From Paenibacillus hamazuiensis (GTDB taxonomy: Bacteria; Bacillota; Bacilli; Paenibacillales; NBRC-103111), in assembly GCF_023276405.1 (NCBI RefSeq), contig NZ_JALRMO010000001.1, positions 2,480,001 to 2,544,000 on the forward strand: a stretch of 64,000 nt of DNA. The letters run 5' to 3'. A program made the translations under genes and the position numbers. The notes below the pieces were generated by a model, which did no database searches, was not told the origin of the DNA, and saw only the letters and a list, made by a program, of their open reading frames with translations. This document shows positions 1-64,000 of this stretch, piece by piece. Numbering within the stretch: position 1 is the first letter of the stretch; each line of letters starts with the position of its first letter.

Positions 1-804
1 TCGCCGGCGCTCATACACGAAGGAAGAGATGCCATATTCCTCCGTCTCCGGCGTATGGTGCTCCTTCTCCAGCTCTTGCATCCAACCGGCGGACGTACTT
101 GCTTCGTCGAAATCAAACAATCCGGTATTCAAGATGGACTTCGGATCCACTTTGCCGTAGGTTGTACGAATAAGCTTGGCTCTGGGCTGCAGCTTGCGCA
201 AGACCTGCTCCAGTTGCTCCAGCTCTTCCGGGCTCACCATATCGCATTTATTCAGCAGCAGCACGTCGCAAAATTCGATTTGGCTGATCAAGAGATCCAC
301 GACATCGCGCGTATCGTCCTCTCCGGCCGCCTGCTGCCTTTCCAGTAGCGTTTCGCCGGAAGAAAAGTCGTGCCAGAAGCGATAGGCATCGACGACGGTG
401 ACCATACAATCCAATCGGCAGATCTTCGACAGATCAATGCCGTGTTCTTCATCGATATACGTAAAGGTCTGGGCGACCGGAAGCGGCTCGCCGATCCCCG
501 TCGATTCGATCAGGATATAGTCGAAGCGGCCATCCTTCGCCAACTGCTCTACTTCACGCAGCAGATCCTCACGCAGTGTACAGCAAATGCAGCCATTGGA
601 CATTTCCACCAGCTTCTCTTCCGTCCGCGACAACCCGCCTCCTGCCTTGACCAGATCGGCGTCGATATTGACCTCGCTCAAATCGTTGACAATCACCGCA
701 ACCTTAAGCCCTTCGCGATTGTTCAGTACATGGTTTAAGATCGTCGTTTTCCCGGCCCCCAGATACCCGCTAAGGACGGTAACAGGGATTTTATGTTCGT
801 TCAT
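1..804 (-). CDS. zagA: Zinc-starvation GTPase metallochaperone, COG0523 (3' end beyond window)
   Basis: This is a G3E-family GTPase of the YciC/ZagA type, thought to deliver zinc to client proteins when zinc is scarce. It opens with a Walker A motif GYLGAGKTT a few residues after the start. The metal-binding CxCC motif follows in the context [13 protein letters not shown], and the NKCD base-specificity motif comes later. The visible protein reads very like Bacillus YciC, including the [14 protein letters not shown] stretch, and the C-terminal domain lies outside the window. The start at 804 has a good ribosome site (AAGGAG, 813-818). It sits 40 nt downstream of zur with no terminator between them, so both are probably read from the Zur-boxed promoter near 1364. 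Family assignment is firm; the zinc role is inferred from family and neighbours. Confidence 0.9.
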
Positions 805-844
805 TGGATTAACTCCTTCTGAGTTGGAATGAATAATATGCAAA

Positions 845-1324
845 CTACTCGTTGCAAGAAGAACAATGTCCGTACACATCGAATCTATATTGCATCGGTT
901 TAAAATGATCCGGCAGCTGTGCCGTCAGCTGGGTCGGTTCGAAATGCATGGATATGATTTTCTCGCAGCGTACGCAAATCAGATGATAGTGCTCTTGCTG
1001 TGCATGGATACAGCTCATTTTGAACTTCACGCAATCGTCGTAAACGAATTGTTCAATGAAGCCGAGCTCCTTGAACAATCGAATGTTCCGATAAACGGTA
1101 TCATAACTGATACCCGGATAAATTTTGGCCAGATCGTAATAAACATCCATCGCGGAAACAAAACCGGGAGCCTCAAGAAAAAACAGCAACGTCTGTTTAC
1201 GCTGCTTGGTAATACGCGCCCCGTATGCTGTCAGGCGGTGAATCATCGCATTCAGTCGCTCCAGGTCTGCAGCTTGCAAAGCTCTCCGGTTTTTCCGATT
1301 GGAGGCAGGCGAAGTTTCCGGCAT
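845..1324 (-). CDS. zur: Fur-family zinc uptake regulator Zur
   Basis: A 159-residue Fur-family repressor with a winged-helix N-terminal half (about residues 25-95, including the ISYDTVYRN recognition region) and a C-terminal dimerisation domain. It keeps both structural-zinc cysteine pairs, CVRC at 117-120 and CSSC at 154-157, and the histidine-containing stretch EHYHLIC. Embedding among znuABC and four COG0523 GTPases makes Zur much more likely than Fur or PerR. An upstream in-frame ATG at 1354 exists, but the start at 1324 is preferred because AGGAGG (1332-1337) precedes it at normal spacing. A Zur-like box at 1364-1378 lies just upstream, suggesting autoregulation. Confidence 0.9.
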
Positions 1325-1363
1325 AAGTAATCCTCCTCGCTGTTCGCACATCATCTTGGTTAT

Positions 1364-1378
1364 GTGTAACTATTACGA
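1364..1378 (-). promoter_or_regulatory. Zur-like box upstream of zur-zagA
   Basis: On the minus strand this reads TCGTAATAGTTACAC. It is an imperfect match to the Bacillus Zur consensus TCGTAATNATTACGA, with the left half-site intact. It lies about 40 nt upstream of the chosen zur start, so it suggests feedback control of zur and the gene behind it. It is weaker than the three boxes further along the window. Confidence 0.5.
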
Positions 1379-1407
1379 ATAAAGACGATGCCGAAGGTAA
1401 GTTCAGT

Positions 1408-2379
1408 TTATTTTACTGAGGATGCTGTTATTTGCTCAACCGCCAGACGCAGCTGCTCCTTATCGATGTGCTCCCCAATGAATACGGCGACCAGCTGTAC
1501 GGTTTGCTGCGGAGTTATTTTGACAATCTCCAGCTCCCGATACGCATACTGGAACAAATAAAGGTCCTTACTATCGGTGAACTGCACGATCCCTTTCGCC
1601 CGATAAACCTCTTTCGGCAGCCTGCTGATCAGTTTCTCAAACTTCACTTGATCGACCGCTTCCTGAAAAAAATGCGTATAGGCCATCACATGATTATGGG
1701 TATGATGATGATGCCCGCCATGTGGTTCATGCGAATGTCCGTCGGCTTTCTTAGGGCCGGTATCCGCGCCTTTGCCGTCCAATTCGAACAACTTCTCCAT
1801 GTTCACTTGACACCGAATCGTTTCTACAGCCGTTGTCTGCGGATTCAATATGTGGAGGCGATCTTTCACCTCCCGGATATGCTCCAAGGTAAGCAAATCC
1901 GTTTTATTCAGCAGAAGCAGATCGGCACAGCGAATTTGTTCTTCCATCAGCCGCAGCGTCTTGCCTCTCTCCCCTTGAGAAAGCTCTAGAAAATGCGGGG
2001 AAGAGACTACCGTGACGACAAGGCGCAGCTCGATACCAACGATCAGCGATGCATTCGTAATCCCCTCGAGCAGCTCGAGCGGATTGGCAACGCCGGTCGA
2101 TTCTATAATCATGACATCCGGTTTATCCTTATGGTAGATTTCAAGCAATGACGTGCTCAAATCTTCGCGAATGGAGCAGCAAATGCAGCCGCTGAGCAAT
2201 TCCGCCATCGGTACGTCGTCATCGACAAGAGTACCATCCAGATTTACGTCGCCGATCTCGTTCATAATCACGGCAGGACGAGCCCCTCGTCGTTTCAGAT
2301 AGTCCAACATGCCCGTCAGTAAGGTTGTTTTACCGCTCCCCAAAAATCCCGAGAGGACATATACCGGTATAGTTTCCAA
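1408..2379 (-). CDS. CobW/COG0523 GTPase with His-rich linker
   Basis: A 323-residue G3E GTPase. Walker A GFLGSGKTT lies at about 11-19, the metal-binding CICC at 65-68, and an NKTD motif near the middle. A histidine-rich linker (about 213-230, with runs such as HGGHHHHTHNH) leads into the CobW C-terminal domain. Such histidine stretches are usual in zinc-handling members. The start has a strong AAGGAGGGG site. The gene follows znuA in the same direction with about 110 nt between them and is probably the last gene of a znuCBA transcript. It likely hands zinc to apo-enzymes once ZnuABC has imported it; the client is unknown. Confidence 0.88.
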   Translation of the reverse strand: METIPVYVLSGFLGSGKTTLLTGMLDYLKRRGARPAVIMNEIGDVNLDGTLVDDDVPMAELLSGCICCSIREDLSTSLLEIYHKDKPDVMIIESTGVANPLELLEGITNASLIVGIELRLVVTVVSSPHFLELSQGERGKTLRLMEEQIRCADLLLLNKTDLLTLEHIREVKDRLHILNPQTTAVETIRCQVNMEKLFELDGKGADTGPKKADGHSHEPHGGHHHHTHNHVMAYTHFFQEAVDQVKFEKLISRLPKEVYRAKGIVQFTDSKDLYLFQYAYRELEIVKITPQQTVQLVAVFIGEHIDKEQLRLAVEQITASSVK

Positions 2380-2488
2380 AAAATAATCCCCTCCTTGCTG
2401 CCATCGAATCGTGACCTTTTAAGCCGGTATGGGAAAGACCAGAGAATCAGCCTCTGTATAACTATTCCCTGGCATTCCGCTGCCCGAA

Positions 2489-3493
2489 CTATTCGTTAAG
2501 CGCCGTCTTTAAGGCGTTCAAATTTTGCTTCATGATGCCGATGTAGTCCAGATTATTCTTTTTGTCATCGTCAGTGAGACCTTCGATAGGGTTCAACACG
2601 GATGATTTCGCTCCGATTTCCTTGGCGACCGTTTGAGCGACCTTCGGATCGACCAGCGTTTCAAAGAAGATCGTTTTGACTTGATGGTCTTTAGCGAATT
2701 TCACAATTTCCGCCATTTTGGCGGCTGCAGGCTCTTCCTCCGGAGACAGCCCGGCGATAGGTACCTGGGTCAGACCGTATCTCTTGGATAGGTAAGCGAA
2801 TGCCGCATGCTGCGTCACAAATTCCTTGCGCTTGACATTGGCGAGACCCTCTTTAAAAGACTTGTCAAGCTCCTGCAGCTTGGCAATATATGCGTCGGCA
2901 TTTTTCTTGTAGTCGTCTTTGTGAGCCGGATCCGCCTTCTCCAAAGCCGCCTCAATCGACTGCACTTCTTTTTGCGCAAGCACCGGATCAAGCCATACGT
3001 GAGGATCCATCACTTTTTCCGGTTCCTTCGCGTCTTTTTTGTCCTCTTTATGATCGTGTCCTTCTTCCTCTTCCTCCGCAATGCCTTCCATCAGCTCAAT
3101 GCCTTTGCTTGCTTCTACCACAGTGACTTTATCTTTATTGATGCTCTTTAACGCGCTATCCACCCAATTCTCAACGCCGGCTCCGTTATACACAAATACG
3201 CTTGCTTCCTGAATTTGTGCCATGTCTTTAGCTGTCGGCTCCCAATCGTGCGGCTCCGCTCCGGCGGGAATCAGCCCGATTACATCTGCATGCTGCCCTG
3301 CTACCTGCTTGCTGAACTCATACATCGGATAAAATGTGGTCACCACTTTTAACCGCTTTTCCGCGTTTGCTCCGGCGGATTTCGTATCTCCACCCGGACT
3401 TGCAGAATTCGCGGGAGACGAGCTGCTGCAACCCCCGAGCACCAGGCTGGATACTGCAGCGAAAACAATGGCATTTTGAATGAATGACTTCAT
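2489..3493 (-). CDS. znuA: Zinc ABC transporter substrate-binding lipoprotein ZnuA
   Basis: A cluster A-I (SBP_bac_9) metal-binding lipoprotein of 334 residues that would capture extracellular zinc for ZnuBC. The signal peptide ends in a lipobox LGGC with the lipidated cysteine at residue 22. Probable zinc ligands are the histidine in AEPHDWEP, the histidine in DPHVWLDP, the histidine in THQAAFAYL-like context near residue 225, and an acidic residue near the C terminus. Between the first two ligands lies a charged histidine-containing loop (around EEEGHDHKEDKK) typical of zinc rather than manganese binders. It lies 22 nt downstream of znuB in one transcription unit. Confidence 0.93.
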   Translation of the reverse strand: MKSFIQNAIVFAAVSSLVLGGCSSSSPANSASPGGDTKSAGANAEKRLKVVTTFYPMYEFSKQVAGQHADVIGLIPAGAEPHDWEPTAKDMAQIQEASVFVYNGAGVENWVDSALKSINKDKVTVVEASKGIELMEGIAEEEEEGHDHKEDKKDAKEPEKVMDPHVWLDPVLAQKEVQSIEAALEKADPAHKDDYKKNADAYIAKLQELDKSFKEGLANVKRKEFVTQHAAFAYLSKRYGLTQVPIAGLSPEEEPAAAKMAEIVKFAKDHQVKTIFFETLVDPKVAQTVAKEIGAKSSVLNPIEGLTDDDKKNNLDYIGIMKQNLNALKTALNE

Positions 3494-3515
3494 AAGAACC
3501 TCCTGAACAATTGTT

Positions 3516-4403
3516 TTATTTATTGCGCAAGCTTAGGGCTTCCGCTTGAAAAACGGTTTCTTTCACTTGGTCTTCCTGCTTTTTGCTTCTTGCTTTGAGA
3601 ATCCGGATCGTCGCTTTTTTCAGCGTAAGTCCGGCAATGAGAAACGATAATAAGATAAGCGCAATCGAGCCGCCGGGCGGTGTGCTTATCTTGTACGATA
3701 CGGCTATACCCGAAATGACCCCGGTAACGCCTACGACCATCGCGATGAGAATCGCCGCGGAAAAGCTGGGAGCAATGCGGATCGCCAGCGCCGCCGGCAA
3801 AATAATAAGCGCCGACACAAGCAGAACGCCGACGACCGGCATGGCGGCAGCGACAATCATTCCCGTCAGCACGCTGAATGACAGCGAGATCCACTTCACG
3901 GGAAGTCCGCTTGTGACCGCCGTATCTTCATCGAAGATCATTTGGTACAAAGGCCGGCGAAGAAAGAAAAAATAAACAGCCGTCAGTAAAGCCACACCGA
4001 GCATCATCCAAAGCTGCTCCGAGCTTACGGCAACAACGGATCCGAACAAATAAGCGGTGAATCCCTTGTTAATGCTTTGGTTAAGACTCATCAGCACAAC
4101 GGCTGTCGACAATCCGCCGATCATGATAATGGCAATCGACATCTCGCTGTAAGCGCGGAACGATCGCCTGGCCACCTCAATGGCGACGCCGCCGAGTGCG
4201 GCAACCAGGAATCCCGTCACGGACGGATTCCATTTCAAGATGGCGCCAAGCGCGACGCCGGCCAGCGACACGTGAGAAAGCGTATCGGCCATTAGAGCCT
4301 GACGCCTCAGCATCAAGTACACTCCCAGCACGGATGCGATGAGTGCGACTATTCCACCGGCACAAAATGCCCGCTGCATGAAGTCGTAGTGCAGCATTTC
4401 CAT
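3516..4403 (-). CDS. znuB: Zinc ABC transporter permease ZnuB
   Basis: A 295-residue polytopic permease of the ABC-3 family that would form the membrane channel of the zinc importer. Eight or more hydrophobic segments are visible, and the region around DTLSHVSLAGVALG is the usual family signature near the first cytoplasmic loop. The start at 4403 is preceded by AAAGGAG at about 8 nt. It overlaps the end of the ATPase gene by 55 nt, implying translational coupling. The C-terminal tail is charged and cytosolic. Symbol given by family and by its ZnuA and ZnuC neighbours. Confidence 0.92.
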   Translation of the reverse strand: MEMLHYDFMQRAFCAGGIVALIASVLGVYLMLRRQALMADTLSHVSLAGVALGAILKWNPSVTGFLVAALGGVAIEVARRSFRAYSEMSIAIIMIGGLSTAVVLMSLNQSINKGFTAYLFGSVVAVSSEQLWMMLGVALLTAVYFFFLRRPLYQMIFDEDTAVTSGLPVKWISLSFSVLTGMIVAAAMPVVGVLLVSALIILPAALAIRIAPSFSAAILIAMVVGVTGVISGIAVSYKISTPPGGSIALILLSFLIAGLTLKKATIRILKARSKKQEDQVKETVFQAEALSLRNK

Positions 4404-5056
4404 CCGCCATGCTCCTTTCGCTCCAAATGGATGATGCGGTTAAGAAACGGGCGCACTTCCTCCAAGCCGTGCGTTACCATAAGCACCGTCATACCCTTGT
4501 CTTTCACCAGATGCGACATCAATTGATAAAAGCCGGTACGGCTTTCGAGATCCATGCCTGTTGTCGGCTCGTCAAGCACAAGTAAATCCGGCTGTCCGGC
4601 AAGTGCCCGGGCAATGCAAATCCGCTGCTTCTGCCCACCGGACAGCTCTCCGATTTTACGGTGTCGAAGCTCCCACATCCCTACCTGCCGCAAAGCGGTT
4701 TCCGTCCATTCGTAGTCCATCTTGTTCATTCTGCGAAACCATGATCCGGCAGTATGGCGTCCGGAAAGCACAAACTCCATGACCTTGCTGGGAAAACCGC
4801 TGTTGAAAGCGGCAATTTGCTGAGGCACATATCCGATAACGGGCCTCTTGCCTTCCATTCCCTTGCCGTGTAGCCTGATGTTTCCCTGCCATGGCTTAAG
4901 CAGCCCGAGCAGCAGCTTCAGCATGGTCGTTTTGGCCGCGCCATTCGGCCCGGTAATCGCTACAAACTCTCCGGACAAAATATGTATGTTCACATCTTCC
5001 AGACAAGGCGTGTCGGAGTAGCCGAACATCACATCCTCCATAGACGCTACAATCAT
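4349..5056 (-). CDS. znuC: Zinc ABC transporter ATP-binding protein ZnuC
   Basis: A 235-residue ABC ATPase that energises zinc import. Its Walker A reads GPNGAAKTT at 36-44, with alanine where the canonical motif has glycine before the lysine. From memory, this variant occurs in other Firmicutes zinc ATPases. The ABC signature LSGGQKQR and Walker B LLVLDEPT are intact, so the protein should be active. It is the first gene of the znuC-znuB-znuA-GTPase set, and a Zur-like box lies about 50 nt upstream at 5103-5117. The C terminus extends over the start of znuB. Confidence 0.92.
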   Translation of the reverse strand: MIVASMEDVMFGYSDTPCLEDVNIHILSGEFVAITGPNGAAKTTMLKLLLGLLKPWQGNIRLHGKGMEGKRPVIGYVPQQIAAFNSGFPSKVMEFVLSGRHTAGSWFRRMNKMDYEWTETALRQVGMWELRHRKIGELSGGQKQRICIARALAGQPDLLVLDEPTTGMDLESRTGFYQLMSHLVKDKGMTVLMVTHGLEEVRPFLNRIIHLERKEHGGWKCCTTTSCSGHFVPVE

Positions 5057-5102
5057 ACGGTTCTTCCCTTCTTTCGGAGTAAAAATGACAAACCTTATGT
5101 TA

Positions 5103-5117
5103 TAGTAATCATTACGA
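5103..5117 (-). promoter_or_regulatory. Zur-like box, znuC side of divergent promoter region
   Basis: Plus-strand sequence TAGTAATCATTACGA is a 7-1-7 inverted repeat with one mismatched pair, close to the Bacillus Zur operator. A TATAAC-like -10 for the leftward znuC transcript overlaps its edge at 5099-5104, so a bound repressor would block RNA polymerase. A weaker, related AT-rich palindrome (AGTAAAAATTACT) lies between this box and the next at 5128-5140. Confidence 0.75.
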
Positions 5118-5156
5118 TTTGTAAATAGTAAAAATTACTTTTATCCAAAATTTTAT

Positions 5157-5171
5157 TTGTAATCATTACGA
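5157..5171 (+). promoter_or_regulatory. Zur-like box, GTPase side of divergent promoter region
   Basis: TTGTAATCATTACGA, a near-perfect 7-1-7 inverted repeat. A TATAAT -10 hexamer follows at 5183-5188, which places this box over the -35 region of the rightward promoter of the GTPase gene at 5234. The two boxes, 54 bp apart, give each divergent transcript its own operator. Confidence 0.78.
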
Positions 5172-5233
5172 ATATGACCTAATATAATAGGGCAGTGTCA
5201 AGCCATCTATATATTGAGAAAAGGAGAATCCAT

Positions 5234-6247
5234 ATGAGCGGAATCCCCGTTTTTATTTTAAGCGGCTTTCTGGGCAGCGGCAAAACGACACTTCTTCTTC
5301 GATTGCTCGATCGGGCCAAGCGGAAGAACCTTCGAGCTGCCGTTCTGATGAACGAGCTGGGACGTATGGATATTGACGGTCATCTTATTTCCGAACATAT
5401 GCCGGGACTCTCTCTGGAAAAGTTGCTCGACGGCTGTATTTGCTGCGACAAAAAAAGCGAAGTCGCGAGCAGCATGGAATTGCTTCTGCAAAATAACCCG
5501 GACGTCGTTTTCGTCGAGTTGACCGGCGTGGCCAATCCGGAGGAAGTAGCCGATTGTCTTGCCGAACCGCAGCTGATGGACCGAACGAAGCTGAAAATGG
5601 TCATCACGGTCATCGATGCGGAATATGTGCTGGACTACAACAGCATTTTTGCCGCAGACCGGGAGCTCGTCCGGACGCTCAGAAGGCAGATCGAGGTAGC
5701 CGACCTGCTGCTCGTCAATAAATGCGATCTCGTTTCCAAACATCATCTCATGAAGGTCGGCAGCAGCATCCGCAAATATAACTCAGCTGCCCCAATGCAT
5801 TTTACCGTACAAAACGACATCGATCTGCAAGCACTGTTGCACGGAATCGAGCCGGCCGTCACCGGGCCTGCAGCTCCGAAAGTCACGTTCAAGGCGCTGA
5901 AAACCGTTCATTCCGCTCCTCACAATCATGATGATCACCAACAGCACAAGAACCATGAACGTTCCCACTCCCGTCTGCAAACCGTTACTCTCCCCTGCCC
6001 TGCCGACCGGTCGACAGATCCAAAGCGGATCGATCTTTTTCTGAAGAAATCCGAGGATCGCATACTTAGAGCAAAAGGATATTTTCATCTGCAGCCGAAT
6101 ACGGATACGCATCTAATGCAATATGCGGGGAAAAAAGCAAATTGGCAGCCTGCCGCCTATTTCGGCCAGCCTTACCTGGTCGTCATCGGCATCGATATGG
6201 ATACCGAGAAGCTGAAGGACAACTGGTTGAGGTTGTGGGAACAATGA
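5234..6247 (+). CDS. CobW/COG0523 GTPase with His-rich linker
   Basis: A 337-residue G3E GTPase with Walker A GFLGSGKTT near residue 11, the CxCC motif in LLDGCICCDKKSE, and an NKCD motif. A histidine-rich linker near residue 225 (fragments such as HNHDDHQQHKNHE) precedes a CobW_C domain. The start at 5234 is chosen over an in-frame ATG at 5195 because AAGGAG (5221-5226) fits it and the protein then begins MSGIPVFIL like its paralogues. It is divergent from znuC and carries its own Zur-like box. Function as a zinc chaperone is inferred; the sequence after CICC is less conserved than in the other three copies. Confidence 0.85.
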   Translation: MSGIPVFILSGFLGSGKTTLLLRLLDRAKRKNLRAAVLMNELGRMDIDGHLISEHMPGLSLEKLLDGCICCDKKSEVASSMELLLQNNPDVVFVELTGVANPEEVADCLAEPQLMDRTKLKMVITVIDAEYVLDYNSIFAADRELVRTLRRQIEVADLLLVNKCDLVSKHHLMKVGSSIRKYNSAAPMHFTVQNDIDLQALLHGIEPAVTGPAAPKVTFKALKTVHSAPHNHDDHQQHKNHERSHSRLQTVTLPCPADRSTDPKRIDLFLKKSEDRILRAKGYFHLQPNTDTHLMQYAGKKANWQPAAYFGQPYLVVIGIDMDTEKLKDNWLRLWEQ

Positions 6248-6271
6248 CGCGCATCCATTCACGATCCCCAT

Positions 6272-6300
6272 TTGACATGCCAGTCCGACAACGATATACT
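6272..6300 (+). promoter_or_regulatory. SigA-type promoter of the GTPase-moaB unit
   Basis: TTGACA at 6272-6277 and TATACT at 6295-6300 are separated by exactly 17 nt, close to the ideal vegetative promoter. The transcription start would fall at about 6306-6308, inside the perfect Zur-like palindrome that follows. Confidence 0.75.
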
Positions 6301-6306
6301 CATTAT

Positions 6307-6321
6307 TAGTAATTATTACTA
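6307..6321 (+). promoter_or_regulatory. Perfect palindromic Zur-like box
   Basis: TAGTAATTATTACTA is a perfect 7-1-7 inverted repeat covering the expected transcription start. It matches the Zur operator core although the outer bases are TA rather than TC. Its position suggests tight repression of the GTPase and moaB genes under zinc sufficiency. Confidence 0.75.
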
Positions 6322-6339
6322 TTAAAGGAGCGATATTCA

Positions 6340-7332
6340 ATGACTACGTCTGATCCACGCATACCTGTCACTGTTCTGACCGGGTTTCTCGGCGCAGGGA
6401 AAACGACTCTGCTCAATCACGTGCTTACGGCCGAGCATGGTCAAAAAATCGCCGTCATCGTCAATGAATTCGGTGAGGTTGGCATCGACAACCAGCTCGT
6501 TGTCGGCGCGGACGAAGAGATTTTTGAAATGAACAACGGCTGCATTTGCTGCACAGTAAGGGGCGACTTGATCCGTATTTTGGGAGAACTGATGGATGCG
6601 AAACGCGGAATCGGCGATCGCAAAGCGGATTTTGACCGCGTTTTGATCGAAACGACAGGTCTTGCCGATCCGGCGCCGGTGGCACAAACGTTTTTTGTCG
6701 ATGAGGAAATGGCGGAGTTTTACCGTCTTGATGCTATCGTTACGGTCGTCGACGCCCGCCATGCCGGCCAGCATCTGGATGAAGGCCATGAAGCCCAAGA
6801 GCAAGTGGCTTTCGCCGACGTCATGCTGCTGAACAAAGTCGACCTTGCTTCCGAAGATGAGCTGAAGCAGCTCGAAAGCCGTTTACGGTCCATGAATCCG
6901 ACAGCCAAAATATACCGTACGGAGCGTTCGAACATAGACATAAACAAGGTGCTCGGCATCAACGCTTTCGATTTGCAGCAAAAGCTTGAGCTTGAGCCCG
7001 GCTTCCTTGAAGAAGAGGACCACGACCATGACGATGATGTAGCGTCCATTGTTTTACAGGAAGAACGCCCTCTCGATCTGAACAAGCTGGAGAGATTTTT
7101 GGGCGTTTGGCTCTCCGAGCACGGTGTTGATACGTTCCGTTATAAAGGGGTTTTGAACATTAAAGGCGTGAAACAGCGGGTCGTTTTCCAAGGCATACAT
7201 ATGCTGTTCGACTCAACGGCGGATCGGGAGTGGAAACCGGAGGAAGCTCGGCGCAGCGAGTTCGTTGTCATTGGCCGCAATTTGGATGAAGCCTGGTTTA
7301 AGGAACAGTTCGCCGCCTGCGTCGCCGTATGA
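6340..7332 (+). CDS. CobW/COG0523 GTPase
   Basis: A 330-residue G3E GTPase, the most canonical of the four in the window. Walker A is GFLGAGKTT, the metal motif is in MNNGCICCTVRGDL, and the guanine motif is NKVD. It ends in a complete CobW_C domain. It has only a short acidic-histidine linker (EEEDHDHDDDV) rather than a long His-rich one. AAAGGAG at 6324-6330 sets the start. The stop overlaps the start of the next gene by 4 nt, so the two products are translationally coupled. Likely a zinc-allocating chaperone; a link to the MoaB-like neighbour is suggested by coupling only. Confidence 0.9.
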   Translation: MTTSDPRIPVTVLTGFLGAGKTTLLNHVLTAEHGQKIAVIVNEFGEVGIDNQLVVGADEEIFEMNNGCICCTVRGDLIRILGELMDAKRGIGDRKADFDRVLIETTGLADPAPVAQTFFVDEEMAEFYRLDAIVTVVDARHAGQHLDEGHEAQEQVAFADVMLLNKVDLASEDELKQLESRLRSMNPTAKIYRTERSNIDINKVLGINAFDLQQKLELEPGFLEEEDHDHDDDVASIVLQEERPLDLNKLERFLGVWLSEHGVDTFRYKGVLNIKGVKQRVVFQGIHMLFDSTADREWKPEEARRSEFVVIGRNLDEAWFKEQFAACVAV

Positions 7333-7853
7333 TCGCATCCTCTATCGAACAGCACCGTAAGGAAGCACCGCCCACCGTTCGCTGCTTGATTGTTACCGTC
7401 TCGGATACGAGGACGCTGGAAACGGATAAAAGCGGTCAACTGATGCGCGAACTCCTTGAAGCTGAGGGATACGTTATAGTCGGCCGCCATATCGTCAAAG
7501 ACGATTACGCCGGCATCCAGCAGCTCCTTCGTCAGGCGGGAGACGATCCGCAGGTGGAAGCCGTACTGCTGAACGGCGGTACCGGTATTGCCAAGCGGGA
7601 TACGACCTACGAGGCTGTTCGCGATGTGCTTGACAAAGAGCTGCAAGGCTTCGGCGAAATATTCCGCTTTCTAAGCTATACCGAGGACATCGGACCTGCC
7701 GCCATTCTGAGCCGCGCGGTCGCAGGCGTATATCGGGATAAGGCGATTTTTTCCATGCCAGGCTCTTCAGGGGCCGTTAAGCTGGCGCTAACGAAAATCA
7801 TCATTCCGGAATTGAAGCATGTTATGCGCGAAATCTATAAAGATGTAACTTGA
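7329..7853 (+). CDS. moaB: MoaB/MogA-family molybdenum cofactor protein
   Basis: A 174-residue MoaB-like protein. The family adenylylates molybdopterin or otherwise acts late in molybdenum cofactor synthesis. The MPT-binding signature regions are present: LNGGTGIAKRDTTYE around residue 95 and IFSMPGSSGAVKLAL near residue 145. It starts inside the stop codon of the upstream GTPase gene and is followed at once by a terminator, so it forms a two-gene zinc-boxed operon. Placement in a zinc regulon is odd because MoaB is not known to use zinc. Confidence 0.88.
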   Translation: MIASSIEQHRKEAPPTVRCLIVTVSDTRTLETDKSGQLMRELLEAEGYVIVGRHIVKDDYAGIQQLLRQAGDDPQVEAVLLNGGTGIAKRDTTYEAVRDVLDKELQGFGEIFRFLSYTEDIGPAAILSRAVAGVYRDKAIFSMPGSSGAVKLALTKIIIPELKHVMREIYKDVT

Positions 7854-7882
7854 AAGCAGTAGCGATACTGCTTTTTCTTTTT
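7854..7882 (+). terminator. Rho-independent terminator after moaB
   Basis: AAAGCAGTA and TACTGCTTT flank a four-base loop and are followed by a T-rich run. It starts directly after the moaB stop codon. Confidence 0.8.
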
Positions 7883-7971
7883 GGGAGAAAGCTTTTATTA
7901 GATTTTAAGGTAACTTTCAGATTTATCTGCTAACATGTAAAACAAGCGTTTTTCTTGGGAGGCTTTACGTT

Positions 7972-9027
7972 ATGCCGGCTTTGGCAATCAACTTCTTCTT
8001 CATTGCAGCTATCAGCTTCATGATCGTCATAGCGACGAACCCGAAAATATTTACATCCATACATATTCCTTTGCCTGATGCCGGTCATCTTCAAACGTTT
8101 AAAACGACGTTAATCAGCATCATGCTGGAAGCTCTCCCTTTTATCATTCTTGGAGTGCTCGTTTCCTCCTTGATGCAAGTGTTCATACCCGAGAAGTGGA
8201 TTCAAAAGCTGACTCCGCGCAATCCCCTACTCGGTATTTTATTCGCTTGCGTCCTGGGAGTTATTTTTCCGGTATGCGAATGCGGCATGATTCCGGTCGT
8301 CAGACGGCTTATAGCCAAAGGAATGCCCCTTTATATCGGGACGGTGTTTATATTAGCCGGCCCTATTATCAACCCGGTTGTATTTGCAGCTACATACATG
8401 GCATTTCGAACCAGGCCTGAGATGGCCTATATGCGAATGGGATTGGCTTTTGGAGTTGCCGCGTGCGTTGGTCTGTTTATATATTATTTTGTGAAGAAAA
8501 ATGCGTTCAGAACGAGCAAATCCGCTCTTCATCATGTTCATTCCCATGAGCATGGGGAATCCGTCCATCATCATACGCATGATCATACGCATGATCATTC
8601 CCATCAGCATCATCAGAGCAGCAAGTGGTACTCCTTGTTTGAACATGCTTGCTCCGAATTTTTTGATATGGGCAAATATTTGATGTTCGGCTCGTTCATT
8701 ACAGCCACGATCCAAACTTTCGTAAGCCGCGGAGACCTTACTCAGATCGGTCATGGAATGTTAAGTTCACATCTGTTCATGATGGGCTTCGCCTACGTAC
8801 TGTCGCTTTGTTCCACATCCGACGCCTTCGTCGCTACGTCGTTTTTGAGCACTTTTTCGGCAGGATCTTTGCTGACCTTTCTTGTTTTCGGACCGATGCT
8901 CGATTTAAAAAGCACTTTAATGCTGTTGTCCGCATTCAAGACTCGTTTTGTCGTCATTCTTTTTTTACTTATCGTCATCCTGGTACCGGCTGGAGCCTTT
9001 GCCCTGGAAAGCTTGTTTATCCATTAA
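7972..9027 (+). CDS. YcgR/ArsP-type permease with His-rich cytoplasmic loop
   Basis: A 351-residue polytopic membrane protein of the COG0701 permease family (ArsP_1/DUF318), close in layout to Bacillus YcgR. About eight hydrophobic segments are visible. The family cysteine motif is in FPVCECGMIPVVRRL (about residue 101). A histidine-rich loop around residues 185-215, with repeats such as HTHDHTHDHSH, splits the protein into two bundles and suggests binding of zinc or another soft metal. GGGAGG precedes the start. It is the first gene of a pair with the TIGR03943-like gene at 9050. I see no clear Zur box here, so zinc control is not shown. The transported substrate is unknown. Confidence 0.82.
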   Translation: MPALAINFFFIAAISFMIVIATNPKIFTSIHIPLPDAGHLQTFKTTLISIMLEALPFIILGVLVSSLMQVFIPEKWIQKLTPRNPLLGILFACVLGVIFPVCECGMIPVVRRLIAKGMPLYIGTVFILAGPIINPVVFAATYMAFRTRPEMAYMRMGLAFGVAACVGLFIYYFVKKNAFRTSKSALHHVHSHEHGESVHHHTHDHTHDHSHQHHQSSKWYSLFEHACSEFFDMGKYLMFGSFITATIQTFVSRGDLTQIGHGMLSSHLFMMGFAYVLSLCSTSDAFVATSFLSTFSAGSLLTFLVFGPMLDLKSTLMLLSAFKTRFVVILFLLIVILVPAGAFALESLFIH

Positions 9028-9049
9028 TGAAGTAAAGAGGTGTTCGAAA

Positions 9050-10069
9050 TTGTCAGAAAGGCGTTTAGCTTTTCACTATGTATATAGAGCGATGATTATG
9101 GCAAGTTTATCCGTATACATCGTATTTTTAGTTAAAAACGAAAATCTGGTCTATTACATTGCCCCGCGCATGCAGATTTTTGTTAAGCTTGCTTCGCTAG
9201 CTTTGTTTGCCATGGCTGTTTTTCAGCTGTATGCAGCAGTAAAATCATTTCGGCGCGAACATGACAGCTGCGGTTGCGAACACCTCCCCTCCCGATCGTT
9301 GCCGGTGAATGTGTTCATTTACTCTTTGTTCATAGTCCCTTTGCTCTTAGGCTTTCTGTTGCCGGATTCCGTCATGAACAGTAACGTCATCGATGTAAAA
9401 GGCATAAATTTAACGGCCAGTCTGCCAAGTGCAAGTAAACCGGCCGGTACGGCTACAATAGCATCAGTACAAGGCAATCCGTCGACTCCTTCTGCAGGGA
9501 TGACGAGTACTTCATCTCCAAGCGACACTCTAATAGACTCTCGTGAAAGCTCGGCGAATGCAGACGTCAAATCGAATCCGGTAAGCAAACCTGTTTCTGA
9601 GGACGATAAGCTGAAAGAGATGTTCCAAGCTGATAAGTTCACGCAAGAATATGCCAAAATGGGTATGTATCTGTACAAGCAAGACGTCATCCAGATCAAG
9701 GAAAGGAGCTTTATTGATTCGCTGACCTCACTCGCGATGTACCCTAAAAATTTTGTTGGTAAATCCATTGAAATCAGTGGGTTTGTTTACCGAGAGGACG
9801 ACATGAAACCCAATCAATTTGTCATCGCCCGGTTCGCGATGCAGTGCTGTTCTGCAGACGCCGCCCCGTTCGGAGTACTCGTCGAATCGCCTCTCGGGAA
9901 AAACTTTTCCAAAGATGAGTGGGTAAAGGTATCCGGCACATTAGCCACGACCACCCGTGATGATATGGAAATCATAAAACTTAACGCTACAAAAATTGGA
10001 AAAATCCCGGCTCCGAAAACGCCTTATGTCTACCCTGACCCTGAGTTTCCGGACGATATCGGGAAATAA
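9050..10069 (+). CDS. TIGR03943-family membrane protein (YcgQ type), permease partner
   Basis: A 339-residue protein of the DUF1980/TIGR03943 family that is habitually encoded beside a YcgR-type permease. It has three or four N-terminal membrane segments (about residues 15-115), then a low-complexity Ser/Thr/Pro-rich linker, then a conserved C-terminal domain. That domain contains AMQCCSADAAPFGVLV, whose paired cysteines could bind metal. The start is read as TTG at 9050, which has AGAGGTG at 9036-9042 and lies 22 nt after the permease stop. An in-frame ATG at 8948 would sit inside the permease gene and lacks a ribosome site. Function unknown; it probably acts in one complex with the permease. 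Confidence 0.8.
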   Translation: MSERRLAFHYVYRAMIMASLSVYIVFLVKNENLVYYIAPRMQIFVKLASLALFAMAVFQLYAAVKSFRREHDSCGCEHLPSRSLPVNVFIYSLFIVPLLLGFLLPDSVMNSNVIDVKGINLTASLPSASKPAGTATIASVQGNPSTPSAGMTSTSSPSDTLIDSRESSANADVKSNPVSKPVSEDDKLKEMFQADKFTQEYAKMGMYLYKQDVIQIKERSFIDSLTSLAMYPKNFVGKSIEISGFVYREDDMKPNQFVIARFAMQCCSADAAPFGVLVESPLGKNFSKDEWVKVSGTLATTTRDDMEIIKLNATKIGKIPAPKTPYVYPDPEFPDDIGK

Positions 10070-10098
10070 ACTGAAATCTTAAAGCATACCAGCAGCGG

Positions 10099-10242
10099 CT
10101 ATAAGGCGGGAGGAACATCAGCTGTAAGCGAGAAGCGTGTTCCTTTAAGAACGGTTGAATCAATTTGGCGTGATGAATTCAGGCAGTCCGGAAGCAAACT
10201 ATTCGAAATTCTCTCAATCCTCTTTTCAATCTCTGGGGACAT
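10099..10242 (-). CDS. Possible 47-residue hypothetical protein
   Basis: A short open frame, 47 codons, with AAGGAG eight bases before its ATG. The product is charged at the N terminus and has no signal peptide, membrane segment or motif that I recognise. The ribosome site is the main support. It could be a chance frame or a gene remnant. Confidence 0.22.
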   Translation of the reverse strand: MSPEIEKRIERISNSLLPDCLNSSRQIDSTVLKGTRFSLTADVPPAL

Positions 10243-10634
10243 GTCTTTTTCTCCTTGCATCTCTGATTGTTGATTGCCATTTCATAATTTTACCATATTC
10301 ACTAATTGGCGAGTAAAAAATCACACTTAGTTAAAAATCCTGCTTGTGAGCGTAAGAAAGCTGCCGGTCGTTCTCGCGGCAGCTTCTTTGTCTGGTTTAT
10401 TAAGCTATCGTTCCTCGTTAATTGAACGACGATAGTAAATCTTGTCACTCTGCGAATTACATCTCTTTTTTTCATTTTGCTTGTTTCTGTGGTTAATTTC
10501 TGAAATAGTCGTCATCCAGCTTAAGCCATCTGCGTTATCCTGCCCGATCAATGAAGCTGCCGTCATTGTTCCGCGGCAGCTTCATTGTTTAAGTTTATTA
10601 AGCTCTTGTATCCGTTAGCGCAACAAAGTTCCGC
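10243..10634. other. Intergenic stretch with two related GCTGCCG hairpins
   Basis: No gene is visible here. Two hairpins with the same stem occur: 10354-10390 (AAGAAAGCTGCCG / CGGCAGCTTCTTT) and 10556-10582 (AAGCTGCCG / CGGCAGCTT). A third, different inverted repeat lies at about 10407-10436 (CTATCGTT / AACGACGATAG). Both GCTGCCG hairpins look like bidirectional terminators. The second probably serves the acetyltransferase gene that ends at 10635. The repeated stem plus a shared TTTATTAAGCT tail suggests a duplicated intergenic unit. Confidence 0.5.
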
Positions 10635-11411
10635 TCACTTCGGCGGTTGCTCCAACACGAACGGCCGCGTCCGCGTCACGAATTGGAAGCCTTGCTTGCG
10701 CAGGATCGGCGCGGAAGTCGGCAGCGCGTCGACGAAAGCATGCGTCCGACCGCGGTCACGGGCTTCCTGCAACCTCGAGGCGACCAGCGCGGTAAAATGG
10801 CCTTGCCGCCGGTGTGTGGTCTTGGTGCGGCCCCCGGTCAGTTCGGCGTATGACCCGCCGGTTCGGAAGTATACTCGCCCACAGGCGACGGGCTCGCCGT
10901 CCACGTAGGCGATGTGGATGCTCATCTCGTCCAGACTCTCCTTCAACTTCAGAGCCAGCGCGCGCCGCTCTTCCTCCACGTTTCGCCTGCCAATCTCGCT
11001 GGACACCTCAGCGTAGTCGGCCAGGTCGCGCTCGTCCCGGACGATCCTGATATCGTACCTGTCGACGTCACCGAAGGTGGCCAGCGATACCTCGTCCAGC
11101 GGCAGAACCAGCACCTCCTCCTCGTCGGCTGCCTCGAATCCGGCGGCGACGAGCCGCTCGGGCAGGTCTACGGGCGTGTCGTGGCTGTAGTACTTCCACT
11201 CCAGACTATAGCCGCCGGCTACTGCGGCGTCCCGCTCCCGGCGGATCAGTTCATCGATCTCCCCCGCAGGACAACTGGCGAACACGATCCTACACTCCGA
11301 TCCGTCCTCGGTACGCTCCACGACTACGTCACCGCTGGCAGACGGCGTGCCCATCGCCCGGCGCTCCACATCCAGGCCCACTAGGATGTCGGATCTCACA
11401 AATTGGCTCAT
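10635..11411 (-). CDS. GNAT-family N-acetyltransferase
   Basis: A 258-residue two-part protein. The N-terminal half looks like a degenerate acetyltransferase fold, and the C-terminal half (about 120-250) is a clear GNAT domain. Its acetyl-CoA loop region is TKTTHRRQGHFTALV, where RRQGH replaces the usual Q/RxxGxG/A. It would acetylate a small molecule or protein amine; the substrate is not evident. AAAGGAG precedes the ATG. The gene is visibly richer in G and C than its AT-rich flanks and favours codons ending in G or C, which suggests acquisition from a high-GC donor such as an actinobacterium. Confidence 0.8.
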   Translation of the reverse strand: MSQFVRSDILVGLDVERRAMGTPSASGDVVVERTEDGSECRIVFASCPAGEIDELIRRERDAAVAGGYSLEWKYYSHDTPVDLPERLVAAGFEAADEEEVLVLPLDEVSLATFGDVDRYDIRIVRDERDLADYAEVSSEIGRRNVEEERRALALKLKESLDEMSIHIAYVDGEPVACGRVYFRTGGSYAELTGGRTKTTHRRQGHFTALVASRLQEARDRGRTHAFVDALPTSAPILRKQGFQFVTRTRPFVLEQPPK

Positions 11412-11975
11412 GTTACAGCGCTCCTTTGCCGATCTTTGTTATTAAACTGGATTTCAACTTTTTACCACTTTCTATATATTACCATATGTTGTAATTAACC
11501 TGCCCGATAGCACAACGACGGTAGCCGATCTTTTCCGGGGCCAGCCGCCGTCTATCCAAACATCGAAGATAAAATTATTATTGAAATGAAGAATTTAAGT
11601 ATAGCGACACAAATATATGCGTTTTTCTTTTTCATTATTATTTTTGTACGTTCCATCAGGAAGTAAGTGGTTTTATCCAAAGTGAAGAACAAAAACGGTG
11701 GCTCTGCTCTCGTTCCTCTTGAACGGTCATGCGGATCGACAAAAGAACCGGCACTGAGCGTCTTCATACGCCCAGTGCCGGTTGATGTCGTTGGATTCGT
11801 TAATTCGATATTTCACTTAGCTGGAGTTTGTACGGTAGCTTTGTTCTCGGGTTTACTCCAATAAATCGCATAACTGAACAAATTTCAAAGAATAAGGGAT
11901 CCTCTGACTACCGTTACAACCGGAGAATCCCTATTAAAGTTACGTACCTTTTAGGCCGCTGGGTCAAACGCACAG
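11412..11975. other. AT-rich intergenic stretch with repeat and terminators
   Basis: No convincing gene. At about 11512-11536 it carries a 25-bp sequence (ending AGCCGATCTTTTCCG) repeated with one change at about 12706-12730. A leftward frame at 11552-11653 could encode a short hydrophobic peptide (KKKNAYICVAILKFF onward) but has no good ribosome site. Two hairpins read as leftward terminators: 11748-11781 (CCGGCACTG / CAGTGCCGG) and 11889-11932 (AGGGAT / ATCCCT arms). The second is well placed for the reductase gene to its right. Confidence 0.45.
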
Positions 11976-12506
11976 CTAAGCTGGAACGTAGGTCAACCTG
12001 ATCACCTGCTCGCCAATTCGATCGCTTGCCACGAGGCGCAGCGGCGGCCGCGGGCCGGCGAATAACGGCTTGCCGTGACCAAGCACGACTGGATGGAGAT
12101 AGAGTCGGTACTCATCAACGAGACCGAGCTCCGTTAGACTGTGCGCCAACTCCGGCCCGGCAACTTCAATCTCCCCTTCATGCTGAGCCTTCAGCCCACG
12201 TATGGCCGCTGCGAGGTCGCCCTCGATCAGAGAAGCGTTCGGACCGACGGACTTTAACGTCCTCGACACCACCCACTTCGGTTTGCTTTGCCACGCCGCT
12301 GCGTATTCCCGTTCGGACGCATCCCATTCAAAATGTTCCTCGTCCCAATATCGCATGGTCTCGTACATGTGGCGCCCGTACAGGATGCCCGCCAAGCCGC
12401 GCACGTCGTCGATGAAATGACGGAATAGAACGGGGTCGGGCTGAAATGCCGTGTGGTCGACGAACCCGTCCAGAGACTGGTTCAATGCGAAAACGATCTT
12501 TGCCAT
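11976..12506 (-). CDS. Dihydrofolate reductase-like (RibD C-terminal domain) protein
   Basis: A 176-residue protein of the DHFR/RibD_C fold that probably reduces a small molecule with NADPH. It opens with MAKIVFALNQSLDGFV, the usual family start, and has GRHMYETMRYW and IEVAGPELAHSLTELGLVDEY, matching the NADPH-binding and dimer segments. The start at 12506 is preferred to an upstream ATG at 12560 because AGGGAGGAG precedes it. GC-rich compared with its flanks. Physiological substrate unknown; such stand-alone domains are rarely true folate enzymes. Confidence 0.82.
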   Translation of the reverse strand: MAKIVFALNQSLDGFVDHTAFQPDPVLFRHFIDDVRGLAGILYGRHMYETMRYWDEEHFEWDASEREYAAAWQSKPKWVVSRTLKSVGPNASLIEGDLAAAIRGLKAQHEGEIEVAGPELAHSLTELGLVDEYRLYLHPVVLGHGKPLFAGPRPPLRLVASDRIGEQVIRLTYVPA

Positions 12507-12876
12507 GCGACTGACTCTCCTCCCTGGTTTTCTTGCACATTCATCGTCAGGATTACACATTCCATTTGCGGCCTCCTCTATGTCTACATTTTATCATCCA
12601 ACAGCATGCCAGGTTTCTCATGGATTGCTAATGTGTACAGTCCTGGCCCGACCGAATAAAATTTTAGTTTAACGATGGATGTCAAATTAATCAATCCTGC
12701 TCGCAACGACGGCAGCCGATCTTTTCCGACTGGACACCGTCGTGATCCCACTCCGTAAGTGTGTCTTTTTCCAATTGAAACACCTCCTTCTTGGACGATC
12801 TAAAAAAGTGATTTTAACCGCTTGACATGTTACTATTAGGTAACATAATATAAAGATATCATAAGTGACTTTATAG
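12507..12876. other. Intergenic stretch with dispersed repeat copy
   Basis: It contains the second copy of the AGCCGATCTTTTCCG repeat (about 12706-12730). A promoter-like AT-rich segment near 12820-12860 (TTGACA-like CTTGACATG followed by TAATATAAAG) points rightwards to the nitroreductase relic. A leftward frame through 12687-13025 has no protein-like composition and is not called. Confidence 0.35.
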
Positions 12877-13191
12877 TCACATGATAACACACTCGGATTT
12901 GTTGTCAGCCGACGGCATGCAAATTGTGGTGAAAATGAACAGGAGCTGATACTTGTTGGAACGACTTTAACAATACAGAATCGGATTTCGGTTGATCCGA
13001 CCGCAGTTTCCGAGATGTTCGGCACCCCGGCTCACTTGAAGCCCATTTTAATTATCGCCGTCGGCCCTTACCCGGCGGAGACGAAGCAGCGCAAGTTCCG
13101 CTTCCCAGCGGAAGAAGTATCATCTTTTAATCTTACACAAGGCGGAGAAAGTAGTGAGCGCACATACAGAGGAGGAAAAACCAATGAGTGA
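12877..13191 (+). pseudogene. Nitroreductase C-terminal remnant
   Basis: An open frame without a usable start. Its right half reads like the end of a nitroreductase: DPTAVSEMFGTPAHLKP, then ILIIAVGPYPAETKQRKF and RFPAEEV. Nitroreductases typically end with a GIPEHLxPxxxIxxGYPAE-like stretch and an RKPLEE-like tail. The upstream 45 codons do not resemble the catalytic core, so the N-terminal two thirds, including the FMN site, appear lost. The frame runs into the start region of the following gene. Call rests on motif memory only. Confidence 0.45.
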
Positions 13192-13630
13192 ATTTCAGAG
13201 AATTGTTGATCGCTTCGAGATCGAGGCGCTGCGCGGCGAGTTCACCGACACGGTGATGATGCGCGACCCCGACCGCCTCGCGTCGCTGTTCACGGAGGAC
13301 GGCGTGTGGCGGATTCCCCAAGTCGTCGAATTCGTCGGCCGGGAGCAGATTCGCGCCGGGAGCAAACGGCTGCAGAGTCAGTGGGACTATTTCGTGCAAA
13401 CCACGCACCCGGGCACAATCCGGCTCGATGGCGATACCGCAGTAGGCCGCGCCTACATCTCAGAGCTCGCGCGTCTGCTCGACGGCAGGGGCGGGCTAAA
13501 CTATGCCGTGTACCATGATCGCTACCGGCGTACAGAAGAGGGGTGGAAGTTCGCCGAACGCGTCTACGAGGTCAGATACCTCGACACCACACCGCTTTCG
13601 GGCTCGGCGCAGGTCGACTCACATGAGTAA
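13184..13630 (+). CDS. SnoaL-like / NTF2-fold protein
   Basis: A 148-residue single-domain protein of the SnoaL_4/NTF2-like superfamily. It has the opening helix IEALRGEFTDTVMMRD, then LASLFTEDGVWRIP, and the paired beta strands AVYHDRYRRTEEGWKFAERVYEVRY. Such proteins are cone-shaped hydrolases, isomerases or binding proteins; no catalytic role can be assigned. GAGGAGG before the ATG at 13184 decides the start. Base composition is strikingly GC-rich, as in the GNAT and reductase genes nearby, suggesting a shared foreign origin. Confidence 0.75.
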   Translation: MSEFQRIVDRFEIEALRGEFTDTVMMRDPDRLASLFTEDGVWRIPQVVEFVGREQIRAGSKRLQSQWDYFVQTTHPGTIRLDGDTAVGRAYISELARLLDGRGGLNYAVYHDRYRRTEEGWKFAERVYEVRYLDTTPLSGSAQVDSHE

Positions 13631-13649
13631 AGAGTCGATTTTCTAGGCT

Positions 13650-13663
13650 CCCCGCAGCGGGGC
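13650..13663 (+). terminator. Short GC-rich hairpin after the SnoaL-like gene
   Basis: CCCCGC and GCGGGG arms with a two-base loop lie 20 nt after the stop codon. There is no strong T-run, so it may be backed up by the larger hairpin at 13718. Confidence 0.4.
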
Positions 13664-13717
13664 CTCGTCGTTAGATTCGGCACCAGCAAATATTCGCTAA
13701 TCGATCGATTGAACTTA

Positions 13718-13756
13718 GAAGACCCACCCGTGGTTCGCGCCAACGGGTGGGTCTTC
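13718..13756 (+). terminator. Strong bidirectional hairpin
   Basis: GAAGACCCACCCG and CGGGTGGGTCTTC form a 13-bp stem around a loop of about 13 nt. It lies between the SnoaL-like gene and the leftward DUF2935 gene, so it can end transcripts from both sides. The tail is only weakly T-rich. Confidence 0.6.
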
Positions 13757-13892
13757 ATTGGTGAGAAATGTACTGTTCCATTCGGAGTCTCACTGATCCA
13801 ATTACCTGATCGTGGTAAAACTCCGTCAGAGGAATGAACGCCTCCTTCGATTCATCAAATGTTAATCCTCATCTGATCTGCTGGCTTCTTTA

Positions 13893-14708
13893 TCAATCAA
13901 ATTGAACATTTTGAATAGGCTTTCCGGTTAATGTGCTTTCGAACATGTCAATGATAACCAGAAATCTTTCTGCTTCGCGGAAAACATGGTCAGCTAATAA
14001 CGGATGGATAATACTTTTTATTCGACAAGCCTCGATTAAGTCTCGGGCAGTTTTCTTGAAATCACGTAAGGATTTTACCGAGACTCTGTTTTGGTCTAAA
14101 AATTGGTCAAGTAATGGAACAGTTTGAGATTGAGGTCGCATGGAATCGATATCCCTTGCCTGAAATAATAATTGATCAAATTCCTCGCTAAATTGTCTTG
14201 CTTGGTCTACTAATTTTCTTTCGGAAGGATCAAGAAGATGACCAATGAATTTTGCATGGTCTGCCATAATTCTTAGAAAGAACACATTCTCGTTAATGAT
14301 GGCATCCGGCAAAGCGTCTAACCGTCCTGTATTGAGCTGCTCAAGTCGGTTTCGAAAGTAAAATGCTTCTCTGCTTACATGATCCACCAGTAAAGGGAAA
14401 TTGTTTTGCCCCGGTAATTGGCAATGTAAAATTAAGCCAAGAACTTTCCTTTTGAATGCCCATATATGGGATACAGCGGTATGGACTTCCACATTAAAAC
14501 GTTGAATGCTCTGCGGGTCCGTTCCTGCATCAAAGGCATGTGCTCTACTCTCGATTGCTTCAAATGTTGAATAAAAAAAATTTGCTTCATTAATCAACTG
14601 AGTATCTTCACATCTAAAACCCAGTTTGAGAAACAGTGAATGTTCCTTCATGATACGCGACCAGAATTTTATTTCATCTAGCGAGCGAACGACAAAATCA
14701 TTGGACAT
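13893..14708 (-). CDS. DUF2935 protein (paired four-helix bundles)
   Basis: A 271-residue soluble, mostly helical protein with the DUF2935 pattern in duplicate. Residues about 1-130 and 140-265 each carry an E/H-rich bundle: FWSRIMKEHSLFL and VDHVSREAFYFRNRL in the first, FFLRIMADHAKFI and ADHVFREAERFLV in the second. The repeated HSLF/HAKF and DHVxREA motifs look like metal ligands of a ferritin-like or hemerythrin-like site. Function is not established for the family. It lies alone, transcribed leftwards, next to the van-cluster boundary. Confidence 0.8.
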   Translation of the reverse strand: MSNDFVVRSLDEIKFWSRIMKEHSLFLKLGFRCEDTQLINEANFFYSTFEAIESRAHAFDAGTDPQSIQRFNVEVHTAVSHIWAFKRKVLGLILHCQLPGQNNFPLLVDHVSREAFYFRNRLEQLNTGRLDALPDAIINENVFFLRIMADHAKFIGHLLDPSERKLVDQARQFSEEFDQLLFQARDIDSMRPQSQTVPLLDQFLDQNRVSVKSLRDFKKTARDLIEACRIKSIIHPLLADHVFREAERFLVIIDMFESTLTGKPIQNVQFD

Positions 14709-14813
14709 TTACTCCCCTCCCCTTGAAAATGCTCATGATATATATGTATTTCATACATGTTTTCCTTTATTCCCATAGACAAGCCAGACTTTTTAATTTC
14801 ATTTTATACAGTC

Positions 14814-14878
14814 ACCGCGATTTACGCGGCAAAAAATGAGATAAGGTTATTGTCACCCGGCCCGGCTTCCTAAAAGCT
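14814..14878. repeat. Dispersed hairpin repeat, copy A
   Basis: CCGCGATTTACGCGG, a hairpin with 6-bp arms, followed by about 48 bp including ATGAGATAAGG and TTGTCACCCGGCCCGG. The same module, in the same orientation, occurs at 21567-21632, and its hairpin half again at 23657-23700. Copies A and B lie on either side of murG-gntR-vanHAX-vanRS. Confidence 0.65.
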
Positions 14879-14902
14879 CAGTTCAATTGGTTCAAATGAG
14901 AA

Positions 14903-14948
14903 TTGACGTACGTGCCTCTGCCCTGCCGGGATTCGACCAGACCGATTT
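14903..14948 (-). pseudogene. Remnant of a GntR-family winged-helix segment
   Basis: Read on the minus strand, these bases encode LVESRQGRGTYV in frame. That is nearly the same as LVESRQGGGTYV in the intact regulator at 16124-16813, and the DNA is almost identical over about 40 bp (compare 16604-16645). Nothing else of the gene is recognisable around it, so it is a short relic or a gene-conversion scar. Confidence 0.55.
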
Positions 14949-15010
14949 TTCATGTCGTATAAGGAGTCAATCACTTGAGGTGTGACAATCGCCTATCCGC
15001 TTTCTCGAAA

Positions 15011-16081
15011 TCAGGACGTTAAGCTATTCGTTTCAATCAGCTTGACAATCGTTTCTACCGCATTCGTTTCATTGTGGGATAACATGGCTTCTTTGTAGGC
15101 TTCTCGCTTCGCATAGAGTGTTTCAACACGTTCAGCAAAGGATTCGGGGGTTAGCTCTTCTTCCGGAAGCACATCGGCGTAGCCGGCCTTTTGGAACGAT
15201 TTAGCATTTAAAATTTGATCGCCTCTACTCGCCTGCAGCGTGAGTGGAATGAGAAGCATCGGCTTTTTCAATAAGAGAAATTCATAAATCGAAGTGGCTC
15301 CCGCCCGGGAAATGACCACATCCGACATCGCCATGACGTCCGGAAGCTCGTCAAAAATATATTCGAATTGTTTATACCCTCTCTTGCCGGAAAGTTCGAG
15401 GGAGACATTACCATTTCCACAAATATGTACAATTTGGAATTGCGTCAGCAGCCTGTCCAGATTATCCCTGACGGCCTGGTTAATCACTTGAGAGCCAAGA
15501 CTGCCGCCCATGACCAGAAGAACAGGCTTCCTGGAATGAAAATCACAGAAATGATAGCCCTTTGAAGCTTTTCCGTTTAAAATTCCCTCACGAATCGGAA
15601 GTCCCGTTAAAATCGCTTTTTGATCCTGCACATGCTGTATCGATTCCGGAAACGTGACACAAACCTTCTTTGCAAAAGGAATCGAAATTTTGTTGGCAAG
15701 TCCCGGCGTCATATCTGACTCATGGATAATGACCGGGATCTTGTTCATCCGGCTTCCAAGAACAACCGGGACGGAAACGAACCCGCCTTTCGAAAAAACG
15801 ATGGCGGGCTTCAAACGACGTAATAATCTATAAGATTCGTAAACGCCTTTAATGACTCTGAAGGGATCTTTGAAATTTTGGAGATCAAAATATCTGCGCC
15901 ATTTCCCGGAGGAAATCGGATAAAAAGGAACGCCTTCGCGTTCGATAATGTCTTTCTCGATACCGGTGGCTGAACCGATGTAGCGGACTTCCCAGCCTAA
16001 CTGCCGAAGCTTGCTCATCAGCGCGAGGTTCGGCGTGACGTGTCCCGCCGAACCTCCTCCGGTAAAAACGATGGTTTTCAT
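15011..16081 (-). CDS. murG: MurG: lipid I N-acetylglucosaminyltransferase
   Basis: A 356-residue GT-B glycosyltransferase that adds GlcNAc to lipid I at the inner face of the membrane, making lipid II. The N-terminal glycine-rich loop TGGGSAGHVTPNLAL, the second G loop MGGSLGSQVINQAV, and the UDP-GlcNAc region ISRAGATSIYEFLLL with a following GDQ are all intact. It is the last gene of the leftward van set, 42 nt after the GntR gene, and no cell-division or mur genes surround it. It is therefore probably an extra MurG acting on D-lactate-ended precursors; that role is inference from position. Confidence 0.92.
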   Translation of the reverse strand: MKTIVFTGGGSAGHVTPNLALMSKLRQLGWEVRYIGSATGIEKDIIEREGVPFYPISSGKWRRYFDLQNFKDPFRVIKGVYESYRLLRRLKPAIVFSKGGFVSVPVVLGSRMNKIPVIIHESDMTPGLANKISIPFAKKVCVTFPESIQHVQDQKAILTGLPIREGILNGKASKGYHFCDFHSRKPVLLVMGGSLGSQVINQAVRDNLDRLLTQFQIVHICGNGNVSLELSGKRGYKQFEYIFDELPDVMAMSDVVISRAGATSIYEFLLLKKPMLLIPLTLQASRGDQILNAKSFQKAGYADVLPEEELTPESFAERVETLYAKREAYKEAMLSHNETNAVETIVKLIETNSLTS

Positions 16082-16123
16082 GTTATGTCACCTCGAATAA
16101 CGGGAAATATTGCAGTGAATGTT

Positions 16124-16813
16124 TCATTTTACCGACAGCAAAGCGTTCTCGACCTGGGCGAAGTGCTTCGCCATCGTTGCTGCGGCCAGATTCGGATCTC
16201 TGTCGCGGATCGCTTCGAACAGCTTCTTGTGCTCCTCAAACAGCTTACCGGCCGTATCCTTCCCGCTGTAGAGCCAAAGCTTGCGGCTGATCTCGATGGT
16301 GCGGAACATCGCCTCGGAGATGTGTATCATCATCGTTTCCAGAATCGCGTTGCCAGTCGCTTTGGCGATGGCGAGATGAAAGTTCGTATCGTAAATCCGG
16401 CTGATCTCTTCGCTGTTGGCGGCGTTGCGCATTTGCCCGATGATTTTGCTTAAGTTTTCGACGTCTTCGGCGGTCCGGTGCTTGGCAGCCAGCTCGGCTG
16501 CTCCGACCTCGAGGATCTTACGCACCTGGAGCACCTGCGAAAGCTCGGTGTTCGAATTTTGCAGCGATTCCGGCATGGCCGGAGGCTCGAGCCCGGGCTT
16601 CTTGACGTAAGTGCCTCCACCCTGCCGGGATTCGACCAGATCGAGCGCCTTCAGATGGCTGAGCGCCTCGCGCACCGTCGAGCGTCCCACACGGTATTGC
16701 GCCGCCAGCCGGTCGATTGTGTCCAGCTTCTCTCCCGGCTTGATCAGTCCCGCTTCGATAATGCGCCGAAGCTCGTCCGTAATGATTTCGTAATTTTTCT
16801 TCTGTAAATTCAT
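16124..16813 (-). CDS. GntR/FadR-subfamily transcriptional regulator in the van cluster
   Basis: A 229-residue regulator with an N-terminal winged helix (about 10-75, containing RVGRSTVREALSHL and LVESRQGGGTYV) and a C-terminal all-helical FCD domain (about 90-220). The FCD domain holds the usual metal-site histidines in YDTNFHLAIA, MMIHISEA and EEHKKLFEAI. FCD regulators typically bind organic acids such as lactate, pyruvate or acyl-CoA. The gene starts 17 nt after vanX in the same direction and precedes murG. A response to D-lactate made by VanH is an attractive guess but not shown. A 40-bp fragment of a very similar gene survives at 14903. Confidence 0.85.
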   Translation of the reverse strand: MNLQKKNYEIITDELRRIIEAGLIKPGEKLDTIDRLAAQYRVGRSTVREALSHLKALDLVESRQGGGTYVKKPGLEPPAMPESLQNSNTELSQVLQVRKILEVGAAELAAKHRTAEDVENLSKIIGQMRNAANSEEISRIYDTNFHLAIAKATGNAILETMMIHISEAMFRTIEISRKLWLYSGKDTAGKLFEEHKKLFEAIRDRDPNLAAATMAKHFAQVENALLSVK

Positions 16814-16829
16814 AGGAATCCCGGCCGGG

Positions 16830-17483
16830 TTATTTTGCTATTTGACGATTTATCGGCAAATACTTTTCACTGTCCCATGTTATAGGAAAATCAAAATAAG
16901 TATGGGGATATGGCTCAGTTTTCAATCGGTAATGCCACCATTCACATTCATATGCGATAAAACCGCTGGACTCCATGATAGAACGCAATAACCGGCGGTT
17001 TCTAGCTTCAGCTTCACCGATTTCCTTAGCTTCGTGATGGGAGATAACATCCATCAGATCAAAATCACCGCCCATCGGAACAAGAGCGCCGGTATCCAAT
17101 CGATAAAGCGTCAGATCAATTGCACTGCCACGGCTATGACTCGATTGAGTCGCTACGTAACCCTTCTTAATCATATCGGTACGGTTGATATTAGGATAAT
17201 GCTTTGATTTTGTAAGCCCATCTTCAGGCTCTTCAGACCACTGCAGAAAGCGATCCACAGCCCGTTGCGGACGGTAACCGTCCCAGAGAAGCAAGCCATA
17301 CCCAAGATCAGCTGCCTGCTCCTGTGCCGCATGCAGCGCGGAAGCCAATGCATGGGTACCGACTATACGATTGACTTCATAACCGTCGACCGGTTTTCCG
17401 GTGAAATTGTCCCATGTGGCATACTTAGCATCCCAACGAATTCCGGGGAGAACTTCATCAAGGAACACAAATCCTTTTTCCAT
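16830..17483 (-). CDS. vanX: VanX D-Ala-D-Ala dipeptidase
   Basis: A zinc-dependent D,D-dipeptidase of 217 residues that hydrolyses D-Ala-D-Ala so that only D-Ala-D-Lac feeds peptidoglycan synthesis. The zinc ligands are visible in SSHSRGSAIDLTLY (His and Asp) and EWWHY (catalytic Glu two before the third ligand His). RWDAKYATWDNFTGKPVDGY near the N terminus is nearly the same as in enterococcal VanX. It carries about 15 extra residues at the C terminus. GGAGGG before the ATG overlaps the end of the ligase gene, and the gap to that gene is four bases. Cytoplasmic. Confidence 0.96.
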   Translation of the reverse strand: MEKGFVFLDEVLPGIRWDAKYATWDNFTGKPVDGYEVNRIVGTHALASALHAAQEQAADLGYGLLLWDGYRPQRAVDRFLQWSEEPEDGLTKSKHYPNINRTDMIKKGYVATQSSHSRGSAIDLTLYRLDTGALVPMGGDFDLMDVISHHEAKEIGEAEARNRRLLRSIMESSGFIAYECEWWHYRLKTEPYPHTYFDFPITWDSEKYLPINRQIAK

Positions 17484-17487
17484 ATGC

Positions 17488-18519
17488 TTATCCCTCCATC
17501 GCTAAAGTAACAACGCGTTCAATCACATCGGCGAGCGTTAAGCCGGCGGCGGCCATCATTCTTGGATAGCGGCTGTATGAGGTGCAACCAGGCATCGTGT
17601 TGACTTCATTGAGCACGACTTGCCCGTCTTCCTGCAGAAACATATCCACGCGAGCAAGCCCGCAGCAGCCCAAAGCCCGATAAATCCGCTTCGCTGTTTC
17701 TTGTATCCGTTTCTTATCCTGATCTGAAATATCGGCTGGAACCTTGATCGTAGAGTTTTCAGAACCGTTCTCCGGATTTTGTTCCTGATGGATTCGGAAG
17801 AAGCCATGTGACAACTGAATTTGATCCACCTCACCAACAAACAAGTCGTTACCGGTTCCGAGCACTGCGCAGCCTACCTCGCTGCCGGAAATCATTTGCT
17901 CAATCAAAATTTTTGTATCATATTGCCTTGCTTTTTCGATGGCTTCCGGCAATTCATCCCTATGGCGTACCTTACTGACACCAAAAGACGATCCGGAACG
18001 GGCTGGTTTAACAAAGACGGGATAAACCAATTGCTCCGCGTCCGGTTCGTCACCTTTGTTGAATGTCAAATAGTCAGGCGTAGCGATTCCCGCGTTTCTT
18101 ACGATCACATAAGTCAAAGACTTATCCATACACAGCGCCGAGCTCTGGACATCGCAGCCTACATAGGGAATGCCGGAAAGCTCCAACAGTCCCTGCATGG
18201 CGCCATCCTCTCCCATCTTTCCATGCAAAACAGGAAAGGCAACATCCAGGCGGATGATCTTATATTCTCCCTGCTCCATCACAATCACCCCGCGGACATT
18301 TCTGTCCGGCGACAACATGGCGGGAATACAATGTCCGCTCTCCCAATTCGCATCGGGATAGTCGCAGAGCTTCCATCCGCCGGCTTTGGTTATCCCGATG
18401 TAAAGCGGATCAAATTTCTCCGGGTCAAGGTTTCTGGCGATCTCCTGTGCGGATTTTATGGAGACGTCATGTTCTTCCGAACAGCCTCCGAATAAAACGG
18501 CAATCTTGAGCTTGTTCAT
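17488..18519 (-). CDS. vanA: VanA/VanF-type D-alanine-D-lactate ligase
   Basis: A 343-residue ATP-grasp ligase that joins D-Ala to D-lactate, replacing the vancomycin target. LFGGCSEEHDVSIKSA at the start, HGKMGEDGAMQGL, and VKPARSGSSFGVSKV (ATP loop) are diagnostic. The omega-loop reads FFRIHQE, with the histidine that marks D-Lac ligases instead of the tyrosine of ordinary Ddl enzymes. The substrate loop reads NTMPGCTSYSRYP, with Cys where VanA and nearly all Ddl proteins have Phe. The start abuts the vanH stop with no gap. It is a VanA-like family member; whether it groups with VanF, VanA or a separate type needs alignment. Confidence 0.95.
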   Translation of the reverse strand: MNKLKIAVLFGGCSEEHDVSIKSAQEIARNLDPEKFDPLYIGITKAGGWKLCDYPDANWESGHCIPAMLSPDRNVRGVIVMEQGEYKIIRLDVAFPVLHGKMGEDGAMQGLLELSGIPYVGCDVQSSALCMDKSLTYVIVRNAGIATPDYLTFNKGDEPDAEQLVYPVFVKPARSGSSFGVSKVRHRDELPEAIEKARQYDTKILIEQMISGSEVGCAVLGTGNDLFVGEVDQIQLSHGFFRIHQEQNPENGSENSTIKVPADISDQDKKRIQETAKRIYRALGCCGLARVDMFLQEDGQVVLNEVNTMPGCTSYSRYPRMMAAAGLTLADVIERVVTLAMEG

Positions 18520-19482
18520 TTATCTTCTTCCCCTTTCGAATGCCAAGCAGTTCTGAATTGAGTTCTCCACGATATCTTGCAGCGCGTGATCGGTGTAAAA
18601 AGCGGTATGCGGCGTAATAATCACATTCGGCAATTTTTGCAGTCGCAGCAGCAGTTGATTATGGATCGGCTTGTTGGTACAGTCGCGATAAAATATACCT
18701 TCTTCACCTTCAACGACATCGAGTGCGGCGCCACCCAGCCTCCCAGCTTCCAGAGCCCCGACCAGCGCCTCTGTGTCAATAAGAGAACCGCGTGCGGTGT
18801 TAATAACAAAGGCCCCTTGTTTCATGCTTTCGATTCGTTTCCGGTCAAGTATATGGTATGTATCGCTATTTAGCGGCATATGGAGCGTCAGGACATCACT
18901 TTGCCGCAGCAGCTCGCTCAGAGTCACATATTCGGCCTTAGCTTGCGGATGCAAGTTGTAAGCCAGTATGCGGCATCCGAAGCCGTTTAGCCGATCAATA
19001 ACCGCCTGACCTATACGCCCTGTCCCGAGTACCCCCACCGTCATGTCGCGCAGCTCCCGTCCCGGTACAGCGCAAAGCTTGTAATCATGGACGTCTGCCT
19101 TGCATAAAACCGACTTTGCATTTCGTATGGACATGAGTATCAGCATCAAAGTAAAATCCGCTACGCTGGCCGGCGAATATGCTACATTGCCAACAGTAAT
19201 GCCAAGCTGTTCAGCCGCTTCCATGTCAATGTGATTGCAGCCTATGCTTCTTGTGGATATGTAAGCGATGCCGTTCTCTTTGAGGGCGCGAAGAGTGGAA
19301 AGATCTATTTCCGTTTTATGGTTAACGCTTATACAGCAATTGCCCGATGCCAACGCGGCGTTTTCTGCCGATACCGCGGATTGGACGATCGTCGGTTCAA
19401 CACCATAATGCGGTGAATACCTTCTGAACAAATCCGCTTCGTCCTCTTCACATCCGTAAATCGTGATTCCTTTTTTCTCCAC
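18520..19482 (-). CDS. vanH: VanH D-lactate dehydrogenase
   Basis: An NAD-dependent D-2-hydroxyacid dehydrogenase that reduces pyruvate to D-lactate for the ligase. The Rossmann motif is GVLGTGRIGQAV, the catalytic Arg lies in NTARGSLID, and the catalytic His in ITPHTAFYTDHAL. The start is taken as GTG at 19482: AAAGGATGG lies eight bases upstream, the product then begins VEKKGITIYGCEEDEAD as in VanH, and its 320 residues match the family length. An ATG at 19494 touches the ribosome site, and one at 19545 would lie inside a hairpin. It is the first gene of vanHAX. Confidence 0.95.
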   Translation of the reverse strand: MEKKGITIYGCEEDEADLFRRYSPHYGVEPTIVQSAVSAENAALASGNCCISVNHKTEIDLSTLRALKENGIAYISTRSIGCNHIDMEAAEQLGITVGNVAYSPASVADFTLMLILMSIRNAKSVLCKADVHDYKLCAVPGRELRDMTVGVLGTGRIGQAVIDRLNGFGCRILAYNLHPQAKAEYVTLSELLRQSDVLTLHMPLNSDTYHILDRKRIESMKQGAFVINTARGSLIDTEALVGALEAGRLGGAALDVVEGEEGIFYRDCTNKPIHNQLLLRLQKLPNVIITPHTAFYTDHALQDIVENSIQNCLAFERGRR

Positions 19483-19508
19483 GGGGTCAACCATCCTTTC
19501 TGCAAAAT

Positions 19509-19566
19509 AAAAAGCCTGTCTGCTTTGATAAACCCATGTTATCAAAAGCGGCCAGGCCGTTTTTTA
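19509..19566. terminator. Terminator-like hairpin between vanRS and vanH
   Basis: A long inverted repeat with AAAAAGCCTG / CAGGCCGTTTTT outer arms and GCTTTGATAA / TTATCAAAAGC inner arms around a seven-base loop. On both strands the stem is followed by a T-run, so it can act bidirectionally. On the leftward strand it ends only about 10 nt before the vanH ribosome site and lies downstream of the presumed vanH promoter, so it could act as an attenuator or as a 5' RNA stabiliser. Confidence 0.75.
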
Positions 19567-19583
19567 ATATGGAGTTGATGAAT

Positions 19584-19622
19584 TCCTAAGAAAATCCTAA
19601 CATCGGATTGAGTTTTTCCTAA
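19584..19622 (-). promoter_or_regulatory. Candidate VanR-binding direct repeats upstream of vanH
   Basis: The hexamer TTAGGA on the minus strand (TCCTAA on plus) occurs at 19584, 19595 and 19617, spacings of 11 and 22 bp, exactly one and two helical turns. OmpR/PhoB-type regulators such as VanR bind such phased direct repeats. The third copy overlaps the vanS stop codon. A TATTAA-like -10 lies at about 19564-19569, immediately before the hairpin. Confidence 0.6.
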
Positions 19623-20743
19623 TGTCTAACAGGTAAAGATACCGTAAAGGTAACTATGTTCTCTTTGCTTTGAGCCTCAATGGTTCCACCGTGCAGGGTG
19701 ACGATTTCTTTGGCGATGGACAACCCTAACCCGGAACCGCCGGTGCCCGCCGTGCGCGCTTCATCCAAGCGATAAAACTTCTCGAAAATAGCGGCCAGCT
19801 TGTCCGGTGGAATGGTATTGCCTTGATTTTGAAAAACGATCTTTATCGAACCTTCCATTTCCTCTGCAGAAATAACGATTTCCGTGTTGGGGTAGCTGTA
19901 GGCGGCCGCGTTTTTCAGAATATTATTGAAGACCCGCGCCAGTTTCACCGGGTCGCCGTACACCGTCAAATTTTCGTCTGCGTGAAGTACAGTGGTATTT
20001 CCTTTTTCGGATAAGATCGGATAAAACTCGTCTGCCATTTGCACAAGCATGTAGTAAAGGTCTATCGTTTCCTTTTCCAGCTTGATTTGCTGCAAGTTGT
20101 ACCGGGTGATTTCAAAAAACTCGTTGATTAGTTTCTCCAAGCGATAGGCTTTGTCGAGAGTAATGTGAGTATATTTGGCTCTCTTCTCCATGGGCATATC
20201 GGGAGCCTCGTCCAATAAACTCAAGTAACCTATAACCGATGTAAGCGGAGTCCTGATGTCGTGGGCCAAATAAACGACCAAATCATTTTTGCGCTGCTCC
20301 GCTTCCTGAGCAGCCTTTTTCTGTCTTTGCAGCTGGTCCTTTATGGTATTCAGACGATTTTCCATGAAATCCATCTCCGGGGAGAGGGATATTCTATCCT
20401 CCGAATCTTCCACAAGCCGATCCATGCCGGAGCTGATTTCATCAAAATATTTTGTGAACCACGAGATAAAGAACCGGGAATGAATGACCAGCAAAACCAA
20501 AGTCAAAAGAAACAGAATGATTTCTATGTTATTGCGAAATACTAACTGATAGATTTGCTGTGCAGCGGAATTATCCAGATCAAAAGTATCAATCAGAAAT
20601 TGAACGATGCGATCTCCAATCTGTCCACGTAGAATATCCCGCAACAAAAAAACGGTAACGACAGCGGAAACCGTAATCAGCAGCATCTGTAAAAAAGCTT
20701 TTTGCTTCAACCTTGCATAATTGCCCTTCTTATTGCTTTTCAA
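19619..20743 (-). CDS. vanS: VanS sensor histidine kinase
   Basis: A 374-residue membrane kinase. Two N-terminal membrane segments (about 18-35 and 75-92) enclose a short extracellular loop, as in VanA-type VanS, which has no large sensor domain. A HAMP-like linker is followed by the H box YLAHDIRTPLTSVIGYLS and by N, G1 and G2 boxes (NILKNAAAYSYPN, then GGSGLGLSIAKEI). The phospho-acceptor His and the ATPase core are intact. The start is a TTG overlapping the vanR stop by 14 nt. It would phosphorylate VanR when glycopeptides or cell-wall damage are sensed. Confidence 0.95.
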   Translation of the reverse strand: MKSNKKGNYARLKQKAFLQMLLITVSAVVTVFLLRDILRGQIGDRIVQFLIDTFDLDNSAAQQIYQLVFRNNIEIILFLLTLVLLVIHSRFFISWFTKYFDEISSGMDRLVEDSEDRISLSPEMDFMENRLNTIKDQLQRQKKAAQEAEQRKNDLVVYLAHDIRTPLTSVIGYLSLLDEAPDMPMEKRAKYTHITLDKAYRLEKLINEFFEITRYNLQQIKLEKETIDLYYMLVQMADEFYPILSEKGNTTVLHADENLTVYGDPVKLARVFNNILKNAAAYSYPNTEIVISAEEMEGSIKIVFQNQGNTIPPDKLAAIFEKFYRLDEARTAGTGGSGLGLSIAKEIVTLHGGTIEAQSKENIVTFTVSLPVRH

Positions 20744-21434
20744 TTTTATAGCCGACCCCCCATACGGTCTTGATATACTTTGGGTTTTCTACAGTATCGC
20801 CCATTTTTTCACGCAAGTGACGGATATGAACGGTGATCGTATTGTTGCTTTTGCTGTAATACTCGTCCTTCCAAATCTCCCGAAATAGTTCCTCGGCACT
20901 TACCACGCTGCCCTTTCGTTCCAGTAATATGCGGAGTATGGAAAACTCGGTGGGTGTCAGCTCGAGCGGTTTTTCATTCAGGAGGCACTCATGCGAGTTT
21001 ACATTCATAACCAAACCGGAATGGACGATTACAGGGTCGGCAGCAAGCGCAGACTGCATCGTGTTGTATTTTTTATAGCGCCGCAGCTGTGCTTTTACAC
21101 GCGCTACCATCTCAAGCGGACGGAACGGTTTTGTGATGTAGTCGTCGGCACCCAAGGTGAGCCCCGTAATTTTATCCGTCTCTTCATCTTTGGCCGTCAG
21201 CATAATGATGGGATATGTATGCCGTTCCCGTATTTTCTGGCAAAGCGCAAAACCATTGATATCCGGCAGCATAATGTCCAGAATGGCAAGGTCAAGCTCC
21301 GTCGTTTCAATGCAGGAAAGAGCTTCCTTTGCGGCATAAAACTTGAGCACTTCATAATTTTCATTTCGCAGATACACTTCTACTAAATCCGCTATTTCAT
21401 GCTCATCGTCAACAATGAGAACTTTAGCGCACAT
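20730..21434 (-). CDS. vanR: VanR response regulator
   Basis: A 234-residue OmpR-family regulator that should activate vanRS and vanHAX. The receiver domain has the acidic pocket VDDEHE, the phospho-acceptor Asp in LAILDIMLPDINGF, and KPF. The C-terminal winged helix includes LTPTEFSILRILLERKG and TVHIRHLREKMGD. The layout and wording are those of VanA/VanF-type VanR. It precedes and overlaps vanS. Phased CTTAT-type repeats at 21507-21540 upstream could be its own binding sites. Confidence 0.95.
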   Translation of the reverse strand: MCAKVLIVDDEHEIADLVEVYLRNENYEVLKFYAAKEALSCIETTELDLAILDIMLPDINGFALCQKIRERHTYPIIMLTAKDEETDKITGLTLGADDYITKPFRPLEMVARVKAQLRRYKKYNTMQSALAADPVIVHSGLVMNVNSHECLLNEKPLELTPTEFSILRILLERKGSVVSAEELFREIWKDEYYSKSNNTITVHIRHLREKMGDTVENPKYIKTVWGVGYKIEKQ

Positions 21435-21506
21435 GATTTCAGCTCCTTTTCAGACAAAACCTTGGCATCCTACTATTTTACTAAATTCGGTAACTTTATT
21501 TATGAT

Positions 21507-21540
21507 TTTTCGCATGAGAAATTATTAAGATTTTCATAAG
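21507..21540 (-). promoter_or_regulatory. Candidate vanR promoter with phased repeats
   Basis: On the minus strand three 11-bp units follow one another: CTTATGAAAAT, CTTAATAATTT and CTCATGCGAAA. This phasing resembles OmpR/PhoB-type sites and suggests autoactivation by VanR. A TAAAAT -10-like element lies about 30 bp further downstream, near 21478. Confidence 0.4.
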
Positions 21541-21566
21541 GCCGCTTTACCCATAATACAGAAAAA

Positions 21567-21632
21567 GCCGCGATTTACACGGCGTATTTAATGAGACAAT
21601 GTTGTTGTCACCCGACCCGACTTGTAACGGAA
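21567..21632 (-). repeat. Dispersed hairpin repeat, copy B (vanZ terminator)
   Basis: GCCGCGATTTACACGGC plus about 48 bp matching copy A (ATGAGACAATG, then TTGTCACCCGACCCGACTT). Read leftwards, the hairpin is followed by TTTTTC and so resembles a rho-independent terminator, placed about 100 bp beyond the vanZ stop. Confidence 0.65.
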
Positions 21633-21738
21633 CGCAGCACGTCACACCTGCCGGACTACGTATTCAGAGCCATAGAACCCTGTTGAGGGGAGCGATATGT
21701 TTGTGGAGGGCATCATCTCGCATATGCAATATAGATAT

Positions 21739-22305
21739 TCAGAGGCGCAATCTCACCACGAATAAATAATATAATAAAACAGGTAATCCAATTGCTGATA
21801 GTATTGTGATTGCTGTACGTACTTTTTTCTCATCTCGTAGTATAAACAATAAAAACTTATACCCTACAATACCAACTAATCCACCGAAACAATTTAAAAT
21901 TATGTCATCAATGTCTGATGCTCCAATGCCTAAAAGCCCCTGAATGATTTCAATAAATAAACTCACTATGAATATAAATAGCAAATTGATTATTACTCTT
22001 TTATCGGTTTTGAATAATGATAAATATGTGCCAAGAGGAATAAAGATCATTATATTGCCAGCCACATTGGCAAACGCGAAATTTTTTATAGTGGCAGAGC
22101 TGGTAAATATATATTCCTTTATACTGTAAAAAGGAATGAGATTGATTGACCTGTTTAAAGTCCTTTGACTATTTAACAAATCAAAAAGCGAAACTCTTGA
22201 TAAGAACAATAACTTAAATAAAAAAAGGATGTAACAAATGAAAACTCCATATAAAAAGACTGTTTCAATTCTCTTTAGTTTATTTATAATACTTCCATTT
22301 TTCAT
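21739..22305 (-). CDS. vanZ: VanZ-family membrane protein
   Basis: A 188-residue VanZ-family protein with about five hydrophobic segments. The family hallmarks are visible in NLIPFYSIKEYIF, the segment NVAGNIMIFIPLGTYLSL, and IEIIQGLLGIGASDIDDI followed by NCFGGLVG. VanZ proteins give low-level teicoplanin or lipoglycopeptide resistance by an unclear mechanism. The start at 22305 is preferred to an ATG further upstream because of the AGAAGGCGGG just before it. AT-rich. It lies upstream of vanR with a terminator-like repeat between, so it is probably a separate transcript. Confidence 0.88.
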   Translation of the reverse strand: MKNGSIINKLKRIETVFLYGVFICYILFLFKLLFLSRVSLFDLLNSQRTLNRSINLIPFYSIKEYIFTSSATIKNFAFANVAGNIMIFIPLGTYLSLFKTDKRVIINLLFIFIVSLFIEIIQGLLGIGASDIDDIILNCFGGLVGIVGYKFLLFILRDEKKVRTAITILSAIGLPVLLYYLFVVRLRL

Positions 22306-22510
22306 TTCTTCCCGCCTTCTCTCTGACCTCATTCGATTAACCACTTAATGGTAGAAATAGAGATCCTTCAATACGTATTAACCCCTGAAGAAGTCAAACG
22401 ATTTGTTCAAAGGTTCTCATTTCCTCTTTTTATCATATTTTATTACATTTAAACTCAATAAATTTAATTTCTTCTTGTGCGGCACTGACTCCTGCTTTTA
22501 AGAAAAAATA

Positions 22511-22539
22511 AAGAGCTGCAGCAATGAACTGCAGCTCTC
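22511..22539 (-). terminator. Terminator downstream of DUF1259 gene
   Basis: AGAGCTGCAG and CTGCAGCTCT flank a seven-base loop. On the minus strand a T-run (TTTATTTTTT) follows. It lies about 20 nt after the stop codon at 22560. Confidence 0.85.
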
Positions 22540-22559
22540 CGTAATATTGAAGCTCTTTA

Positions 22560-22982
22560 TTAACCTAAGAAAGCAATAGAACGTTTTACTTTCCTTGCAA
22601 ATGCGATGGGATTGTCAATGGACTCCCAGTGAATATACATAAGACGCGGCTTCTCATTAAGCCAGTGATTATGAACTGCCGTTACTTTAATCCCGTTTCT
22701 GCGAAGGTTTGACAGCAAACGATTGACTTGGTTTTGGAATAGCGCCGTTTCCCCCAAACAAAGTGCTCGTCCCGATTTATCCAGCGATTCAAACGAAAAC
22801 AATTGGTAACGGACCAATGGGGATGTTGTACGTCTACCTAAAATAGTGGCATTGATTCTTCTATTTCTAGAGACAAAACAAACCGGCCCCTTAGTAATTT
22901 CATGCTCTGTTCCACCCAAAATGGTTGAAAATTGATTGCATAGTTTTTTAAAACGGGGACTTACGACCACTTTTTCCGTCAT
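22560..22982 (-). CDS. DUF1259-family protein, copy 1
   Basis: A 140-residue soluble protein resembling DUF1259 (LpqO-like). Diagnostic stretches are FSFESLDKSGRALCLGET, then QNQVNRLLSNLRRNGIKV and TAVHNHWLNEKPRLMYIH. The histidines in HNHW and the glutamate of GET look like possible metal ligands. Start chosen at 22982 because AAAGGATGG precedes it. A very similar gene lies immediately upstream at 23039, so this is a tandem duplication. Function of the family is unknown to me. Confidence 0.75.
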   Translation of the reverse strand: MTEKVVVSPRFKKLCNQFSTILGGTEHEITKGPVCFVSRNRRINATILGRRTTSPLVRYQLFSFESLDKSGRALCLGETALFQNQVNRLLSNLRRNGIKVTAVHNHWLNEKPRLMYIHWESIDNPIAFARKVKRSIAFLG

Positions 22983-23038
22983 ACGAATCCATCCTTTCAT
23001 AAATGAAGTGAACCTACAGCTCCAAACTGAGCAGCCAA

Positions 23039-23458
23039 TTAACCCAAGAATGCAATGGATTCTTTGGTTCTTTTTGCAAATACAACCGGATTCATTATGG
23101 CTTCCCAGTGCATATACATTAATCGAGGGTTTTCTTTAAGCCAGTGGTTATGAAGCGCTGTCACTTTTATTCCGCGTTTTCGGAGATTCGACATCAAGCG
23201 ATTCACCTGATTTTGATGAACGGCAGTCTCGCCCAAGCACAGTGCGCGCCCCGACTTATCGAGCGATTCAAAGGAGAACATTTGCATTTGAACTAACGGG
23301 GAGCGCGTTCTTCTTCCTAGGATCGATTCCTTTAAGTTCGTCATTCGCGTGACAAAACAAACCGGACCTTTTTCAATTTCCGATTCGCCTCCCAAGATTT
23401 TTCCGAATTGCATACAAAGCCTTTTAAATCGTGGACTTACCTTCACATTTTCCGCCAT
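23039..23458 (-). CDS. DUF1259-family protein, copy 2
   Basis: A 139-residue paralogue of the gene at 22560, alignable along its whole length (for example FSFESLDKSGRALCLGET and TALHNHWLKENPRLMYMH). Start at 23458 follows GGAGGAGG. The two genes are 56 nt apart and share a direction, so they are probably one transcript ending at the hairpin at 22511. A third, broken copy lies on the opposite strand at 24519-24617. Confidence 0.75.
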   Translation of the reverse strand: MAENVKVSPRFKRLCMQFGKILGGESEIEKGPVCFVTRMTNLKESILGRRTRSPLVQMQMFSFESLDKSGRALCLGETAVHQNQVNRLMSNLRKRGIKVTALHNHWLKENPRLMYMHWEAIMNPVVFAKRTKESIAFLG

Positions 23459-23656
23459 ATGAATCCTCCTCCATCGTAGTACAACATAACGTATGTTAAA
23501 CGACGGAAAATGAATTGGACGAGACACTATTGCTTTAAAAATATGCGTTTAGTCCGAATACCGATCATACTTCAATAATGAGGGAATGTAAGAAAACCCA
23601 GCATCAAGATCGTTGCTAGGTCCTTTTGTATGCAACTTTATCCCATAAATAAAAAA

Positions 23657-23700
23657 GCCGCGATTTACGCGGCATTTAACGAGACAGTATTACATAAAAA
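23657..23700 (-). repeat. Dispersed hairpin repeat, copy C (terminator)
   Basis: GCCGCGATTTACGCGGC followed by ATTTAACGAGACAG, matching the first part of copies A and B before diverging. On the minus strand it is followed by TTTTTTATTT, a good terminator for the secreted-protein gene that ends at 23709. Confidence 0.7.
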
Positions 23701-23708
23701 ATTATTTA

Positions 23709-24125
23709 TTAGTTGACATCTATATATCCAGAAGCATCACATGAACCAGTACAGCCAATAGTCATATTAATTGAGGTTATTGAGTTATTTGTAGGAGGCA
23801 GATTCCAATAATTCCAAGCCAACGATGCCGCGCCATCAATTTGTGTGTCAGGATAAGAATAGCGACTATAGGTTATCGATGAATCAGGTTGTACCCATCC
23901 TACTGCAAGTAAATTATTATTTTGATCTGTCAATTCGTACCACACTTCATGGCCACCAAAATTATTTACATTAAAAAAGGAAACACTATCTCCTTCAAGT
24001 AATCCTGTAGAATAAGTTTGACCATAAGTGTCTAAATAAAAATTTGCATCGCTTGCGAACGCAGGCACAGCAACCGTGAACAAACATGAAGCAGCAAGCA
24101 TTAAAGATATCAATCTCTTTTTCAT
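23709..24125 (-). CDS. Small secreted protein of unknown function
   Basis: A 138-residue protein with a clear signal peptide: KKR at the N terminus, a hydrophobic core, and a cleavage site after AFA (about residue 24). The mature part is rich in Asn, Ser, Tyr and Gly, predicted to be beta-rich, with two cysteines close together near the C terminus (IGCTGSCDASG). AAAGGATG lies upstream. I do not recognise a family. Composition suggests an exported, possibly surface-associated or immunity-type beta-sandwich protein, but that is guesswork. Confidence 0.7.
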   Translation of the reverse strand: MKKRLISLMLAASCLFTVAVPAFASDANFYLDTYGQTYSTGLLEGDSVSFFNVNNFGGHEVWYELTDQNNNLLAVGWVQPDSSITYSRYSYPDTQIDGAASLAWNYWNLPPTNNSITSINMTIGCTGSCDASGYIDVN

Positions 24126-24248
24126 TAAATAGTCATCCTTTCCTATTTTAAGTAGTTAAACGGTTTAGTTTAACAAAATTAATTATATCCCAAGCAGATG
24201 ATTACATATATAGGTTTAAATGTTTAAATTACCCTGTGATTCTGCTGT

Positions 24249-24518
24249 TTATTTGTCCAGCAATTTGCGAATCACGATCTCATGCACGGGAAAAGCGATT
24301 CGGGGGAGCTCCTCGTAAGAGAAATAACCTATTTGGTCGATGTCGTCTCCCGCACGAAGCTCGCCGCCAGTCTCTTTGGCCAGAAACCAGATCATGACGC
24401 TCTGTTGCTCGGGATTATACCATTCAGTGCCCTTATACGGCTCGCCATAAAGGGAAGTAACCGTATAGAGAGAGGTAAGCTCTATGCGCAGCCCCGTCTC
24501 CTCCAACATTGGTTGTAG
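24249..24518 (-). pseudogene. Truncated Nudix hydrolase (C-terminal part)
   Basis: The frame begins within a Nudix box: ILQPMLEETGLRIEL corresponds to the REVLEETGL end of the motif, but the first glycine and glutamate and everything upstream are missing. The rest (FLAKETGGELRAGDDI, then GYFSYEELPRIAFP) is the normal Nudix C-terminal half. An in-frame ATG at 24551 exists, but the ten residues it adds are antisense to a DUF1259 relic. The break therefore lies at about 24519. The product should lack hydrolase activity. Confidence 0.65.
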
Positions 24519-24617
24519 AATCAGCCGCAAATCATGTTTATTCACTTCCAATCCATTGACAATCCTTTATCTTTTGCACACAAAGTACGTGATGCTTTAA
24601 CTGTTTTAGGTCCATAA
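24519..24617 (+). pseudogene. C-terminal remnant of a third DUF1259 gene
   Basis: Plus-strand translation gives PQIMFIHFQSIDNPL, then SFAHKVRDALTVLG and a stop. This aligns with PRLMYIHWESIDNPIAFARKVKRSIAFLG-type ends of the two intact copies, split here for length. It is in the opposite orientation to them, and it directly abuts, and partly overlaps antisense, the truncated Nudix gene. This marks a rearrangement junction. Confidence 0.6.
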
Positions 24618-24723
24618 TGGTGTGAATATTATTATCCGGCATTCTCCAATGGTACTTATTGTTTATTATCATTGGAATGTGAAATATTATCAATTCCCAT
24701 TCAAATGGTAGATTCATACGCTG

Positions 24724-25035
24724 TTATTTCTCATAACTGTACATCCGCGGGATCATCTTGATCATATTGCCGTCTTCCCATGCCTTCAGCATGTCGGACA
24801 TAAACTGCTGCCACTTTACGTTGGCCGGATCGTTCTGCAATTGCGCCATGGCCGCATCGAAATCTTCCACCAGCATATATGCAAACAGTGTCCCTTCATG
24901 GTAAAAAATATGATAGCTGTGGATGCCAACCTCGCCAAAACGGCGCTCCAGCTCCGGATACACATGCTCGTGCCGCTCCTTGTAGGCGCCGAAATCCGCA
25001 GGATCGATCTTTAAGACGAATGATATGTGCTGCAT
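24724..25035 (-). CDS. rhaM: L-rhamnose mutarotase
   Basis: A 103-residue protein of the RhaM/RhaU family that interconverts alpha and beta anomers of L-rhamnose. HISFVLKIDPADFGAYKERH at the N terminus with YPELERRFGEVGIHSYHIF matches the family, as does the tryptophan-rich KWQQFMSDMLKAWED. Length is that of the E. coli enzyme. The start at 25035 has AAGGAGTG before it. It is co-transcribed with the isomerase-like gene just upstream, supporting a 6-deoxyhexose pathway. Confidence 0.87.
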   Translation of the reverse strand: MQHISFVLKIDPADFGAYKERHEHVYPELERRFGEVGIHSYHIFYHEGTLFAYMLVEDFDAAMAQLQNDPANVKWQQFMSDMLKAWEDGNMIKMIPRMYSYEK

Positions 25036-25127
25036 ACACGGTTCACACTCCTTATTGTTTTCGATTGGAGGGAACGCCGGCACATCAACAGTTGGGTTCC
25101 CTCCGCTCGCTACTAGTGCACATGCCG

Positions 25128-26633
25128 TTACAGGGTAACGGTAGGACATTTCAAGAGACGTCCGACCTTATCCAGAACCGAAGCGTTATGGCCGATCGAC
25201 ATCGCGCAATGATGCGTCGGCGCTTCGGCGAACCAACGCTCCATGTAGTCGTCCGGATGCAGCGTGAATTTAACCGGCGTCTGCGTATTGCCGATCCGCA
25301 TGATCGGCCCGTCGGTCGATTCGCCTTCGCTGATAATCAGCTTCAGCTTGCCGTCGCCGGTCTGCGTCACGTTCAGCGTTGTAATCGGCCCCGCCTTCAC
25401 CTTCGCTTCCACGGATACGCCGGTGCCCTGCTTGCCGTGGTACAATCCCATCCCGCGCAGTATCGGCTTGCCATCGGATATCGCGATATGAAATGGCCCG
25501 TCATGGCCGAGCAGGATTGTCTCATCCTCATAATCGACGACGACGATTTCCGAGAAGCTGCCCCCTGTGCCAAGAATATCGCATATTTTCATCGCAACCG
25601 CCGTCTTTAAGTCGCCCTCCCCGGAACAAGGAATGCCCCGCGCCGTGAGCAAGGAGTGGCCGACAATGAAGCCGCCCTGCAGTTTTTCGTACTCGCCGCC
25701 TGGTGCCCCGTGGTAATAATAAGTGAGCGCGTCGAGATCGAATTCCCGCACGAGACGCTCTTGCGCCGCCGCTACCCGGCACGACCATTCCATCTGCTCT
25801 TCCGTCGGCTTCCGGGCAATCGGGTCGGAGGGCGAGTCCCCGCTGATCCGGAACATCGCTTCGATCTCGGCTCGCTTCGCTTTAACCTCCGCATCGGTCA
25901 CTTCCCTGAGCTGCCGGTCCAGATCGCACATTTCGAGCACTTCCACGTGAAGGCCGGTTTGCGCCTGGATCATCGTAAAATCGCTGTACATATCGAGCAT
26001 CCCGCTGTACGTATTGCCCAGAAAGCCGAACCGGCTGTGGCGAAGCGTCCGGACCACGGCGGCGGCGCAAATCCATTCTTCGATTTGCTTCCACGCGCGC
26101 ACCGCTTCTTTTCGCTCATGCGTAATCTCGTTCGTCAGTGAAATGGCCGGCGTATAGTCAAGTCCAAGCAAGCCGTTGATGACCTTAAAGTCAATGCCGC
26201 TTCGATTAAAGGCATTCGAAATTTCCGGAACTGGGCATGCGCCGCAATGACCGAGCCATTCGCCTGTCGTCGTCTTCTCATAGTTGATCCGCTCCGTCGG
26301 CTGAAGATTCAGAATGACGACGGGGGCACCGCACTGCTGATGCACAGGGAGCACCGTGGAGCTGGTAGAGTAGGTAGCCGAATGGCAGAAGACGAGATCG
26401 ACATTGCGGGCATTCAACCACTCCCCCGCCGCTCGCCCTTCCGCCTCGGTGTCGACCAGTCCATAGTTGAATACCTCCGCCCCAAGCGAAGTCATTTTCT
26501 TTTCCAAAAAAGCGCCGTACTCCTGAAGCCGCTCCTTCAGCCCGGGAAATTGGCTCCAATACGCCCGAAGCCCAATGGAATATAAGCCGATTCGCGGTTT
26601 ACGGGTCGCTTTGATCGGTGTTAGCAGGGACAT
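25128..26633 (-). CDS. L-fucose/L-arabinose isomerase-family protein
   Basis: A 501-residue member of the FucI/AraA fold. It has YSIGLRAYWSQFPGL near the N terminus, TYSTSSTVLP, and a conserved C-terminal region with GHDGPFHIAI and HHCAMSIGH that usually supplies metal and substrate ligands. This subgroup is common beside rhamnose transporters lacking a classical RhaA. It is probably an aldose isomerase acting on L-rhamnose or a related sugar, with substrate inferred from RhaM and the transporter. It is divergent from the AraC-family gene, with a TGTAA-N4-TTACA palindrome between them. Confidence 0.8.
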   Translation of the reverse strand: MSLLTPIKATRKPRIGLYSIGLRAYWSQFPGLKERLQEYGAFLEKKMTSLGAEVFNYGLVDTEAEGRAAGEWLNARNVDLVFCHSATYSTSSTVLPVHQQCGAPVVILNLQPTERINYEKTTTGEWLGHCGACPVPEISNAFNRSGIDFKVINGLLGLDYTPAISLTNEITHERKEAVRAWKQIEEWICAAAVVRTLRHSRFGFLGNTYSGMLDMYSDFTMIQAQTGLHVEVLEMCDLDRQLREVTDAEVKAKRAEIEAMFRISGDSPSDPIARKPTEEQMEWSCRVAAAQERLVREFDLDALTYYYHGAPGGEYEKLQGGFIVGHSLLTARGIPCSGEGDLKTAVAMKICDILGTGGSFSEIVVVDYEDETILLGHDGPFHIAISDGKPILRGMGLYHGKQGTGVSVEAKVKAGPITTLNVTQTGDGKLKLIISEGESTDGPIMRIGNTQTPVKFTLHPDDYMERWFAEAPTHHCAMSIGHNASVLDKVGRLLKCPTVTL

Positions 26634-26678
26634 CCTCCCACCACTCCTTGTACAGAAATTTAGTAATCCTCAATCGAT

Positions 26679-26692
26679 TGTAACGGCTTACA
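26679..26692. promoter_or_regulatory. Palindromic operator, cre-like, between isomerase and AraC genes
   Basis: TGTAACGGCTTACA has perfect TGTAA/TTACA arms. It resembles the catabolite-responsive element TGTAANCGNTTACA except for the centre, so CcpA is a candidate; a local regulator is also possible. It sits about 45 bp upstream of the isomerase start. Confidence 0.45.
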
Positions 26693-26780
26693 TTCCAAAA
26701 AACATCGAAGAATCTTGCCCGCTTATCACAGTATCTTGCATAATAAGAGGACAAGATGTACCACAGGGAGGCCATGCGGT

Positions 26781-27659
26781 ATGGAGCGCTACAAATTAAA
26801 GGCCGAGCTCGACTGGAGTCCCGCTTCGACCCGACTGATCGTCACGCCGAGCCTGCCGGCGAAATCGATGTTCTATTACGTGCAGGAAATCGGCCACCTT
26901 CGCGCCGGCCCTCAGTACTATACCGAGCGCGAGCACCTCCATTCGTTTCTCATCGTACATACGCTCTCCGGCTCGGGAACGCTCGAATATCGGGGGCAAA
27001 CCTATGCCGTTCGGCCCGGTCAAACCTTTTTCATCGATTGTATGGATTACCAGCACTACTATACAAGCCGAACCGGCAGCTGGGAGCTGCTGTTCGTTCA
27101 TTTCAACGGCAGCGCCAGCCGCAGCTATTTCGATCATTTCATGAGAGATGGAACGCCCCTATGCGACGTTGCCTCCGTTTCTCCCATTTCGGAGCTGATC
27201 CGCCGGTTAATCGAAACCCATCAAACCAAGGACGTGCGTACGGAGTATATTGCTTCCGCGCTGCTGGTGAACCTTCTTACCGAACTGTCGCTGTATAAAT
27301 TGAGAGGGAACTCGGAAGAAACCTCACGTTTTCTGCCAAGCTACTTGGAGGAAATCGTTCAGCATTTGAATCGATGCTTCCAGGAACGAATTACGATGGA
27401 CACGTTAGCCGGCCGCTTCGCCGTCAGCAAATTTTATTTGGCGAGAGAATTTAAGAGATACATGGGGATCGCTCCCATCGAATACGTCATCCGGAACCGG
27501 ATCACCGCCGCGAAGGAGCTGCTGCAGTTTACGGATCAACCGGTGGCGCAGATTGCCGAGCAGGTCGGCTTCGACCATGTCAGCCACTTTATCAATATGT
27601 TCAAAAAGCAGGAACAGCTGACACCGCTCGCTTTCCGAAAAAAATGGCGCGGGAATTGA
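26781..27659 (+). CDS. AraC-family transcriptional regulator of the rhamnose locus
   Basis: A 292-residue regulator with an N-terminal cupin sugar-binding domain (about 30-170, including YTEREHLHSFLIVHTLSG) and a C-terminal pair of helix-turn-helix motifs (about 195-290, including FAVSKFYLAREFKRYMG and IAEQVGFDHVSHFINMFKK). It likely senses L-rhamnose or a derivative and activates the isomerase and transporter genes. The start at 26781 has GGGAGG upstream; an in-frame ATG at 26715 lacks one. Confidence 0.87.
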   Translation: MERYKLKAELDWSPASTRLIVTPSLPAKSMFYYVQEIGHLRAGPQYYTEREHLHSFLIVHTLSGSGTLEYRGQTYAVRPGQTFFIDCMDYQHYYTSRTGSWELLFVHFNGSASRSYFDHFMRDGTPLCDVASVSPISELIRRLIETHQTKDVRTEYIASALLVNLLTELSLYKLRGNSEETSRFLPSYLEEIVQHLNRCFQERITMDTLAGRFAVSKFYLAREFKRYMGIAPIEYVIRNRITAAKELLQFTDQPVAQIAEQVGFDHVSHFINMFKKQEQLTPLAFRKKWRGN

Positions 27660-27682
27660 CGAAGACGTCGCAGAGGACAAAG

Positions 27683-27735
27683 TCCCCCAAAAGTGACGTG
27701 AACCTTTGCAGCCTATTCCGATTACTTTTGGGGGA
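27683..27735 (+). terminator. Long-loop hairpin after the AraC-family gene
   Basis: CCCCCAAAAGT and ACTTTTGGGGG arms separated by about 30 nt, starting 24 nt past the stop codon. No T-run follows, so it may instead be an RNA stability element; the hairpin at 27795 is the better terminator. Confidence 0.4.
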
Positions 27736-27794
27736 GCCCCCTATTATCCACAAAAATTAGCTTTGCATAATTTCCTTAAGCGAGGACAAAAAAA

Positions 27795-27833
27795 GAATCG
27801 GCGGGTCGCTTTCGACCACCGCCGATTTTTCTC
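27795..27833. terminator. Bidirectional terminator between AraC gene and sugar-ABC operon
   Basis: AATCGGCGG and CCGCCGATT arms with T-rich tails on both strands. It would end the rightward regulator transcript and the leftward transporter operon. Confidence 0.8.
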
Positions 27834-27847
27834 ACGATAACCTGGAA

Positions 27848-28918
27848 TTAATATACTTTCTTCCACTCGCCGATATTTTTGGCATCGAATTTAAACGGAT
27901 CGCCGAGCATAATTTGCGTTCCACTGCCGTCCGCAATGATCTGCTTGTCGCCGAGGCGTCCGGCCTTGAACTTGTCACCGACTTTGCCGGTGATCGTGCC
28001 TTTTACAAGCGCGTCAGCCGTATAGCCTGCCAGGTAGCCGACATCGACCGGATTCCACAGATACATCCATTGCGATACGCCGCTTTCAATATATTGAGCC
28101 ATCTCGCTCGGCAGACCGAGACCGGTCAGCTGCACCTTGCCCTTCAGCCCTTTATCCGTCAGCACTTTGCCTGCCGCAGCGATACCGACTGTCGTCGGAG
28201 CGATGATGCCTTTGAGATCCGGATACGATTTCAGAAGCGCTTCCGCTTCCGATACGCTCTTATCACGCAGATCGTCGCCATATGCCACTTTCACCAGCTT
28301 GATGTCCTTGTACTTCGGATCCGTCAGCTCCTTCTTCATCCATTCGATCCACGTGTTTTGGTTCGTCGCCTGGGATGTCGCGCTGAGCACGACGATTTCG
28401 CCTTTGCCGCCGATCATCTCGCTGATCGCCTGCACCTGTACGCGGCCGATCCGCTCCGGATCCGCTTGGTTCACGTGCACGAGGCGGCTCTGCGCATTAA
28501 CGGCGGAGTCCAGCGACAGTACCTTAATGCCGGCGTTCATCGCTTTCTTCAAAGCAGGCTGCAGCGCATCCGGGTCGTTCGCAGCGATCGCAATCGAGCT
28601 GACTTTCTGCGAAATGAGCTCCTCGATCATTTTAATTTGCGCTTCCGCCGTCGGTTGATCCGGCGCTTTCAGAATCGCTTCTCCTCCAAGCTCGGTGATG
28701 GCGTTCTTGAAGCCTTCCATTTGCTTCTCGCCGTAAGGATTGCCCGTGTTCTTGAAAATAATGGCATGCTTGCTCTTCGCGCCGGAATCAGCCGGTTTGG
28801 CGGTCGAGTCCGCCGGTTTCGAGCCGCTCGCCGGCGCTGCGCCGTTATTGCTGCCGCAGCCCGCCAGCATCGATAAAGTCAGTACAGCGGTCAAACATGT
28901 GGATAACAGTTTCTTCAT
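27848..28918 (-). CDS. rhaS: Rhamnose-type ABC transporter substrate-binding lipoprotein
   Basis: A 356-residue periplasmic-binding-protein-like lipoprotein (Peripla_BP_4 family), with lipobox LAGC around residue 21. A Ser/Ala/Pro-rich tether (about 25-48) leads to the two-lobed binding domain. The wording in VQLTGLGLPSEMAQYIESG and LWNPVDVGYLAGYTADAL matches rhamnose-binding proteins rather than ribose or xylose binders. It is the last gene of the ATPase-permease-permease-binding protein set. It is separated from the second permease by 134 nt containing a terminator-like hairpin, which could adjust its expression relative to the membrane genes. Confidence 0.85.
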   Translation of the reverse strand: MKKLLSTCLTAVLTLSMLAGCGSNNGAAPASGSKPADSTAKPADSGAKSKHAIIFKNTGNPYGEKQMEGFKNAITELGGEAILKAPDQPTAEAQIKMIEELISQKVSSIAIAANDPDALQPALKKAMNAGIKVLSLDSAVNAQSRLVHVNQADPERIGRVQVQAISEMIGGKGEIVVLSATSQATNQNTWIEWMKKELTDPKYKDIKLVKVAYGDDLRDKSVSEAEALLKSYPDLKGIIAPTTVGIAAAGKVLTDKGLKGKVQLTGLGLPSEMAQYIESGVSQWMYLWNPVDVGYLAGYTADALVKGTITGKVGDKFKAGRLGDKQIIADGSGTQIMLGDPFKFDAKNIGEWKKVY

Positions 28919-28950
28919 TTCGTAAACCCTCCTTTAAAATTTGGCAAAGC

Positions 28951-29042
28951 TGAGCATGCTTTGAAATCGTCAGCTTTTTTATAAAAACACCCCGAAGCGC
29001 CGGAACATGCCCAACGCCCTATCATCCTCAGCTTCGGGCTGT
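28951..29042. terminator. Hairpins between second permease and binding-protein gene
   Basis: Read leftwards, CCCGAAGC (near 29036) pairs with GCTTCGGGG (near 28992) and a TGTTTTT tail follows, which looks like a partial terminator. A second hairpin at 28951-28982 (AAGCTGA / TCAGCTT) has its T-run on the plus strand. Internal terminators of this sort often stabilise or tune the gene for the binding protein. Confidence 0.5.
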
Positions 29043-29052
29043 AATATATCCT

Positions 29053-30036
29053 CTACGGCTTGCGCAGCTTCGCACGATTCAGCTTCGGAATCATCACCGC
29101 GAAGATGAGCAGCAGTCCCACGATAATCAGCAGCATCTGTGCCGGCACATTCACGAGTCCGAGCCCGTAGCTGAGCAGGCCGATCAGGAATACGGCGAGG
29201 ATCGCGCCGATCATTCTTCCTTTGCCGCCCGCGGTGCTAATGCCGCCGAGCACAACCATGGCGATCACGTCCAGTTCGTAGCCTGTCGCGACATTCGGCC
29301 GCGTGCTGCCCATTCTGGAGGTTAAGAAAACGGCGGTGACCGCGGCCATCAGGCCGGCCAGCGCAAACACGATCACCTTGATCTTATCGACTTGAACACC
29401 GGAAAACCGGCTCGCCGTACTGTTGTTGCCGATCGCGTAAATACGCCGTCCGAACGTCGTTTTATGCAGGAGCAAGCTGTAGATGACGGCAAAAAACGCA
29501 AAGGCAATCAGAATAAACGGAACACCGCCGACATATTCCCAGCCGAAGAAGCTGAACCATTCCGGAAATTGCCCTTTCGCCTGATCCTCCAGGATCATAT
29601 AAGCGATTCCCCGGTAGATGATCATCGTCGCCAACGTCACGATCACGGAAGACAGTTCCTTAAACTTAACGATCAGCAGCCCGTTAACGAGACCGCATAC
29701 CGTTCCGACGATCAGACAAATGACGATGGCCAGTTCCATCGGGACGCCCCTGTGATACAGGTCGGCCATAATGACCGAAGACAACGCGACCGTGGAAGCA
29801 ACGGAAATATCGATATCGCCGAGAATCATGACGAGCACCATCGGCAGCACGATAAATGCCTTGTCGAGAAAGCTCATCGTTGCGTCGCGAATGCTTTCAA
29901 AGTTCCAGTAGTAGGGTGAAAGGTTCGTGTTCATGACATTGACGATAATCAGAATGACGACGAGCAGCCATTCCCATTGAAAAAAGAACTGCTTTACGCT
30001 AAACGGCTTGTTGTGCTGCAGCGTTCTTGCATCCAT
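29053..30036 (-). CDS. Sugar ABC transporter permease (rhamnose type)
   Basis: A 327-residue BPD_transp_2 (RbsC-like) permease with about nine hydrophobic segments. VLGGISTAGGKGRMIGAI in the C-terminal half is the conserved coupling loop region, and GDIDISVASTVALSS near residue 75 is another family signature. It pairs with the permease at 30040 (four bases apart) to form the membrane channel. Substrate assignment follows from the binding protein. Confidence 0.87.
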   Translation of the reverse strand: MDARTLQHNKPFSVKQFFFQWEWLLVVILIIVNVMNTNLSPYYWNFESIRDATMSFLDKAFIVLPMVLVMILGDIDISVASTVALSSVIMADLYHRGVPMELAIVICLIVGTVCGLVNGLLIVKFKELSSVIVTLATMIIYRGIAYMILEDQAKGQFPEWFSFFGWEYVGGVPFILIAFAFFAVIYSLLLHKTTFGRRIYAIGNNSTASRFSGVQVDKIKVIVFALAGLMAAVTAVFLTSRMGSTRPNVATGYELDVIAMVVLGGISTAGGKGRMIGAILAVFLIGLLSYGLGLVNVPAQMLLIIVGLLLIFAVMIPKLNRAKLRKP

Positions 30037-30039
30037 GAG

Positions 30040-31086
30040 CTAGATCTTCCTCCTCATGAGGTGGTTGCGGTCCACACCTCTTTTGACTAGGGCATTGATG
30101 AGGACGGCAACGAGGATAATACCGCCTTGAATCGCCATTTGCCAAAATGGCGAAACGTTGATGAGCGGAAGCGCATTGTTCAGAATCCCGAGCAGAATTG
30201 AACCGAGGATAAGGCCGGATATTTTCCCCGAACCTCCGGCAATGCTGACGCCGCCGAGCACACAGGCCGCGATCACGCTTAACTCATACCCCATTGCGGT
30301 ATCGCCTTGTGCGGATGCAAACTTCGAAACCCACAGCACGCCGGCAAGGCCCGACAACGCTCCCATGATTGTATACACCATCCACAAAATTCTGTCGTTA
30401 TTGATACCGCTTACTTTCGCCGCCTCGGGATTGCTCCCGACCGCATAAATTTGCCTGCCGGTCCGCGTATGATTGACGAAGTAATAGAAGAACACGTAGA
30501 TGACGACGGCGATAAAAATAAGCGTGTTCAGTCCGAAGATGGACCCGGTCGCAATAGCTTTAAACGAATCGGGCATTTGATGGGCACTGACCCATTTTCC
30601 ACCGCTGACCATAAACGTCAGCCCCCGAAATACATTCATCATCCCTAACGTGGCGATGATCGGAAGAATGCCCATTTTGGATATCAGGAAACCGAGAACA
30701 ACGCCGCATACGACGCCAACCGCCGTTCCAAGCACGATGGCGAGCAGAGGATGCAGCTCCGGGTTCGCGCTTACGGTAAGCGCGGATATCATCCCCGATA
30801 AGGCAAGCGTTGCGCCGATCGAAAGATCGATGCCCCTTGTTACGATAACCAGCATCATCCCCACGCTTAATATGCTGAGAATAGCCGTATTGGTTACAAG
30901 GTCGTTCACATTTTCCAAGGTTAGAAAACTTGGGTTCCGCACCTGGACAAGAATGGATAGCAGCAATATAAAGGCAAGCAATCCCAGCTCGCGGAACTTG
31001 GCGATGTTCGCGCTGATCGATGCTTTGCGAGACATGTTCCCCCGGGCAATTGAAGTTGAAGTTTTCTCTAAGGCTTTATCAGCCAT
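30040..31086 (-). CDS. Sugar ABC transporter permease (rhamnose type)
   Basis: A 348-residue RbsC-like permease with an N-terminal cytosolic tail of about 30 residues and nine or so membrane segments. Family signatures are RGIDLSIGATLALSGM (about residue 86) and VLGGVSIAGGSGKISGLI. It lies between the ATPase gene (52 nt away) and its partner permease. Together they form the heterodimeric channel of the 6-deoxyhexose importer. Confidence 0.87.
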   Translation of the reverse strand: MADKALEKTSTSIARGNMSRKASISANIAKFRELGLLAFILLLSILVQVRNPSFLTLENVNDLVTNTAILSILSVGMMLVIVTRGIDLSIGATLALSGMISALTVSANPELHPLLAIVLGTAVGVVCGVVLGFLISKMGILPIIATLGMMNVFRGLTFMVSGGKWVSAHQMPDSFKAIATGSIFGLNTLIFIAVVIYVFFYYFVNHTRTGRQIYAVGSNPEAAKVSGINNDRILWMVYTIMGALSGLAGVLWVSKFASAQGDTAMGYELSVIAACVLGGVSIAGGSGKISGLILGSILLGILNNALPLINVSPFWQMAIQGGIILVAVLINALVKRGVDRNHLMRRKI

Positions 31087-31122
31087 GATGCACCACCTTT
31101 GAATTCATAATGCTTTCCGACA

Positions 31123-31140
31123 TGACCGGAATTCCGGTCA
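31123..31140. repeat. Perfect 18-bp palindrome at the end of the ATPase gene
   Basis: TGACCGGAATTCCGGTCA is a perfect palindrome whose last bases form the stop codon of the ATPase gene. It lies 37 bp before the next start. It is too short of T residues to be a terminator and could be an RNA processing or stability hairpin. Confidence 0.4.
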
Positions 31141-32643
31141 GCCCGTTAACGTTTTATGGCTCATGGAGGCTTCCAGAATTGCTTCCTGCGTCGCCGAATC
31201 GCCGCTCAACTCGGCGGTCACCCGTCCTTCCTTCATGACGATGATCCTGTCGCTCATCCCGATCACCTCCGGCATTTCCGAGGAGACCAGCAGAATGCCG
31301 TAGCCTTGACTCGCCAGCTCGTTAATCATTTCGTAAATCGCCGATTTCGCTCCGACATCGACGCCCTTGGTCGGCTCATCGAGGATGATGATGTCGAGTT
31401 CGGCGGTAAGCAGCTTGGCGAAAACCACTTTCTGCTGATTGCCGCCCGATAGGGAGCTGACAAGATCATGAATGCTGCTTGCCTTGACACCCACTTTCTC
31501 GGCGAGAGATTTGGATATGTGCGCCTCCTTATCATCGTTCAGCCAGCCTTTCCTCGAGTAACCGTCGAGGGTCGGCAGCGTGATGTTGCGTCCGATTCCC
31601 CACTGAAGCACAAGACCTTGCTTTTGCCGGTCCTCCGGCAAATAACCGATACCGAGCTTCATCGCATGGAGCGGGCTCTTAATCTTGACTTCCTCGCCTT
31701 TCAGAAACAGCTTGCCGCGGTCCGGACTTTCAATGCCAAAGATCGCTTGGCATACCTCGGTGCGACCCGCACCGACGAGCCCTGTCAGACCGACGATTTC
31801 CCCGCGGTGCAGCTTGAAGGATACATCAGCGAAATAGCCGGTTCTCTCCAGCCCTTCGACGCGCAGAAGCTCCTCGCCTTTTTTCGCTTTCTTGGACGGA
31901 TACAGCTGCGTAACCTCCCTGCCGACCATCGCCACGATGAGATCATCATTCGTAATGTCCTGAACGCCCCAGCATCCGATATATTGGGCATCCCGGAACA
32001 CCGTCACGCGGCTCGCCAGCCGGTACATGTCCTCAAACCGGTGAGAGATGAAGATGATCGCCACTCCGCTGTCGCGAAGCTGCTCCGCAATCTTGTACAG
32101 CTCCTCGCTTTCACGCTTCGTCAAAGCCGCCGTCGGTTCATCCATGATGATAATCTTCGCATTCATGGACAACGCTTTCGCTATTTCGACAATTTGCTGC
32201 TGCGCCACGCTGAGCGACCCCATCAGCTCCTTCGGATCCAACGGCGCCCCGAGGCGATTCAGCAGCTCACGCGCCTCGCCGTGCATTTCGTTCCATAAGA
32301 TGCGCTTTGTTCGGTGATGTACTTTTTCGTGTCCCATAAAAATATTTTCCGTTACGCTTAAATCCGGATAACAGGTCACGTGCTGATAAATTGCCGCGAT
32401 TCCGTGCGCTTTCGCATCGTTCGGCCCTTTGAACTCGACTTTTCGGCCGTTCAGAAACATTTCGCCTTCATCCGGTGCGTGGACGCCGGTAATGATCTTG
32501 ATAAACGTCGATTTTCCCGCTCCATTCTCGCCCATCAACGCATGGATTTCTCCGGGCTTGAGCGCAAACTGAACGCGATCCAGCGCTTTGACGCCCGGGA
32601 ACGTCTTTGTAATCGCTTTCAGTTCGAGGATAAACTCTGACAT
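31138..32643 (-). CDS. Sugar ABC transporter ATP-binding protein, duplicated NBD
   Basis: A 501-residue RbsA/RhaT-type ATPase with two fused nucleotide-binding domains. The first has Walker A GENGAGKSTF, signature LSVAQQQ and Walker B IIIMDEPT. The second has the usual degenerate Walker A GLVGAGRTE, signature LSGGNQQK and Walker B IIILDEPT. It drives import through the two permeases downstream and is the first gene of the operon. The promoter region is AT-rich at 32644-32780. Assigned to rhamnose by neighbours. Confidence 0.88.
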   Translation of the reverse strand: MSEFILELKAITKTFPGVKALDRVQFALKPGEIHALMGENGAGKSTFIKIITGVHAPDEGEMFLNGRKVEFKGPNDAKAHGIAAIYQHVTCYPDLSVTENIFMGHEKVHHRTKRILWNEMHGEARELLNRLGAPLDPKELMGSLSVAQQQIVEIAKALSMNAKIIIMDEPTAALTKRESEELYKIAEQLRDSGVAIIFISHRFEDMYRLASRVTVFRDAQYIGCWGVQDITNDDLIVAMVGREVTQLYPSKKAKKGEELLRVEGLERTGYFADVSFKLHRGEIVGLTGLVGAGRTEVCQAIFGIESPDRGKLFLKGEEVKIKSPLHAMKLGIGYLPEDRQKQGLVLQWGIGRNITLPTLDGYSRKGWLNDDKEAHISKSLAEKVGVKASSIHDLVSSLSGGNQQKVVFAKLLTAELDIIILDEPTKGVDVGAKSAIYEMINELASQGYGILLVSSEMPEVIGMSDRIIVMKEGRVTAELSGDSATQEAILEASMSHKTLTG

Positions 32644-32950
32644 AAGCTGGGCCCCTATCCATTATTTTTATAAAATCGTTCGTTGTTGTGTAGAGTATAA
32701 CATAAGAATAATCGTTTGAGTATACATTTATTTTATTTTTTATTTTATTTATGATCGTTTATGTTTTTTTCAAACAAAACAATTGCTCCAGACCTATGGT
32801 CTGGAGCTGCGTCAATCCAATTTCATATTAAGCCAGATGAATGTCCATTCGGCAAACCGACTTATTTCACGCAGGATGTTGTCTGGAATTAAAGCTGTTT
32901 ATAATAAAGTCTTTTAATTTTGATAATAAAGTTTTTTAAAAATGCGGCCC
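32644..32950. other. Promoter region and hairpin upstream of the sugar-ABC operon
   Basis: AT-rich DNA without genes. A strong hairpin at 32785-32807 has ten-base arms (GCTCCAGACC / GGTCTGGAGC) around a TAT loop, with only a weak T-rich tail leftwards. The rest probably holds the leftward operon promoter; I see no clear operator. Confidence 0.45.
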
Positions 32951-32957
32951 TTTTCGA

Positions 32958-32986
32958 TTGACGAATTAGGACGATCGTGCTAATAT
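32958..32986 (+). promoter_or_regulatory. SigA-type promoter of the Old Yellow Enzyme-tetR-tag operon
   Basis: TTGACG at 32958-32963 and TAATAT at 32981-32986 with a 17-nt spacer. The spacer is filled by the first TetR-type operator. Confidence 0.75.
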
Positions 32987-33014
32987 TGAACTAAATTGGA
33001 CGATCGTCCTAATT
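32966..33014 (+). promoter_or_regulatory. Two tandem TetR-type operators
   Basis: Two copies of a palindrome with core GGACGATCGTCC-like symmetry: 32966-32983 (TTAGGACGATCGTGCTAA) lies between the -35 and -10, and 32994-33014 (TTGGACGATCGTCCTAA centre) lies just after the start point. Their centres are about 29 bp apart. Occupation by the TetR protein encoded in the same operon would block transcription. Confidence 0.78.
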
Positions 33015-33047
33015 TTGTTGCAAACTTTGAAGGAGATGTGATCGTGA

Positions 33048-34130
33048 ATGTCAAAAGATGTATTTGAGCCTGTTCAACTGGGTGATCTGACTTTGGCTAA
33101 TCGGATGGTCATGGCACCGATGACTCGTAATCGTGCTGATGCAAACGGGGTTGTGCCCCCAATGATGGTGACCTACTATCAACAACGCGCCAGTGCTGGT
33201 CTCATCATCACTGAGTCTGTACCCGTTTCACCTGAGGCGGTCGGCTACCCGTTCACCCCGGGGATCTATACGGAAACCCAAGCTGTTAGCTGGCTCCGAG
33301 TGACCGATGCGGTGCACTCGGCCGGCGGCCGAATCTTTCTTCAGCTGCAGCATTGCGGGCGTATCTCCCACCCAAGCTTACAGCCGGACAATGCGACGCC
33401 AGTGGCTCCATCGGCGCTGCGGCCGGAGGGACAAGTCTTTACATATACTGGATTGCATAATTTTGTGACGCCACGCGCACTTGAGACCTCCGAAATTCCG
33501 AAGATTGTAGCTCAGTTCAAACACGCCGCCGAGATGGCCAAACATGCGGGCTTTGATGGCGTGGAGGTGCACGGCGCCAACGGTTATGTGATCGATCAAT
33601 TCCTCCGCGACGGCAGCAACCACCGCGCTGACGCGTATGGAGGCAACGTGCAGAATCGTATGCGTTTGTTGAACGAAGTCCTCGATACGGTATGCGAGGT
33701 GTGGCCTGCGCAGCGCGTAGGTGTTCGCTTGACCCCGGAAAATCGGTTCAACTCCATGTCGGATTCCAACCCGCAGACGCACTTCTCGTATTTCGTCGAA
33801 CAGTTGAGTTCGCGCGATTTGGCGTATTTGCATGTGCTCGAAGGTGATATGATGACGAAGAACAGTGAGTTGGACTATCTCGCCTTGCGTTCGAAGTATT
33901 CTGGACTGTATATTGCTAATAATGGCTATGACTTGGTACGTGCCCAAACGGCAGTACGTAGTGGCGCCGCAGACTTGGTTGCTTTTGGGACTCCGTTCTT
34001 GGCCAATCCGGATCTGGTGAAGCGCTATCGGGAGGGTCTGCCATTAAATGAAGCTGATCGGGCCACGTTTTACCAAGGCGGCGAAGCTGGTTACATCGAC
34101 TATTCCTTTTACCGCGATGAGAAAGCATAA
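33048..34130 (+). CDS. nemA: Old Yellow Enzyme-family alkene reductase (NemA-like)
   Basis: A 360-residue FMN-dependent reductase of the NemA/OYE family that reduces electrophilic alkenes and nitro esters with NADPH. VMAPMTRNRAD at the N terminus, QLQHCGRISHPS, and the active-site HGANGYVIDQFLRDGSN (with the substrate-binding His/Asn pair) are diagnostic, and YSGLYIANNGYDL sits near the phosphate site. It heads an operon with its likely repressor and a DNA glycosylase, behind two palindromic operators. The arrangement mirrors NemR-NemA: reactive electrophiles induce their own detoxification. Confidence 0.9.
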   Translation: MSKDVFEPVQLGDLTLANRMVMAPMTRNRADANGVVPPMMVTYYQQRASAGLIITESVPVSPEAVGYPFTPGIYTETQAVSWLRVTDAVHSAGGRIFLQLQHCGRISHPSLQPDNATPVAPSALRPEGQVFTYTGLHNFVTPRALETSEIPKIVAQFKHAAEMAKHAGFDGVEVHGANGYVIDQFLRDGSNHRADAYGGNVQNRMRLLNEVLDTVCEVWPAQRVGVRLTPENRFNSMSDSNPQTHFSYFVEQLSSRDLAYLHVLEGDMMTKNSELDYLALRSKYSGLYIANNGYDLVRAQTAVRSGAADLVAFGTPFLANPDLVKRYREGLPLNEADRATFYQGGEAGYIDYSFYRDEKA

Positions 34131-34178
34131 GCAAGTCGACTGGCCTTGGAAGTGTGGTCGGCTATGGAGGTGTTAGAC

Positions 34179-34802
34179 ATGAAGGGTAAATCAACTCGCG
34201 AGCACATCGTCGAATCGGCCGACCGTCTATTCTATCAGCGAGGTTATGAACATACATCGATTGCGGATATTGCCGATTCCGTTCAAATTTCTAAGGGGAA
34301 CTTCACTTATCACTTCAAATCGAAGGATGAAATTCTGTCTGCCGTGATCCAATTGCGACTGGAGAACACCCGGAACATGCTCGTCCAATGGGAAGATGAA
34401 GGTGAGCGGCCCGAGGAACGTATCAAGAGCTTTATCAACATTCTGATCGCGAACCAAACTGATATTAAAATGTACGGTTGCCCAGTAGGTACGCTGTGCA
34501 CGGAACTGGCGAAGCTGAATCATGCCTCAAAAGCGGAGGCGAACGAGCTATTTTCCCTGTTTCGGGCCTGGTTGAGCCGGCAGTTCGCGTTTCTCGGCCT
34601 CGAAGCAAACGCCGACGAGCTGGCGATGCATCTCCTCGCCCGAAGCCAAGGGGTCGCCACGCTGGCGCAAGCGTTTCAGGATGAGAGTTTCATCAAGCAC
34701 GAGGTCGAGCTGATGTGTGACTGGTTGAGCCGTATGGCGAGCGCCGCGCAGCTTACGAACGAATCGGGAGGGACCAATGAACGCGACGATTGTTGGACAT
34801 GA
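34179..34802 (+). CDS. TetR-family repressor (NemR-like position)
   Basis: A 207-residue regulator with an N-terminal helix-turn-helix (STREHIVESADRLFYQRG, then ISKGNFTYHFKSKDE) and a ligand-binding helical domain. Two cysteines in KMYGCPVGTLCTELAKL are placed where electrophile-sensing could occur, as in NemR-type regulators; this is inference. GGAGGTG precedes the ATG at 34179. It overlaps the start of the tag gene by 26 nt. It probably binds the tandem palindromes at 32966-33014 and represses the whole operon. Confidence 0.85.
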   Translation: MKGKSTREHIVESADRLFYQRGYEHTSIADIADSVQISKGNFTYHFKSKDEILSAVIQLRLENTRNMLVQWEDEGERPEERIKSFINILIANQTDIKMYGCPVGTLCTELAKLNHASKAEANELFSLFRAWLSRQFAFLGLEANADELAMHLLARSQGVATLAQAFQDESFIKHEVELMCDWLSRMASAAQLTNESGGTNERDDCWT

Positions 34803-35403
34803 TGGTAAACTGCGCTGCCGCTGGTGCGGGGCCGCGCCGGAGTTTCTTCATTATCACGATACTGAATGGGGATTTCCGGTCAGAGACGATCAGCGGTTGT
34901 TCGAGAAATTGAGTTTGGAGGGTTTCCAATCTGGACTGAGTTGGCGCACCATACTTGCGAAACGCGAGAACTTCCGTGCGGCGTTCCATAATTTCGACTT
35001 CGATCGAATCGCAAACTATACGGAGCGTGACCTCGACCGTCTGCTCGAGGATGAAGGCATCGTCCGACATCGCGGTAAGATTGAGGCGGTTATTAACAAT
35101 GCGCAGCGGGCGCAGGAGCTCATCAAACGGGAAGGCTCGCTGGCCGCCTTCATTTGGCGGTACGAGCCAGGCCGGAGTCAGTTGGCAAAGCCGCAGACCG
35201 CATCGATCTCAGCGCAATCGACCGCGCTGTCGAAGGAGCTCAAAAAGCAGGGCTGGAAATTCGTAGGACCAACTACGGTGTATGCCTTTATGCAAGCGAT
35301 GGGGTTGATCAACGATCATGTCGAGGATTGCGCGATCCGGGTAAAGGTTGAGGCCGCGCGCCAACATTTCCAGCGTCCAGGAGAAGCTATTGGCAGTCTA
35401 TGA
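34777..35403 (+). CDS. tag: DNA-3-methyladenine glycosylase I
   Basis: A 208-residue base-excision enzyme that removes 3-methyladenine from alkylated DNA. The zinc-binding cysteines and histidines of Tag proteins are present: the RCRWCG stretch and HDTEWG near the N terminus, and INDHVEDC near the C terminus. The catalytic pocket region FEKLSLEGFQSGLSW is intact. Sharing an operon with an electrophile-inducible reductase makes sense, since the same reactive compounds can alkylate DNA. Confidence 0.9.
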   Translation: MNATIVGHDGKLRCRWCGAAPEFLHYHDTEWGFPVRDDQRLFEKLSLEGFQSGLSWRTILAKRENFRAAFHNFDFDRIANYTERDLDRLLEDEGIVRHRGKIEAVINNAQRAQELIKREGSLAAFIWRYEPGRSQLAKPQTASISAQSTALSKELKKQGWKFVGPTTVYAFMQAMGLINDHVEDCAIRVKVEAARQHFQRPGEAIGSL

Positions 35404-35482
35404 GCCGTACTATTAAAGTTAGAATGTCATCGTTATTCTAACGGGTGGTTAGTTCAATGATTTTAAATAACTTTATTTCTGA

Positions 35483-35521
35483 CCCGGCCGGCCTCATAGG
35501 CCGGGTTTACTGCTTTTTTTT
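35483..35521. terminator. Terminator between tag and the orphan ABC ATPase gene
   Basis: CCCGGCC and GGCCGGG arms around a nine-base loop, followed by a T-run reaching 35524. It would end the rightward operon; leftward transcripts meet the complementary A-rich sequence first, so it acts mainly on the plus strand. Confidence 0.75.
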
Positions 35522-35548
35522 TTGCGACCATTTTAAACAACTTTATTA

Positions 35549-37036
35549 TCAGACAGCACCGGAGGCATAGTATAAGATCTGTTCCTGCGTGGCCTCTTCG
35601 CGCTCGAATATTTTACGGATTTCTCCGTTATACATAACGAAAATCCGGTCCGACATGCCCATGATTTCGGGCAAATCGGATGAAATGATGATGATCGAAG
35701 CGCCGGACAATACCATTTCGTTCATAATGTTATAAATGTCCGATTTGGAGCCGATATCGATTCCGGCCGTCGGTTCGTCGATGATCAGCACGTGAGCTCC
35801 GGCAAACAGCCATTTGGCGAAGACGATCTTCTTCTGTTTTCCCCCGCTCAAATTGCCGACGAGCTCGTTCTCGTCCGCCGCAATCTCCAGCCTTTCAATA
35901 AACTCCTTGGCAAAGCCCGTTTCCTTGGCGTCATTCAAGAAGCCGGCGCGCGACACTCTTCCGAGATTGGTTAACGTAATATTCTCCGAGATGGGCGCAT
36001 CCGCGATCAACCCTTCCTCCGTGTTGATCCCCGTCACATAGCACAATCCGTTCGTCTTAGCGATATGAGGCGTCATGGAGCGGAACGATTTGCCGCGAAT
36101 CGTAATGCTCCCCTCGTATGGGCCATTAATGCCGAATAATACTTTGGCCAGCGTCCGTCTTCCCGCCCCGCTAAGGCCGGTCAGTCCGATAATCTCGCCC
36201 TGTCTGATGTCAAAATTAATATTCCGGATGCGCCCCTGAAAGTAAAGATTTTCCACCCGCATGATTTCTTTGCCTTTCTTGACATTCAGCTTCGGGTACC
36301 GGTCCCTCAGGTCTTTGCCGGCCATCGCTTTGACGATTTCATTGATCTCGACCTCGCCGACGGGACACGTCTGGATGACTTCGCCGTCTCTTATGACGGT
36401 TACCCGATCCGCGATTTGCTTGATCTCCTCAAGTCGGTGAGAGATGTAAACGATCGTTACCCCAAGCTGCTTAAGATGGCGGATAACGCCGAACAGCAGC
36501 TCGATTTCCCGCTCAGTCAAAGCAGCTGTAGGCTCATCCATAATCATAATTTTGGCCTGCCGGGATAACGCCTTGATGATCTCCACAAACTTTTGCTGTC
36601 CGACGCTGAGCGATTTGACCGACGCTTTCGAATCGATGTTCAGACCGAACATATCCAAATACCGGCGGGTTTCGGCATAAGCCTGGTCCCAATGAATGAA
36701 CCGGCTCCACTTCTTCAGCGGTTCTCGGCCTATGTAAACGTTTTCGGTAATGTTCAAATCTTGGAACAGCCTGATTTCTTGATAAATCATGGCGATGCCA
36801 AGATCCTGCGCCTGCCTCGGGCTCTGGATCGTCACCTTTTCCCCGCCGATGATGATGTCGCCTTCGTCGGGCATGAACAAGCCCGCCAATATTTTCATCA
36901 GCGTCGTCTTCCCGGCCCCGTTCTCCCCGATTAAGGCGTGAACCTCACCACGGTCCGCGCTGAACCGGATGCGGCTGAGCACGGTATTGTCTCCAAAGCT
37001 TTTGGTGATGTCCTTCATTTGCAGGAAATGTTCCAC
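35549..37036 (-). CDS. Orphan sugar ABC ATP-binding protein, duplicated NBD
   Basis: About 495 residues, with two fused RbsA-like nucleotide-binding domains. The first has GENGAGKTTL, LSVGQQKFVE and IMIMDEPT. The second has GLSGAGRRTL, LSGGKQKKIV and VLIIDEPT. It has no adjacent permease or binding protein, which is unusual for this class. GTG at 37036 with AAGAGGCG upstream is the favoured start; ATG at 37069 in the same frame is the alternative. It is co-directional with the DeoR gene upstream. It may serve permeases elsewhere, or be what remains of an operon cut by the nemA-tetR-tag block. Confidence 0.82.
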   Translation of the reverse strand: MEHFLQMKDITKSFGDNTVLSRIRFSADRGEVHALIGENGAGKTTLMKILAGLFMPDEGDIIIGGEKVTIQSPRQAQDLGIAMIYQEIRLFQDLNITENVYIGREPLKKWSRFIHWDQAYAETRRYLDMFGLNIDSKASVKSLSVGQQKFVEIIKALSRQAKIMIMDEPTAALTEREIELLFGVIRHLKQLGVTIVYISHRLEEIKQIADRVTVIRDGEVIQTCPVGEVEINEIVKAMAGKDLRDRYPKLNVKKGKEIMRVENLYFQGRIRNINFDIRQGEIIGLTGLSGAGRRTLAKVLFGINGPYEGSITIRGKSFRSMTPHIAKTNGLCYVTGINTEEGLIADAPISENITLTNLGRVSRAGFLNDAKETGFAKEFIERLEIAADENELVGNLSGGKQKKIVFAKWLFAGAHVLIIDEPTAGIDIGSKSDIYNIMNEMVLSGASIIIISSDLPEIMGMSDRIFVMYNGEIRKIFEREEATQEQILYYASGAV

Positions 37037-37133
37037 CTGTTCGCCTCTTTTCTTCCGGAACTTGTTCATTTAGGTGACGCTCGCGTCAACTGGTGTATGC
37101 CTTCAATTCCCCGCGCTTGAACACGCTTTTTTA

Positions 37134-37913
37134 TTATTCAAGCTCGAACGTGGTATACAGCTTGACCGCCTGTTCGAAAAAGTGCTTTTTATACTCGGAC
37201 GGAATTTGTTTATTGGTGATCACTTTGCTGGCCAGCGATAAGTCTCCGAGCTTCGCAAAGCCGATCGCGCCGAATTTCGTATAATCTGCGGCAATGACAA
37301 TATCGCTCGAAATTTTCATCACCTCTTGCAAAACCATCACTTCCTCATAGCTTCCCACCGTGTAACCGGAGTCAAAATGGACGCCTTTCACCGATATAAA
37401 CGCTTTATTGATAAAAATGCCGGTGAGCGTCTGCATCGTAAAACCGCCCGTCAGCATCGACGAGGACGGCCTTAAATCGCCGCCGGTTACGACCACCTTG
37501 ATGCCGATGCTTTCATTTAACATAAGCGCGATATATAGGTCATTGGTGACGACGGTCAGCCGTTTGTCCTTCAGGTTGCGCGCAATCTCCAGACAAGTGG
37601 TGCCGGGGCTGAGGTAGATCGCTTCCCCGTCCTCGACCATTTGAGCCGCTATTTTGCCGATCATCCGCTTTTCTTCGGCTATTTTGTCATCCGTTTCACT
37701 TGCATTCGTAGCAGGCTGAGCCTGCAGCAGGTTTTCATTCAATACCGCTCCGCCGTACGTCTTAAGCAGTACGCCCATCTGTTCCAGCTTATCGAGGTCC
37801 CGGCGAATCGTGACTTCCGTAACGGAAAACAGCTCGCTCAGCTCGTAGACATCGACCCGCTTTTTTTTAAACAGCAGCTCTTTGATTTTATTCAGTCTTT
37901 CAATGGGAAACAT
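37134..37913 (-). CDS. DeoR-family transcriptional regulator
   Basis: A 259-residue DeoR/GlpR-type repressor. The N-terminal winged helix contains LSELFSVTEVTIRRDLDKLE, and the C-terminal DeoRC sugar-phosphate sensor has YLSPGTTCLEIA and VVTNDLYIALML followed by VTGGDLRPSSSML. The effector would be a sugar phosphate. It lies 97 nt upstream of the orphan ABC ATPase gene and probably controls it. Confidence 0.87.
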   Translation of the reverse strand: MFPIERLNKIKELLFKKKRVDVYELSELFSVTEVTIRRDLDKLEQMGVLLKTYGGAVLNENLLQAQPATNASETDDKIAEEKRMIGKIAAQMVEDGEAIYLSPGTTCLEIARNLKDKRLTVVTNDLYIALMLNESIGIKVVVTGGDLRPSSSMLTGGFTMQTLTGIFINKAFISVKGVHFDSGYTVGSYEEVMVLQEVMKISSDIVIAADYTKFGAIGFAKLGDLSLASKVITNKQIPSEYKKHFFEQAVKLYTTFELE

Positions 37914-38145
37914 CGGATAGCTCCTGTGTGAATCGCCGATTTTTTAACTATTATAGCATAAGTCATGTCGCTTTGTGTTTTTTTATGTTCGATACGTAAA
38001 TGAAAGTGATCGTTGCCCAATCGAGCTCAGCCCGGCCATTCCGCTGTCCGATGCGCTGCCAGTGCAGCCGTGGCGGCGTCGCGATAGGAATCGCGAGAGC
38101 GAAGCCTATCGCCGACAGATCGCCAATTCTACGCCGAAAACCATT
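37914..38145. other. Intergenic stretch with hairpin
   Basis: No gene. A hairpin at 38081-38112 has GCGATAGG / CCTATCGC arms. There is no T-run. It lies past the stop of the repeat protein gene to the right and may be part of its 3' end. Confidence 0.35.
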
Positions 38146-39730
38146 TTAGTATCCGCCTTTTGGATTTTTGAACCGCAATACTCCAAGTTCCGCATTTTCT
38201 GTTCGAAACTTGAAATATAGATAATAATTACCGGCTTCATATCCGACTACATATTCCTCTATGCCGGCTTCGTTTGGCCCTTCATAGTTCGGTTTGCCCA
38301 AAAGTTCTTTTATTTTGGCTCCAGGCGTTTCGATTTTGACGTCGATGACATGGACACGATCATCCCGCTCGTTTAAGTAGAAGAAGCAATTTCCATACTT
38401 TAAATATTCTCCATCTTGGATGCCGATTTCATCTGGCTCGCCCAATAATCGAATCAAGTCTTGTTTGGAATTCCCTAGAGCCACATCAATTCCTTTGAGT
38501 TTTCCTTGACTTGCAGTGGAAATGAAGTCAGGATCAAGTTTTGGTTTAAATCTTTCCCGCTCCGTTTGATCAATTGGCTCTTCTTTCGTCGGGGGTTCTG
38601 TTTCGGTTAATGCCAAGACTTTACCGGTCACGGCGTCTATAAACACGATCATTTTGTTTTCGGCCGGGTAAACGGCGATCACCTTCCAAACCGCGCGGTT
38701 TTCTTTTGATATTTCGTCTTGAAAATCTCTTAGAAATTCAGCGTTCCACTGCGGATTGTTTACGGAGTCCATTTGTTTGGCGATTTTTATAGCGGCTTCT
38801 TTGTCAAGATATTGGTCATTTATTAATGACTTGATCCATGCATTTCCTTGCCAGCTATGAATGTGAAACCATTGTTCGCCGTCCGGAGATACCCATTTTT
38901 CAAAGGCTTTCACCGTTTGAGGAGCAATAGCGCCCATACTGATTTTCGTAAACGTTCGGATATTTCCGTAACGGTGTAACCGTGTGAAATTCAACGGATT
39001 CGTCCGTCCTATGAATGTTCTCCGGTTCCGAAAATTTCTTGTTTATCCATGTCTCCTCGCCGGATGCGGTTCTCACGTGGTACCAGTCGTTGTATTTTTC
39101 GAAAGAGGTGACGATTTGCGGCTGAAGCACTCCATTATCGCCATCGTAAGGAACCGGAAGATCGAATTTTGAGGTAGTTGTCGACAAAGCGATTTGCTCA
39201 TTTACAATTGTTACAGGGAATGAGTGGTTCTCCGCATCAATTAGCCATTTTTCACCTGCCCACGTTTCGGCAAGATAACTGCTTTGAAATTTATTTTGGT
39301 AGCGTGCGACGATGCGCACGGTTTGTGGCGAAAGAGCAAGCTCGGTTGCGCTGTCCGAAAAAGGCGAGTCATTTAAACGCGTTTCTTTACTCAGCCATAT
39401 ACCCATGTCGGTTTTCTGAATAAAGCCCATCCGCCGAAGTTCCAAATGAATCCATTGGTCAGCACCCATCCAAGTTTGTACTTTGAACCATTTTTTGTCT
39501 GTATCTTTTTGAAAGGTAAGCCAATTCCCCTCGGCACCGATAACTTGGAGATTCTGGGGTGCAAGCGCGCCTATTGGCTCTATCGTCTCGTCGGGGGCAG
39601 TGTAGATCGGCGTTTCTTCCAAAAGAGTGATTACCGTTGACAATTTGCTTGGTTCTGGTATAGCTTCCGCAACCTTAAGTTGTAAACAAAACAAAACGGC
39701 GGCAAACAGCAATATTAACTTTTTTTTCAA
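38146..39730 (-). pseudogene. Secreted SH3-like repeat protein with DUF4309-like end, frameshifted
   Basis: Two overlapping leftward frames together describe one protein of roughly 525 residues. The first frame (39730 to about 38950) starts at a TTG, has a signal peptide ending near VAEA, and contains three or four SH3-like repeats of about 65 residues, each with a PQ-turn and a WF/WI ending. The second frame (about 38955 to 38146) finishes the fourth repeat (GAIAPQTVKAFEKWVS) and continues into a YjgB/DUF4309-like domain. The frame switch lies at about 38945-38965 and needs a single-base change. A run of twelve C residues sits just before the start. Either a decayed gene, a sequencing error or a phase-variable gene. 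Confidence 0.6.
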
Positions 39731-39735
39731 AACAA

Positions 39736-39747
39736 CCCCCCCCCCCC
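39736..39747 (-). repeat. Homopolymer of 12 G (minus strand) at the ribosome-binding position
   Basis: Twelve consecutive C residues on the plus strand. In the transcript of the repeat protein this is a G12 tract ending five bases before the TTG start codon, so it both supplies and spaces the Shine-Dalgarno sequence. Such tracts are prone to slippage. Confidence 0.7.
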
Positions 39748-39911
39748 TTAAATTAATACCTAATACTTTCGAGGCATTTACCACGTTATCCTGCCAGTTA
39801 CTTCAATGGGATATACCTAGGAAAAAATAAGCCATAGCAGGAGTATTGAATGTAAGTGTTGAATCCATGTAGAAAGATTATCCAAATGTCGAAAAAAGAG
39901 GGCTGGTTACG

Positions 39912-41792
39912 ATGAAACGAAGCAATATATGCCGATTCACAATGACTTTACTTTTCTTGCTCTTGTTTACATTCCCTTTGTACAACGGATATGCAGCAGC
40001 TTCTGATAATCCGGTGGAAGTCTACGCCGATGGATACCGCGTTCCGTTCACTCAGCCGCCGTTTTTGGAGGATGGGGTGGTTTGGGGGGAGCTGCTGCCT
40101 TTTTTGGAGACCGTTGGGATGCAAACTGAATGGGAAGCCGAGACGCAAATGGTCACGGCCACTTATAAAGGTAGTTTGATCGAATTGAACGTAAATTCAT
40201 CCGAAATCAAAATTTTTGGCTATTCGAAGCCTCTGGCATTTGTTCCTAGAGTGATCAATGACGCGGTGTTCGTCCCATTAAAGCCTTTTGTAGAAGTTTT
40301 GGGTGAAGTATCCTGGGTTGAAAGTGACAATCGCATCAAAATTGTATTCGACAAAGGTTATCCCACTTACGTGGCTGCCAAGAACAACGATTTGGAGCAA
40401 GCCACGTATTCGTTAAGTCACCGCGGAGGAGCCAATTTTGTCAATCGAGACGACGGGTCGACAACTTTGTCTTGGGCCATGCATCATAAAAATACAGAAA
40501 TGATCGATCTGCTGCTTCAGTACGGTGCGGATCCGAATCACGAAATAGCCGTCTCCGGCGAATCTGTCAGCCCCTTGGAAGCTGCTGTCATGGACAAAGA
40601 TCCGAAGCTCGTGCAGCTACTGTTGGAGTACGGAGCGGATGTAACCTCCTCGGATCGGGAAGGCACTGCTCTGGATTTGGCCAGAATAACTGGGCAAAAA
40701 GCTGTCAGCGAATCCGACAAACAAAAAATGCAGCAAATCATCGCTTTGCTTCAGAGGCAGCAGGAGGTCGTTTCATTGGCCGATCAAAGGGTACTTATCC
40801 CTTACAACGCTGGCGGAAAGATGAACCTGTTCAAAGGGGAATATGGTCACTGGGGATACTTCGATCAAACCGGTAAAAAAGCGATAAGGCCAAAATTCGC
40901 TCTAGCTTATCCTTTTTCAGAAGGGCTTGCCTATGCGGTAAGCAAGGATTTATCACAGGCGGGTTATATCGACCGGACCGGTAAATTCGTTATTACACTT
41001 GATTTAAGCGCTAGACTATATGCAGGAGATTTTAAAGAAGGGCTGGCTGCTGTCAGAAAGGATGGAAAGTGGGGGTTTATCGATAGGCAAGGCAACTTTG
41101 TCATTGCTCCGAAGTATGAGATTGTGTTTCCTTTCTCAGAGGGCTTGGCGCGGTTCGCAATAAATAACAAAGTAGGATTTATTAACCGCTCCGGAGAAGA
41201 GGTAATAGAGCCTAAATACACATCGGCTTCTGAATTCCTTAATGGAATGGCGCATGTGGAAGGGGACGAGAGAGGCTTTATCAACACGAAGGGCGAACTC
41301 GTTATTGATTTCGAACAATTGGGACTATCCGTAGCGGGAGGATTTTTCGGGGAATATGCGCCGGTTTTCAAAAATGGCAAAGCCGGGTACATTAACAAGC
41401 AAGGCGAATTTGCGATCCCTCCCATTTATTACGGCGCCGGTAACTTTCGAGAAGGCCTTGCCGCAGTTACATTCGATGGGAAGTCCTACGGTTACATCGA
41501 CAAATCGGCTCAAATGGTCATAACGCCACAGTATGATTTTGCAGCTCCGTTCCGTAACGGCCAAGCGTTAGTTAAAGTGAATGGAAAATGGGGCTTTATC
41601 AATCCTAAAGGCGAAACGATTGTATCGCCAAGTTTTGATGGTTTCGATGGAATACTGGGCGCTGGTCCATTATGGCGGCATGACGCTTTTTCAGACGAAG
41701 CTGATGGCATGGCCATACTACGCAAAAGCGATCAAACCTTTTATGTACTTCCGGATGGTAAAATCATTGAATTTTCCAAAACAGTGGAATGA
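39912..41792 (+). CDS. Secreted protein: copper amine oxidase-N stalk, ankyrin and WG repeats
   Basis: A 626-residue exported protein with three different modules. A signal peptide ends near YAAA (about 30). Residues about 35-155 match the Cu_amine_oxidN1 stalk domain common in Paenibacillus surface proteins. Residues about 155-290 contain ankyrin repeats (EMIDLLLQYGADPNHEI, then LVQLLLEYGADVTSSD). Residues about 310-610 carry at least six WG repeats (for example GKWGFIDRQGNFVIAPKY and GKAGYINKQGEFAIP). The combination suggests protein-protein binding at the cell surface. AGAGGG lies before the start. Unknown role. Confidence 0.82.
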   Translation: MKRSNICRFTMTLLFLLLFTFPLYNGYAAASDNPVEVYADGYRVPFTQPPFLEDGVVWGELLPFLETVGMQTEWEAETQMVTATYKGSLIELNVNSSEIKIFGYSKPLAFVPRVINDAVFVPLKPFVEVLGEVSWVESDNRIKIVFDKGYPTYVAAKNNDLEQATYSLSHRGGANFVNRDDGSTTLSWAMHHKNTEMIDLLLQYGADPNHEIAVSGESVSPLEAAVMDKDPKLVQLLLEYGADVTSSDREGTALDLARITGQKAVSESDKQKMQQIIALLQRQQEVVSLADQRVLIPYNAGGKMNLFKGEYGHWGYFDQTGKKAIRPKFALAYPFSEGLAYAVSKDLSQAGYIDRTGKFVITLDLSARLYAGDFKEGLAAVRKDGKWGFIDRQGNFVIAPKYEIVFPFSEGLARFAINNKVGFINRSGEEVIEPKYTSASEFLNGMAHVEGDERGFINTKGELVIDFEQLGLSVAGGFFGEYAPVFKNGKAGYINKQGEFAIPPIYYGAGNFREGLAAVTFDGKSYGYIDKSAQMVITPQYDFAAPFRNGQALVKVNGKWGFINPKGETIVSPSFDGFDGILGAGPLWRHDAFSDEADGMAILRKSDQTFYVLPDGKIIEFSKTVE

Positions 41793-41814
41793 CGGCTTTC
41801 CGACGTTCTCCACC

Positions 41815-42142
41815 TCAAGCATTACGGTGTCCCAGGGGGAGACGGTTTTCAAGCCACTCATAAACAAAGCATCGTCCAATTCTGGTCCGCTTTTGCTTGT
41901 TACGTAGGAAGATAAACAATCTTCTGCGAATATGCCGATTAATTTTCTGCAGAAAAACGGCTGGAAACTGTGGGTCAGTCTTACCGTAGTATCCTCGCCA
42001 TCCTTGAATGACCGGGTTCAAATTCATTCACTATATCCTGAAGCGACCATGGAAGACGGCTTCTTGGAGCGGTTATTCTTTCACCCTAGCCCGCATCTTC
42101 TTCATGGCTTTCTTTGATGGGAAGCCAAGTAGGATGTGGGTT
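41815..42142 (-). pseudogene. Relic of group II intron reverse transcriptase/maturase
   Basis: Two degenerate leftward pieces. 42142-42073 encodes ILLGFPSKKAMKKMRARVKE, like the LGF...SKKA..K..E region of LtrA-type proteins. After stop codons, 42027-41815 encodes LNPVIQGWRGYYGK, then FLQKINRHIRRRLFIF, the maturase X domain (LNPIIRGWxNYY, RRRL). No DNA endonuclease domain, intact catalytic YADD box or intron RNA ends were found. A dead remnant. Confidence 0.6.
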
Positions 42143-42672
42143 AGTCCTCCCTTCTCCTCCTCAGTAAATTACGGTGATGCATTCCCGAAAATCGACTCCC
42201 GCTGTTTCATTGTAAACGTTCACAAGCTTTGACTTTGCGCTTGAAGATACGCCGCTCACACCATCTCTTGATGGCCCGTTTGTTTCCATATGATTAGCTA
42301 TAGACCCTTACATTCAGTTGTTCGTCAGTCCTTTTCGTGGAGCCCTAGTGACCATATCCAGTTTTTCGGCCGCGATTCTTATCTTTTTGGTATACCTTTC
42401 CATAGGAAGAGCTTCGGCCTCCATTCAGTCGAATTTTTGAATTAAAAAATCCCTATGTTACGGGGATCTCACAGCGCCTATGTTTATGTCGCCGGGCAGT
42501 TGACAAGAACTTAACCTTCTTTACGGATTACGCATAAATATTTTATGAAATAGAAAAAATACCCATTATATAATATATGGTATGTATGGGTTATTATGGT
42601 TTGCTAAAAATGAATTTTCAATAAATGATTTTAAGAACAACGGCTAACTTATTGGTATTACGTGCTCCCTTT
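42143..42672. other. Gene-poor stretch with degenerate reading frames
   Basis: Probably further decayed mobile-element DNA. A leftward frame near 42427-42316 gives PMERYTKKIRIAAEKLD followed by a stop, without a ribosome site. The right part (42530-42660) is AT-rich and may hold the promoter of the membrane protein gene. Nothing else is supported. Confidence 0.35.
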
Positions 42673-42774
42673 AAAGTTTGGAAATGGACTTGGAATAGGA
42701 ATTGAGGTTATCGAACTTGGGAAAAAGTTTGGAAATGGACTTGGAATAGGAATTGAGGTTATCGAACTTGGGAA
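42673..42774 (+). repeat. Perfect 51-bp tandem duplication at a translation start
   Basis: Two identical 51-bp units, 42673-42723 and 42724-42774, each containing the ribosome-site-like GGAATAGGAATTGAGG and the TTG start region of the following gene. The upstream copy's start leads to a stop after 15 codons, the second into the full gene. Confidence 0.85.
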
Positions 42775-43997
42775 ATAGTTTTTCTAACGAACTTCGCCGT
42801 CCTAAGGCACATCTTTCGCAATATATCGCAAATTACATTCATGAACAAAACCCATGGACGCTTGTATGGTGGTCTGCCGCCCTTCCGGGAGCCGGACATA
42901 TGCAATTATGCAAATATGGCTCGGGAACCATATTAATGATTTGGGAGTTTGTTACCAATGTACAAGCTCATATCAACGAAGCCATTTTTTATTCAATGAT
43001 TGGTCAATTTCACCTTGCTAAATCCGTAATTGATACAAGATGGTTTCTTCTTTATATGGCCATTTATGTTTTTACCATGTGGGATTGTTACCGTATCACC
43101 TTGGATTTAAATAAATACTCCCAGTTAGCTGACCGAGTTGATTCGCCTATTATGCCGTTTAATATCGGAGCCTTTGAAATTAATTATCTTAATTATCGAA
43201 AACCGATAAACGGTGTGATTTGGACCCTTTTCATGCCCGGTTTGGGGGCCTTATACACCAACAGACTTCCCTTGGGCTTTTTCCTTCTGATCTGTACTTT
43301 GTTTACTATTTATCAATCTAAAGTGCTTCCATCCATCCATTGGATGGTTGAAGGAAAACTTGATTTGGTTAAAACCGAAATAAGTAAGCAGTGGTTATTA
43401 AATCTCCCCTCACTATTGGGGTTTGCTAGCAGTTCGACCTATATCGACATTCAATTTACAAATCAATTATATAAAACGGAACAGTCAAGGTATTTGGCGG
43501 ATAACTATCAATCCATTCGCTTCAAGATGCCTAAAAAAAACAAAAGGAGTGAGTCCGTGCATATCATTTCAACATTTCAACATACTGCCTATTTGGAACT
43601 CGCTCTGAGCGATCTGGAACAAGAGGGAATTTCCAAAGATAATATTTTTGTTGCGACACTGGATAAAAATTCTCCTGATTCGCCAGATGTGCTGCGGTCG
43701 CATAAAGAAAGTGCCAGCAGATTTGAATTGGCTTTCATTTTGGCAACGGTCTTTATGCTGCTGGGAAGTATTTATGGATTTATTTGGATTTGGGGGCCCA
43801 TTATTTGGGCGTTGATAGGATTGGTTTTTGGAGGTGCCCTTGGGGTTACGATCACCTTGCTATTCAAGAAAAATAAATGGTTCGTAAGAGATACGCCAAT
43901 TGATGTAGTAGTCATTGTTGAATGCGAAAAACACCAGTTGGAGGTTGCCGAACGAATAATATGGAAACACAAATCTTTGGGAGTAGCAAAAACTTAA
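42768..43997 (+). CDS. Polytopic membrane protein of unknown function
   Basis: About 409 residues. It has four to six membrane segments in the first 220 residues, in two halves that look alike: PWTLVWWSAALPGAGHMQL and KPINGVIWTLFMPGLGALYTN, each with a proline-glycine turn as in TM2-like proteins. A soluble alpha/beta stretch follows (HIISTFQHTAYLELALSDLE, similar in flavour to the YflT stress domain), and then two more membrane helices near 330-370. A TTG start at 42768 is favoured (GAGG 10 nt upstream); TTG at 42753 is in the same frame. No family that I can name. Confidence 0.65.
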   Translation: MGNSFSNELRRPKAHLSQYIANYIHEQNPWTLVWWSAALPGAGHMQLCKYGSGTILMIWEFVTNVQAHINEAIFYSMIGQFHLAKSVIDTRWFLLYMAIYVFTMWDCYRITLDLNKYSQLADRVDSPIMPFNIGAFEINYLNYRKPINGVIWTLFMPGLGALYTNRLPLGFFLLICTLFTIYQSKVLPSIHWMVEGKLDLVKTEISKQWLLNLPSLLGFASSSTYIDIQFTNQLYKTEQSRYLADNYQSIRFKMPKKNKRSESVHIISTFQHTAYLELALSDLEQEGISKDNIFVATLDKNSPDSPDVLRSHKESASRFELAFILATVFMLLGSIYGFIWIWGPIIWALIGLVFGGALGVTITLLFKKNKWFVRDTPIDVVVIVECEKHQLEVAERIIWKHKSLGVAKT

Positions 43998-44250
43998 ATA
44001 ATGTTACAAACGGAGTCTTTCCTGTTATCATATCAAGTCCCCATTTGCGGACCCAAAACAACCCGATTTGCCCCAAAACCGTTGGTATTGCACTACGAAT
44101 AAGGAAGTACCCTTTTCACTACGTACCGGAGAGCGATACCCGAGTGGATGGATTTCTATGCTGGGGCTCTCCGGTTACATAGCCCGAAAACGGATGATCA
44201 TGACACGAACGCATACGATATGCGCTTATCCCGGTACGAGGATAGCCGGA
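43998..44250. other. Intergenic stretch with long-range inverted repeat
   Basis: No gene. CCGGAGAGC (44125-44133) pairs with GCTCTCCGG (44165-44173) across a 31-nt loop, without a T-run. It lies between convergent genes and could help end transcription. Confidence 0.35.
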
Positions 44251-46776
44251 TTATGAGACAAAATCAAACATAGAACGTACGACCAGCTTCTCCGGATCGG
44301 CAGCCGTGTTGTTCTGCGATTGGAATCGGACGGTTTGCGGCTGTCCCGGGATCAGATCGAAAAAATTATCGGTAAATCGGCCGTCCGATTCCGCCGATAG
44401 CCATACCTGCTTGGCCAGCACATCCGTTTCGAGTACAACCTTCGTTCCGTCGCTGTCCGCCGATACGGCGAGCTGAATGGCCGGTCGCGTCAAACGTAAA
44501 TTTTTATGCGATTCAAAGTAATGCTCCTTCTTGTCCAGAACGGAACCTTGCGATCGCAGCTCAGCCTGAAAGAGTACCGATGCCGGGTCACGGTCCCGGA
44601 GGAGCTCGTTCCGATCCCATGCAAGCACCTGTTGACTCGAATTGGCCGGTATCCTTACAGCGCACTGCTGCTGCCATAGAATGACACCGTCGAAGTCCAT
44701 GAGTCGGAATGCCAATTCGCCGTTAACCTCCGCTAGCTGATCCGATAGGACATAGAGTTCCAGCTGCCCGCTCCCCTTCTCATAGAGAGAGACGGCGACG
44801 TCTTGAAAGCTTCGTCTCGCATAATACTGCATAGCCTTCCAATTACCGTAATAATCCATACCGGCCCAGGAGGCGACCGGCCAGCAATCGTTCATTTGCC
44901 AATACAGGCTGCCCATACAGAACGGTTTGCGGCGCCGATGCGCTTCAATAGCCATTTTCATCGCCTCCGCCTGAAGCACCTGACTCATGTATAGAAATCC
45001 GGCAAAGTCTTTAGGCTCCTTCATATAGATATCCATATATTCTTTAATCAGCTGATTGCCGCGGTTATTCTTCTGGTGAGCCAGCATGACCGGCGATTCC
45101 AAAGCCATCTCGGATTCTTCGGCGTAAGTTCGTACCGTTCGATATTCAGGAAACGATTGAAAGCCGTATTCGCTGACAAACCGGCTCACTTTCACATTAT
45201 AATTCTCGAAAGGCTCCACGGCATGCCAAACTCCCCAATAATGCGTATCGCCGTCTTTGGAGGTCGCATACGCATGCTGTCTGCTATCGCCGGTCAGCGC
45301 GCAAAGCGGCGACGAAGGCCAGTAGGACATACCCGGTGCGTAAGCGTTCACTGCCGCCGGCAATATGCGGTGGAAGATTGCCTCATAATCCGCCCAAATC
45401 TTCTCGCGAAGCTCTCCCGAATACTGCTGCTTCCAACCCCAGCCGGCATTCTCGTCATAATGGGCCCATGCGGTATCGATCTCGTTATTGCCGCACCACA
45501 GCGCAATACAAGGATGGTTGCGCAGGCGCTTAACATTATACTCAGCCTCCGCTTGCACATTGTTTAAAAACGCTTCATCCCCCGGATACATGCTGCAAGC
45601 AAACATGAAATCCTGCCAAACCAGCAAGCCATGCCGGTCGCACAGTTCGTAGAAAGCATCCTGCTCGTAGATGCCTCCTCCCCAGACTCGCAGCATATTC
45701 ATGTTGGAAGCGACCGCCGTCTCGATTTCATGCCGGTACCGGTCATAGGTGATTTCCGTCAGGAAGCTATCGTTCGGGATATGATTGGCTCCTTTAGCAA
45801 ATACAGGTACACCGTTCAGCTCCACATAAAACGTGGACCCGGCGTCGTCTTTTTCCGTAACGAGTCTGACCTCCCGCAGTCCGGTCTGAACCGATTTCAG
45901 CGCTCGGCTCTTTCCTTCCCGTATGAGCTCGGCCTGGAAGGTGTACAGATTCGGCTCCCCAAGTCCTCGGCACCACCACAAATCCGGCCGCTCGATTTGC
46001 AGCTCCAGCTCCACTTGGTGAATCCCGGCGGATACTTCGATATCCCTTTCCCAATGAAGCTCGCCGGTCCCTATTTTAAGGGATCCGCTCCAAGGCGCTG
46101 CCGCCTCCACCTCGACCACTGCCCGAAGGTTAGCGGCGGAAGACGAGACCTCGGATTGATGGATATACAAATCCGTAATGCGGCACTCCGACCAGCCGAT
46201 CAGCTTGACTTCTCGCCATATCCCGCTTGTAACGAAGCGGGGCCCCCAATCCCAGCCGTAATGGTAAGGCGCCTTACGGGCAAAGACACTGATCTTTTGC
46301 TCCCCAAGCCCGCCGACATCGGATTGGTCGTTCGCGGCGGGCAGAGCGTAACCGAGCTGCTCCAGCTTGGGAAGATCCACCGATATCGGAGAGCGAAACA
46401 GTACCCTGATGACGTTGCCTTGCGGCTTAAGTATGGATTTCACGTCCGCCTTCCACTCCCGGAACATGTTGTCGGCAGAAATCACACGCTCGTCATTCAC
46501 CCATACGTCCGCGTAAGTATCCAATCCGGCAAAGACAAGCTCCAGCCTCTCGGTGGACTGAAGCTCTTCCGGGTAATCGAAGACCGTCCGGTATTCCCAG
46601 TCTTTTTTATCAATCCACTGCAGCCTCTTCTCATTCATTCCGTAAAAAGGATTATCGATGATCCCCTGCTTCAGAAGATCCGTATGGACGCACCCGGGTA
46701 CGCTGGCCTGAAGCCATTCGCGGTCCTCCGTGCTTTTGAAGTCCCAATGAACGATATTCCAATGTGTTTCACTCAT
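44251..46776 (-). CDS. GH2 beta-mannosidase
   Basis: An 841-residue intracellular glycoside hydrolase of family 2. It has the sugar-binding N-terminal domain, an immunoglobulin-like sandwich, and a TIM barrel. The general acid/base lies in ALWCGNNEIDTAW and the nucleophile in RFVSEYGFQSFPEY. KAPYHYGWDWGPRFVTSGIWR is typical of beta-mannosidases and supports that specificity over galactosidase or glucuronidase. No signal peptide, so it would cleave imported mannosides. It is the last gene of the leftward YesMN-ABC locus, 54 nt after a response-regulator gene. Confidence 0.87.
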   Translation of the reverse strand: MSETHWNIVHWDFKSTEDREWLQASVPGCVHTDLLKQGIIDNPFYGMNEKRLQWIDKKDWEYRTVFDYPEELQSTERLELVFAGLDTYADVWVNDERVISADNMFREWKADVKSILKPQGNVIRVLFRSPISVDLPKLEQLGYALPAANDQSDVGGLGEQKISVFARKAPYHYGWDWGPRFVTSGIWREVKLIGWSECRITDLYIHQSEVSSSAANLRAVVEVEAAAPWSGSLKIGTGELHWERDIEVSAGIHQVELELQIERPDLWWCRGLGEPNLYTFQAELIREGKSRALKSVQTGLREVRLVTEKDDAGSTFYVELNGVPVFAKGANHIPNDSFLTEITYDRYRHEIETAVASNMNMLRVWGGGIYEQDAFYELCDRHGLLVWQDFMFACSMYPGDEAFLNNVQAEAEYNVKRLRNHPCIALWCGNNEIDTAWAHYDENAGWGWKQQYSGELREKIWADYEAIFHRILPAAVNAYAPGMSYWPSSPLCALTGDSRQHAYATSKDGDTHYWGVWHAVEPFENYNVKVSRFVSEYGFQSFPEYRTVRTYAEESEMALESPVMLAHQKNNRGNQLIKEYMDIYMKEPKDFAGFLYMSQVLQAEAMKMAIEAHRRRKPFCMGSLYWQMNDCWPVASWAGMDYYGNWKAMQYYARRSFQDVAVSLYEKGSGQLELYVLSDQLAEVNGELAFRLMDFDGVILWQQQCAVRIPANSSQQVLAWDRNELLRDRDPASVLFQAELRSQGSVLDKKEHYFESHKNLRLTRPAIQLAVSADSDGTKVVLETDVLAKQVWLSAESDGRFTDNFFDLIPGQPQTVRFQSQNNTAADPEKLVVRSMFDFVS

Positions 46777-46830
46777 CGTTTTCGCCCCAATCCCTTTGTT
46801 ATCAAAACCATGCTTCCTTGAAAAGTTAAT

Positions 46831-48330
46831 TTACCTGGCGCGTTCGCGGTATTCCTTCGGCGTCATGCCGGTCACCTTTTTGAATACTTTATTGAAATAA
46901 ACCGGGTCCGCATAACCCACCATTTCTCCGACCTCGTATGTTTTCAGCCCTTGTGCTCTTCGCAAAGTAAGTTTGGCCTGCTCAATGCGGACGGAAATGA
47001 TGTAATCGGTAATGGTCTCCCCGGTCTCCGTCTTGAACAATTTACTCAAATAGCTGGGGGTCAAATATACGAGATTGGCGAGCTCCGATAGCTCCAGTTC
47101 TTTCGTATAATGTTCCTGAATGTAGCTTTTGACCTTATGAATCACTTGATTGCCCTTCCTTGCTTCCTTCAGTTGCGCCAGCTCTTCCCTCGCCATCTGC
47201 CGGAAGGAAGCGGCGAACGCAGCCCATTCCCCATATAGATGAGGGACCGGTTCCTCCCTCTCCAATGCTGCGGACGCACCCAATCCCCGTTTTTCGCGAA
47301 TCTGGCCGAGTACATGGGTACAGCTTTCCTGCAGCTGCGGCCAAGGATACTTGCGGACTTTCAGCTCTTGAACCCAACGCGCCAATTCCTCCACCGCACG
47401 ATCCGTATCCGACAGCTCAAGTGCCTGATACCATTCACGGCTTAATAAAAGTACCGGATATGGCGGCTTCTCGTGAATCGGCGGATCGAATGGCAGCATG
47501 AACACCTGCTTTCCTTCCGCAAACCAGGCCTCATAGAAGGCCTTCTCCACTCTGCGTCCTTCTTCGGCAAGATGCTCGGCACCGCTGAACATACCGCTCG
47601 CCGCTATTCGCACTCGCCGATAGGCGGCCAAATGCCGCATCATGATGTTCGAAAGCTCTTTCATCCTACCCGCATGTTCGCCGCTACCTATGGACAGCAG
47701 CACGAGGTAACGTGCCTGATCCCATTCCCAGACTCTGCATTCATGCTCCCAATACGTTCGGAGCCCATCCAGATCGTCCTTTTGCAAAACCGGTTCCGCA
47801 TGAACCAGCATGAGTGCACAATGGCTCCGGAATAGAGGAAGTTCGTTCAGCTCTTTCGTTACTTGCTGTACATACGGCTCCGAAAGCACGGGAGCATGTT
47901 CGGTCAGCAAAAATCGAACGCGTTCCTCCAGCGCGCCTTCGGATTTCCGCCGCTTCTCCTTTATCCCGGATTCCACCATATGGAGAAGCCGGTCAAGCTC
48001 ATCCTGGTCCACGGGCTTGAGCAAATAATCCAACACGTGAAACCGCAGAGCTTCTTGGGCAAACTTGAAATCGCTGAAACCGCTTAATATGGCTATGTGT
48101 ACGTCCGGCCTGAGCGTTCGCAGCCGTTCGATCAGTTCAAGCCCCGTCATCCGGGGCATTTTAATATCCGTAATGATCAGATCCGGCTCCAGCATGGCAA
48201 GCTGACCCAGCAGCTCCGCACCGCTGGCGAATGTCCCGATCACCTCATACTGCTTCCCCGCCCGTTGAATCAGCTTCGCCAGTCCCTGACGAATGTATTC
48301 TTCGTCGTCAACAACGATAATTTTAACCAT
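46831..48330 (-). CDS. YesN-type response regulator with AraC output domain (second copy)
   Basis: A 499-residue regulator: receiver domain (1-120, phospho-acceptor Asp in LIITDIKMPRMTG), a long middle region (about 140-380) of the YesN type, and a C-terminal AraC helix-turn-helix pair (LANLVYLTPSYLSKLFK and VGEMVGYADPVYFNKVFKK). No kinase gene is adjacent, so it may be phosphorylated by the YesM-type kinase at 53829 or by a distant one. It lies between the binding protein and the beta-mannosidase and probably activates one or both. Confidence 0.87.
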   Translation of the reverse strand: MVKIIVVDDEEYIRQGLAKLIQRAGKQYEVIGTFASGAELLGQLAMLEPDLIITDIKMPRMTGLELIERLRTLRPDVHIAILSGFSDFKFAQEALRFHVLDYLLKPVDQDELDRLLHMVESGIKEKRRKSEGALEERVRFLLTEHAPVLSEPYVQQVTKELNELPLFRSHCALMLVHAEPVLQKDDLDGLRTYWEHECRVWEWDQARYLVLLSIGSGEHAGRMKELSNIMMRHLAAYRRVRIAASGMFSGAEHLAEEGRRVEKAFYEAWFAEGKQVFMLPFDPPIHEKPPYPVLLLSREWYQALELSDTDRAVEELARWVQELKVRKYPWPQLQESCTHVLGQIREKRGLGASAALEREEPVPHLYGEWAAFAASFRQMAREELAQLKEARKGNQVIHKVKSYIQEHYTKELELSELANLVYLTPSYLSKLFKTETGETITDYIISVRIEQAKLTLRRAQGLKTYEVGEMVGYADPVYFNKVFKKVTGMTPKEYRERAR

Positions 48331-48508
48331 AGACTCACATCCAATCGCTATATACCCACATTATACCATTTGGGCTGGATGCGCGTCCTTGCGAAAACCG
48401 GTCTGCCCGGGAGCTTATCAACAGACCTGCATAAGGAACGGCTGACGTCGTGTCCATCGGCACGGGCGCCAGCCTCCTACTTCCTTCTCTTATGCTATAC
48501 GCCGGCGT

Positions 48509-50188
48509 TCAGGAATTCCAAAGCTTAATCCGTTCCTTCAGCAGACCTTCGAATTGAGCCTCGAGCTTGTGGACTCCGGCTTGCTCGAGCTCCTTCTGAA
48601 AGCTGTCCCATACCTCGTCGAATTTCTCCGGCTTCGCCAGGATCGCTTCCGGAATCCGCTTGCGGACAATCTGCATGCATTTCTGCATAATGACGGCGCC
48701 GTCGGTTTCCTGCGGAATGTTGATTTGCCATGCTGCGCCATATGGCTTAACAGGGAACTCGGACACCTTGGGGAAGAGATCCATCCACATCTTGGCGTTG
48801 TATTTCGAAAGCACTTCCTTCTCGATGTCCGAATACTTGGATATGATTTGCTCCGGGCTCTCAATCTTGTAGGTTTGACCGGACGGATCCTTTACGCCGT
48901 AGCCGTATTCCGGGAACGGGTACGTGTACACGCCGATACCCGTTTTCTTGCCGTACTGCGGATCCTTGACACGCTGCTCCATTTCTTCCTTGGGGATAAC
49001 CCGCTTGCCATTTTCGATCTTGTAATGTACGCCTTCGATGCCCCAGTTGTTGAGGATTTGCGCTTCGTCGGATGCGAGCCAATCCAGGAACTTGATCACC
49101 CGGACCGGATCCTTCGCCGACTTGGAGATGCCTACCCCCCAGCCTGCGGAATAACCGGCGCTCTGGAAGTTCTTATTCTTGAAGTTTTCATTCAACGTGA
49201 TCGGATACATGCCGTATGTCAGCTCAGGTTTGCCCGCCTGCAGGAGAGATTGCTCGGGCTCGCGGTACTGCCATTTGGAATCAATGATGCCGAGCACGCG
49301 GCCGGAGGCAATCTTCGCCTTGTACTGATCGTACTTCTGCACGAAGCTTTCCGGATCGAGCAGGCCGATATCGTTCATATGATTCAGCCACTTGAAATAT
49401 TCCTTCTCTTCAGGACGGGTCAGGTGAAATACCGGTTTCATCGTCTTCTCGTCGATATACCATTCGCCGTCATCGGAGCCGCCGGTAGCGAATACCGCCG
49501 GGTTCGTCACCGATTGCGCGATGCGCCAGTCGTCCGCCAATAGTGACAACCCGATGGTCGGTTTGCCGTCGATGGTCGGATGTTTCTCCTTATATGCTTT
49601 TATTGCGCTTTCGTAATCCTGCAAGGTCTTCAGCTTGGGGAAGCCGAGCTCCTTCACCACCTGGTGCTGCAGCTGGAAGCCGTCCTTCGGCTCCCACTGC
49701 ACCTCGTTCACGCCGAACGTTCCGAGGAAGTAGATGGAACCGTCTTTGCTGCTCCACTTCAATCGCTTCAAATAGTCCCCGTACAGCTTCTTGATATTCG
49801 GGCCGTGCTTGTCGATCAGTGGAGCCAGGTCGATGAGTCCGCCTGCGTCCACAATCGTTGCGATTTCGTTTTTGGCGAAGATCAGATCGGGATATTCTCC
49901 GCTGGCCGCCATAAGCGATACCTTCTGCTTCGGATCCCCGACCGGATAATCCATTTTCAGGGTTACGCCGGTCAGCTCGGTAATTTTTTTCCCTACCGGG
50001 CTTTGCATGTTTTCGTACTGGGTGTTCGGGTCTGCCGAAAACATCGTCAGCGTAATGGGCGCCTTATCGTCCTTTCCGGCCGAATGGTCGGCGGCTCCCG
50101 AGCCCTTCGAATCGCCCTCGGAACTGCAGCCTGCCAACGTAATGGCCGCCGCCATGGTCAGCGCGGCGAGTTTTCTATTTTTCCTCAT
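48509..50188 (-). CDS. Extracellular solute-binding lipoprotein, LplA-like
   Basis: A 559-residue lipoprotein of the SBP_bac_1/LplA group. The lipobox is LAGC (cysteine about residue 21) after a short signal. The large binding domain is of the size seen in oligosaccharide or polysaccharide binders. Typical stretches include MAASGEYPDLIFAK and VRVIKFLDWLASDEAQIL. It captures a mannoside or oligosaccharide for the two permeases upstream; specificity is inferred from the GH2 enzyme. No ATPase is encoded in the locus, so a shared MsmX-type ATPase is expected, as for LplBC. Confidence 0.87.
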   Translation of the reverse strand: MRKNRKLAALTMAAAITLAGCSSEGDSKGSGAADHSAGKDDKAPITLTMFSADPNTQYENMQSPVGKKITELTGVTLKMDYPVGDPKQKVSLMAASGEYPDLIFAKNEIATIVDAGGLIDLAPLIDKHGPNIKKLYGDYLKRLKWSSKDGSIYFLGTFGVNEVQWEPKDGFQLQHQVVKELGFPKLKTLQDYESAIKAYKEKHPTIDGKPTIGLSLLADDWRIAQSVTNPAVFATGGSDDGEWYIDEKTMKPVFHLTRPEEKEYFKWLNHMNDIGLLDPESFVQKYDQYKAKIASGRVLGIIDSKWQYREPEQSLLQAGKPELTYGMYPITLNENFKNKNFQSAGYSAGWGVGISKSAKDPVRVIKFLDWLASDEAQILNNWGIEGVHYKIENGKRVIPKEEMEQRVKDPQYGKKTGIGVYTYPFPEYGYGVKDPSGQTYKIESPEQIISKYSDIEKEVLSKYNAKMWMDLFPKVSEFPVKPYGAAWQINIPQETDGAVIMQKCMQIVRKRIPEAILAKPEKFDEVWDSFQKELEQAGVHKLEAQFEGLLKERIKLWNS

Positions 50189-50278
50189 GATACAGCCTCC
50201 TTGAAAATACTCTATGTATGTATCCGGGCAAGCTGCCCGGCGATACCCGATTGAATCGGCCGCTCGCCGTAAGGCTCT

Positions 50279-51184
50279 TTAAGCTTTCACCGCGCCGAGC
50301 GTCAACCCTTTGACAAAATACTTTTGCAGGAACGGATATACGACCAAAATCGGCAGCGTGGCCACGATGGTGATCGCCGCCCGGATCGATTCCGGGGAGA
50401 CCTGAGCGGATAACGCAGGGTTCCCGCTGCGCGCAAGATCCGCGTTATTGGCACCCGCCGTCGTATTCGCCAATATTTTCATCAGCTCATACTGCAGCGT
50501 GGTCAGGTGCTCCGCGCCGCTGTTATAAAGAAACGTATCGAACCACGAATTCCACTGGCCTACCGCAATGAACAGCGCGATCGTGGCGAGCACAGGCTTG
50601 CAGAGCGGCATAATGATTCGCAGGAAAATCGTAAGATCGTTCGCCCCGTCCAGCTTGGCGGATTCCTGCAAACTGATCGGCAGCCCGTCCATAAAGGAAC
50701 GAATCACGAAAACGTTCCATGCGTTTACGAGGTTAGGCAAAATATAGACCCAAAACGAATTCATCAGATGCAGATCCCGCATCAGCATATAGACCGGAAT
50801 CATCCCCCCGGAGAAATATAAGGTCAGGACGAAAATGAGCGACATCGGCTTTCTGGCGATAAAATCCCGGCGGCTGAGCACATATGCGATCATGGCCGAG
50901 CTGAACACCCCGATCGCGGTGCCGATGACGGTTCGCAGCACCGAATTTTTAAAGGCGATAAGCAGGTTGTTGTAAACGAAAAGCTGTTTATAGTTCTCCA
51001 GGGTAAACGCGCGCGGCCATAGGTAAATTCCGCCGCGGACCGTGTCCATCGCCTCATTCAAGGAAATCGCGAGGATGTTCCAGAACGGGTAGATCGTTAC
51101 CACTCCGACGAAGATCATGAAGAGGTAAAGAAAGCATTCGAATACGTAATCGGTTGGCCGTAATCTCCAATGGAGTTTCATCAT
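50279..51184 (-). CDS. Carbohydrate ABC permease, LplC/YtcP-like
   Basis: A 301-residue MalG-type inner permease with six membrane segments. The EAA loop reads LPISLQESAKLDGANDLTIF (cytoplasmic ATPase contact), and PILVVYPFLQKYFVKGLTLGA is the standard C terminus of this group. Start at 51184 is chosen since AGGAGG precedes it at seven bases. It pairs with the MalF-type permease immediately upstream. Confidence 0.9.
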   Translation of the reverse strand: MMKLHWRLRPTDYVFECFLYLFMIFVGVVTIYPFWNILAISLNEAMDTVRGGIYLWPRAFTLENYKQLFVYNNLLIAFKNSVLRTVIGTAIGVFSSAMIAYVLSRRDFIARKPMSLIFVLTLYFSGGMIPVYMLMRDLHLMNSFWVYILPNLVNAWNVFVIRSFMDGLPISLQESAKLDGANDLTIFLRIIMPLCKPVLATIALFIAVGQWNSWFDTFLYNSGAEHLTTLQYELMKILANTTAGANNADLARSGNPALSAQVSPESIRAAITIVATLPILVVYPFLQKYFVKGLTLGAVKA

Positions 51185-51195
51185 CCCTTCGCCTC

Positions 51196-52152
51196 CTAAA
51201 TGACGCTCTCTTTGGTCCAACGCTTAAAAGCCCAGTTAGATGTAAGGAGCAGAAAAATCGAGACGATGGTGTTGACGATGCCGATCGCCGTACCGAACGA
51301 AAACCTGCCCAAACCGATTCCGTAATTCAGTACGTATAAGTCCAGAACCTCGGCATAATCCTGTACCAAAGCATTGCCCAGCAAATACTGCTTCTCGAAG
51401 CCGATGCTCGTTAACCAGCCGATGGAAAGGATCATCATCACCATGATCGTCGTGCGGATACCCGGCAGCGTAATATGCCAGATACGCCGGAATCTTCCGG
51501 CTCCGTCCACCCTGGCCGCCTCATAGAGCTCCGGATCGATGCCCGCGATCGCCGCCAGGTAAATAATGGAATTCCACCCCATCTCCTTCCAAAGGTCGGA
51601 TAAAGTAACGATGACCCAGAACCATTCACCGTGCGCCATAAACTGTACCGGTCTGTCGATCACCTGAAGCCAGAGCAGAATCCGGTTCACAATGCCTCCG
51701 TCCGTCGACAGCATTTTCGTAACGATTCCCCCCACAACCACCCATGAAACAAAGTGCGGCAGGTACGAGATCGTCTGCATGGTCCGCTTGAATATCATGA
51801 AGCGCAGCTCGTTAAGCAGGATCGCGAACAAAATCGGTATGGTATAACCGACGATCAGGCTCATCAAGCTCATGGCCAACGTATTGCGAAGAACCAGATA
51901 GAAGTGCGGCTCCTGAAAAAGCTGAACGAAATTATCGAAGCCCACCCACTGCTGCTCACTGAACGATCGGCCGGGCCGGAATTTCTGAAACGCCATCGTC
52001 CAGCCCCAAATGGGAAAGTAATGGAAGATAAGAAGCCAACCGACGAACGGCAGCGACATCAGAAAAAGGTATCTCTGCCGGACGATCGTACTCCATGTTG
52101 ACTTTTTCCTCCCTTCGGTAACAGCCGTATGAGATCCCGTCATAGTTTCCAT
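51196..52152 (-). CDS. Carbohydrate ABC permease, LplB/YteP-like
   Basis: A 318-residue MalF-type permease with six membrane segments. The EAA loop reads DPELYEAARVDGAGRFRRIW. NYGIGLGRFSFGTAIGIVN and the start RYLFLMSLPFVGWLLIFHY are typical of LplB-type proteins. Its start lies 130 nt from the regulator gene upstream, a gap that contains a cre-like site, so the transporter genes can be transcribed separately from the regulators. Confidence 0.9.
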   Translation of the reverse strand: METMTGSHTAVTEGRKKSTWSTIVRQRYLFLMSLPFVGWLLIFHYFPIWGWTMAFQKFRPGRSFSEQQWVGFDNFVQLFQEPHFYLVLRNTLAMSLMSLIVGYTIPILFAILLNELRFMIFKRTMQTISYLPHFVSWVVVGGIVTKMLSTDGGIVNRILLWLQVIDRPVQFMAHGEWFWVIVTLSDLWKEMGWNSIIYLAAIAGIDPELYEAARVDGAGRFRRIWHITLPGIRTTIMVMMILSIGWLTSIGFEKQYLLGNALVQDYAEVLDLYVLNYGIGLGRFSFGTAIGIVNTIVSIFLLLTSNWAFKRWTKESVI

Positions 52153-52204
52153 TCAAGTGGCTCCTTTACAAAGTGTCAGTCCTTCTAGTGGTTACTATAA
52201 AGCA

Positions 52205-52219
52205 AATAAAGCGTTTGCA
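52205..52219 (-). promoter_or_regulatory. cre-like site upstream of the ABC permease genes
   Basis: On the minus strand TGCAAACGCTTTATT, with the AACGCTT core of catabolite-responsive elements. It sits about 55 bp before the permease start, so CcpA-mediated glucose repression is plausible. A similar element lies upstream of the kinase gene at 55666. Confidence 0.45.
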
Positions 52220-52282
52220 GTACCCGAGTGATGCGACATTCGTCATGTGAAAATGAGAGGTTTTTGAAACCGTTATCAATTT

Positions 52283-53836
52283 TCATCGATTAGCCCTCCA
52301 TTTGTCGCGATAAGAGGAGGGAGATTCACCGAAAGCTTTCTTGAACTTAAGATGAAAGTAATCGACGGTTGCATAGCCGACCATCTCGGCCACTTCATAT
52401 ACTTTATAATCGTCGACCAGCAATTGCCTCGCTTTCTCCATACGGATCCGATCTAAATACGCATTGAACGATTCGCCTGTCTGCGCTTTGAACATCTTCC
52501 CCAAATAAGAGCGATTGTAGTGAAACCGGTCGGCCAGCGATTCCAGCGTCAGCTCGGTGCCGTAATGGTTACCGATATATTCGAGAATGCTGGAGAAGCT
52601 ATGGCTTTTGCGGTCTTTGCCCCACTGCTCCGAAATATCCGCAAGCAGCCCCGCCATGTAGTCTTTCAGCGCTTGCAGCGTCGTCTGCCCGTCCATGGCT
52701 TCGATCGTTACGTTGAGCGCGGGGATCGCGGAACGAAGGCGCTCGTTTAGCGAGAGGAGGATCTTGACCAGTTCCGTATAAAGGGCCGCAAAGCTCGCTT
52801 TAAGCTGCTTCTCGTTCCAGCTCTGCCGCAGCATCACCAGCACCGCTTGTTCCAGCAGGACAAGGAGCAGCTCCCGGTTGCCGGCGGCAATCGCTTGGGA
52901 CGTCCGTTCTGCAAAGCTCTCCAGCGTAAAGGAGCTTTCCGCCGCCATCGAAGGCAGCTGCGGGTATTTTACGAACGGCAAAACCCGGCTCTCCCTGCGT
53001 TCGCAGACGAATCGGTGCTTCATGACTTCGTGGGCCGCATGAAACGATTCCCGGAGCCGCTCGAAAACGCTCACGGGGGAGGCTAACGTATAGACCAGCT
53101 CTATCCCTACCTTTTCTTTCAGGGAAGCGATGCAATGCTCCAGCCGGCTCATGGCGGGCGCACGTTCCATCAGCATAACGACATACTGGCGAACAGGAAA
53201 TACGGTACCGCCATCTTGCGTAATAAACGTTTGCTGTAACTCTTCGGTGATTCGCTCCATCTGCTGCGCTTCCATCTCTTGCCGGTCGGCACCGATGAGG
53301 ACGAGCCGGTATTCGTTCCAAGGAAGCCCCAACTGCTTTGAAAGCATGGATAGATCTTCTTCCTTGCCATTCGTTCCGGCTTCTAGTGAGAGAAGCCGCT
53401 GCAGCCGATGCTCCGTCATGATTCGAGCCGAAGATTGAACCCGCTCCTGTTCTTCCCTCCGCTTGCTCCAAATCTCGCGCAGAGAATGAATGCGATGGAT
53501 CAGCTCCGACTGCTCAATCGGCTTGAGCAAATAACAGCGAACGCCGAATTCGGTCGCACGCTGGGCATAGGAAAATTCGGAATGGCCGCTTAAAATGATA
53601 AAATCGCACGGGAGCCCGCTTTGCCGGGCCGCCTCGATCAGTTGAAGGCCGTCCAGTCCGGGCATCCGGATATCGACTATCGCCGCATCCGGTCCGATGT
53701 CCTTGCACAGCTGCAGACCGTCAATGCCATTGTCGGCTTCGCCGCAGATGTCAACCCCGAGAGCCTGCCAGTCGATCAGCTTCTTCAAGCCTTGGCGAAT
53801 CATCGGCTCGTCATCAATAATGACCAGCTTATACAT
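52283..53836 (-). CDS. YesN-type response regulator with AraC output domain
   Basis: A 517-residue regulator with a receiver domain (Asp in AAIVDIRMPGLDG), a long central region and an AraC-type C terminus (LADRFHYNRSYLGKMFK and VAEMVGYATVDYFHLKFKK). It overlaps the kinase gene upstream by eight bases, forming a canonical YesM-YesN pair. It should activate the permease and binding-protein genes when the sugar is sensed outside the cell. Confidence 0.9.
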   Translation of the reverse strand: MYKLVIIDDEPMIRQGLKKLIDWQALGVDICGEADNGIDGLQLCKDIGPDAAIVDIRMPGLDGLQLIEAARQSGLPCDFIILSGHSEFSYAQRATEFGVRCYLLKPIEQSELIHRIHSLREIWSKRREEQERVQSSARIMTEHRLQRLLSLEAGTNGKEEDLSMLSKQLGLPWNEYRLVLIGADRQEMEAQQMERITEELQQTFITQDGGTVFPVRQYVVMLMERAPAMSRLEHCIASLKEKVGIELVYTLASPVSVFERLRESFHAAHEVMKHRFVCERRESRVLPFVKYPQLPSMAAESSFTLESFAERTSQAIAAGNRELLLVLLEQAVLVMLRQSWNEKQLKASFAALYTELVKILLSLNERLRSAIPALNVTIEAMDGQTTLQALKDYMAGLLADISEQWGKDRKSHSFSSILEYIGNHYGTELTLESLADRFHYNRSYLGKMFKAQTGESFNAYLDRIRMEKARQLLVDDYKVYEVAEMVGYATVDYFHLKFKKAFGESPSSYRDKWRANR

Positions 53837-55622
53837 CGATATTTCCTCCTCCTAAGGGCAAAAGTATATGAACCGTCGTCCCTTGTTCGGGAACGCTGCT
53901 TATGCTTAATCCATACGATGCACCGTAATAAAGTTGGATCCGTTGATGCACATTCCGCAGTCCTATTCTCTGGCCTTCCTCTTCTTCCGGATCATCCAGT
54001 AAGTTCATGATCCGCTTGCATTTGTCCATATCGATGCCGGGCCCGTTATCCGATACGATCAAAGCGAAGTCCGTCATACGCCGCTCCAGCCTGACTGCTA
54101 CCATCCCTTGCCCCATGATGTTCTCAATCCCGTGAATGATCGCGTTCTCCACAATCGGTTGGAGGAGCATCGGGAGAATGAGGATCCCTTCCGCTTCCTC
54201 GGGATCAGGGAGCTCGTAGCTCAGCTTATCGCCGAAGCGGAACTTTTGAATTTGCAGATAAGTCCGAACAAGGTCGATCTCGGAAACGAGCGAAACAGCC
54301 TCTTGCCCGATTTCGAGATTGTGCCGAAGCAGCTTGCCAAGCGACCTGACCGAATCGGCGATTTCCGTTTCCTCCTGAACGACCGCCTTCATCCGGATGG
54401 TTTCGAGCACATTGAACAGAAAATGCGGGTTCACTTGGTTGGCCAGCATTTTAAATTTGATCTCCCGCTGCTTCAGCTCCAGCGTATGCTGCTGCCGCTG
54501 CGCCTCATCCACCCGTTTCATCAGCTCGTCTACACTTTTCACCATGAAATTAAAATGACGGGAGAGCTGCCCGATTTCATCCGTACCCTGAACCATCGAG
54601 CTGTGATTCAGGTCGCCTCTGGCGACCATTCGAATGTCGCGAATCAAGAGCCCGATCCGTTTGGTCAGCGCTCCGGAGAAAAAGAAGATAGCCAGAAGAG
54701 CAAACAAAAGACTGCTGAATATGATTCCATAAGCGAAAATGCTAATTCGTTCGGACGCCCTAAGAATCGTTTCCAGCGGGACGATGCTGATGATTCGAAG
54801 GTGGTTGTTGCTGTTCTCCGGTTGCATCGATTGAATGATGACCTTAACCGGTTTTCCTTCGTAAACCGTGTCCTCCACCTGAGCGTCCTGACTGCCTAAT
54901 GAATCAACCAACTGCAAATGCTTCATGGAGCTTCCGACGAGAGAGGGATTCTTGGCGGCCAGCACCTCATCCTGGTCCGAGAGAATCATCGTTTCGAAGG
55001 GCTCCTGATTAATAATCGAATGCAGAATGGCGGGATTTACCGTAATGACCAGCATGCCGCAGAAGCTCATGTTATCGTAATAGACAGGCCTGACAAGGCT
55101 CACGTATCGCTGGTCCTTCTTGGTCGGGTCCGGGATGAAATACCAGCCGATTTTGCCTCGTTTCTGCAGAGCTTCCTTGTACCAAACCTCCCCCGGCATA
55201 TCGGGCCCCAGCTTGAAAATCGCCCAGTTCTCCAATAAGGTAGGGTTATCCACGTAGAAGCGAATATTCGCCAGCTCCTTGTACAGCTGTACGTAATCGT
55301 TCAGTTCGGTATAATCGGCATAAGCGCGGAAGACCTCCAATGTGGACTCGTAATTTCGGCTCACCAGTACTTTAAGCTGTTTATCGAAATAAATTTTATT
55401 GGATATATCCGTAGGAATCTTCAACGTTTCATCCACTTGCTTCTTGATCTTCTCGACGTTGTTCACCGATTGTGCAACCGCATGCTCCACCGCCATATCC
55501 TTCAAGGACTCCGTCAGGAGCAGCCCCACCGTCAGCACCGGTACAAAAACGACAAGCAAATAAGATAAAATCAGCTTCTGCTTGATTTGAATATTGTTAG
55601 TAATCCTTGTAATTGATTTCAT
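53829..55622 (-). CDS. YesM-type sensor histidine kinase
   Basis: A 597-residue membrane kinase. Two membrane segments (about 15-35 and 290-312) enclose an extracellular dCache-like domain of about 250 residues. A HAMP domain follows (VARGDLNHSSMVQGTDEIGQL), then the His_kinase domain (NQVNPHFLFNVLETIRMKAVV, phospho-acceptor His in PHFLFN), and an HATPase_c with DNGPGID. This is the usual YesM architecture. It is the first gene of the leftward locus; a cre-like site lies at 55666. Confidence 0.92.
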   Translation of the reverse strand: MKSITRITNNIQIKQKLILSYLLVVFVPVLTVGLLLTESLKDMAVEHAVAQSVNNVEKIKKQVDETLKIPTDISNKIYFDKQLKVLVSRNYESTLEVFRAYADYTELNDYVQLYKELANIRFYVDNPTLLENWAIFKLGPDMPGEVWYKEALQKRGKIGWYFIPDPTKKDQRYVSLVRPVYYDNMSFCGMLVITVNPAILHSIINQEPFETMILSDQDEVLAAKNPSLVGSSMKHLQLVDSLGSQDAQVEDTVYEGKPVKVIIQSMQPENSNNHLRIISIVPLETILRASERISIFAYGIIFSSLLFALLAIFFFSGALTKRIGLLIRDIRMVARGDLNHSSMVQGTDEIGQLSRHFNFMVKSVDELMKRVDEAQRQQHTLELKQREIKFKMLANQVNPHFLFNVLETIRMKAVVQEETEIADSVRSLGKLLRHNLEIGQEAVSLVSEIDLVRTYLQIQKFRFGDKLSYELPDPEEAEGILILPMLLQPIVENAIIHGIENIMGQGMVAVRLERRMTDFALIVSDNGPGIDMDKCKRIMNLLDDPEEEEGQRIGLRNVHQRIQLYYGASYGLSISSVPEQGTTVHILLPLGGGNIDV

Positions 55623-56114
55623 GGAACATCGATCCCCTTTGCTGGATGAACATCAGAGAGAGTCAGTAAAGCGCTTGCATCCATTATTATACGGTAGGCT
55701 TCCGCGCAGCGATATGGAATGAATTGCGATTTATGGTCTTTGGTTGTCATGAAACCGCTGACAAATCGATGATTAAAACCTGACATGAAATGTCCCGGAA
55801 CACAAAAATCCCTTCCGACTTCCTTGTGGGAAGCGAAAGGGTCAAAACCAACCCCGATGGTATGAGACTGACTAATGGGTCGTTATGGGCTTCTCCATAC
55901 TGCCAAATACTCTCCACAATGACGAGACGAGTTAACGGAACCGGTTGCGCCGCCGCGGCTATCGAGTTTAGATCCTTGTTTTATTAATAGTTACTCTTAC
56001 TTGTTTCGTCAAGAAAGAACGATAAAATTCAGTAAGTTCGATTTCCTTCACATTGTCCAACATCGAGGTTCGGCTTATCTCCTCGTCGAAATGGGTGCCA
56101 ATATTATATGAAAT
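55623..56114. other. Intergenic stretch, promoter of the YesM locus
   Basis: No gene called. 55666-55679 (GTAAAGCGCTTGCA) is a palindromic cre-like site about 45 bp upstream of the kinase start. A leftward 31-codon frame at about 56064-55969 (VKEIELTEFYRSFLTKQVRV) lacks a well-spaced ribosome site and is not recognised. The middle part shows no structure that I can interpret. Confidence 0.4.
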
Positions 56115-56436
56115 TCAACCGTTCTTTGGCCGCATCTGACATTTGATCAGGCGTCCATCTCGGTTCCCAAACGACGTCAACCGCTGCGCTTTCAATCCCC
56201 GGAACCTCGCGCGGGCACCTGTGAACCCACCCCACGATCGTATCAGGATGATGGCCGAGCCGTCCGATTGAAGCTCAACCGTATACAAGTATCTCAACTG
56301 CTTGAGCTCTTCGATCAAAAACATCGGCACCCGGTCGTTGTGAATTTTCACTTGATCGCCCGCCTGGCAGTCCGCTAACGCATGGAGCGTGCGTACCATC
56401 GGCTCGGGAGGCTCCAAACCGCGATTATCCAGTTTG
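56115..56436 (-). pseudogene. DUF2249 second domain, out of frame with the first
   Basis: This frame encodes a complete DUF2249-like domain beginning KLDNRGLEPPEPMVRTLHAL and continuing QVKIHNDRVPMFLIEEL. These match the LDxRGLEPPEPMxRxL and IHNDRxPMFLxEEL hallmarks. It has no good start codon of its own, and it overlaps the end of the upstream DUF2249 frame in another phase. It is probably the second half of one two-domain gene broken by a single-base shift near 56425-56450, though a coupled overlapping gene is possible. Confidence 0.5.
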
Positions 56437-56752
56437 CATCGGCGTTCCCCTCTTCTTGCTCTTCCGGTTTGGCGAATTGTTTAAAATCTATAGCAGCAAG
56501 CCGTTCCTTAGCCTGACTTCCTTTGGCAAAAGCGGCGATCCAATGATCCGCCTCGATTTCCTCCACTCTGTTTGTATAACCTTTAACCTTCATCACACCA
56601 AGCAATGGAGTAGGCTTAAAGATCACATGCAGCAAGAAAATATGTTCCTGCTCCGGTGTCGCTACCGCCTCCATTATACGCTGAAACGGGTCCAGCTTCT
56701 TTCTTAGGTTCAGGCGAACATCCAATTCAACTATGCGGCCATGTCGGTTCAT
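56375..56752 (-). CDS. DUF2249-domain protein, first domain
   Basis: A frame of 125 codons with GAGGAGAGG ahead of its ATG at 56752. RIVELDVRLNLRKKLDPF, then IFLLHVIFKPTPLLGVM, match DUF2249 (small betabetaalpha proteins found near nitrate, nitrite and NO-related genes). The last 25 or so residues (from about ANWIIAVW) are out of register and likely read past a frameshift into the second domain at 56115-56436. Neighbouring hemerythrin and FNR boxes fit a role in anaerobic or nitrosative metabolism. Confidence 0.6.
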   Translation of the reverse strand: MNRHGRIVELDVRLNLRKKLDPFQRIMEAVATPEQEHIFLLHVIFKPTPLLGVMKVKGYTNRVEEIEADHWIAAFAKGSQAKERLAAIDFKQFAKPEEQEEGNADANWIIAVWSLPSRWYARSMR

Positions 56753-56832
56753 CCCGACCTCTCCTCTCATTCGTATACAGGCGAATGTCGTAAATCCGCG
56801 GATAAACATGCCCGGCAAAAGGCGGTCTGCCG

Positions 56833-57108
56833 CTACACGATTCGAATATGGTAAACCAGCTTGGCTTGTGTATCGTGCGATTCGAAAACGTCAGACTCCA
56901 GCACGGTATGCTCTTGATCAAACACGGGGACAGCCATAAACTGGTGATCACTGATGTAAAACTGAACATATCGGTCGTCCGGTGTGACCTCTATTCGGTG
57001 CAGCAAACACGTCCTCGGCTCTGCAATCGGATCCTGCCCCGCCTTGTCTTCGATCCGAATTTCAACGGTCCGGCCATGCCAATCAGAAAGGCGATTTTTC
57101 CACTTCAC
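56833..57108 (-). CDS. Small hypothetical protein in the DUF2249-pflA group
   Basis: A 91-residue protein from GTG at 57108 (AGAGGTTG upstream); an ATG at 57147 in the same frame lacks a ribosome site. Contains WHGRTVEIRIEDKAGQDP and DDRYVQFYISDHQFMAVPV, which look like a short beta-rich domain. It is co-directional and closely spaced with the DUF2249 gene and pflA. Not recognised. Confidence 0.6.
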   Translation of the reverse strand: MKWKNRLSDWHGRTVEIRIEDKAGQDPIAEPRTCLLHRIEVTPDDRYVQFYISDHQFMAVPVFDQEHTVLESDVFESHDTQAKLVYHIRIV

Positions 57109-57192
57109 GTTCTCAACCTCTTTTCGTTTTGGCGCAAGCGCCTGCATATTCCTTGGGAATGAGCTGGAGCCGATAATCCTGCAGCCAGCAAG

Positions 57193-57969
57193 TTATCGAA
57201 TCCGGACGATGGAATCGGGTGCGCCCGATGTTTCTTTCGCCGATTGCATCCCCGCCAACAGAATGGCACGTGCCCGTTCGACCTCGTCATCGGATGGAAC
57301 CGGCACTCCTTCGAGCGGATAAGCTTTGCCGAGATGCTGCCATTTATAGACGCCCATTCGGTGATACGGCAGCAGTTCGATTTTTTCCACCCCCTGCAAA
57401 GTTACAATATATTTCCCCAATGCCGTCAAATGCTCGGGACTGTCGGTAATTCCCGGGACCAGCACATGGCGGATCCACATCCTTTTCCCTTGCTCCGACA
57501 GCCACTGAGCGAACCGCAGAATCCGTTCGTTCGGCATGCCGGTCAGCATTTTGTGCTCTGCGCTGTGAATTTGTTTTAAATCCAGCAGGACAAGATCCGT
57601 AGCTTGGATTAATTCCGCCGCATGCCCCGGATCGCAAAATCCCGAGGAATCCAGGGCCGTAGAAAGATCAAAACGCCGTTTGACCTCCCTGAACAGCTCT
57701 GCGACAAAAGGAGCCTGCAACGTCGGTTCGCCGCCTGTGACCGTGATGCCCCCGCGGGACCGCCGGTAATACTCCAAATAAGGCTCCAGCTCGGCAATGA
57801 CTTCTTGAACGGACATCCGCTTGCCTCCGTCATTATTCCATGTGTCAGGGTTATGGCAATACATGCACTGCAGCGCGCAGCCCTGCATGAACAGCACAAA
57901 TCGGATGCCGGGGCCGTCAACGGTGCCAAAAGTGTCTATCGAATGAATTCGGCCTTTCATGCGGGCCAC
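57193..57969 (-). CDS. pflA: Pyruvate formate-lyase activating enzyme
   Basis: A 258-residue radical SAM enzyme that abstracts a hydrogen from the active-site glycine of formate C-acetyltransferase. The 4Fe-4S cysteines are in CALQCMYCHNP, and the SAM-binding motifs ITVTGGEPTLQ and the DLKQI stretch follow. GTVDGPGIRFVLFMQGC is diagnostic of PflA. It lies 30 nt downstream of pflB in one operon. Confidence 0.95.
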   Translation of the reverse strand: MARMKGRIHSIDTFGTVDGPGIRFVLFMQGCALQCMYCHNPDTWNNDGGKRMSVQEVIAELEPYLEYYRRSRGGITVTGGEPTLQAPFVAELFREVKRRFDLSTALDSSGFCDPGHAAELIQATDLVLLDLKQIHSAEHKMLTGMPNERILRFAQWLSEQGKRMWIRHVLVPGITDSPEHLTALGKYIVTLQGVEKIELLPYHRMGVYKWQHLGKAYPLEGVPVPSDDEVERARAILLAGMQSAKETSGAPDSIVRIR

Positions 57970-57999
57970 GCCCCTCTCTATGCTGCAATCAATGTTGAA

Positions 58000-60273
58000 T
58001 CAGAAAGCGCCATGGAACGTCCGGTTAATGACATCCAGCTGCTGCTCGCGGGTCAGTTTGATAAAATTCACCGCATACCCGGAGACGCGAATGGTCAGCT
58101 GCGGATAATTTTCCGGATGCTCCATCGCATCCAGCAGCTGCTCTCTTTCGAAGACATTCACGTTCAAGTGATGCCCCCGATTGGCGGTATAACCGTCCAG
58201 CAAAGACACGAGGTTGCGGATGCGGGTGTGCGGTTCCTTCCCGAGCGCTTTCGGAACGATCGAGAACGTATTGGAAATACCGTCCAGACTTTGCTCATAC
58301 GGAATTTTAGCCACCGAGGCCAGGGACGCGAGCGCCCCCTTGCGATCCCGTCCATGCATCGGGTTCGCGCCCGGAGCAAACGGCTGGCCGGCCTGGCGGC
58401 CGTCCGGAGTGCTGCCGGTCTTCTTGCCGTAAACCACGTTGGATGTGATCGTCAACACCGACATCGTCGGCACCGCGCCGCGGTACGCCTTGTGTTTGCG
58501 AATCCGGTTCATGAACGACTCCACGAGCTCGACGGCGATGCTGTCCACCCGATCGTCGTTGTTGCCGTACTGCGGATATTCGCCTTCGATCTCGAAGTCG
58601 ATAGCAATTCCCCGTTCGTCCCGGATCGGCTTCACCTTGGCGTACCGGATCGCACTGAGGCTGTCGGCGACGACGGACAACCCTGCAATGCCGCAAGCCA
58701 TCGTACGCAAAACCTCCCGGTCATGAAGCGCCATTTCAAGCCGTTCATTGCAATATTTATCATGCATGTAGTGAATGACGTTGAGCGTATTCATGTACAA
58801 CCGCGCAAGCCAATCGAGCACCCGGTCGTATTTGGCTTTGACTTCGCCGTAATCGAGCACGTCGGAAGTCACAGGCGCTATAACCGGTCCGACCTGAATG
58901 CCAAGCTTTTCGTCAATGCCGCCGTTGATTGCGTACAAAAGCGCTTTGGCCAAATTGGCGCGTGCGCCGAAAAACTGCATCTGCTTGCCGATCCGCATGG
59001 CCGAAACACAACAGGCGATGCCGTAGTCGTCTCCATAAAACGGCCGCATCAAATCGTCGTTTTCATATTGGATGGAGCTTGTTTCAATCGATACTTTCGC
59101 GCAATAGTTTTTGAAGCCCTCCGGAAGCCGGTCGGACCACAGCACGGTCAAATTCGGCTCCGGGGCCGGACCCAGATTATACAGCGTGTGGAGAAAACGG
59201 AACGAGCTGCGGGTTACGCGGGTTTGTCCGTTTAAGCCCATTCCCCCGATCGATTCCGTCACCCAGGTCGGGTCGCCGCTGAACAACTCGTTATAATCCG
59301 GTGTCCGCAAAAATTTCACGATGCGCAGCTTCATCACAAAATGATCGATCAGCTCTTGCGCCTCCGCTTCGGTCAGCGTCCCTTCCGCCAAATCCCGCTC
59401 GATATAAATGTCCAAAAAGCTGGAGACGCGCCCCAAGCTCATCGCCGCTCCGTTCTGCTCCTTGATCGCCGCAAGATATGCGAAGTAAAGCCACTGCACA
59501 GCTTCCTTGGCACTTGCGGCAGGCTGTGAAATATCAAAGCCGTAAGACAGCGCCATCCGCTTTAATTCGTCCAGGCTTCTGATCTGCTCCGACAGCTCCT
59601 CGCGGGCGCGGATTACTTCCTCCGTCATCGCGTCCACTTCGAGATGGAGCAAATCCTGCTTTTTCTCCGCGATCAAACGATCGATTCCGTACAGCGCCGC
59701 CCGCCGGTAATCTCCGATGATCCTTCCACGTCCGTAGGCATCCGGCAGGCCGGTAATAATGCCGGCTTTGCGGGCGGTCCGCATTTCCGACGTGTACGCA
59801 TCGAAAACGCCTTGATTATGCGTCTTGCGTATCTCCGTGAAGAGGCGCATCATATCCTCCGGCAGCTTGAAGCCGTATGCTTCGCAAGCGTCCGCGGCCA
59901 TGCGGATGCCGCCGAACGGCTGCACGGCGCGCTTCAGCGGAGCGTCGGTTTGCAAACCGACGATTTGCTCCTTGGGCCGGTCGATATATCCAGGGGCATG
60001 CGACGTAATCGTAGATACGGTATTTACGTCAATATCCAGCACACCGCCCTTCTCCCGTTCTTGCCGGAGCAGCTCCCGAACCCGCAGCCATAAGGCGCTT
60101 GTAGCCTCCGTCGGACCGGCGAGAAAATCCTCGCTGCCGGTGTAAGGAGTTATATTCGTCTCAATAAACGAATTAACGTCAATGTGTTTTTGCCAATTTC
60201 CTTTCTTAAAATGACGCCAAGCGTGAGCACGATTCTCAGCTTTATGCATTGCATCCGCTTCTTTCATCACCAT
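58000..60273 (-). CDS. pflB: Formate C-acetyltransferase (pyruvate formate-lyase)
   Basis: A 757-residue glycyl-radical enzyme that splits pyruvate with CoA into acetyl-CoA and formate during fermentation. The paired active-site cysteines are in [13 protein letters not shown], and the glycyl radical site is in [13 protein letters not shown] near the C terminus. The start at 60273 has GGAGGTG eight bases upstream and gives the normal length. An FNR-like box lies about 155 bp upstream. Oxygen-sensitive and active only after PflA action. Confidence 0.96.
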
Positions 60274-60425
60274 GACCCGGGCACCTCCATTTGTATTCAA
60301 TCCTGCTTACACGCCAACCGGCTCGGCGACCTTGCGATAGTTTTCGTACGAATTTTCCTCAAAGACTCCTACCGCCTCCCTTTTTCTTTTCTAATGTTAT
60401 GTTACTTTTTTCACAAAGTATCTGC

Positions 60426-60441
60426 TGTGATCCTCCTCACA
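60426..60441 (-). promoter_or_regulatory. FNR/CRP-type box upstream of pflBA
   Basis: TGTGATCCTCCTCACA has perfect TGTGA-N6-TCACA arms, the Bacillus Fnr consensus. It lies between the hemerythrin stop and the pflB start. Anaerobic activation of pflBA is the likely use. Confidence 0.72.
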
Positions 60442-60506
60442 CCCGTCGTGAAACCGCACCGGGCAGCTCTGTAGCTTATCGTTCCTCTGTTTACTGTTGT
60501 ACTGCT

Positions 60507-61046
60507 CTAGGAAAATAAATAATCCATATCGGTCAGAACTTCTTCCGTCATCGGAAAAATAAGCCGCTCTTCTTTTTCGAGATGCTCTTTCAAAATCCGG
60601 CACGCATGGATCAAGTACAACGCGGTTTGATGGAGCCGCTCAATCTCCGTATCCCTGCGGGCCATGTGAACCGCTCTTAAAAAAGACTGCAAATAGTCGG
60701 CTGCTAGTTCATGATCCTTTTCCATCGTCCAAAACGATGCAATTATAGAAGGAGCCGACTGTCGTCTAAAATAACGGTTCAGGAAAGGAAACAGTTCCTT
60801 CTCCTCCCAGTTTGAATGCCGTTCCAATTCTTCCTTAAACGCGTGTGTCCAAAGCCTCAAATGCAAAAGCAAACGGATCGCCGTATCGGTATCATCTTCC
60901 TGCTCAACCTGCTTCGCCTTGTTTTCCAATTCAACCAGCACTTGCATCAATTCGTCATGCTCCTGCTTCAAACGATCCAGCGATAGGGATAACTCCGTCA
61001 AATGCGCAGCACCGGATTCGGGCAGCGATTGATAAGTTATTCTCAT
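60507..61046 (-). CDS. Hemerythrin-domain (HHE) protein
   Basis: A 179-residue helical protein with paired His/Glu motifs of the hemerythrin fold: LKQEHDELMQVL, RHSNWEEKELFPFL, MEKDHELAADYL and LKEHLEKEERLIFPM. These supply a di-iron site. Such cytosolic proteins bind oxygen or NO, or repair iron-sulfur clusters after nitrosative stress. It follows a possible truncated-globin remnant, seven bases apart, and its promoter carries FNR-like boxes. Function inferred from fold and setting. Confidence 0.85.
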   Translation of the reverse strand: MRITYQSLPESGAAHLTELSLSLDRLKQEHDELMQVLVELENKAKQVEQEDDTDTAIRLLLHLRLWTHAFKEELERHSNWEEKELFPFLNRYFRRQSAPSIIASFWTMEKDHELAADYLQSFLRAVHMARRDTEIERLHQTALYLIHACRILKEHLEKEERLIFPMTEEVLTDMDYLFS

Positions 61047-61052
61047 TTTTCG

Positions 61053-61274
61053 TCACTCCCATTGGGTAAAGTATATGTCTTTCCCCTGAATCCCTTCCGA
61101 CCACCGCTGGGACGATAAGGAGCAATACGCAGAGGGTGCTGCCCCAACTTGAATAAGGTAACCGGGGTAACTATCAAGCCGGTTGATCGTGTCCGCTCCA
61201 CCGATTTGTTCGTATAAGGCCGCCGTAGCACCGGCCGCGCGATTTTCGGAATAACTTCGTTTTGAATAAGTCAT
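61053..61274 (-). pseudogene. Possible truncated-hemoglobin remnant (73 residues)
   Basis: The start at 61274 has GGAGGTGT upstream. Residues 18-33 (TAALYEQIGGADTINRL) resemble the N-terminal helix of group II truncated hemoglobins (LYEQIGGxETINRL). The tail IQGKDIYFTQWE resembles the KQxxFLTQW segment, but the helices between are scrambled and the C-terminal half with the proximal histidine region is absent. It could also be a genuine small protein of unknown role. It precedes the hemerythrin gene directly. Confidence 0.4.
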
Positions 61275-61334
61275 GGTCATACACCTCCGATGAATTTCGT
61301 TAATCATATTGTAATCGAGGGAAACGGCTTCGGG

Positions 61335-61350
61335 TGTGATCCTGCTCACC
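61335..61350 (-). promoter_or_regulatory. FNR/CRP-type box, leftward (globin remnant-hemerythrin)
   Basis: TGTGATCCTGCTCACC has one mismatch in the TGTGA-N6-TCACA pattern. It lies about 60 bp upstream of the start at 61274, a common spacing for an activator site. Confidence 0.55.
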
Positions 61351-61373
61351 ATAGGGATCTCCAAAGGCTTCGG

Positions 61374-61389
61374 TGTGAGAAATATCACA
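61374..61389 (+). promoter_or_regulatory. FNR/CRP-type box, rightward (chemoreceptor)
   Basis: TGTGAGAAATATCACA has perfect arms. It lies about 65-80 bp upstream of the chemoreceptor start, with a TATCTTAATTAT stretch (61410-61421) as a possible -10 region. Confidence 0.68.
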
Positions 61390-61454
61390 TCCGTGCCCGA
61401 TCCTTTTTGCTATCTTAATTATCAGATCGTTCGGTCGGAATGGAGACGACAAAG

Positions 61455-62738
61455 TTGACAAAAACAAAATTCGGTATTGTAAAGAAAATGGTGCTGGGAA
61501 TCACGGGGGTTTCCGCTGTAACGTACGGAACAAGCGCTTTGTTTATTTTTGCTTTGCAGGATGTATTCAAAAATTACATCCCCGAGTGGCTATTCATAGG
61601 GGCGATCCTTTCCCTTGGCGTATTCTGGACTGGATTTTTAGGATGGTTCGCGGCAAAATGGTTCGTCGAACCGTTGCTGTACCTTACGAGAGCAGCCAAC
61701 GACGCTTCAGCCGGAAATTTGCAAGTTAAGATCGTCCCGCCGAAGCCCGATGATGAAATGAGAGCGCTCGGCCTCTCGTTCTCCAAGATGATTGACAATC
61801 TAAGAACGATCATTGTCGGAATATCTACAAACTTCAAAACGACGGATACGCACGTGGAAGAATTGAGAATTGCGATCGCACGCGCCGCATCTCACGCAAA
61901 ACGGATTACATCCACAATAGAAGAAATATCCAAAGGAGCCGAACGGCAATCCGAATTCTCGGAAACGATGTTCGCCTCCGTCGAACAAATCGTGAAAGCG
62001 ACGGAGAATATCAATGAAAAAGCCGATACTGCCCGGCAGTTATCAATACAAATGGCCGCAACGATCGATCACAACGCAAAAGAGATTGAATCTTTAGTCG
62101 ATGGCATACAGAAGCTTGCTGGCTTCGGTCGGGACTCCCTTTACGTCGTTCGAAGTTTGGAAGGCAAAGCGAAGGAAATCGGTGAAATTTCAGGGGTTGT
62201 CGGCGAACTTGCCGATCAGACTCATCTATTGGCATTAAACGCTTCCGTTGAAGCCGCGAGAGCCGGCGATCACGGACAAGGCTTTGCGGTCGTGGCTGGA
62301 GAAGTGAAGAAGCTTGCCGGACAAAGTTCGCAAGCGGTTCACAACATCAATCGGCTTATAGAAGAAATTCAGACGGAAGTAAAGAAGACGGTGAATAAAA
62401 TTACCGAGCAATTTGAAGCCGCCGATCGGGAATCGGCCCATGGCCAAGCAGCTGTTGTCGCTCTTCGAACGATTATCGGGGAAGCCGGGCAAGTAGCGCA
62501 ATCCGTGGACCATATCGCCTTCACAGCTGCGAACCAGACCGAACAAGTACAAACGGCCTTCCGCGAAGCCCGGGAAGTCGCTGACATCGCATCGAAAATT
62601 TGTTCGGGAGCCAAAGGAGTAGTGATCTCGACGCAAGAACAGACCGATGTAATGGAGGAAATCTCCGCCTCTACGGATGTATTGAGAGAACAATCCACCT
62701 CTTTGATGAGACAAATTGAATTTTTTAGAGTGAAGTAA
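61455..62738 (+). CDS. Methyl-accepting chemotaxis protein
   Basis: About 427 residues. Two membrane helices (about 15-35 and 50-75) are separated by only a short loop, so there is no large extracellular sensor. A HAMP segment ([21 protein letters not shown]) and a long coiled-coil signalling domain follow, with the hairpin [20 protein letters not shown] and [13 protein letters not shown] intact. The favoured start is TTG at 61455 (GGAGA seven bases before); ATG at 61440 lacks a ribosome site. The short sensor and upstream FNR-like box suggest energy or redox taxis. Confidence 0.85.
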
Positions 62739-62749
62739 AAAAAAAATTC

Positions 62750-62793
62750 GACCGTCATGGGAAACCGAAAGCCTCCTCATGACGGTCTTTTTA
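62750..62793. terminator. Bidirectional terminator, chemoreceptor and quinol oxidase operons
   Basis: GACCGTCATG and CATGACGGTC arms, A-rich on the left and TTTTTAT on the right. It serves the rightward chemoreceptor gene and the leftward cyo operon. Confidence 0.85.
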
Positions 62794-62804
62794 TCATCTC
62801 TATT

Positions 62805-63128
62805 TCAGTACATCGGATTATTTTCCATAATCCAGATGGAGCCGTACACGACCACGACAACGATGACCAGGCCGAGAATCAGCGTCATCAGATTATAGCG
62901 AGGCCCCTTCTCTTCCCGCAAGTGCATGAAGAACAGCAGCTGCACTGCAAACTGCAGAACCGCTGTGCCGAGCAGGACGATGATCGTCGCCGTTTTCCCG
63001 AACCATCCGTTCAAAACCGCGAGAATCGGAATAATGGTCAGGACGATGGAAAGCGTGAATCCGAGAACATATTCCTTGAGCGAGCCGTGCCCACCGTGGT
63101 CAACAGAGCCAGAGCCATTGTGCGCCAT
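62805..63128 (-). CDS. cyoD: Cytochrome bo-type quinol oxidase subunit IV
   Basis: A 107-residue membrane protein with three hydrophobic helices and the CyoD signature segments SLKEYVLGFTLSIVLTIIP and VVVVYGSIWIMENN. It stabilises the quinol oxidase complex that reduces oxygen to water with quinol electrons. Last gene of the operon, one base from cyoC. Confidence 0.9.
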   Translation of the reverse strand: MAHNGSGSVDHGGHGSLKEYVLGFTLSIVLTIIPILAVLNGWFGKTATIIVLLGTAVLQFAVQLLFFMHLREEKGPRYNLMTLILGLVIVVVVVYGSIWIMENNPMY

Positions 63129-63129
63129 G

Positions 63130-63753
63130 TCACATCACCCCCATCAAGTAGACGAACGTGAAAACGAAAATCCAGACGGCGTCCAAAAAGTGCCAGTACA
63201 AGCTTGTAATATGCACCTTGCGCCGAGTGACCGGCGTAATGCCGCGCCGGGTAAGCTGGATGATGAGCGCGGTTATCCAGCAGATACCCAGTGATACATG
63301 CAGGCCGTGAGTACCGACAAGCGTAAAGAAACCGGATAAAAATGCACTGGAATAAATCGTATGTCCTTCACTTACGAGCTTCGAAAATTCGGTCACTTCC
63401 ATTCCGATAAAGCAGGCACCGAGCAGAACTGTAACGATAAGCCAGAAGATCAACCCTTTTCGATTGCCCGCATTCATGGCGAGAACTGCCAGACCGCTTG
63501 TGAAACTGCTGGTCAGCAGGATGAACGTTTCGGCAATGACGCCGGGCATTTCGAAGAGCTCTTTCGCCCCCGGCCCCCCTGCCGTATTCTCATGAAGAAC
63601 GAGATATGTTGCGAACAGAGCGGAGAACAAAATACAGTCGGTAATCAGAAAAATCCAAAATCCGAACTTGCGAAGCTCTTCCAGATCGTGATGGCCTTCA
63701 TGGCCCCCCGCATGGGCGAGTGCCTGCGAACGATTGTGGGTTTGCGCCATCAT
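63130..63753 (-). CDS. cyoC: Cytochrome bo-type quinol oxidase subunit III
   Basis: A 207-residue heme-copper oxidase subunit III with five helices. KFGFWIFLITDCILFSALF, IFLLTSSFTSG-like segments and FTLVGTHGLHVSLGICW (with the conserved histidines) are typical. Its start overlaps the subunit I stop (ATGATG at 63748-63753), so translation is coupled. Confidence 0.93.
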   Translation of the reverse strand: MMAQTHNRSQALAHAGGHEGHHDLEELRKFGFWIFLITDCILFSALFATYLVLHENTAGGPGAKELFEMPGVIAETFILLTSSFTSGLAVLAMNAGNRKGLIFWLIVTVLLGACFIGMEVTEFSKLVSEGHTIYSSAFLSGFFTLVGTHGLHVSLGICWITALIIQLTRRGITPVTRRKVHITSLYWHFLDAVWIFVFTFVYLMGVM

Positions 63754-64000
63754 ACGCCCCCCCTTGCTTCAGCTTCCATGCGTTTGATTTCATCCACAGG
63801 AATATAATAATCGGTGTCGTAGTTGAACGAGTGCGCCAGCATCGTCGCAGCGACGCCGATGAAACCGGGAATCGCAATCCAGAGCCAGTGAAACACGAGA
63901 CCGAAGCCAACAATAAACCAGCAGATGGATTGTATAAACGGGAGCGGCGAATTTTTCGGCATATGAATCGGTTCGAGCTCCGGCTTCGCCTTCGGTGCCT
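63750..64000 (-). CDS. cyoB: Cytochrome bo-type quinol oxidase subunit I (3' end)
   Basis: The C-terminal 83 residues of the catalytic subunit; the rest lies beyond the window. PIHMPKNSPLPFIQSICWF, followed by two helices and DTDYYIPVDEIKRMEAEARG, is the usual CyoB/QoxB tail. An open frame runs through to 64000 without a start, confirming a partial gene. Confidence 0.9.
   Translation of the reverse strand, partial: APKAKPELEPIHMPKNSPLPFIQSICWFIVGFGLVFHWLWIAIPGFIGVAATMLAHSFNYDTDYYIPVDEIKRMEAEARGGV

Follow-up and report, generated by a model that had tools for sequence, protein, structure and literature searches.

A D-Ala-D-Lac-type van operon in Paenibacillus hamazuiensis extended by a glcDF-type regulator gene and a captured second murG

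We analysed a 64,000-nucleotide stretch of the Paenibacillus hamazuiensis genome (contig NZ_JALRMO010000001.1, positions 2,480,001 to 2,544,000; the window), which carries a vanZ-like gene, vanR, vanS, vanH, vanA, vanX, gntR and murG in that order, all on the minus strand and in open frames (Table 1). The initial annotation had placed a GntR/FCD regulator gene and a complete murG behind vanRS and vanHAX in the same direction, and we found this order to be right, with both added genes intact. Its value of 42 nt for the gntR-murG gap is exact, and its 17 nt between vanX and gntR is corrected to 16. Neither gap contains a promoter- or terminator-like site in a consensus scan whose overall site total is about that of shuffled sequence. 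The same scan, again with about as many sites as shuffles, gives a weak promoter-like match inside vanX (17004-16975). No tRNA gene that could have served as an insertion point lies in the window.

Table 1. Features of the extended van locus. Scores in brackets are score/cut-off for NCBIfam models.
Feature	Position	Strand	Basis
gntR coding-sequence relic, 40 nt, downstream of murG	14906..14945	-	Repeat of 16602-16644, 91% over 43 nt; 85% over 40 nt versus gntR of L114
murG, second copy, captured dcw-type, 356 aa	15011..16081	-	TIGR01133 (275.9/250.25) and NF009102 (515/339), MurG equivalog models, over cut-off; van-linked MurG clade adjoining P. sedimenti dcw MurG, not the host's own
spoVE/ftsW 3' end relic (codes ..NISRYSR-stop) in gntR-murG gap	16086..16112	-	blastn 96% over 27 nt (E 1e-7) versus P. 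sedimenti dcw sequence immediately ahead of murG; relatives have longer stubs
gntR, FadR/FCD-type regulator of glcDF/LutR group, 229 aa	16124..16813	-	Pfam GntR and FCD; groups with the nine other van-linked copies in a single clade nested among glcD-linked regulators
vanX-gntR gap, 16 nt	16814..16829	-	113-311 nt in L027, L029, L031 and L064, with surviving operator and/or glcD stub
vanX, D-Ala-D-Ala dipeptidase	16830..17483	-	NF033115 over cut-off (375/320)
vanA-type D-Ala-D-Lac ligase	17488..18519	-	NF000206, D-Ala-D-Lac ligase model, over cut-off (620/550)
vanH, D-lactate dehydrogenase	18520..19545	-	NF000492 just under cut-off (539.6/540)
vanS sensor kinase	19619..20743	-	NF033091 over cut-off (412/400)
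vanR response regulator	20730..21434	-	NF033117 over cut-off (388/350)
vanZ-like gene, upstream	21739..22344 (alternative start 22305)	-	Pfam VanZ only

Ligase, VanH and VanX occur together with a VanR/VanS pair beside them, and on these sequence matches the operon is of the D-Ala-D-Lac glycopeptide-resistance type and is predicted to confer resistance, the VanH model falling just short. The ligase lies below the cut-off of every named subtype among VanA, B, D, F, I and M (VanI 599/700, VanB 558/750, VanA 551/775, VanF 550/750, VanD 547/700, VanM 530/760). The vanRS pair annotated upstream stands as called, and the vanZ beside it is reduced to a gene with a Pfam VanZ domain whose product scores far below the VanZ-A, VanZ-F and VanZ-Pt models (52/250, 25/375 and 38/260). 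A spacing of 304 nt holding a terminator-like stem (21583-21567) separates it from vanR, and tblastn (E<=1e-8) found no VanZ match in the seven close relatives' loci that have sequence upstream of vanR (L027-L030, L032, L045, L046); the vanZ-like gene is probably outside the van operon. Copies of a repeat of about 55 nt lie at 14815-14868 and 21568-21623. We rejected these as ends of a mobile element, since the hairpin core occurs at eight places in the genome, which makes it a dispersed terminator-like repeat.

We then searched 392 genomes of the order, 18 of which have a D-Ala-D-Lac ligase over cut-off, counting each genome once (L056, L057, L058, L060, L061, L071 and L113 duplicate L031, L029, L027, L032, L046, L028 and L045, and L065 very likely duplicates L030). 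Full-length gntR and murG follow the ligase locus in six, broken gntR with murG in one, gntR with a murG fragment in one, gntR only in one (G021), murG only in one (P. sp. P25) and neither in eight. The gntR-murG pair is a recurrent extension of vanHAX in other species, which disposes of the idea of a layout unique to this strain. The P. sedimenti van locus has a broken murG, P. flagellatus keeps just a fragment of the gene, and G115 has a broken gntR; these damaged copies, together with the eight ligase genomes that have neither gene, indicate that neither is indispensable.

The reading in the initial annotation would have failed had this been the only murG in the genome and its linkage unique to this strain; we found another murG in the host dcw cluster, between spoVE/ftsW and murB, and the two are 68% identical. 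The window copy shares 88% identity with its P. sedimenti dcw counterpart, and we therefore rejected duplication of the host's own gene as its source. A 3' stub of spoVE/ftsW precedes murG in the window and in all seven relatives tested (L027, L029, L045, L046, L064, L066 and L062, the last with 19 nt only), the trace of its excision from a dcw cluster. In a MurG tree that omits the truncated G035 MurG and the G009 van MurG fragment, seven van MurGs form one clade (99/90) with P. sedimenti dcw MurG next to it (96/69), and those of G115 and G081 fall elsewhere. A single capture of all nine van MurGs was rejected (p-AU 1.6e-5), as was a single origin of the main clade with G115 (p-AU 3.7e-4) or with G081 (p-AU 2.0e-4). 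The trees thus place at least three captures of murG behind the van-linked regulators. Matches exist in 97 of 104 family genomes, and 57 sequences labelled dcw were used for comparison; the label first meant each genome's main MurG, and a later check found codons for the spoVE/ftsW C terminus no more than 200 nt ahead of murG in 52 of the 57, the other five being distant (G004, G014, G019, G023, G088).

MurG has been recruited beside D-Ala-D-Lac operons on three or more occasions in Paenibacillales and also in actinobacteria (PMC8698665), which could reflect a MurG specialised for D-lactate-ended lipid I, as first proposed for this locus. The window MurG is altered at three invariant or near-invariant sites (L61W, K223N, L315F). 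In favour of specialisation, K223N occurs in six of the seven main-clade members, where all 57 dcw-labelled sequences have K, and L61W is found in the window copy only. Nonetheless, no position has a residue common to the three captured MurG types and present in at most 25% of the 57 dcw sequences, and the captures were of ordinary MurGs. Since the three types share no substitution rare in ordinary MurG, a spare copy acting through dosage fits the sequences better than one tuned to D-lactate lipid I. MurG binds lipid I mainly via its sugar and pyrophosphate parts, and the end of the peptide would therefore be expected to have little influence. We consider specialisation very unlikely and the proposal unsupported.

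The regulator belongs to the FadR subfamily of the GntR superfamily (PF00392 and PF07729 over cut-off), and it falls below the models for LldR (107/311), GlcC (83/301), PdhR (105/330) and NanR (115/260). All ten van-linked GntRs fall into one clade (97/94), with the G003 glcDF regulator adjoining it, a topology that indicates a single capture of gntR. Antisense glcD stubs precede gntR in L027, L064 and L066, and by these traces the van regulator is derived from a glcDF locus of the glycolate/D-lactate oxidase type. Of the 49 residues that do not vary among 15 glcD-linked regulators, the window protein retains 48 (the partial G115 GntR was left out of this count); it carries G58D, a change at an invariant or near-invariant site.

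An operator, TCATC-N-GATGA, occurs with at most two mismatches in 14 of 14 gntR/glcD gaps, the consensus having been read from these same gaps. The host gntR/glcD gap, which is independent of that set, also contains it, as a perfect site. The core equals the TCATC-N1-GATGA site of LutR, a Bacillus subtilis regulator that responds to L-lactate (PMC11734750). In the window's van region the operator is absent, which makes GntR an unlikely direct controller of the van operon here, and any target must lie elsewhere. The earlier suggestion of a D-lactate-sensing regulator holds up as a reasonable guess insofar as glcDF-linked relatives and a LutR-type operator place the protein in a lactate/glycolate group, making D-lactate or glycolate sensing plausible; the suggestion that it adjusts the van pathway itself fares worse.

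In L027, L029 and L031 the operator survives with one or two mismatches, at a shared position ahead of gntR. This raises an ancestral feed-forward in which the regulator sat on an operator before gntR-murG and was freed by VanH-made D-lactate, such that murG would rise only with D-lactate; the window would have lost this switch, with MurG now made along with vanHAX. The L-lactate response of the related LutR is in keeping with it. However, only three of nine relatives with a van gntR have the operator, the three gaps are homologous and hence one case, and the regulator's ligand is putative. Among the other loci, the 311-nt gap of L064 gives eight mismatches, L059 eleven and L062 nine, L066 shows no match within four mismatches, and in L045 and L046 the gap is too short. 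We regard the ancestral switch as possible but on balance unlikely.

Both added genes evolve under purifying selection resembling that on vanX: dN/dS between the window and van-linked copies is 0.15-0.36 for gntR (seven copies) and 0.25-0.33 for murG (four close copies), against 0.34-0.45 for vanX (three close copies). These values, the capture of the same gene three separate times at the same place, and actinobacterial cases in print (PMC8698665) argue against gntR and murG being passengers of recombination between the van element and the chromosome, without a role in resistance. Hitchhiking would nevertheless account for genes that are absent, partial or broken in 12 of the 18 loci, for capture relics in the gaps, and for the recent exchange of murG alone in G094 (dS 0.05 to L029, versus saturated vanA). 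We judge it unlikely, slightly more so than the ancestral switch.

We favour, with moderate confidence, the view that this glycopeptide-resistance operon is composite: vanHAX and its vanRS pair were extended by a regulator gene from a glcDF locus and by a murG cut from the dcw cluster of a related species, and the pieces then moved between species. On glycopeptide sensing, gntR and murG would be read through from the vanH promoter, and the captured MurG would add ordinary capacity for converting lipid I to lipid II, as dosage or as a spare. GntR, with its DNA-recognition and FCD residues kept, would act in trans, its targets being TCATC-N-GATGA sites and chiefly that of the host glcDF operon, and so tie oxidation of D-lactate (or glycolate) to VanH-made D-lactate. 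Counting against this composite operon, a repressor lifted by D-lactate from VanH would switch glcDF on, not off, which leaves the benefit of trans-action unclear; the window copies are also altered at the (near-)invariant MurG and GntR sites given above. A bolder version, in which the operon is wired to its own metabolite and GntR senses VanH-made D-lactate to couple both the captured MurG (through the ancestral operator) and the host D-lactate/glycolate oxidase (here in trans), appears improbable to us, about as much as hitchhiking. If true, resistance would hinge on how D-lactate burning is controlled and on the spare MurG, both outside the standard vanHAX model.

The VanF operon of P. popilliae and the VanA element Tn1546 share the vanRSHAX core with the window and add vanY and vanZ; neither is known to carry murG or gntR. 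The layout, which the initial annotation took to be undescribed, is partly on record. A 2022 study describes murG downstream of Paenibacillus vanRSHAX and vanZRSHAX loci with the same van gene content, including one vanZRSHAX+murG strain (PMC9689679), and its strains P. mesophilus SYSU K30004 and Paenibacillus sp. SM69 match L027 and L046 by name. The word GntR does not occur in its main text, and the accessible part states neither the origin nor repeated capture of murG. Rhodococcus equi VanO and actinobacterial vanHAX-orf2-murG loci (PMC8698665) likewise link murG downstream of vanHAX, but with orf2 in place of gntR and a distant MurG; in L033, the Actinosynnema locus, the vanX match is followed after some 460 nt by the start of a MurG match of 31%. 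Paenibacillales glcDF loci with divergent GntR, and B. subtilis LutR (PMC11734750), share the GntR/FCD family, recognition helix and operator of the window regulator's group, but those regulators adjoin lactate/glycolate oxidation genes whereas the window gntR adjoins vanHAX. In the accessible literature on vanHAX with GntR or lactate regulators we found no report of GntR in a van locus, the GntR passages of PMC5899746 concerning Staphylococcus aureus NorG. Linkage of murG to van is thus already known, and the repeated capture of murG and the origin of the regulator seem new.

The contribution of MurG to glycopeptide resistance is described as so far unexplained (PMC8698665). That an ordinary murG was captured several times independently behind vanHAX suggests that the lipid I-to-lipid II step is worth reinforcing with D-lactate precursors, and loci without murG, such as those of P. 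macerans MER 50.2 and P. sp. YN15, form a natural comparison group. With the lactate-type regulator and the operator of its group, a link from D-lactate catabolism to resistance by vanHAX can be put to the test. Paenibacillus has been described as a key source of enterococcal van ligase genes (PMC11273654), and the stubs at these loci record the way in which chromosomal genes are added to a resistance operon.

The extension of vanHAX by gntR and murG is real and recurrent; its murG part is already published, whereas the regulator and the assembly history were not found in print. In the window (G000:C1:2480001-2544000 of an 8.8-Mb host genome on two contigs), Pfam and NCBIfam models firmly assign the core van genes, with VanH 0.4 bits short of its NCBIfam cut-off and the vanZ-like protein scoring far below the named VanZ models of NCBIfam. 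The gntR-murG gap measures 42 nt, as in the initial annotation, and the vanX-gntR gap 16 nt instead of the 17 nt given there; a consensus scan found no terminator-like site in either. Because 304 nt with a terminator-like stem part vanR from the vanZ-like gene, we leave the latter out of the operon. A terminator-like hairpin, CCGCG-ATTTA-CGCGG, in a ~55-nt repeat flanks vanRSHAX-gntR-murG on both sides, the vanZ-like gene falling outside; its core has 8 genome copies at up to one mismatch (reversed control 0), 5 within ~110 kb around the cluster. Downstream of murG lies a remnant of another gntR coding sequence, which suggests an earlier duplication or recombination between two gntR copies.

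Coordinates of features in the window, the host genome and related van loci
Feature	Place	Position	Extent or content
van cluster, minus-strand order vanZ-like, vanR, vanS, vanH, vanA, vanX, gntR, murG	window	15011-22344	all frames open
gntR	window	16813-16124	
murG	window	16081-15011	
hairpin repeats	window	14815-14868, 21568-21623, 23658-23684	
gntR relic	window	14906-14945	end of HTH
two adjacent genes, both PF07485 (DUF1529)	window, upstream of cluster	22560-23527	38% GC stretch
operator match, 3 mismatches	window	8292	
operator, perfect	host genome	1.7755 Mb	between own glcD and divergent GntR
operator, 2 mismatches	host genome	8.287 Mb	beside GlcF-like gene and GntR
operator, 2 mismatches	host genome	7.584 Mb	no GlcF-like or GntR neighbours
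asparagine-synthase-like gene and PBP-type D-Ala-D-Ala carboxypeptidase	L066 (G115), vanX to gntR	9781-12843	carboxypeptidase: weak VanY-D match (90/625)
vanS-vanA interval of ligase-vanX-gntR locus	L059 (G021)	6638-8623	no VanH match
spoVE/ftsW stub	P. sedimenti van locus (L045)	gntR-murG gap	~300 nt
spoVE/ftsW stub	L064 (G094)	gntR-murG gap	212 nt
spoVE/ftsW stub	L029	gntR-murG gap	156 + 79 nt
spoVE/ftsW stub	L066 (G115)	gntR-murG gap	119 nt
spoVE/ftsW stubs	L027, L046, L062, window	gntR-murG gaps	19-30 nt each (window 27 nt, L062 19 nt)

A D-Ala-D-Lac ligase exceeded the cut-off in 18 of 392 genomes drawn from the order, among them all 11 ligase-bearing genomes of the 104 in the family. Both gntR and murG are full length in six of the 18 (the window, G011, G012, G071, G081 and G094), so that the linkage to vanHAX, offered for checking by the initial annotation, recurs in five further genomes. 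G115 has murG with a broken gntR and, following vanX, 3.4 kb occupied by other genes, G009 has gntR with only a 58-residue murG match, G021 has gntR without murG, and G078 has murG without gntR. Eight carry neither (G024, G087, G179, G250, G273, G372, G376, G391), the absence in G273 being limited by a contig that stops 2.3 kb past vanX. The van locus of P. sedimenti (G044), with gntR and a broken murG, lies outside the 18 because its ligase gene is broken. GntR at 74% or above occurs in 10 of the 104 family genomes, nine times beside vanX and once (G003) beside the glycolate/D-lactate oxidase-type genes glcDF.

The text of PMC9689679 describes several Paenibacillus whose van loci are followed by MurG genes, including P. 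mesophilus SYSU K30004 and sp. SM 69 (by strain name our L027 and L046) and the vanZRSHAX strain YIM B00624, and that of PMC8698665 describes murG in actinobacterial van loci, calling its contribution so far unknown. We therefore count the van-murG linkage as known, and in this part the layout that had seemed unrecorded is in print. The word GntR is absent from the main texts of PMC9689679, PMC8698665 and PMC11273654, and our search of main texts did not find the regulator in a van locus, its origin or the origins of murG.

The host's other murG, at 3.37 Mb and 68% identical to that of the window, sits between spoVE/ftsW (TIGR02615 515/449) and murB (TIGR00179 289/145), in the normal cell-wall (dcw) cluster, where the initial annotation had advised looking for a second copy. 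Two of four host-genome matches exceed the TIGR01133 cut-off, with no third MurG; the window murG is therefore an extra copy. Three genomes (G050, G029 and G034; loci L118, L119 and L151) hold a second, distant MurG-like gene, 48-50% identical to the window MurG and forming its own deep clade; the ligase search of 104 family genomes gave no D-Ala-D-Lac ligase match in them.

In a MurG tree of 69 rows, 57 labelled dcw, seven van MurGs form one clade (99/90). The row closest to this clade is the P. sedimenti dcw MurG (96/69), 88% identical to the window MurG, and together they nest among dcw MurGs from that genus. The MurG of the G115 van locus branches at another point within the dcw MurGs of the same genus, and that of G081 outside them, its own placement poorly supported (94/55, long branch). 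A single origin of all nine van MurGs was rejected (p-AU 1.6e-5), as was joining the main clade with the MurG of G115 (p-AU 3.7e-4) or of G081 (p-AU 2.0e-4). The DNA agrees with this tree: C-terminal codons of spoVE/ftsW precede murG in 52 of the 57 dcw-labelled rows, and the 3' end of that gene is also present in gntR-murG gaps of van loci (96%, E 1e-7 in the window; E only 1e-4 in L062). A 31-nt stretch just past the window murG likewise matches P. sedimenti dcw DNA (90%). Between L064 and L029, dS is 0.05 for murG, 0.43 for gntR and saturated for vanA; since this near-identical murG stands beside a vanHAX of different lineage (L064 VanA is 66% identical to those of the window and L029), murG was exchanged alone between van clusters.

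Eighteen loci with non-van relatives of the regulator, at 74% (G003), 50-59% and 40-44% identity, were examined. Fourteen of them have the regulator divergent from glcD-glcF; in three it adjoins a gene 32-34% like GlcF, which we take to be LutA-like, and in one, in P. macerans, it has neither glcDF nor a GlcF-like gene. The ten van GntRs group together as one clade (97/94) adjacent to the glcDF regulator of G003, consistent with a single capture. Antisense glcD stubs persisting before van gntR (224-244 nt, E 1e-44 in the vanX-gntR gap of L064; shorter in L027 and L066) confirm origin from a glcDF locus. G102 carries a lactate permease gene (TIGR00795 over cut-off) on the regulator gene's other side, and its GlcD (543/568) and GlcF (276/333) fall just under equivalog cut-offs, making glycolate and D-lactate indistinguishable.

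The operator TCATCWGATGACCTGA occurs with at most 2 mismatches in 14/14 gntR/glcD gaps, a description rather than an independent test since the consensus was read from these gaps. The host's own glcD/gntR gap, not used for the consensus, holds a perfect copy; in these 15 gaps together, every match to the reversed pattern had at least 5 mismatches, and 0/1000 mononucleotide shuffles of each reached the operator score. Its core is the LutR operator TCATC-N1-GATGA published in the text of PMC11734750, where the LutR repressor responds to L-lactate; FadR-subfamily regulators mostly bind carboxylic acids, according to the text of PMC8827060. The general FadR motif in the text of the survey PMC4494728, where the word LutR does not occur, differs from the operator here. 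Among van loci, the operator precedes gntR at 1-2 mismatches in L027, L029 and L031, whose gaps are mutually homologous; none was found in L064, L059, L062, L066, the short gaps of L045 and L046, or the window's van region. The single match in the whole window, at 3 mismatches, compares with 2.9 in shuffles; gntR there begins 16 nt past vanX, and the stretch holding the operator in relatives is missing. At locus L176, G376 has a glcDF-type gntR that lacks glcDF and whose operator is degraded; the van locus of this genome lacks gntR-murG.

Candidate targets in trans were found in the host, with one perfect operator and two more places at 2 mismatches (reversed control, 1 match). Eleven other genomes were surveyed (nine with van gntR, P25 and G003), of which nine hold the operator within one mismatch (reversed control none). 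Seven of the 10 places adjoin glcD, with a GntR match in six; an eighth lies in the G009 van locus, and the two in G078 and G094 have no glcD within the 3-kb locus. Of the 49 residues that do not vary among 15 glcD-linked regulators, the window GntR has 48; these include the VGRSTxREA helix and D142, H146, H195 and H217 of the FCD domain, the last four presumably metal ligands.

Compared with its closest van counterparts, the window gntR has a dN/dS of 0.29-0.36 and the window murG one of 0.25-0.33; vanX is in a similar range (0.34-0.45), with vanA lower (0.18-0.20). Unusual residue changes in the window copies (MurG L61W, K223N, L315F; GntR G58D) could reflect adaptation or early decay. No residue present in at most 25% of dcw rows is common to the three captured MurG types, which speaks against the proposal of a MurG suited to D-lactate lipid I; the simplest reading of the three captures is therefore selection for more MurG rather than different MurG.

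Gene content, origin and selection are read from sequence, and every mechanistic step beyond these we infer. Most likely, glycopeptide sensed by VanS would drive vanHAX, and read-through would express gntR and murG. GntR would adjust lactate/glycolate oxidation via sites elsewhere in the genome, or alternatively, in some relatives, would govern gntR-murG itself. This scheme is weak as to sign: release of the repressor by D-lactate, if it happens, would favour D-lactate oxidation and not prevent it. The captured MurG would add lipid II-making capacity.
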